A stretch of DNA of 21,197 nt from a virus, in IMG/VR virus record IMGVR_UViG_3300047476_000733, positions 1 through 21,197 of that record, one strand, 5' to 3'. Below, one piece after another: positions 1 through 21,197 of the stretch (position 1 is the stretch's first letter; every line of letters begins with the position of its first letter). Position numbers and translations under genes: made by a program. The notes under the pieces are model-generated. The model was not told the DNA's origin. It did not search any database and saw only the letters and a program-made list of their open reading frames with translations.

Positions 1-555
1 GCTAAGCTCTATTTTTTGATCTTCTAGTCTATCAACTTCTGTTTGTGCAGTATCAATAGATTGACGCAATAGCTCACGTTGTTCAGCTTGACTTTCACGA
101 ACAGCCAAAGCACCGTCAGGGCCTCTAATACGATCAAAGTTGATCAGTGCCTGAACGCTTTGATCTAACTGTGATATTACTTGTTCAGCATCTGTGATCT
201 TAGATTGTTCACGAGCAATTTGCTGATCTAATCGTTCGATCTGTATTTCATTATTGGCTACAGGTGAAGTTTGTTCTAAGTGTGCTTTAGATAGCAAGCC
301 AAAGATACCCATTGAAGTTAGCATCATTGCTACCAATACAAGAGGTGCCATTGCATATTTGATCTTAGTTGGTTCGCTCCAATTTCTGTATAACCAACTA
401 ATGCCCACTACTTTGCCCAGTTCGATTACTGCACCCATTACAAGTGCGAATTGAGGCATACCAGCAAAGATAGCAATGATACCATAAATGGCAAATACCG
501 CTGCTACGGTTGCCATTGATAGTGCTGTAAATAGTGTTAGTAGACCAAAGAACAT
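1..555 (-). CDS. Membrane/coiled-coil protein, partial (C-terminus off window)
   Basis: The frame is open from an ATG at 555 to base 1 with no stop, giving 185 codons of a longer protein. The N-terminal 90 residues are hydrophobic, with about three membrane segments (roughly residues 5-31, 34-56 and 66-89). Residues from about 100 on are polar, rich in Gln, Glu and Leu, with heptad-like spacing, so a long cytoplasmic or periplasmic coiled coil is likely. From memory, membrane proteins with this layout occur in marine T4-like phages, but I know no assigned function. It lies 10 nt downstream of the 69-aa gene and is probably cotranscribed with it. No strong Shine-Dalgarno is visible; the leader is AT-rich. 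A structural or lysis-related role is possible but unsupported. Confidence 0.85.
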   Translation of the reverse strand, partial: MFFGLLTLFTALSMATVAAVFAIYGIIAIFAGMPQFALVMGAVIELGKVVGISWLYRNWSEPTKIKYAMAPLVLVAMMLTSMGIFGLLSKAHLEQTSPVANNEIQIERLDQQIAREQSKITDAEQVISQLDQSVQALINFDRIRGPDGALAVRESQAEQRELLRQSIDTAQTEVDRLEDQKIELS

Positions 556-565
556 AATAAAGTAT

Positions 566-775
566 TTAGTCTTCTTCTACTTCAAACAAGTGTCCATATG
601 TGTCTATGAATTCATTTAGTTCCATTACTAATTTTCTAGGAATACCTGGACCTTGTTGAATGTGATAAGTTACTAAGTGTATTTCGTCATTTCTACTTTT
701 TAACTGAATGACTTCGATAGAATCGCCGTCTTCAAATTGGTGTTTCATTCCAACAATATTATCTTTCGTTAGCAC
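566..775 (-). CDS. Hypothetical protein, 69 aa
   Basis: A 69-residue acidic protein with no membrane segment or Cys cluster; I do not recognise it. The start ATG at 775 lies inside the last codons of the HIT-family gene (17-nt overlap), which argues for translational coupling. Charged residues alternate with short hydrophobic strands (EVIQL, IHLVTYHI), suggesting a small beta-rich fold, and the C-terminus is acidic. The position between a HIT hydrolase and a membrane protein gives no clear functional hint. Confidence 0.75.
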   Translation of the reverse strand: MLTKDNIVGMKHQFEDGDSIEVIQLKSRNDEIHLVTYHIQQGPGIPRKLVMELNEFIDTYGHLFEVEED

Positions 776-1115
776 GATAGTTTCCTTTTTCTGGTATTAC
801 GTGTCGCACTCCGCCGCGGGGGTCTGGCATATCACCATGTCGTCTGGGTATCAAGTGAATGTGAGGATACATCACTGTTTGTCCAGCAGCAGTGCCTATG
901 TTTTGTCCGATGTTGTATCCGTCACAATAATAATATTTGAGCCATCCTTCACCGTGATCGTATGCGGCTTTGTAGCACGCCATGATGTTGTCATGTGAGT
1001 TTATTTTTGGCACAAACAAAAGATGACCTTCTGTTACCGGAAAGCCATCTTTGAATACTATGTAGTCTTCAGTTTCGTAGACTTTATCTGTCCACGGTGT
1101 TTCGTTTATTTTCAT
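759..1115 (-). CDS. HIT-family nucleotide hydrolase/transferase
   Basis: 118 aa, the normal length of a compact HIT protein. HIT proteins hydrolyse nucleoside 5'-phosphoramidates, dinucleoside polyphosphates or related nucleotides in the cytosol. The signature is the stretch from GQT (residues 78-80) to YPHIHLIPRR (83-92), with His85 and His87 as the last two histidines of the HxHxHxx triad. The first histidine is Tyr83; from memory, this YPHxHLIPR variant is a recurring HIT subgroup rather than decay. The Gly-His-Leu strand (30-32) and the N-terminal hydrophobic strands fit the fold. The gene overlaps the 83-aa gene upstream by 32 nt and the 69-aa gene downstream by 17 nt. The substrate cannot be told from sequence. 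Confidence 0.88.
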   Translation of the reverse strand: MKINETPWTDKVYETEDYIVFKDGFPVTEGHLLFVPKINSHDNIMACYKAAYDHGEGWLKYYYCDGYNIGQNIGTAAGQTVMYPHIHLIPRRHGDMPDPRGGVRHVIPEKGNYRANER

Positions 1116-1335
1116 TTGGAAAATACTCCCATCCTTTACCGCCTAGTTTTTCCCATGTACGATATTTTTCTGCCTCTTCTTTACAATGAGAAGGCTGGCC
1201 CATACTACCGACTACTGCCATGCAGTCTAAACAACGATACCCGTATCCTGCGTCATAGTCAAACTCTGCTTTAGCGCCGCAAGGTAGTTCCATGAATTGA
1301 GGATTATACGAACCCCACTGATCTTTTACGTTCAT
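1084..1335 (-). CDS. Small Cys-containing hypothetical protein, 83 aa
   Basis: 83 residues with Cys19, a Cys35-x2-Cys38 pair (RCLDC) and His50-Cys51, enough to form one zinc site, though this is inference. I do not recognise a family. The ATG at 1335 overlaps the ligase stop by 1 nt (TAATG), and an AAGGTG Shine-Dalgarno sits in the last ligase codons, so translation should be coupled to the ligase. The C-terminal 10 codons overlap the HIT gene by 32 nt, which is long for this genome; both frames nonetheless look coding. Confidence 0.75.
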   Translation of the reverse strand: MNVKDQWGSYNPQFMELPCGAKAEFDYDAGYGYRCLDCMAVVGSMGQPSHCKEEAEKYRTWEKLGGKGWEYFPNENKRNTVDR

Positions 1336-2666
1336 TATGCACCTTGTTTGGCTTCTTCAAACACTTGCTTGATCTTTTCAAAGTCATCTGCTTCAGTCTT
1401 GTCAAGCCTTTCTTCTACAAGACGGGGCAAGAACAATGCCGCTACATCATTAGATTCCATGATAGAGTTAGCACGAACAGTAATGATTTTCTTGTTTATC
1501 CATTCGTCACGCTCACTGTTAATACGCACACGATCTGCATCGGGAATACCAGATACATTCACACGCAGTTTACCACAGCTACTTTCAGCAGCAATAGAAC
1601 CAAACAAGTGAGCATTTTTGCCATTACCTGGATTGAATCCGCGAACGATCAAGTCTACTTCAGCTTCGATTTTCAGCTTGATTTGATCTTTGGAAGTTTT
1701 GTCTTCCCAAATAGCATTTGGATTCTTGATCACTGTGCCTTCAATACCACGTGAAGTCATTTCAACATAATGCTTGAATGCTTCATCAAGTGAATAGACA
1801 ATCTTTGTGGGGATAACGTCTACAAACTTGCCCTTGATGTTTTGAATAGCAGCAAAACGATCTTTGTATCGAGTTTTGTTTTTGCCACCAGCAACAGCAT
1901 CACTTACAGGAACACGATCCCAAACAAAGTAAAAGGGCTTTTGATTGGCTTCAAAGCAACCACCTTTAAGAACACTGTTCAACACACCGTTGCCCAGTTC
2001 TCGGGGAAGCACTTGACCGTCTTCGATCACCAACAGTTCACCGTGATAGCAGTAACCTGCTTCTGCTACATTCTCAAACTCAGTGATAAAGTCTTTGAAT
2101 TCAGTGTTAGCAAACAGTGTGCCGTTGCGGCTAGTGATCTTTACAGCCAAGTTACTTGGCAGATAGATATTAGCAAACATACCGTCTGCTTTTTCTTGCG
2201 AATAAACACCAGACTTCCAATCAAAGTTGTCGATGTTGCTGCCCTTCATCAGTGAGCAACGCATGTAGGGATATTCAGGAATAGTATCAGGGAACATTTT
2301 ATTGACAGTAGCAACACTGATACCGCAACGAAGATCGCCTTTGATCATGTTGATGGCTACAGTGGCTTCTGCCGCTGTCAACGTATTGAGCATAGATTCT
2401 ACTGCTGTTCTAGCAGCATTACCAGTAACAGCACGGCTAGTCAAACGATCAAGCAAAGTTTCTACTTGATCCCAAATATCAACCAGTGTGTTAGTACCAA
2501 CTGAAGTCTGTTCCATTTTCTTGATACCGTATACATACTCGGGCGAGTAAGTACGGTTAAGCAAGCGAACAAATTTGGGTTCAGTCAAACCAAACTCTTT
2601 GATTTTGCTTTCTTTGAACAAACGGCTTTGGTCGGAGTTGATTACTTCGATAAACTTAGTAAACAT
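1335..2666 (-). CDS. ATP-dependent DNA ligase (T4 gp30 type)
   Basis: 443 aa, slightly shorter than T4 gp30. It seals nicks in duplex DNA by forming a lysyl-AMP, transferring AMP to the 5'-phosphate and joining the ends, acting in Okazaki-fragment maturation and repair. The nucleotidyltransferase motifs are in order: motif I EKADG (158-162, adenylated Lys159), motif III YHGELLV (207-213), motif IIIa FYFVWDR (245-251), motif IV EGTVIKN (309-315) and motif V IKLKIE (329-334). Residues 1-130 would be the alpha-helical DNA-binding domain and residues from about 335 the OB-fold. The start ATG has an AAGGTG Shine-Dalgarno, and a strong sigma70-type promoter lies just upstream (2698-2726), so the gene probably has its own early transcript. 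Confidence 0.97.
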   Translation of the reverse strand: MFTKFIEVINSDQSRLFKESKIKEFGLTEPKFVRLLNRTYSPEYVYGIKKMEQTSVGTNTLVDIWDQVETLLDRLTSRAVTGNAARTAVESMLNTLTAAEATVAINMIKGDLRCGISVATVNKMFPDTIPEYPYMRCSLMKGSNIDNFDWKSGVYSQEKADGMFANIYLPSNLAVKITSRNGTLFANTEFKDFITEFENVAEAGYCYHGELLVIEDGQVLPRELGNGVLNSVLKGGCFEANQKPFYFVWDRVPVSDAVAGGKNKTRYKDRFAAIQNIKGKFVDVIPTKIVYSLDEAFKHYVEMTSRGIEGTVIKNPNAIWEDKTSKDQIKLKIEAEVDLIVRGFNPGNGKNAHLFGSIAAESSCGKLRVNVSGIPDADRVRINSERDEWINKKIITVRANSIMESNDVAALFLPRLVEERLDKTEADDFEKIKQVFEEAKQGA

Positions 2667-2682
2667 AAGAGCACCTTAATAT

Positions 2683-3141
2683 TCAGTTTGTAATTGTATT
2701 ATGCACGGAATCGGTAGTACTGTCAAGCCATTTTCCTAGTTCTACCTTGTCAATTACGAAAGGAGCAAAGATCACCATTTTAGGATTACTAATATACCAG
2801 TTTTGTTCTTGAAAAAGTGCGTATCGCCTTAAGTCAGTATTATCACTAAACTGCCTTGATCGCTCCCAAGTCCATTCTACTATTTCTTTTTCGGCAGCAG
2901 TAAATTCACCGCAGAATTCAAACTGGGTAGAAATCAGTTCCCCTAAGTTAGAGTAGCCTAAGGTGATATCAATCGCACAATCTTTTTCTATTGAAGAAGG
3001 AAGGTCGAGCGGATTGGTTACATATCCTGTACCCGAAGAGTACGTGTCGATAACTTCCCAAGACCTGTCAGTGGACTCTTGATAGGCTCGAACGAACACA
3101 CGAACGCGATTATTCTCACTGCTAGATACTGCAAATGGCAT
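2683..3141 (-). CDS. Hypothetical protein, 152 aa
   Basis: A soluble, acidic protein of 152 residues; I do not recognise the family. It has no signal peptide or membrane segment. The N-terminal half is beta-rich (RVRVFVRAY; IDITLGYS), the middle is aromatic and helical (EIVEWTWERSRQF) and the end is a charged strand-helix stretch. The C-terminal codons contain the ligase promoter, so the base sequence there serves two roles. The start ATG lies just downstream of the 112-aa gene (3-nt gap), with AAGGAG inside that gene's last codons as its Shine-Dalgarno, pointing to a two-gene unit. Confidence 0.8.
   Translation of the reverse strand: MPFAVSSSENNRVRVFVRAYQESTDRSWEVIDTYSSGTGYVTNPLDLPSSIEKDCAIDITLGYSNLGELISTQFEFCGEFTAAEKEIVEWTWERSRQFSDNTDLRRYALFQEQNWYISNPKMVIFAPFVIDKVELGKWLDSTTDSVHNTITN
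2698..2726 (-). promoter_or_regulatory. Sigma70-type promoter for the ligase unit
   Basis: On the minus strand TTGACA (2726-2721), a 17-nt spacer and CATAAT (2703-2698) give a 6/6 and 5/6 match to the host housekeeping consensus. Transcription would start near 2691, about 25 nt before the ligase ATG. The promoter lies in the last codons of the 152-aa gene. Confidence 0.75.
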
Positions 3142-3144
3142 TGA

Positions 3145-3483
3145 TTACTCCTTAGTTAAAATACGAACCAATTCTTGGTTACGATAGTCTTGCTCTTTTC
3201 TTTCTCGTCTTTTATCGTTTAGCTTTCCCATAACCATTCTGTCATAGTCTCTAGCCCATTCTATACCTCGAAGCCAGACTTCAGCATCATCAATTGAACC
3301 TACAAACAGTTCAGCGTCTCTTGAGAAAATAGGAAGGGCGTGATCGTCTTTGGGATACAAAGACACTACATCACCAAGTTGGCTTTTGTGGTATCCGTGT
3401 TTAGAGTAACCCAAACGAAACCCAAGTTGATCACACTTTTCTTTAAATCTTTCTATTTCTATAATTAAGCCGTAACCTGCCAT
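3145..3483 (-). CDS. Hypothetical protein, 112 aa
   Basis: 112 residues of mixed charge with a very basic/acidic C-terminal helix (KLNDKRRERKEQDYRNQ), likely a long amphipathic helix. The central part, rich in Tyr, His and Asp, shows alternating strands. No family is recognised. It is the first gene after a perfect-consensus promoter at 3514-3541, with a leader of about 20 nt, so it should be expressed early together with the 152-aa gene. An AGAAAGAAC stretch before the ATG is only a weak Shine-Dalgarno. Confidence 0.8.
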   Translation of the reverse strand: MAGYGLIIEIERFKEKCDQLGFRLGYSKHGYHKSQLGDVVSLYPKDDHALPIFSRDAELFVGSIDDAEVWLRGIEWARDYDRMVMGKLNDKRRERKEQDYRNQELVRILTKE

Positions 3484-3494
3484 GTTCTTTCTCG

Positions 3495-3644
3495 CTACTG
3501 TTTAAGATTATCAATTATACACTGAAAACACGTATTGTCAATAAGATTGGTAACTAGTTGATACGTAGTAATTGGAGCCAAAAATAGATATATCGCTACT
3601 ATAAAAATAATAGTTAGCATTACTGATTTTAGTTTATCCAACAT
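3495..3644 (-). CDS. Small membrane protein, 49 aa
   Basis: Found by reading the 3484-3650 gap. ATG at 3644 to TAG at 3495 encodes 49 residues: a short basic N-terminus (MLDKLK), one hydrophobic span (about residues 8-24) and a polar tail with a CFQC motif. A single-pass inner-membrane protein with the N-terminus inside is the simplest reading. The ATG is 5 nt after the stop of the 71-aa membrane protein, supporting cotranscription. Its 3' end contains the -35 and -10 boxes of the next promoter (3514-3541). No Shine-Dalgarno better than GTGAG is seen, so confidence is moderate. Confidence 0.6.
   Translation of the reverse strand: MLDKLKSVMLTIIFIVAIYLFLAPITTYQLVTNLIDNTCFQCIIDNLKQ
3514..3541 (-). 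promoter_or_regulatory. Perfect-consensus sigma70 promoter
   Basis: Minus strand: TTGACA (3541-3536), 16-nt spacer, TATAAT (3519-3514). Both hexamers match the consensus at 6/6. Start would be near 3507, giving a leader of about 24 nt before the 112-aa gene. It sits inside the 3' part of the 49-aa gene. Confidence 0.8.
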
Positions 3645-3649
3645 TTTTG

Positions 3650-3865
3650 TTACTCACATTTAGCAAAGTATCTGGGTTGTTGCTGGTCGAAAAATTGGTA
3701 TACTTTACACCCGTCATGTTCAAACAGCATAGTAACTGTGTATTTCTTTTGTTCTACTACTCTAGTATTACTAGAAATATCTAATAATACAAAAGGTAAC
3801 AATATCACAATAAGACCAAACATGATCCAGAGTATAACGAGTTTTTGTTTTTCTGTAAGCGTCAT
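3650..3865 (-). CDS. Small membrane-anchored protein, 71 aa
   Basis: One membrane segment (about residues 9-29) followed by a polar domain of about 40 residues with YTVTMLFEHDGCKVYQFFD and a C-terminal Cys. From memory, the pattern (strand, DGCKVYxF, short loop, YFxxC) recurs in phage proteins annotated as DUF4884-like or lipoproteins; there is no lipobox here, so it is likely a signal-anchor protein with the small domain in the periplasm. I chose the ATG at 3865 because it overlaps the SEC-C gene's stop (ATGA) and has AGGAAG at a good distance; an upstream ATG at 3883 would overlap that gene more. Function unknown. Confidence 0.78.
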   Translation of the reverse strand: MTLTEKQKLVILWIMFGLIVILLPFVLLDISSNTRVVEQKKYTVTMLFEHDGCKVYQFFDQQQPRYFAKCE

Positions 3866-4116
3866 TTTAGTCTTCCTATACAACAGTTTTTAAATTTCTT
3901 ACCGCTGCTACACGGACAAAGCGAATTTCGATCATAGCCACGTAGCTTTGCTTTGGATACTTTTGCTCCAGGTTTTATAAAAAACTCAGGGTGATGAAGT
4001 TTTTCATGACCTGGTTGAATTGCACCGCCACTAAAATACAAATTCTGTTTTGCCCACTCAGGCAAACTGTCGCTTGCGGCTTTGGCTGCTTCAATGCGTT
4101 TTCGTATGTCACTCAT
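3862..4116 (-). CDS. SEC-C motif mini-protein, 84 aa
   Basis: 84 residues ending in a SEC-C motif: NSLCPCSSGKKFKNCC (64-79), with zinc ligands Cys67, Cys69, Cys78 and Cys79 (or a His/Cys variant). SEC-C is the zinc-binding tail of SecA, where it contacts SecB and ribosomes, and it also occurs in many small stand-alone proteins. The N-terminal half is a helix (KRIEAAKAASDSLPEW) and a Gly/His-rich linker. Small SEC-C proteins are frequent in phages; a chaperone or protein-binding role is a family-level guess. The stop is coupled by ATGA to the 71-aa membrane protein. Confidence 0.88.
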   Translation of the reverse strand: MSDIRKRIEAAKAASDSLPEWAKQNLYFSGGAIQPGHEKLHHPEFFIKPGAKVSKAKLRGYDRNSLCPCSSGKKFKNCCIGRLK

Positions 4117-4121
4117 TATTC

Positions 4122-4355
4122 TTAATTACCCTCGTTAGACTGTTCTAGTTCTATGAAATAGTCAGCAATGTTGAACCATCGTTTTTCATTGGTTCCACTG
4201 ACAGTATATGCGCCTACACGATTAATAATAGCCAAATTGGTCAAACAAAACTTTCCTTGTTTGTGCCTGATGCCAGCAAGTACACCTGCATACCTTGCAC
4301 CACGCTTGTTTGTAATTATTACTCGTTTCTGCAAATACTGTTCAGTGTTACCCAT
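4122..4355 (-). CDS. Hypothetical protein, 77 aa, possible Sm-like fold
   Basis: 77 residues. The order of strands (RVIITNKRGARYAGVLAG, GKFCLTNLAIIN, RWFNIADYFIELE) recalls an Sm/LSM beta barrel, where a KxG..xG.L pattern is followed by a strand with an Asn. This is an inference from pattern only; the loop between strands is longer than in Hfq. The start follows the 310-aa gene's TAA directly, with AAGG as Shine-Dalgarno. It is the second gene of the unit driven by the 5322-5349 promoter. Confidence 0.78.
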   Translation of the reverse strand: MGNTEQYLQKRVIITNKRGARYAGVLAGIRHKQGKFCLTNLAIINRVGAYTVSGTNEKRWFNIADYFIELEQSNEGN

Positions 4356-5288
4356 TTATACCTTCATCAGCTTAGCAACAAGCTCGCCAAGTTGCTTGAC
4401 AGCTCGTGCATGATCATGGTAAGACTTAGTTTTGGGATCAATGCGATTTACGTTGCTTCGGATAGTTTCCAACTCAGCCATTACATTGTTAACAGTCAGA
4501 ACGTTCTGAGTCATAGCAACCGGAGCCAATTTGTGTCGCAGAATGTTGCTGATACCATCGCGCACTTCTTTTTCCATTGCTTGTGCTTCTTTCAGCGAAC
4601 CAAAGATACGCACTTGACCTTCTTTTGCACCCAAAACATCATCGTTAAACATGTAACTGCCGTTTACTTGTGCGTAACGAATGTTGCTATGGGTAGCATT
4701 GTTAAAAGTAGCCTCAGTGTAAAACAGTTTAGCTCGGTTGAATTCGTCAAGTGCGATTGCGCTCAAGTTTACGCGGAACGCACCACGACCACCAAAGCCT
4801 ACATTACCAAACTGAAACGGAGTTTCGATAAACTGACTACTAGTGTCAACCGCAGTACCAACTACAGTAATCTCTACTGACTCCAAAGTAGTAACACTGT
4901 CAGCACGAACAGCAACATAGCTGTTCAACAGTGCTTCCAACTTTTTGTATTCAAACTCTTGGTCAAGGTCAGGGAAGATAAGTTCATCTGCATCTTCATT
5001 GTAATAAGCTTCAGCCAAGGCAGATACTTTGCTAGCAAGTTGGTTGCGCTCAAAAACAGAAACGATTTCAGTAGCACCGTTGCGTGAAGAAGTGTAATGA
5101 AGAGTTTCACCTGCTACAGTGACTACACGCTTGATACTGTCGAGGGATTCTACGATAACTTGCTGATTCCAGCTAACTTGGGTGCGAACACCTGAAATTT
5201 CGTAAGTACCCTGATACAGTTCTACAACGAACAGACCGTTGTCCAGTTTAACTGCTTGATTTTGCTTAAGATCACTAAAAAGTTTCAC
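4356..5288 (-). CDS. Unknown 310-aa protein, GTG start
   Basis: A soluble 310-residue protein I cannot assign. The first 75 residues are beta-rich (LFVVELYQGTYEI; QQVIVES), the middle has a Gly-rich stretch (QFGNVGFGGRGAFR) after a strand-rich segment, and the last 80 residues are helical (EAQAMEKEVRDGISNILRH and on). The frame runs back to a TTG at 5342, but that start overlaps the -35/-10 region of a strong promoter and has no Shine-Dalgarno. The GTG at 5288 has AGGAG 9 nt upstream and lies downstream of the predicted transcription start, so I chose it. First gene of an early-type unit; probably abundant, given promoter quality. Confidence 0.85.
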   Translation of the reverse strand: MKLFSDLKQNQAVKLDNGLFVVELYQGTYEISGVRTQVSWNQQVIVESLDSIKRVVTVAGETLHYTSSRNGATEIVSVFERNQLASKVSALAEAYYNEDADELIFPDLDQEFEYKKLEALLNSYVAVRADSVTTLESVEITVVGTAVDTSSQFIETPFQFGNVGFGGRGAFRVNLSAIALDEFNRAKLFYTEATFNNATHSNIRYAQVNGSYMFNDDVLGAKEGQVRIFGSLKEAQAMEKEVRDGISNILRHKLAPVAMTQNVLTVNNVMAELETIRSNVNRIDPKTKSYHDHARAVKQLGELVAKLMKV

Positions 5289-5297
5289 TATTTGTTG

Positions 5298-5302
5298 CTC
5301 CT
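5298..5302 (-). promoter_or_regulatory. Shine-Dalgarno AGGAG that sets the GTG start
   Basis: AGGAG on the minus strand, 9 nt before the GTG at 5288. It decides the start of the 310-aa protein over the TTG at 5342. Confidence 0.65.
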
Positions 5303-5321
5303 GTTCGTTGACTATAAGAAT

Positions 5322-5349
5322 AGTATAGCACAATATACCCAAATGTCAA
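5322..5349 (-). promoter_or_regulatory. Sigma70 promoter, copy A of a duplicated module
   Basis: Minus strand: TTGACA (5349-5344), 16-nt spacer, TATACT (5327-5322), with TGC before the -10 (extended -10). The start would be near 5315. The 28-nt core matches the promoter at 10010-10037 at 22 positions, and both have the same 20-nt element upstream. Confidence 0.8.
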
Positions 5350-5371
5350 GCCTTTGAGCAAAAATAAAATA

Positions 5372-5391
5372 TGAATTAAATCAATGACTTA
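5372..5391 (-). repeat. 20-nt upstream element, copy A
   Basis: TAAGTCATTGATTTAATTCA on the minus strand, identical to 10049-10068. It lies 22 nt upstream of the -35 box and 2 nt after the stop of the DEDDh exonuclease gene. The part TGATTTAATTCA is a near-palindrome (10 of 12 positions), so it could be a regulator site. Confidence 0.7.
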
Positions 5392-5393
5392 CG

Positions 5394-5822
5394 TTAAGGG
5401 TAAAACAAATTACTCTCAATATCAGCTTCATACAAGGCTCTAGCGTCTTCCAAGGCATTGTGTGGAATCTTGCTATCTTTAGCACTCAAGTCCCTGCGTA
5501 TTTCACAAGTAAAGCTGGGAATGTTCATCATTGCACCTGGTGCAATGATAACTTGCTCACAAAAGTGTTTAATATCTTCAGGCCAATCTGCAACCAAGTG
5601 AATAGAATCAAAATAGTTTAAAAACCCAAACAACTTCATTTTAAAGATATACAGAGGCACTGGTTCTTTGTTCAGAATAGGCATAACATTTTGTGCTACC
5701 CAGGCACCAGGGTTAGCACATTCTAGCACTTCATAAAACTCAGTACCATCTTCAGCCACAAGTGCCATAGAAATTAGCGCACCTTTGAACTCGTTAAACT
5801 CAGTGTCAATATAAATCTTCAT
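5394..5822 (-). CDS. DEDDh 3'-5' exonuclease (Rv2179c-like)
   Basis: 142 aa with a minimal RNase H-fold exonuclease pattern: Asp6 and Glu8 in YIDTEFNEF (ExoI), Asp79 in LVADWPED (ExoII), and His121 with Asp126 in PHNALEDA (ExoIII, HxxxxD, the DEDDh subtype). Two Mg ions held by these residues would hydrolyse nucleotides from a 3' end. The opening DTEF and the small size resemble the Rv2179c-like exoribonuclease family rather than proofreading domains. The substrate (RNA or DNA) is not shown by sequence. AGGA in the end of the 70-aa gene is its Shine-Dalgarno. Last gene of the long unit starting near 9991. Confidence 0.88.
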   Translation of the reverse strand: MKIYIDTEFNEFKGALISMALVAEDGTEFYEVLECANPGAWVAQNVMPILNKEPVPLYIFKMKLFGFLNYFDSIHLVADWPEDIKHFCEQVIIAPGAMMNIPSFTCEIRRDLSAKDSKIPHNALEDARALYEADIESNLFYP

Positions 5823-5824
5823 TC

Positions 5825-6037
5825 TTAATCCTGTGTGTTACAAGTAACTTCATAGGGCGGAGTAGGATACATATTAGGCGTTAATGTTCTTGTACCTGGC
5901 GGGTAATTTAAAGTTGTGCTTGTTTTGTTCAAAGCTTGACCAAGAGCAGTATATAAATTCTCAGCTTGTTCTTTTGTAAGATCAAGCGAATAGCCGTCAA
6001 TCTCTACTTTAATTGTTGTAATTACTGAAATACTCAT
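5825..6037 (-). CDS. Hypothetical protein, 70 aa
   Basis: The N-terminal 40 residues form a strand pair followed by a helix (DLTKEQAENLYTALGQAL), an EAxxLYxxL pattern seen in many small phage proteins. The C-terminal 30 residues are Pro/Thr-rich and likely disordered (YPPGTRTLTPNMYPTPP). No function recognised. The start overlaps the zinc-finger gene's stop as ATGA. Confidence 0.75.
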   Translation of the reverse strand: MSISVITTIKVEIDGYSLDLTKEQAENLYTALGQALNKTSTTLNYPPGTRTLTPNMYPTPPYEVTCNTQD

Positions 6038-6222
6038 GGTTGATATGGCTCCACTGTAATTGTTTTTGTCTTCTTCATTCTACCAGATCCTTTACATACT
6101 CTACAATCTTCTCTTGTATAGTCGTAAATACCTTTATGATAATCTATTAACGTACCCTTTTCTTTTGTTCCTTCGCCGCCGCAGCTTTTGCATACGATAA
6201 TTTTAACTTTAGCCACATTCAT
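6034..6222 (-). CDS. DnaJ-type zinc-finger mini-protein, 62 aa
   Basis: Two CxxCxGxG elements, CKSCGGEG (11-18) and CRVCKGSG (40-47), sit 28 residues apart and would form a single four-Cys zinc module like one half of the DnaJ Cys-rich domain. No J-domain or other part of DnaJ is present. Stand-alone modules like this are common in phages and host genomes; binding to unfolded protein or to RNA has been suggested for relatives, but nothing in this sequence decides. Its start overlaps the end of the 94-aa gene by 14 nt. Confidence 0.85.
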   Translation of the reverse strand: MNVAKVKIIVCKSCGGEGTKEKGTLIDYHKGIYDYTREDCRVCKGSGRMKKTKTITVEPYQP

Positions 6223-6493
6223 TCTCCACTTGTGTTATCCATCTATTAACACAGTCAACTAATATGTTTTTCTGTGTAATTTCTTCAAATCCTAACGGTG
6301 ACCAATCATCTGTTTCTAACATAGTTTTAACTGTGTTGTAGTCTAGCACAGGGGTATTGTCATATCCTGCTAGCCACATAGCCAAATGCTGATCTTTTCT
6401 TTTGTTGGATTCGTCCCCTCTCATACTGCACCAAAAGATATACCAATTGCTTAGTTCTCCATCATATGTGGAGCTCCATCTAATATAACTCAT
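6209..6493 (-). CDS. Hypothetical protein, 94 aa
   Basis: 94 residues, rich in Trp (seven) and acidic residues, with the start MSYIRWSSTYDGELSNWYIFW. I do not recognise it. The frame extends to a TTG at 6508, but the ATG at 6493 overlaps the stop of the 55-aa membrane protein (ATGA) and has GGGAG 8 nt upstream, so I chose it. Trp-rich helices without membrane length suggest a compact interaction domain. Confidence 0.78.
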   Translation of the reverse strand: MSYIRWSSTYDGELSNWYIFWCSMRGDESNKRKDQHLAMWLAGYDNTPVLDYNTVKTMLETDDWSPLGFEEITQKNILVDCVNRWITQVENECG

Positions 6494-6657
6494 TCTTTTT
6501 TCTCCCAATCTCCTAGTAAAATCGTAGTTGCAATAACAATGCCACTAAACATATAGACTAACACAGGCACAAAGCCCTGCCAAATAGATTGGTTAACAAT
6601 AAAAAATGTTAACAGCAAACATAAAGTGGCTATTGATAGTCTAATGGTTTTGTTCAA
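6490..6657 (-). CDS. Small two-span membrane protein, 55 aa, TTG start
   Basis: Found by reading the 6494-6653 gap. The frame from TTG at 6657 to TGA at 6490 encodes 55 residues with two hydrophobic spans (about residues 6-22 and 27-48) and a charged tail (GDWEKKE), the size of a small holin-like or membrane-modulating protein. TTG overlaps the stop of the 83-aa gene (TTGA), a TGA is in frame just upstream, and the stop overlaps the next ATG (ATGA): both junctions support a real gene. The Shine-Dalgarno is poor (AAAGAG). Holin is a possibility only; no lysis genes are adjacent. Confidence 0.6.
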   Translation of the reverse strand: MNKTIRLSIATLCLLLTFFIVNQSIWQGFVPVLVYMFSGIVIATTILLGDWEKKE

Positions 6658-6905
6658 ATTTCATGACTCTTTAGTTTAATCCACATGAACTCTTTTAGTT
6701 CGTCTTCAGTTTCTAGCCGTGAAATGCAACCACTAAGTCTATCCTTTACTACTCTTATACCATAAGAATCTTCTTTCCAAACCATACTTGCCAACTGAAG
6801 GTATCCACGCGAATATTCAGATTCGTTTTCTACATCCTCATAGAAATATTCATCACCACTTTTAGTATGCTTGGGATCAATTTTGTAATAAAGTGTGTAG
6901 CTCAT
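6654..6905 (-). CDS. Hypothetical protein, 83 aa
   Basis: 83 residues, tyrosine-rich and acidic (DEYFYEDVENESEYSRGY), with a helical C-terminus (ETEDELKEFMWIKLK). No family recognised. AAGG lies just before the GTATAAATG junction with the Cys/His-rich gene upstream, whose stop directly precedes the ATG. It is coupled by TTGA to the small membrane protein. Confidence 0.76.
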   Translation of the reverse strand: MSYTLYYKIDPKHTKSGDEYFYEDVENESEYSRGYLQLASMVWKEDSYGIRVVKDRLSGCISRLETEDELKEFMWIKLKSHEI

Positions 6906-7163
6906 TTATACCTTAAGTTTTAATGCTAACAGTTCATTGTAAATATTTCTATATTCCTGGGGCAATTTGTTCTTTGTTTCTAAATGATGGTAATAACCAT
7001 ACAACCAACTTAAGTAGTCTTTAGCTGTGCCTGGGTCTTCCTGGCATATTTCACATTCGTATTCAGCTTCTTTGTCGCCATAGAATACAGAACAATGAAT
7101 ATCATCGTCATACTTGCACCCATGACGCTTGCAACAATGTCTAGTGTGAATATCACCTTTCAT
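6906..7163 (-). CDS. Cys/His-rich hypothetical protein, 85 aa
   Basis: The first 40 residues carry HCCKRHGCK (9-17), Cys24 and ECEIC (36-40), giving seven Cys and several His: enough for one or two zinc sites. The remainder is helical and aromatic (YLSWLYGYYHHLETK). From memory, a CCKxHGCKYGD pattern occurs in other phage hypotheticals, without known function. A TTG at 7190 would extend the N-terminus by nine residues inside the previous gene; I prefer the ATG at 7163, one nt after the previous stop. Confidence 0.76.
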   Translation of the reverse strand: MKGDIHTRHCCKRHGCKYDDDIHCSVFYGDKEAEYECEICQEDPGTAKDYLSWLYGYYHHLETKNKLPQEYRNIYNELLALKLKV

Positions 7164-7164
7164 T

Positions 7165-7416
7165 TTAAAGTCTTTTAATTTCCGTTTCAATCAACAACAG
7201 CACAGCGGTTTTCACTTCAATAGTGTCATTTTCTAGTACATTCTTTAGCTTATTTAAAAACTCTTTACGTTCTAGATTTTCAAAATAATATCTCGCAGCC
7301 TGAACACTGCATCCTGTTTCTTCACGCAACGCTTTAACATCTGCGACAGTGTACTTTCTGAAAGGCATTAACCCGGTTTTTTTAAGGTGTTCAACTGTGT
7401 ACTTTTTTCTACTCAT
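7165..7416 (-). CDS. Hypothetical protein with UBA/TS-N-like helix pair, 83 aa
   Basis: Residues about 19-45 (KYTVADVKALREETGCSV and on) resemble the N-terminal UBA-like domain of elongation factor Ts, where VKxLRExTGxxxxxxxxAL forms a three-helix bundle. The family link is my inference from the pattern. The remaining residues are helical. I placed the start at ATG 7416, which overlaps the newly found 54-aa gene's stop by 8 nt; an ATG at 7440 would give eight more residues and a 32-nt overlap. Neither start has a clear Shine-Dalgarno. Confidence 0.72.
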   Translation of the reverse strand: MSRKKYTVEHLKKTGLMPFRKYTVADVKALREETGCSVQAARYYFENLERKEFLNKLKNVLENDTIEVKTAVLLLIETEIKRL

Positions 7417-7573
7417 TAGACTGTTTTGCTCGTTGTTCATAATTGCGCTTTAAAAACTCTTGATAGTCAAAAGCTTGTTGGCGCAAACGGTTACGCGATC
7501 TAGCACTTCTTTCTTGAAGTTTTAGATCGGTTGCAGTTGGCTTTTTAAAAAAGTTAATCAGTTTTTCTCGCAT
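7409..7573 (-). CDS. Small basic protein, 54 aa
   Basis: Found by reading the 7441-7553 gap. ATG at 7573 to TAG at 7409 encodes 54 highly charged residues (KLQERSARSRNRLRQQ), predicted as one long helix, with many Arg and Lys and no Cys or hydrophobic span. It might bind nucleic acid or a partner protein, which is inference. It overlaps the end of the 168-aa gene by 20 nt and the next start by 8 nt, normal for this genome. The reading frame is the only one open across the gap. Confidence 0.65.
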   Translation of the reverse strand: MREKLINFFKKPTATDLKLQERSARSRNRLRQQAFDYQEFLKRNYEQRAKQSNE

Positions 7574-8060
7574 GTTTCTCTTCAAATTCTTTAATAGAGT
7601 TTTCTACTGCTTGAATCCAATTCTTAGCAGCTTGTGGTTTTAGTATAATTTCATGTTCTTGTTTGTTAGCACCAGTGAACAAAATACTAGCAGCTTGCTT
7701 AACGCGATCCCAAAAACTTCTAGGGAATTTGTTATACATAGTCATATAGAATCTAACACTGATATCTGGCATATCGTCAAATATTCTTTCTACTTCAATT
7801 ATGGTATCTACGGCATGATCGTGACTGTAACAATCACACTCAATACGATAGCATACCCTATCACCGAAATCTTGTATTTTGGCAACACCCATTGCTGGTT
7901 TTTCTGCGTTCATGTTGTTAGAACTCACTTTAAACTTTTCTCCGGTAGAAAGTTGGATAATACTTTCTTCTTTAGTAGAATTTAAAAATTCTTTCAGTTG
8001 TTTTTTGCCCTGCTGATCGTTTAGTACTTTATCAGCGTTCTTTCCTTTTAGTGCTTTCAT
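7554..8060 (-). CDS. Conserved-type hypothetical protein, 168 aa
   Basis: The N-terminal 35 residues are charged and helical. The centre has CYRIECDCYSHDH (about 70-82), then a run of strands with VRFYMTM, then FWDRVKQAASILFTG and an EHEIILKP strand, ending in a helix. The order (strand, CxCxSH, acidic strand, WxRxKxAxxILFTG, strand) is one I recall from many small phage proteins of unknown function, usually about 90 aa; the extra N-terminal portion here is unusual. Cys and His might bind a metal. The start is coupled by ATGA to the 81-aa gene. Confidence 0.8.
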   Translation of the reverse strand: MKALKGKNADKVLNDQQGKKQLKEFLNSTKEESIIQLSTGEKFKVSSNNMNAEKPAMGVAKIQDFGDRVCYRIECDCYSHDHAVDTIIEVERIFDDMPDISVRFYMTMYNKFPRSFWDRVKQAASILFTGANKQEHEIILKPQAAKNWIQAVENSIKEFEEKHARKTD

Positions 8061-8302
8061 TCTTCTCTCACTATTTGTTTTATCTTGTTAAACGCCGAAT
8101 CTATTCTTGCTTGCTGTTGTTCTTCAGTTAGTTCACCATTGCCATAACGGTGTGCATAGCTCCACGCACATATGGCCCAAATGACTTCTTGCATCTTTTC
8201 TTGGTTCATTGTAATAGCAGCATGTGTGTTAATGTGATGAAACACACGCCTAAAGACTTCATTTTCTTTTTCCATCTGTTGCCATTTAGTAAGTTCGTCC
8301 AT
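8057..8302 (-). CDS. Hypothetical protein, 81 aa
   Basis: 81 residues, almost entirely helical (WQQMEKENEVFRRVFHHIN; MQEVIWAICAWSYAHRYG; EEQQQARIDSAFNKIKQ). No family recognised. The frame can start at TTG 8314, but ATG 8302, 2 nt after the stop of the 244-aa gene, is preferred. It ends in an ATGA junction with the 168-aa gene. Confidence 0.78.
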   Translation of the reverse strand: MDELTKWQQMEKENEVFRRVFHHINTHAAITMNQEKMQEVIWAICAWSYAHRYGNGELTEEQQQARIDSAFNKIKQIVREE

Positions 8303-8304
8303 GA

Positions 8305-9039
8305 TCAATCCCAAAGTGACCTGTAATATTTCCCAAACAGTCTCAAACCATTTTGAATACGGTCATTTACTTGTTTGATACCTTCATGGTCGATGGCAAA
8401 AGTATCGTTTTCGCCTTTTACCATTTCATACAACCCGTCTTCGCGTTTTACTGTGTGGGTGTCGTGCTCACCAGAGTAAAATTCATTTTCCCAATCATCG
8501 TCTACAAGCTTTTCAAAAGCCCAAATCATTTCGTCAAGTGCATAGTCCCAACGCTTAAAATGATTATCGTCGGTATCATACTCGTTTTCTTTAGGGGCGG
8601 CTGCTGTACTTTTTAGATGATCAGGTACGTCTTCGTCATCAACAAAAGGGGCGCCATGTGTACTTGTTCTTAGTTGTTTTAGTACAGGCAAAATAATCAT
8701 GCTTAGTGTATGCTCAGCATTCCAAGTATCCCAAGGATCAACTTGAATCTTGACTACACGCTCCCCGCGCACTTTACTGATCAATTCAAGTGTATTACAA
8801 ACCAGTTTAGCAAACCAAGTTTGTTTGCGGCCTTTGCTACTAAACAAAGGTCTCGTTTCACCAACTTGGGCTTCAGGTTCTACTGAACCAAATGCTAACC
8901 ACTCACCAAAGTCATGAATCCACTCTGGCTTACGTTTAATACCATATTCATCAGGTACCTCTTTCGCCCAAAAGCAAAGAAGTTCTGCTAACTGATATGG
9001 ACCAAAGTGGCTTTTGTATTTGTCAATTCTTACTTTCAT
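8305..9039 (-). CDS. Conserved-type phage hypothetical protein, 244 aa
   Basis: A soluble, acidic protein rich in Trp, Asp and His. The central stretch VKIQVDPWDTWNAEHTLS, followed by KQLRTSTHGAPFVDDEDVP and a DEMIWAFEKLVDDDWE helix, matches a pattern I recall from conserved hypothetical proteins of tailed phages; no function is known to me. DDEDVP and the His/Asp clusters could bind a metal, but this is speculation. The start ATG overlaps the stop of the 221-aa gene (ATGA), so the two are likely translated together. Confidence 0.85.
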   Translation of the reverse strand: MKVRIDKYKSHFGPYQLAELLCFWAKEVPDEYGIKRKPEWIHDFGEWLAFGSVEPEAQVGETRPLFSSKGRKQTWFAKLVCNTLELISKVRGERVVKIQVDPWDTWNAEHTLSMIILPVLKQLRTSTHGAPFVDDEDVPDHLKSTAAAPKENEYDTDDNHFKRWDYALDEMIWAFEKLVDDDWENEFYSGEHDTHTVKREDGLYEMVKGENDTFAIDHEGIKQVNDRIQNGLRLFGKYYRSLWD

Positions 9040-9701
9040 TTAATTCCTGTTCTTACATTACTTAGTCTAGTAGTTTCGTGCTTGGTATAGTCATTAATAA
9101 AATGCTGTTTAACCATAGCAGTAGCAGTTACTACCTTACCAGGATCAATGATTCGCTTGTTTTTAGTAGAATAAGTGATCATTTTTTTATCATCAGTAAT
9201 AGCAGTTACATACCATCTTTCCCATTTATCTGAGTAGTATGAGTTTATAATCTTAAAATTAACTTGCACACTGTCGCCTTGAATGCCTACATACCCATCA
9301 CACTCTCTTAATTGTCTATTTCGGTCATCTTTTATCTGTTCTCTCACAACAGCTTGAGGTGCTGAAGCAAGGAATGCGATGTTGTTGATAGTAATTTTTA
9401 AATCGTCGTTACTAGCCAAGTTGATCAGCTTTTTGATATAATCGTGTGTTTTATCTTCAGCAAGTATTTTAAAAATCATACCCTTTAGATAGTTGCGAAC
9501 TTCTTCACCGTCTTTAATGCTTTGTTCACTGATTAGATCAGGGTTGACTGCATAAAACTGAATTAAGTCTCGGTTGGCTTTCTTGCCCTCATGATCTTCT
9601 GAAAAAGTAAGGTCTTCGGGTTTTACGTAACCATTATTAGTGCTGTATGCTTGACACGCAGCAGCCCAAATAATATCAACTGGAACATCAGGTAGGTTCA
9701 T
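9036..9701 (-). CDS. Hypothetical protein with C-terminal OB-fold-like domain, 221 aa
   Basis: Residues 1-115 are helical (MNLPDVPVDIIWAAACQAY and on). Residues about 135-221 show the strand order GYVG..GDSVQVNFKII, WYVTAITDDKKMITYST, GKVVTATAMVKQH and TRLSNVR: the same order as the small OB-like domain that often ends phage and plasmid replication proteins, with VKxH and TxLxxVR as closing features. Binding to single-stranded nucleic acid is an inference from this resemblance. It starts within the 53-aa gene (14-nt overlap). Confidence 0.8.
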   Translation of the reverse strand: MNLPDVPVDIIWAAACQAYSTNNGYVKPEDLTFSEDHEGKKANRDLIQFYAVNPDLISEQSIKDGEEVRNYLKGMIFKILAEDKTHDYIKKLINLASNDDLKITINNIAFLASAPQAVVREQIKDDRNRQLRECDGYVGIQGDSVQVNFKIINSYYSDKWERWYVTAITDDKKMITYSTKNKRIIDPGKVVTATAMVKQHFINDYTKHETTRLSNVRTGIK

Positions 9702-9849
9702 TTAGTTCATCCAGAACTCTTTTAGCTTCTTGCTTGGAAACAGCAGACATAAGCCTAAGTGCTTGATAAAGCTCTTTATCAGAGTTGGGCTCTTTGATTT
9801 CTCGAAGAGCGGATTCCAAAACACGGATAATACGTTCATTTACCATCAT
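9688..9849 (-). CDS. Small helical protein, 53 aa
   Basis: Found by reading the 9702-9850 gap. ATG at 9849 to TGA at 9688; a second ATG follows at once. GAGGTG at 8 nt is a strong Shine-Dalgarno. The protein is charged and helical (ERIIRVLESALREIKE; SAVSKQEAKRVLDELN). No family recognised. It overlaps the 51-aa gene by 14 nt and the 221-aa gene by 14 nt. Confidence 0.7.
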   Translation of the reverse strand: MMVNERIIRVLESALREIKEPNSDKELYQALRLMSAVSKQEAKRVLDELNEPT

Positions 9850-9991
9850 GGTCTTCACCTCGTGATTTAAGCTTGACTTTGCTTTCTCTACGCAATGCTT
9901 TGGTTGACTTACCGTGTGCTACTGATTGCTTGTTAGAGCGGATCATAGCAAGCACAACATGATTTCTGGGTTTCATTTTCTTGTCACTCAT
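9836..9991 (-). CDS. Small basic protein, 51 aa
   Basis: ATG at 9991 to TGA at 9836. It is strongly basic: PRNHVVLAMIRSNKQSVAHG (residues 8-27) is followed by KSTKALRRESKVKLKSRG. From memory, short basic proteins with PRNxVxLAxxxRxxxxxHxKxxKAxRRxxK occur in many tailed phages with no known role. It is the first gene after the promoter at 10010-10037, with a leader of only about a dozen nt and no clear Shine-Dalgarno, which is odd for a lead gene. Confidence 0.72.
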   Translation of the reverse strand: MSDKKMKPRNHVVLAMIRSNKQSVAHGKSTKALRRESKVKLKSRGEDHDGK

Positions 9992-10009
9992 AGTCTAATA
10001 TATATGCTT

Positions 10010-10037
10010 ATTATAGCAAAAATTGCCCATATGTCAA
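10010..10037 (-). promoter_or_regulatory. Perfect-consensus sigma70 promoter, copy B of a duplicated module
   Basis: Minus strand: TTGACA (10037-10032), 16-nt spacer, TATAAT (10015-10010), with TGC before the -10. Start near 10003. It would drive the long unit from the 51-aa gene down to the DEDDh exonuclease. Confidence 0.82.
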
Positions 10038-10048
10038 GAAAAATAACT

Positions 10049-10068
10049 TGAATTAAATCAATGACTTA
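10049..10068 (-). repeat. 20-nt upstream element, copy B
   Basis: Identical to 5372-5391. It overlaps the last codons and the stop of the 58-aa membrane protein gene and ends 11 nt before the -35 box, one helical turn nearer than in copy A. Confidence 0.7.
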
Positions 10069-10234
10069 AATCATCTTGTTCGGCAATGATGTTATTTGCA
10101 ATAAGTTGAACTATGCCACCTGGTATTACCAATAGAAGGAACCAAGGACTAACAGTAACAGCTAGTTTTGCGATAAAGAGTATCGCAATTAATTCATAAA
10201 AGCTATATCGGGCTGTAAAGAAAAACTTCAACAT
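10058..10234 (-). CDS. Small membrane protein, 58 aa
   Basis: Found by reading the 10069-10287 gap. ATG at 10234 to TGA at 10058. A short basic N-terminus (MLKFFFTARY) leads into two hydrophobic spans (about residues 12-28 and 30-49) and an acidic tail (EQDDLSH), so both ends are probably cytoplasmic. GACAGG is a close-spaced, weak Shine-Dalgarno. It has its own promoter (10263-10291) and its stop lies within the 20-nt repeat. Function unknown. Confidence 0.65.
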   Translation of the reverse strand: MLKFFFTARYSFYELIAILFIAKLAVTVSPWFLLLVIPGGIVQLIANNIIAEQDDLSH

Positions 10235-10262
10235 AAACCTGTCTTTGTAGTGTGTTTATAAG

Positions 10263-10291
10263 ATAATACTACTATTTTATCAGTTTGTCAA
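10263..10291 (-). promoter_or_regulatory. Sigma70-type promoter for the 58-aa membrane gene
   Basis: Minus strand: TTGACA (10291-10286), 17-nt spacer, TATTAT (10268-10263; 5/6). The -35 box contains the stop codon of the 136-aa gene. Start near 10256, about 22 nt before the ATG. Confidence 0.7.
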
Positions 10292-10698
10292 GTGTTTGTT
10301 GCGTCTAAGTATTCTTGCAAATTTCCATACAAAGTCATCCACATTGCTATTTTGTCATCGTAAAGTATGATCTGATTTCCCTCTTCTGTTTTTAGCTTGG
10401 GCATTGATATGTAAAAGGGACATTTTATCTTTTTACTCAAAGACAAAGTGAAAGTGTTGGGATTATTGGCTACAGTAGATAAGTCAGTTTTGTTTGAAAA
10501 TAAGGGAAATTTATAGTGTGCTATGTTAGCTTCTGTAAAGGCTTGATAACCGTCGTGTGTTAATCGTAAACCTGGACCACTTCTACCGCCCATCCACCAA
10601 TGAAAAACTAATTTTTCAATAGTAATACTACGATACTTACTGTATTGAGGAAGTTCATTAAATACGGCTTCAGTAATTTCTAACTTAGTTTTACTCAT
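10288..10698 (-). CDS. Conserved-type phage hypothetical protein, 136 aa
   Basis: The pattern VFHWWMGGRSGPGLRLT (residues 31-47), then KIKCPFYIS, then a late KIAMWMTLYGNLQEYL, is one I recall from many small proteins of tailed phages: FHWW, GLRLTxxG, a KCPYYI strand and a TLYGDLxxYL end. No function is known to me. It has no Cys cluster and no membrane span. The start overlaps the 99-aa gene by 8 nt. The stop lies inside the next promoter. Confidence 0.84.
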   Translation of the reverse strand: MSKTKLEITEAVFNELPQYSKYRSITIEKLVFHWWMGGRSGPGLRLTHDGYQAFTEANIAHYKFPLFSNKTDLSTVANNPNTFTLSLSKKIKCPFYISMPKLKTEEGNQIILYDDKIAMWMTLYGNLQEYLDATNT

Positions 10699-10990
10699 CC
10701 TTATCAGGATATACCTGTCTACCTGAATTCATAAACACCACTGTAAACTTGTCAGTTTTAAACTGAGTGTTTAGTTTTCTACACAAGTTTCTTGCATGTC
10801 CTGGATTAGAAAAGCTAGTCTTTTTATATTTAGGAACAGTATCATTAGACAAGTAATGTGATGATTTTAAATTGATAGGCTGGTCTTCGTAGAATACTGC
10901 CCATATTCCAGAAGCTTCTACGATTTGATCACACTTGTAAGTAGTTTTATTAACGTGCTCTAATAAAACTTTTGGTTGAGTTCTACTCAC
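10691..10990 (-). CDS. Hypothetical protein, 99 aa, GTG start
   Basis: 99 residues, basic, with IWAVFYEDQPINLK and a C-terminal domain (HARNLCRKLNTQFKTDKFTVVFM) resembling a short helix followed by a strand. From memory, similar small phage proteins with NPGHARNLxxKLNxxF exist; function unknown. The GTG at 10990 overlaps the stop of the 68-aa gene (GTGA), so translation is likely coupled. Confidence 0.8.
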   Translation of the reverse strand: MSRTQPKVLLEHVNKTTYKCDQIVEASGIWAVFYEDQPINLKSSHYLSNDTVPKYKKTSFSNPGHARNLCRKLNTQFKTDKFTVVFMNSGRQVYPDKDE

Positions 10991-11193
10991 TTAAATTTGC
11001 CACCTGAAATAACTACTGATTGTGGTATAACATCAATATTGGATTGTTCCACCTTCTCTGTTTTATCCAACATCAGCTTTATAATATCATCCCTTAACCC
11101 ACGCGCATCTGTCATGGACAAAACTAAATCTTTGTTTTGTTTAGTTTCCATAGCAGTCATTTTGTCTAAAAATCTTTTTATGTGCAAAGTCAT
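10987..11193 (-). CDS. Hypothetical protein, 68 aa
   Basis: 68 residues, mostly helical, with RFLDKMTAMETKQNKDLVLSM followed by TDARGLRDDIIKLML. The pattern (helix with KDLxLxxxDARxLxxDIxKLLL) recurs in small phage proteins as far as I recall; function unknown. It overlaps the 152-aa gene by ATGA and the 99-aa gene by GTGA. Confidence 0.78.
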   Translation of the reverse strand: MTLHIKRFLDKMTAMETKQNKDLVLSMTDARGLRDDIIKLMLDKTEKVEQSNIDVIPQSVVISGGKFK

Positions 11194-11648
11194 ACAGTAT
11201 TTAGTGCTTGTTGCGCTTCACTTTCAGTTTTAAACGGCCCCTGATAAGGATATCGTTGGATAAAGATATATTTGGGATATTTGATTACTTGAGGGACACC
11301 GTTTTGGTTGATTGCAAACCATCCAGCTACATGGTAACACTTACTGTTTTTAGTTTCAGTAAACAAATGCAATCTTCGTTTAATGTCCAACATAGAGTTA
11401 TATATCTTATCAGGAGTTGGATATTCTGGATAAGGTAAGTTAGGAACAGTTTTGTCGGATTTTAAAGGCTCAAACTTGATGCTGGTTTTACTTTTTATTT
11501 CGTCAGTTGTTGCAAAGTGTTTTTTACCAGTGTGTAATTTTACGTCAAAACCATTTTGGTCAGCAACAACGTTGCCAACCTTTTTATCACCGTCAGTGAC
11601 TACCCAATACTGATTTTTTATAATAGGTTTTGCAATTAAGTCTGTCAT
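11190..11648 (-). CDS. Conserved-type marine phage hypothetical protein, 152 aa
   Basis: The opening KPIIKNQYWVVTDGDKKVG is followed by FDVKLHTGKKHFATTDEI, then a central YPEYPTPDKIYNSMLDIKRR and a C-terminal SKCYHVAGWFAINQNG. This order is one I recall from T4-like marine phages as a conserved hypothetical; I know no function. AAAAGGAG in the end of the 153-aa gene is its Shine-Dalgarno, 2 nt or so before the ATG region, marking coupled translation. Confidence 0.86.
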   Translation of the reverse strand: MTDLIAKPIIKNQYWVVTDGDKKVGNVVADQNGFDVKLHTGKKHFATTDEIKSKTSIKFEPLKSDKTVPNLPYPEYPTPDKIYNSMLDIKRRLHLFTETKNSKCYHVAGWFAINQNGVPQVIKYPKYIFIQRYPYQGPFKTESEAQQALNTV

Positions 11649-11649
11649 A

Positions 11650-12111
11650 TTACTCCTTTTGTTCTTCTTTCGTTAATTTCCAAACCAGCATAAAGTGATC
11701 GTATGCTGATTTTACCGCCGGAACTTCAAGCATCTTTTCTACTTCTTGTTCAAGTGCTTTAATACCTGCTTGAGCAGCTTCAGCCGCCGAAGCACCATGA
11801 ATTGTAAAATCCTGTTCAGCAAAACTATTTTTGAGTTCTTGCCAAAGTTCACGCTGTCGTTCAGTGATAGGCTGCTGTTTTGGTTTGTATTCCATAGCTT
11901 TAACGATAGCACTGCTTATACTATCTTCAGCGTACTTACCTGCTGCTAGCATTGGTACAAATGCGGGATCAACGTTGTAAATATACGATGTAGTGCCAGG
12001 CTTACAAACTACTACGTGTGTGCCTTTAGTAAAAGCATCCATGAGTTCAGTGTCATACTCTTTTACCGGCTTGTATCGTTTTCCTACTTTTTCATAAAAT
12101 ATTTTTTTCAT
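11650..12111 (-). CDS. Conserved-type marine phage hypothetical protein, 153 aa
   Basis: The N-terminus KKIFYEKVGKRYKPVKEYD is followed by GTHVVVCKPG, NVDPAFVPMLAAG and a helical C-terminus with HGASAAEAAQAGIKALEQ and AYDHFMLVWKL. From memory this order recurs in T4-like marine phages as a conserved hypothetical. The order next to the 152-aa gene is often kept in such genomes, but I cannot check this here. It follows the FEN-type exonuclease by 9 nt. Confidence 0.86.
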   Translation of the reverse strand: MKKIFYEKVGKRYKPVKEYDTELMDAFTKGTHVVVCKPGTTSYIYNVDPAFVPMLAAGKYAEDSISSAIVKAMEYKPKQQPITERQRELWQELKNSFAEQDFTIHGASAAEAAQAGIKALEQEVEKMLEVPAVKSAYDHFMLVWKLTKEEQKE

Positions 12112-12120
12112 TGTGTTATC

Positions 12121-13128
12121 TCATGCAGCTTGATGCAGGGCGCCTTTATAAGGTGAATTCAACCAACGAGCATACGCATCGGATTGTTCGCTGATTTTAT
12201 TAAGTTCGTATTTTCCGCAAAATTTAAGGAAGTGAATACCCACTTGCGGAACGTGATCAAGCTTAACAGTGTCGTGAATAGTTGCATCAACTTGCTGTTT
12301 GATTTCTTCAGGTTGTGCAGTAAGATCAATCAAGATACGGTTACGTTCATAATCATCACGTACACGATGTTCTTCACCGTTGTGGTCAACCCATTTCTGT
12401 AGCATTAGGTTGTTCCATACAAAGCCCCGCTTATCACGATCTGCATATGCTTCAGTCAAGCCAACTTTGTTTTTGCTGCCCTTAGTGCGAACACCGGGGT
12501 ATGCTGAAAACACGTTGTCAGTAGCATCACCACGCATACACTTTTCAAACAAGATGAATTGCGGATCGTCTAGTTCTTTATGCTGTTTAGTTTTCTTGTC
12601 GATTACAGGACGATCACGATCATCATAGTAACCACTGAGTGTGATTAGCTGATTAGTGATACCGTTGTATTGCTTTACGTTTTCAGCAATCAGTTGCACA
12701 AAGTCAGTATCAGATGAAACAATAATATGTTCATCGTTAGGATGCAAGTGAATGAAACGCGCAATGATATCATCTGCTTCAGCTACAGGATTACGAATTA
12801 CTGAACAGTTAGTTTTCTCACGCAAGTATACCGTAAGAGCCTCGTAAGTATCCCAAAACATTTGGTTTTCTTCTACTTCAGCTTCAGTCATTGCGGTTTC
12901 GTCAAGCTTTCTGTTAGCTTTATATGGCTTGTAGAAATCCTTACGCCATGATCTACCTTCAAGTGCAAAAATCACATGATCAATTCCATGTCGCTTTACT
13001 ACTTGATTGACTGAAGCTAGAGTAAGATGTAGAGCCATACCAATCTTTTGCCAAGCATCAGCATTACGTGACGCAACGTGGCGAGCACGAAAGAAAGTAT
13101 TAGCTGTATCTACAATCGCATATTTCAT
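12121..13128 (-). CDS. FEN/T4 RNase H-type 5'-3' exonuclease
   Basis: 335 aa, the size of T4 RNase H relatives. It removes RNA primers and flaps 5' to 3' at the replication fork and passes nicks to DNA ligase, which lies further down the same strand. The acidic metal-binding motifs are all present: Asp7 in AIVDTAN, the EGRSWRKDF-YKPYKANR arch/helix region (57-73), EADD (117-120), SSDTDF (138-143) and GDATDN (200-205), followed by a helix-hairpin-helix-like segment. A sigma70-like promoter at 13178-13207 lies upstream. The ORF starts with ATG after a short AT-rich leader with weak Shine-Dalgarno. Confidence 0.93.
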   Translation of the reverse strand: MKYAIVDTANTFFRARHVASRNADAWQKIGMALHLTLASVNQVVKRHGIDHVIFALEGRSWRKDFYKPYKANRKLDETAMTEAEVEENQMFWDTYEALTVYLREKTNCSVIRNPVAEADDIIARFIHLHPNDEHIIVSSDTDFVQLIAENVKQYNGITNQLITLSGYYDDRDRPVIDKKTKQHKELDDPQFILFEKCMRGDATDNVFSAYPGVRTKGSKNKVGLTEAYADRDKRGFVWNNLMLQKWVDHNGEEHRVRDDYERNRILIDLTAQPEEIKQQVDATIHDTVKLDHVPQVGIHFLKFCGKYELNKISEQSDAYARWLNSPYKGALHQAA

Positions 13129-13177
13129 AAAAATGATCCAAAGTTATAGTAAGTTTTTAAATAGTAGCATATTTAAG

Positions 13178-13207
13178 ATTATAATGATAGTGTTTTGGGT
13201 AAATCAA
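13178..13207 (-). promoter_or_regulatory. Probable sigma70-type promoter for the exonuclease
   Basis: Minus strand: TTGATT (13207-13202; 4/6), 18-nt spacer, TATAAT (13183-13178; 6/6). Start near 13171, leader about 43 nt. The -35 box covers the stop codon of the 171-aa gene, the same layout as the other promoters. Confidence 0.5.
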
Positions 13208-13719
13208 CTTACTTCGGATCGACCATCGCCAATGTTTTTAGTTTGTATTACTCGCATTTGGGTACGATTATCAGGATCAGCTTGATCTTGTTCATACATT
13301 TCTAATACCACATTTCTACACACTTGTGTGAACCAACGATCCACTATATCAGCGTCTGTATCTTCTGCTCTAATTTTGTAACCAGCTTTAGTTAAATTTA
13401 TAACAAACTTATCATTCCAGTCAAGTTCAAACGCGCCATTGTTCATGTTATTAGGATCGATATCCATGCTAATAACTGCTATGTATGGTTCATTAGCAGC
13501 AGTTGCTTGTTCTTTTGCACTTAGCGTAGGTTCTGGTTTCTTTTTAGCAGTGCGCTTCTTTTTAGTGGTACCTTGACCAGGAGGTGCTTTTGGTCTAGCG
13601 GTTTTTGGTTTAGCTTTAGAAGACATAGCTCCTCCACGTGTACCACCTTCTGTTAAAGGTTTAGATTCTTCAACAGGTGCTTCATCTTTCTTAAATAGAT
13701 TTTTCAGTTTATTAAACAT
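13204..13719 (-). CDS. Lys/Pro-rich conserved-type hypothetical protein, 171 aa
   Basis: Residues 1-30 are charged, residues 33-66 are a low-complexity Lys/Pro/Ala linker (KAKPKTARPKAPPG), and residues 68-171 are a compact domain with SAKEQATAANEPYIAVI, NGAFELDWNDKFV and ADIVDRWF, ending in SEVS. From memory, this domain (KEQAT..GEPYV, GAFELDWN, VDRWF) recurs in marine T4-like phages without known function. The frame extends into the UVDE gene, but AAGGAG 7 nt before ATG 13719 fixes the start. A second strong Shine-Dalgarno lies before Met32 (13626). Confidence 0.86.
   Translation of the reverse strand: MFNKLKNLFKKDEAPVEESKPLTEGGTRGGAMSSKAKPKTARPKAPPGQGTTKKKRTAKKKPEPTLSAKEQATAANEPYIAVISMDIDPNNMNNGAFELDWNDKFVINLTKAGYKIRAEDTDADIVDRWFTQVCRNVVLEMYEQDQADPDNRTQMRVIQTKNIGDGRSEVS
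13629..13635 (-). promoter_or_regulatory. Internal Shine-Dalgarno GGAGGAG before Met32
   Basis: GGAGGAG lies just upstream of the in-frame ATG at 13626. The bases also encode Gly-Gly-Ala codons, so the match may be accidental, but it is stronger than most ribosome binding sites in this window. Confidence 0.4.
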
Positions 13720-14740
13720 TAGTTTTCTCCTTAATGTATGTATCGTATAGCGCAAAGCTGGCAAGGTTTTTTGCCTTGCTTTCGCACATTGTATCAGCCC
13801 AATCATTGTGTGACATAGCCCAATCATTTACTTGCTTGTTCCAGTAATAATCGGAATGAGCACGAAGGTGTTGCTTTTTGTATCCAGCTTTGATCAAAGT
13901 TGTCAAGTCGGGCATGGTATTTGTACAATGACCAACTAAACAATCTTCACGCGAAACACTGTAATGATAGACTGGGCGGACACCGCGCCAAGAGTCAATT
14001 ACTCGCTTGATGCGATCATCCGTAGCTTCAATATATTCGCCCGTAGCCACCCAATGATGATGTATATCCAGTACTAGTGCAACATGATCAGCAAGTTCAA
14101 GTGAATCATCCAAGCCCCAAGTCATTTCATCATTCTCGATAGTGATCATGTTTCTTGCTTCAGGTGACAAACGAGGCAAAACGTCAATGATACCTTGAGG
14201 ACCGCGTCTGCCTGAAATATGTACGTTAATTTTAAAGTCTTGAAACTGTTTACCATATCCCATCATGCGAGCCATGTCAACGTGATACTCGAATTCTTTA
14301 ATAGAGTTTTCTACGATCTGTTCAGTTTCTGAAGCTAGAACTGTGAATTGCCCTGGGTGCATGGAAAGACGAACGTTGTTTTCCCGTGCCACAGTGCCGA
14401 TTCTGGCAAACAGTTCTTCCATGCGTTTTACTACATCTGGCTGTTTGTAAAAGTATTGCCAAGATTCGTGAGTGTATGCTGAAAGTATGTCCGATGATAG
14501 CCTAACCATTCGCAATTCTGGAGCAAGTTTGGCAACTCGCCTAACTAAGTTTTCTGTTCTTTTGATATTAGTTTCCATCAGCTCCCAAAGCTTGCGCTCG
14601 GCCGTTGGCTTAGTTTGGCGATTTAGAAATGCAATAGTAGTTGGGCTAGTGTTGAGGTCAGAAACTGACTCTACAAGGCCCTTTTTGTTGATTTCGGACC
14701 ATTTACATGCAAAGCCAATTTTCTTAGTAATTTCAGTCAT
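13712..14740 (-). CDS. uvdE: UV-damage endonuclease (UVDE/UvsE)
   Basis: 342 aa, close to the bacterial family's length. UVDE nicks DNA 5' of UV photoproducts and other lesions in a single step, starting alternative excision repair. The TIM-barrel metal-site motifs are present in order: MHPGQF (127-132), NVHISG (172-177), IENDE (201-205), LDIHHHW (224-230) and AHSDYYW (294-300). The N-terminus starts directly with the first barrel strand (IGFACKW). T4 uses the unrelated glycosylase DenV for this job, so this phage takes a different route, together with its own ligase and FEN-type exonuclease. It lies downstream of a likely promoter at 14783-14809. Confidence 0.95.
   Translation of the reverse strand: MTEITKKIGFACKWSEINKKGLVESVSDLNTSPTTIAFLNRQTKPTAERKLWELMETNIKRTENLVRRVAKLAPELRMVRLSSDILSAYTHESWQYFYKQPDVVKRMEELFARIGTVARENNVRLSMHPGQFTVLASETEQIVENSIKEFEYHVDMARMMGYGKQFQDFKINVHISGRRGPQGIIDVLPRLSPEARNMITIENDEMTWGLDDSLELADHVALVLDIHHHWVATGEYIEATDDRIKRVIDSWRGVRPVYHYSVSREDCLVGHCTNTMPDLTTLIKAGYKKQHLRAHSDYYWNKQVNDWAMSHNDWADTMCESKAKNLASFALYDTYIKEKTNV
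13727..13732 (-). promoter_or_regulatory. Shine-Dalgarno AAGGAG that sets the 171-aa start
   Basis: AAGGAG on the minus strand, 7 nt before ATG 13719, within the last codons of the UV-damage endonuclease gene. It decides the start against longer options at 13827. Confidence 0.75.
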
Positions 14741-14772
14741 TTAAGGCACCAGTGGTAATTATACAGGTTAAT

Positions 14773-14784
14773 ATATACGTATAT
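14773..14784. promoter_or_regulatory. 12-bp perfect palindrome at the UVDE promoter
   Basis: ATATACGTATAT is its own reverse complement and covers the predicted transcription start region of the UVDE promoter. A regulator site is possible; in AT-rich DNA it may be chance. Confidence 0.3.
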
Positions 14785-14809
14785 TATCACTGTTCGGTGC
14801 TGTTGTCAA
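14783..14809 (-). promoter_or_regulatory. Sigma70-type promoter for the UVDE unit
   Basis: Minus strand: TTGACA (14809-14804), then GATAAT (14788-14783; 5/6, 15-nt spacer) or TAATAT (14786-14781; 4/6, 17-nt spacer). It lies in the last codons of the epimerase gene, and the -10 overlaps its stop. The spacer is less regular than in the other promoters. Confidence 0.55.
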
Positions 14810-15647
14810 GTGGTATTTTTAGTAATTGGTCTATCGTATAAATTATGACCATGTAAGGGGATACATCTTTTAACACGTTAACTGGTAAGTCACCTGGTCT
14901 TCGAGCGCCTTCACTGACCACAAATTTACACTTGTTTACTTGTTGAAAAATCTCAACCATTTCTCTTACAGTGACCCCAATACCATGCCCCAAGCTTTCT
15001 ATTTTGTTACTGGGTTTTTCGATAGCCAGTTTCAGTGAATGACAGATTTCCATTACATGTACATAATCTCTTATAGCAGTACCGTCCCATGATTCTTGAT
15101 AATCAGTACCAAAGATAGTAAAACTACCTGTGTCTCGCGCCTTCATTAAGTTATACATCAAACCGTCAGGATTAGTTGGCTTGATACCATAATCACTACC
15201 AATCACGTTGTAAAATCTAAAAATAGTGTAGTCTGTTGGCTTGTGTACAGTACACATTTCTCTTACACAATCTTCTGCTGCTCTCTTACTAATACCATAT
15301 GCGCTCATGCAACCTTCTGCCGCACCAGTAGACGCAAAAATAAAGTTCTTGGTTGGTACTTTGTTCATTACATTAGTTGTACCATTTAGATTAGTAAAAT
15401 AGTACATCATGGGCATTCGTTCACTTTCACTAACGTTTACTAAGGCTGCTAAATGAATAACAGCGTCATATGGTTCGGTTTGATCTGAAATCGTGAACAA
15501 TCTATTAATGTCTACTTGATAAAACTTTTTAACAGGTACTTGAGGTTCTTTAATATCTAACCCATGTATTTCATAATCGTTTTCTAATAGTTTACAAAGG
15601 TGTGAACCAATGTATCCTGAACAGCCTGTAATTAATATTTTTTTCAT
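14787..15647 (-). CDS. NAD-dependent sugar epimerase/dehydratase (GalE-like SDR)
   Basis: 286 aa, shorter than GalE (about 338), mainly in the C-terminal substrate domain. Extended SDR enzymes interconvert nucleotide sugars such as UDP-glucose and UDP-galactose with tightly bound NAD. Motifs: ITGCSGYIGSH with GxxGxxG at 8-14, Asp31 for the NAD ribose, HLAALV (65-70), catalytic Ser/Thr at 106-107, the YxxxK pair Tyr117 and Lys121 (YGISK), RFYNVIG (144-150) and GTAIRDYVHV (189-198), typical of GalE relatives. In a phage it may supply sugars for DNA or capsid glycosylation or change host envelope sugars; no glycosyltransferase is visible in the window. Coupled by ATGA to the 103-aa gene. Confidence 0.92.
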   Translation of the reverse strand: MKKILITGCSGYIGSHLCKLLENDYEIHGLDIKEPQVPVKKFYQVDINRLFTISDQTEPYDAVIHLAALVNVSESERMPMMYYFTNLNGTTNVMNKVPTKNFIFASTGAAEGCMSAYGISKRAAEDCVREMCTVHKPTDYTIFRFYNVIGSDYGIKPTNPDGLMYNLMKARDTGSFTIFGTDYQESWDGTAIRDYVHVMEICHSLKLAIEKPSNKIESLGHGIGVTVREMVEIFQQVNKCKFVVSEGARRPGDLPVNVLKDVSPYMVIIYTIDQLLKIPLDNSTEQ

Positions 15648-15955
15648 TCTTTCTTCTTAAATATATCAGTCATTGGTTGAACACTTACGATATCTTGCGC
15701 TAAAATAAAACTAAAGTGGTCTGCTGAATCGTAGGTTAATTTCCAAATTAAATGTTGGTGGTAATCATGCCAATGTGTTTCTGTAACTGGTAACCCTGGA
15801 CCTGTGTAAGTAGCTGTACCTTTGTACCCTTTCTTTAACCAAATTATTTTTTTAGATATTCTACAACGGTGCGGTAAAATAGCAAATCTTTCTTTCCAAA
15901 CTGCTTTTCGTAAAAACACCCAATCTCCCGTAAAGTCTCCGTCTAATCCTCTCAC
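15644..15955 (-). CDS. Conserved-type hypothetical protein, 103 aa, GTG start
   Basis: A basic, Trp-rich protein with LPHRCRISKKIIWLKKGYKG, TYTGPGLPVTETHWHDYH and HLIWKLT. The pattern (P-x-R-C-x-x-S-G/K-K-x-IWLK..Y.G, TGPG.P, W, LIW) is one I recall from hypothetical proteins of many phages; the role is unknown. GTG at 15955 shares a base with the QueE stop (TAGTG), giving translational coupling. The His/Cys content is not enough for a clear metal site. Confidence 0.8.
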   Translation of the reverse strand: MRGLDGDFTGDWVFLRKAVWKERFAILPHRCRISKKIIWLKKGYKGTATYTGPGLPVTETHWHDYHQHLIWKLTYDSADHFSFILAQDIVSVQPMTDIFKKKE

Positions 15956-16794
15956 TACGTACCCCAGGAATTTCCAAAGAGAGGGATATGAAGTCTGTCG
16001 CTGTATCTTAATCCATGCGTCATAGCCAATTCAGCTACTCGTCTATTATTCATAGCATAAACACTTTCTACGCCACCTATAGGCATCAAGTAAACAGGAC
16101 CTTTAAATCCTTCTTTTCTATACAGTTCAGTTACTTCTATAGCTTCCATAGCATCTTCTTCAGTTGCTACTACAAACTTTAAATAAGTATAACCTACTTG
16201 TTGATAATCTACTACGATTTCAGGAATAATAGCATCTTCACGTTTTTCACCTGAACAGCTTAATTTAGGACTTACTGAAAACGTAACTTCTCTATTCTTA
16301 TGTCCCCACTCAAATCTCAAGTAACCACCGAACTCTTTATGAAGAGGTTGTGTACCATTAGTTTCAAATGTAATTTCTTTTAAGTTTTTCATTTTAGCGT
16401 GATTTAACAAATCAGGATAAGCACGTTGCCATCCCAACAGTGGCTCACCACCTGTGATTACCAAATGCTCGTCACGCCATTCTTTAAATGGCAAAAGGTC
16501 TACAATAGCATCTGCAATTGCATCAGTAGTAAGTTTAGGTGACAAGTGTTTAAAGTTTACATCCCAACTTGCGTAACTGTCGCAACCAGTTGTTACTAAA
16601 GGTAAGTCGTTATAGTTCTTATAACTGTCTGCTGCAATCAAATTTCGTTCGTTGCTAGTTTCACCTTTAGGCATACCAAATCCTGAACAAGTAAAGTTAC
16701 ACCCAAATGTGCGAAGAAACACACTAGGCACACCCATATATCTACCTTCACCTTGCACTGAGTAAAATAGTTCACTGATTTTTATTTTTGACAT
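15955..16794 (-). CDS. queE: 7-carboxy-7-deazaguanine synthase (QueE), phage type
   Basis: 279 aa, longer than host QueE (210-250). This radical-SAM enzyme rearranges 6-carboxytetrahydropterin to 7-carboxy-7-deazaguanine, the step before QueC in preQ0 synthesis. The start has the QueE signature FYSVQGEGRYMGVPSVFLR (residues 10-28). The 4Fe-4S cysteines are Cys32 and Cys36 in FGCNFTC and, by alignment of the WCDS/TGCDSYASWD segment, Cys71. This gives CX3C-X34-C instead of CX3CX2C: a 32-residue insertion sits in the cluster loop. ITGGEPLLGW (113-122), the SAM-binding GGEP motif, and SPK later in the protein are intact. From memory, marine phage QueE proteins share this insertion. Overlaps the 153-aa gene by 23 nt. 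Confidence 0.93.
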   Translation of the reverse strand: MSKIKISELFYSVQGEGRYMGVPSVFLRTFGCNFTCSGFGMPKGETSNERNLIAADSYKNYNDLPLVTTGCDSYASWDVNFKHLSPKLTTDAIADAIVDLLPFKEWRDEHLVITGGEPLLGWQRAYPDLLNHAKMKNLKEITFETNGTQPLHKEFGGYLRFEWGHKNREVTFSVSPKLSCSGEKREDAIIPEIVVDYQQVGYTYLKFVVATEEDAMEAIEVTELYRKEGFKGPVYLMPIGGVESVYAMNNRRVAELAMTHGLRYSDRLHIPLFGNSWGT

Positions 16795-17233
16795 TCTTTT
16801 CTCTTTTTGATTTCTTTGGGTTTTCTAGTGGGGTACACGATAACTTACTATCACACAGCCCATATCTAGTAGTTTCTGTTATTATCTCATAACCATTATA
16901 AACTACAACCTTTTCGGTAGTTTCTGTTTCTAAAAACTTTTTAAAAGCTATAAGTGTGTCCCATTTTAATTTTTTGGGTACATACATTATGCGTATCTCA
17001 ATAAAAACATGGTGTTCGTTAAACTTCAACCTATGTACAACTCTCATAACGTTTGGTTCCAAGTATTCTTCTATTTCGTAGTTTCCGGGATATTTTTCTT
17101 TGTACTTGTTAATACTAGCACCTTCATCAAAATTAATTCTATGCAACTCTTTTAAATATTGAGGTAAAGACTGAAACTCTTTTCCAAAGACTTCGTGTTT
17201 AGCATAGATATAAGTATCACTATCGCGTTTCAT
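16772..17233 (-). CDS. Unknown protein inside the deazaguanine cluster, 153 aa
   Basis: 153 residues with no recognised family: mixed strands and helices (YEIEEYLEPNVMRVVHRL; HHVFIEIRIMYV; KFLETETTEKVVVYNGYEI), then Cys in RYGLCDSKLSC and a very basic tail (PKKSKREKNVKNKNQ). I chose ATG 17233, which overlaps the phosphoribosyltransferase stop (ATGA); a TTG at 17269 would add 12 residues. Because it lies between the phosphoribosyltransferase and QueE and overlaps both, it is probably expressed with them, but nothing in the sequence links it to the pathway chemically. The basic tail could bind nucleic acid. Confidence 0.75.
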   Translation of the reverse strand: MKRDSDTYIYAKHEVFGKEFQSLPQYLKELHRINFDEGASINKYKEKYPGNYEIEEYLEPNVMRVVHRLKFNEHHVFIEIRIMYVPKKLKWDTLIAFKKFLETETTEKVVVYNGYEIITETTRYGLCDSKLSCTPLENPKKSKREKNVKNKNQ

Positions 17234-17778
17234 TTCCACCAATTTTCCCAGGGAAATTCTATCCAACAATCTTTGTCAGCTTTGTTTACTTCTCGTGAAG
17301 AATAATCTACCTGTTTAAAACTACTAGATTCGTTGTTTACCAAAACAGCAAACTTAACATTATGATGCCAAACTGAATTCCAAGCATGTTGTTCGTTTGG
17401 AAAACAACTTGATTCCCAATCTTTTTTAATCCATTTGATAGTTTCGCCAGTATCATTGATATCATCTACGATCAAGATATTCTTTCTACGTGATACGTCC
17501 CAACGAGACATTTCAGTTCGTTGTACTTCAGGTGATGAATACCCAAAAGCATCTTCGGGCATCCAAGTATTACACTCTTGTTCCCCGTGGTCTCTTAAAC
17601 TAACTCTAAGAGTTTCCATGGGAACGTTGTAATATTGACTGATCAGTATAGCAGGAAGCAACCCACCGCGGGTAATTCCAACAACATAGTCAGGTTTATA
17701 CCCGGCGAGTGTCATTTGCCTAACGATATCCATAGTCATTTTTTTTACATCTAGTGCTGATAGTTTTACTATGTTCAT
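17230..17778 (-). CDS. Purine-type phosphoribosyltransferase
   Basis: 182 aa, type I fold. It would transfer phosphoribose from PRPP to a base, most likely a 6-oxopurine. Motifs: VGITRGGLLPA (33-43), the PRPP-binding ILIVDDINDTGET (101-113) and a late IEFPWEN (173-179), the PWE ending common in xanthine/guanine enzymes. The frame runs back to 17817, but ATG 17778 has GAAGGA close upstream and lies 1 nt after the QueD stop. A salvage enzyme beside GMP reductase and FolE suggests control of the guanine nucleotide supply; an activity on deazapurine bases cannot be excluded. The base specificity is not decided by sequence. Confidence 0.88.
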   Translation of the reverse strand: MNIVKLSALDVKKMTMDIVRQMTLAGYKPDYVVGITRGGLLPAILISQYYNVPMETLRVSLRDHGEQECNTWMPEDAFGYSSPEVQRTEMSRWDVSRRKNILIVDDINDTGETIKWIKKDWESSCFPNEQHAWNSVWHHNVKFAVLVNNESSSFKQVDYSSREVNKADKDCWIEFPWENWWK

Positions 17779-17779
17779 A

Positions 17780-18244
17780 TTATCCTTCATAAATTGCTGA
17801 ATTAGCATCATGTTCAAATACTTCTACACTCTTAACACACACTGTAGTGTTTAAAAGAGTTCCTGCTTTTTCGCCTTCGTCTAAAATTTGTGTCATTTTT
17901 CTAAAAGCCATTTCAGCAAATCGTTCACAACCAACTGCTGGAACGATTCGCAAATCAGCTACATGCTGGGGTAAATTTTTAAACAGCTCAAGTTCTGGAT
18001 CGTCTTCGGCTATCAATAAAGTGTGATCAAACATGTATTCTAACCACTGCTTAAATTCTTTAAGACCACCAAAGTCCATAACCCAGTTTCTTTCATCCAA
18101 GCTATCACATTCAAAGATGATTTTAACACCTATTGAATACCCGTGCAGTAAAGAACAATGACTGTGTGTAGAACGCCACTGTCTAAAGCAGCAACTTAGT
18201 CCGCGGTCGGTATTGTATGTCTTTGTGCTGTAAAATTTACCCAT
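17780..18244 (-). CDS. queD: 6-carboxy-5,6,7,8-tetrahydropterin synthase (QueD), phage type
   Basis: 154 aa, longer than host QueD (about 120). It turns the FolE product dihydroneopterin triphosphate into 6-carboxytetrahydropterin. Features: THSHCSLLHGYS (26-37) with the likely catalytic Cys30, VMDFGGLKEFKQWL (55-68), FDHTLL (72-77) with the Asp73/His74 pair, and a late ESVEVFEH-like strand with conserved Glu (VKSVEVFEH). The canonical zinc histidines are changed: the early AAH is CCF (18-20) and HGH is HGY (34-36), while His27 and His29 are new candidates. From memory, this variant is common in phages. Overlaps folE by 8 nt; SD not obvious. Confidence 0.92.
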   Translation of the reverse strand: MGKFYSTKTYNTDRGLSCCFRQWRSTHSHCSLLHGYSIGVKIIFECDSLDERNWVMDFGGLKEFKQWLEYMFDHTLLIAEDDPELELFKNLPQHVADLRIVPAVGCERFAEMAFRKMTQILDEGEKAGTLLNTTVCVKSVEVFEHDANSAIYEG

Positions 18245-18929
18245 GATTCTTGCCCATTCTTGCTATGCTTAAAAACTCTGCTCTAGCAGCAGGATCAGTT
18301 TTGAAACCACCACCTAGCTTACAAGTTACTGTTGACGATCCTGTGTCTTCGACACCTCTTGCAGCTACGCAATAGTGTCTAGCATCGATCATAACAGCAA
18401 CGTTATCAGTTTCTAAGATATAAGAAAGGGCATGAAATACTTGTTCAGTAAGTCTTTCTTGAATTTGCGGACGCTTAGCAAAGTATTCTACGATACGGTT
18501 GATTTTACTCAAACCCAACACTTTTGTATTAGGTATATAAGCTACTGTTGCTAAACCATCGATAGTCACTCCATGGTGTTCGCAGTTTGACATAACTATT
18601 ATATTACGTTCAACCACCATTTCATCATAGTGCATTTTGTTTTCTACAGTAGTGCATTTTGGGAAGTTCTCTTCTTTAAGACCAAAGTAGATTTCGTTTA
18701 CGTACATTTTCGCCATTCTGTTTGGGGTTTCTGCAAGACTGTCATCACTAAGGTCCATGCCAAGTGTTTTCCATATTACAGTAAATGCTTCTTCTAGAAT
18801 GTCAATTTTCTTTTTATTTTCTACTGCCAACATATCATCTATAATAGGTGTTTCTACGCCCATCTTGATTAAATATTCTCTTACTTTTTTTCCTAGACTA
18901 GGATCAGTTTTTGTTTTATCGTAGCTCAT
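18237..18929 (-). CDS. folE: GTP cyclohydrolase I (FolE)
   Basis: 230 aa, full length. It opens the imidazole ring of GTP to give dihydroneopterin triphosphate, the first step of both folate and 7-deazaguanine synthesis. Motifs: LAETPNRMAKMY (65-76), SNCEHHG (114-120) with zinc ligands Cys116 and His119 and catalytic His118, GLSKINRIV (139-147), and HYCVAARGVEDTGSS (185-199) with zinc ligand Cys187. AAGGAA is its Shine-Dalgarno. It is separated from GMP reductase by the two homing-type genes. Next to QueD and QueE it most likely serves the deazaguanine pathway. Confidence 0.96.
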   Translation of the reverse strand: MSYDKTKTDPSLGKKVREYLIKMGVETPIIDDMLAVENKKKIDILEEAFTVIWKTLGMDLSDDSLAETPNRMAKMYVNEIYFGLKEENFPKCTTVENKMHYDEMVVERNIIVMSNCEHHGVTIDGLATVAYIPNTKVLGLSKINRIVEYFAKRPQIQERLTEQVFHALSYILETDNVAVMIDARHYCVAARGVEDTGSSTVTCKLGGGFKTDPAARAEFLSIARMGKNHG

Positions 18930-18938
18930 GTTTTTTCC

Positions 18939-19781
18939 TTATATTTGTTTGTGATTTATATATGTAGGTTTTGTCGAACTCCATATAAATCCATATTGAT
19001 ATTTCTTATCTGGATTACTATCTATGTCCGTCGATGTTCTATACTTTCCTTTTAGTTCACCTTCAAAGATGATACGTTTTCCTGTAGGTTTATACTTTCT
19101 ACCGTACTGAATAGTATAGTTCATTTCTTTTAATTTGTCAATTTCGTTTGGAAACAAAAACTTCTCTTCTCCATCAACAATACACCAACATTTCCCTTTA
19201 ACCGCAGATTTACCATACATCCCATTTGTCGAACCTTTCCTTGACATATTCTGCTGCTTGCCCACTCTGGTTTTTATAGCGGACGTATTTACTATATTAT
19301 CTTCGCCGTATATCTCAACAAACAAATGAAGTTGTGTGGTTTTTATTATAATATGTTCTTTAAGAAGTTTGTTATAGATGGTTATAGTATTTTTTCTATT
19401 ACCTTCTTGGTTGGGCCTCTTCTGAAAGTTTTTATTTGCTTTTGTACACCAGCTTGTAGTACGGATATTAGTTAATCCGTAGTATGCTTTTAATTGTTTT
19501 ATAAGTGTTTCTTCTATTCTAACAGCATCATCTTCAGTAAGTTCATCGAATAACTTTATTATTATGGGGTATACACCAAGTTCTATAATTTTTCGAATTT
19601 TTCGAATTTTATGAGTGGGTTTTGTGTTTCGTGTGGGCCTAGCCTCTTTTATATGGGCAAACAACCGTTCACCCTTACCTTTTCCTATATAAAAAGGTTT
19701 GTATAAAAAAGAAATCTTATCAGTAGAAAACTGCCCTGGTTCCAATGGGTCTAAATAAGCATAAACATAGTACTGTGACAT
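18939..19781 (-). CDS. GIY-YIG homing endonuclease
   Basis: 280 aa. The N-terminal nuclease domain has YVYAYLDP (5-12, the GIY strand), PFYIGKGKGER (29-39, the YIG strand with conserved Arg) and the catalytic Glu in RIEETLIKQL (89-98). A NUMOD3-like SRKGSTNGMYGK (180-191) and a C-terminal part with repeated GK..GR..Y motifs would read the target site. Such enzymes cut intronless alleles of a flanking gene and spread by recombination. It has no visible intron around it, so it is a free-standing gene. Two AAGGAG elements lie before the ATG, one under a hairpin (19786-19819), and a late-promoter-like box lies at 19845-19852. An internal sigma70-like promoter is at 19113-19141. Confidence 0.9.
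   Translation of the reverse strand: MSQYYVYAYLDPLEPGQFSTDKISFLYKPFYIGKGKGERLFAHIKEARPTRNTKPTHKIRKIRKIIELGVYPIIIKLFDELTEDDAVRIEETLIKQLKAYYGLTNIRTTSWCTKANKNFQKRPNQEGNRKNTITIYNKLLKEHIIIKTTQLHLFVEIYGEDNIVNTSAIKTRVGKQQNMSRKGSTNGMYGKSAVKGKCWCIVDGEEKFLFPNEIDKLKEMNYTIQYGRKYKPTGKRIIFEGELKGKYRTSTDIDSNPDKKYQYGFIWSSTKPTYINHKQI
19113..19141 (-). promoter_or_regulatory. Possible promoter inside the GIY-YIG gene
   Basis: Minus strand: TTGACA (19141-19136), 17-nt spacer, TATACT (19118-19113; 5/6). It is in coding sequence about 180 nt upstream of folE and could drive folE, queD and the genes beyond. Confidence 0.4.
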
Positions 19782-19785
19782 ATAA

Positions 19786-19819
19786 GCTCCTTACTCCTTA
19801 TATAATGTATTGTGGAGCC
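19786..19819 (-). promoter_or_regulatory. Hairpin covering the GIY-YIG ribosome binding site
   Basis: On the minus strand, GGCTCC (19819-19814) can pair with GGAGCT (19790-19785), closing a loop of about 23 nt and burying the GGAG 5 nt before the ATG. Such a stem would block translation of long early transcripts. Confidence 0.45.
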
Positions 19820-19824
19820 AAAAC

Positions 19825-20298
19825 CTATCTTGTTTTGACAGTACTATTTATCAGTTTCCAACCTTTGTATTTTTTTATTCTGTTATTGACTAGTGAACTG
19901 ACCCCGTCTCTGCTTAAATTGTATTTTTCTCTAAACTGCCACATCATGCCCTCAAATTTTTCTAGGGTTAGTGTATGCACGAAAGTATACTGAGTATCAG
20001 GTCCGTTATGATATTCTTCATAAATCCCAGAACGATTAACTAAAACCCATCCTTTGATTGATTTGTGTTTTCCACTAATTATACCATACAAGTTTCCTTG
20101 GTTTATGTTATACTTTTTTCTAAATGAATAACATGTACCTGTAAACTCCTCATTAGTATCAAATTTCTTAAAAGTGCAAATTTCTCTCGCAGCACATAGC
20201 TTAGCTTGTTCTTTATGAACATGTTCTTGTTTATCGTCGGTGATTTTATCTTTTATCAAGTTTGCAATCAGTGTTTTGTAATGCTGATTTTTGTCCAT
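19825..20298 (-). CDS. Homing-endonuclease-like DNA-binding protein, tandem KGW modules, no nuclease core
   Basis: 157 aa. The first 30 residues ([15 protein letters not shown]) look like the start of phage HNH homing endonucleases, but no HNH/HHI catalytic cluster follows. The rest is two copies of a module of about 46 residues: repeat 1 (about 42-87) and repeat 2 (about 104-150) share FxG.....FRxKYN......, then K.(I/Y)KGW.L. Modules of this kind recognise DNA in NUMOD/IENR-type homing enzymes. I read it as an endonuclease relative that lost its nuclease domain, or a DNA-binding partner of the GIY-YIG enzyme next to it. The start shares a base with the GMP reductase stop (TAATG). Confidence 0.75.
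   Translation of the reverse strand: MDKNQHYKTLIANLIKDKITDDKQEHVHKEQAKLCAAREICTFKKFDTNEEFTGTCYSFRKKYNINQGNLYGIISGKHKSIKGWVLVNRSGIYEEYHNGPDTQYTFVHTLTLEKFEGMMWQFREKYNLSRDGVSSLVNNRIKKYKGWKLINSTVKTR
19845..19852 (-). promoter_or_regulatory. T4-type late promoter candidate
   Basis: GATAAATA on the minus strand matches the T4 late -10 TATAAATA at 7 of 8 positions and lies in the last codons of the 157-aa gene. A start near 19838 would place the stem intact in the late transcript, so whether it opens is unclear. Confidence 0.35.
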
Positions 20299-21197
20299 TA
20301 TTTTCTCAAATAAACATCATTAAACTGTTTGTTCACTCTAACAAAAGTCGTACACTTTGACAAGTCTTTTAGGCTCTTTGCTCCCACATAAGAACATGTA
20401 CTACGAATTCCACCTAGAATATCGCGTACTGTGTTATCAACTGAACCTTTGTATGGAACTTTAACAGTTCTACCTTCTGAACTACGATATTCTGCTACAC
20501 CGCCGTGATGTTTTTCCATAGCAGTTTCACTACTCATACCGTAAAACTGAACAAACTTTTTGCGTTCTTCAAGCTTACCCAAACGCTCACCGGTATCTGG
20601 ATCAATAATCATTTGATTAGTTTCGTATACTTCTTCAATGATATCTCCGCCGCCTTGGTCGTGCCCTGCAAGCATACCGCCAAGCATTACAAAGTCAGCA
20701 CCACCACCAAATGCTTTTGCTATATCACCAGGACAAGTACAGCCACCATCAGCAATGATATGACCGCCCAAACCATGTGCTGCATCCGCGCATTCGATAA
20801 TGGCTGATAGTTGAGGATATCCAACACCCGTTTGAATGCGAGTAGTGCAAACACTACCAGGACCAATACCCACTTTAACAATGTCAGCTCCACGTAATAT
20901 TAACTCCTGTGTCATATCTGCTGTTACTACGTTGCCAGCAATGATAGTTTTAGTTGGATACAGCTTTCTAACTTTAGCAACAAAGTCACCAAAGTGCTCA
21001 GAGTATCCATTAGCGATATCAATACAAATAAACTGAATCATATCAGGATATTGATTAACAATCGTTTGTAGTCTTATAAAATCTCGATCACTTGTACCTG
21101 TACTTATTGCAGTATGACCAGTAAAGAATCGTGTAATGTTATGCTCAAAATCATCCAAGTTATAACTCTTTACCAAGCACGTAATCATTCCATGATT
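20298..21197 (-). CDS. guaC: GMP reductase, partial (N-terminus off window)
   Basis: The frame is open to the right edge; the ATG at 21188 is internal (NHG precede it), and comparison with the family (about 345 aa) suggests roughly 70 residues are missing, including the first part of the barrel. The enzyme reductively deaminates GMP to IMP with NADPH. Features: [14 protein letters not shown] (53-66 from that ATG), IIAGNVVT (82-89), the catalytic loop [13 protein letters not shown] (105-117) with Cys114, [10 protein letters not shown] (121-130), [10 protein letters not shown] (146-155) and [13 protein letters not shown] (215-227), followed by [12 protein letters not shown]. It has a GxxxxGxxKxxER-type extra loop (about 180-210) relative to the human enzyme. 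It matches GMP reductase more closely than IMP dehydrogenase, and no CBS domain is present. Confidence 0.93.

Follow-up and report, generated by a model that had tools for sequence, protein, structure and literature searches.

A sequence element repeated before two phage promoters is predicted to be an IHF site placed in helical phase with the -35 hexamer

What does an identical 20-nt sequence do upstream of two promoters in the same phage? The question arises from the 21,197-base virus record IMGVR_UViG_3300047476_000733, analysed here over positions 1 to 21,197 (hereafter, the window), in which the 20-mer TAAGTCATTGATTTAATTCA (TGAATTAAATCAATGACTTA on the other strand) occurs exactly twice, both times as an exact match on the minus strand, at 5391–5372 (copy A) and 10068–10049 (copy B). 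No further copy was found in the window at up to three mismatches, and in dinucleotide shuffles the 20-mer is expected 0.03 times, with no shuffle containing two copies. The partial palindrome that the initial annotation had seen in the element is a near-dyad, TAAGTCA-T-TGATTTA, in which 12 of the 14 arm positions are symmetric. All genes adjoining the two copies lie on the minus strand, which the initial annotation had not stated. Each element is located at the end of its upstream gene, as had been described: copy A begins 2 nt past the stop codon, and copy B overlaps and encloses the TGA stop of ORF 10234–10058.

A scan for the 20-mer, which the initial annotation had proposed for the whole phage genome, showed that both copies in the window precede sigma70 promoters. 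Promoter A (TTGACA-N16-TATACT; 5349–5322, minus strand) matches the consensus hexamers at 11 of 12 positions and reads into gene 5288–4356, a member of phrog_17099 with unknown function. Promoter B (TTGACA-N16-TATAAT; 10037–10010, minus strand) matches at 12 of 12 and reads into ORF 9991–9836 and then small genes as far as the RNase H-like gene 5822–5394; the two modules therefore open two neighbouring gene runs. On recounting, the annotated features of the two modules all held: the promoter cores are identical at 22 of 28 positions, TG precedes the -10 hexamer in both (extended -10), and the distance from the end of the identical 20-mer to the -35 downstream is 22 nt in A and 11 nt in B, with an intervening stretch that differs between the copies in length and letters. 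Between promoter B and the ATG at 9991 there is a leader of only ~12 nt (10009–9991), in which no ribosome-binding site is clearly recognisable. The only other sigma70 promoter in the window with 12/12 matches, TTGACA-N16-TATAAT at 3541–3514 on the minus strand, reads into ORF 3483–3145.

The consensus for IHF binding is WATCARNNNNTTR, and in strong sites an A-tract lies to its left (PMC8421141, PMC9519438). Read on the plus strand, both copies contain the consensus core AATCAATGACTTA without mismatch, at 5379–5391 in copy A (minus strand, TAAGTCATTGATT) and at 10056–10068 in copy B, with gaps to the -35 of 29 and 18 nt, respectively. The A-tract side of the core faces the promoter at both copies, each with an A/T tract (AAAAATAAAATA at 5360–5371 in copy A and AAAAATAA at 10039–10046 in copy B, both on the plus strand) and with the sigma70 -35 and -10 hexamers (11/12 and 12/12) downstream of the core. 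A third consensus core, TATCAACTAGTTA, lies in reverse orientation at 3563–3551 on the minus strand, with a gap of 9 to the TTGACA at 3541; no A-tract was found at its canonical place. Altogether, the window holds eight perfect cores against 1.87 expected, a number reached in 0 of 100 shuffles, and several of the eight have no obvious promoter. The identity between the two copies spans 20 nt, longer than the IHF consensus requires, which counts against an IHF reading. A promoter-like sequence, TTGACA-N17-TATTAT at 10291–10263, which runs over the stop of the gene before it (10288–10698), has no IHF core upstream.

Based on the sequence match, the A/T tract, and the contexts in which the element is found, it is likely that host IHF binds each copy, bends the DNA, and stimulates the sigma70 promoter. 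Host IHF would bind the AATCAATGACTTA core together with the A/T tract that lies toward the promoter, and the sharp bend made there would bring the polymerase, probably through its alpha C-terminal domains, into contact either with DNA from further upstream or with IHF itself. With site and promoter separated by an integral number of helical turns, the bend would be able to reach the polymerase, and initiation by host RNA polymerase would be raised at the operons starting at 5288 and 9991. The sequences directly show the consensus match, the tract, the promoters, and a phase in common with other phages; from these we infer that IHF binds, that its effect is stimulatory and not repressive, and that alpha is contacted.

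The helical placement was surveyed in viral contigs by searching for the core by itself, in both orientations, ahead of perfect TTGACA-N16–18-TATAAT promoters; a scrambled core was the control, and a separate scan covered short gaps. The counts are samples, taken among the matches listed (120 per scan), and describe the distribution of gaps rather than absolute enrichment. In the orientation of the window copies, 83 dereplicated sites were obtained among the matches listed, with 21 sites at gaps 18–19, seven at 21, 29 at 28–30, and five at 38, the limit of the search. Gaps 18, 19, and 28–30 together account for 50 of the 83 dereplicated sites listed (13.4 expected), the Rayleigh test over periods of 9.5–10.5 gave p<0.0005 for this orientation among the same matches, and stricter dereplication of the matches listed left 22 of 39 sites at the peaks, compared with 6.3 expected. 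Peaks of this kind were absent with the scrambled core, for which no single gap had more than 5 of the 78 sites among the matches listed. Both window copies, which are outside the sample, fall on the main peaks (gaps 29 for A and 18 for B). The initial annotation had argued, from the difference in spacing, that a bound protein would face the same side of the helix at both copies; a phased protein-binding element is now well supported, with peaks ~10 bp apart and one copy on each, and the protein is predicted to be IHF.

The reverse orientation shows peaks at gaps 16–17 and 8–9 (5 and 8 in the short scan) among the matches listed, and the gap of 9 at the third core of the window falls on the preferred 8–9. 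At period 10, this orientation is weakly periodic (p ~0.05), similarly to the scrambled control (p ~0.04); the case for phasing therefore rests on the window-like orientation. If the dyad of the IHF site lies at the W of the consensus (1IHF structure), the two orientations agree, with the dyad ~17–22 and 29–31 bp from the -35 in both.

The flanks of the phased sites, which were no part of the search pattern, are also consistent with IHF. Among the matches listed, 70 phased sites have the orientation of the window copies; past the core, A and T prevail in them at +1 to +5, G and A at +6 to +9, and A and T again (79–93%) at +10 to +17, the expected place of the IHF A-tract. At secondary promoters of the same loci, the core was found 21 times, compared with 1–10 times for seven scrambled cores, and 12 of the 21 lie at dyad distances of 17–22 or 29–31 (loci listed). 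The core is frequent further upstream in these phages too, and an excess of IHF cores at the promoters of loci from the scrambled scan was not found in a conservative test, in which part of the upstream region is fixed; hence the arrangement belongs to some phages and not to all. The feature is restricted to a subset of phages, and within it the same spacing rule recurs across many unrelated uncultured phages.

The exact 19-mer occurs in 25 viral contigs, 22 of which form one distinct phage group with a TTGAC(A/T) promoter ~38 nt downstream of the 19-mer; in the parts compared, this group has only a 5'-3' exonuclease (~27% identity) in common with the window. Copies without promoters, which the initial annotation had set against its own proposal, do exist on two contigs (L001 and L004), but these are GC-rich and a small minority. 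A looser scan placed the element upstream of TTGACA promoters in further unrelated phages. At locus L012 the element again lies right after or over the stop codon of the gene before it. Bacterial genomes gave ten matches, two of them just upstream of sigma54-like -24/-12 sequences: TTGGCACCACCCTTGCT in a Pseudomonas brassicacearum contig (L036) and TTGGCATAGCCTTTGCT in a gammaproteobacterial MAG (L030). The exact sequence was found in one unrelated paper only. A DNA similarity search of window positions 5000–10500 against the phage collection gave no match, and searches with the proteins of two neighbouring genes found no relatives among viral contigs, so that there were no orthologous promoters to align.

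At the protein level, most of the phage matches listed infect Proteobacteria; one of the ligase matches is a Synechococcus phage. The gene at 13712–14740 encodes a UvdE-type UV-damage endonuclease, whose best matches (~47% identity) are in Dickeya and Erwinia jumbo phages. Adjoining genes at 15955–18929 for radical-SAM QueE-like, 6-pyruvoyl tetrahydropterin synthase (QueD-like), and GTP cyclohydrolase I proteins make up a 7-deazaguanine (preQ0) pathway, which suggests that the DNA of the phage contains modified guanines. An ORF with a GIY-YIG domain (18939–19781), possibly a homing endonuclease, separates the GTP cyclohydrolase gene from an IMPDH/GMP-reductase-like gene (20298–21188).

The main rival to IHF is a dimeric regulator, of phage or host, that would recognise TAAGTCA-T-TGATTTA as its operator and activate or repress both promoters. 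The symmetry of the arms and the exact TAAGTCATTGATT in several unrelated phages accord with such an operator, as does the preference for G and T at core positions 3–4 (46 and 51 of the 70 phased sites, among the matches listed). In the phased sites, however, the CA of the left arm is present at about half at each position, and what is kept is an IHF-type half (the right half being fixed by the search) with a one-sided A/T tract. A symmetric site should moreover give equal gaps in both directions about its own centre, whereas the heights of the peaks fit the IHF dyad better, and the copies upstream of sigma54-like promoters fit IHF. We therefore regard a dimeric regulator as unlikely.

The A/T-rich region immediately upstream of the -35 at both promoters raises the question of whether an extra protein is needed, since A/T-rich stretches upstream of the -35 stimulate sigma70 promoters. 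The stretch would then be an UP element bound by the alpha subunit of RNA polymerase, a reading that we consider quite improbable: an UP element is fixed near -40 to -60, whereas the core, together with its own tract, is displaced by full helical turns between gaps 18 and 29, and the TTGAT core is specific when compared with scrambled cores. Recent duplication of one promoter region, with the 20-mer as a remnant lacking its own function, would explain the identity of the 20-mer and the 22 of 28 shared promoter positions, but is very improbable in view of the divergent stretch between element and -35, the helical phasing, and the exact 19-mer before promoters in the 22-contig group, which is related to the window through that one exonuclease in the parts compared. 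A role as terminator or processing site for the preceding transcript, which the initial annotation had considered from the position of the element directly after or over a stop codon (A, B, and also L012), was rejected as scarcely credible, because no terminator (G+C-rich hairpin with a T run) was called at either copy and RNA folding was no better than in shuffles (z, -0.67 and -0.99); that the element goes with promoters downstream of it accounts for its place at gene ends.

IHF binding upstream thus remains the preferred reading, and promoters of this kind, with an IHF site ahead of them, are already known from phages. In phage Mu, IHF regulates early gene levels from Pe, and deletion of the IHF site lowers Pe transcription (PMC3820752). 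Mu Pe, an early promoter, resembles the window promoters in having a site for host IHF on its upstream side: Mu bp 947–959 read TATCAACGCGTTA, followed by TTTACA-N17-TATCTT (hexamers picked by eye). It differs in that the Mu core, as read here, is in reverse orientation with a gap of 33, unlike the window copies with their gaps of 18 and 29, and in that repressor operators are also present at Pe. Lambda pL, described through a 1998 reference in PMC1784095 as a phage sigma70 promoter stimulated by upstream IHF with participation of an UP element, likewise combines a sigma70 phage promoter with an upstream IHF site (predicted in the case of the window). Allowing one mismatch (WATCAA form), no core was found in the lambda record within 130 nt upstream of its -35, and pL was therefore dropped as a positive control; the window sites are nearer to the promoter and closer to consensus. 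IHF is a usual partner of sigma54 promoters, as PMC7962754 also states. The same element before sigma54-like sequences in the two bacterial genomes agrees with that partnership, whereas the window promoters are of the sigma70 type, without need for an enhancer-binding activator. A limited open-access search found no paper on a phase rule across uncultured phages, only papers on IHF in general or on single phages.

If these readings hold, an unexplained repeat becomes a testable promoter rule, stating the positions that an IHF site has to occupy if it is to assist a sigma70 promoter: should IHF act as predicted, a shift of 5 bp should abolish the effect and a shift of 10 bp restore it. The rule is readable from sequence and could aid promoter annotation in uncultured phages. 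As a tentative generalisation, in which we place somewhat less than even confidence, the window copies may represent a common promoter type of proteobacterial phages, in which an extended IHF site (~GTAAGTYATTGATTTWWARGR with an A/T tract), its dyad 19–22, 29–31, or 39 bp from the -35 and in either orientation, has been met independently in many lineages, and phage operons would thus be tied to the IHF levels of the host. The rule also predicts which phages would fare worse in IHF-deficient hosts.
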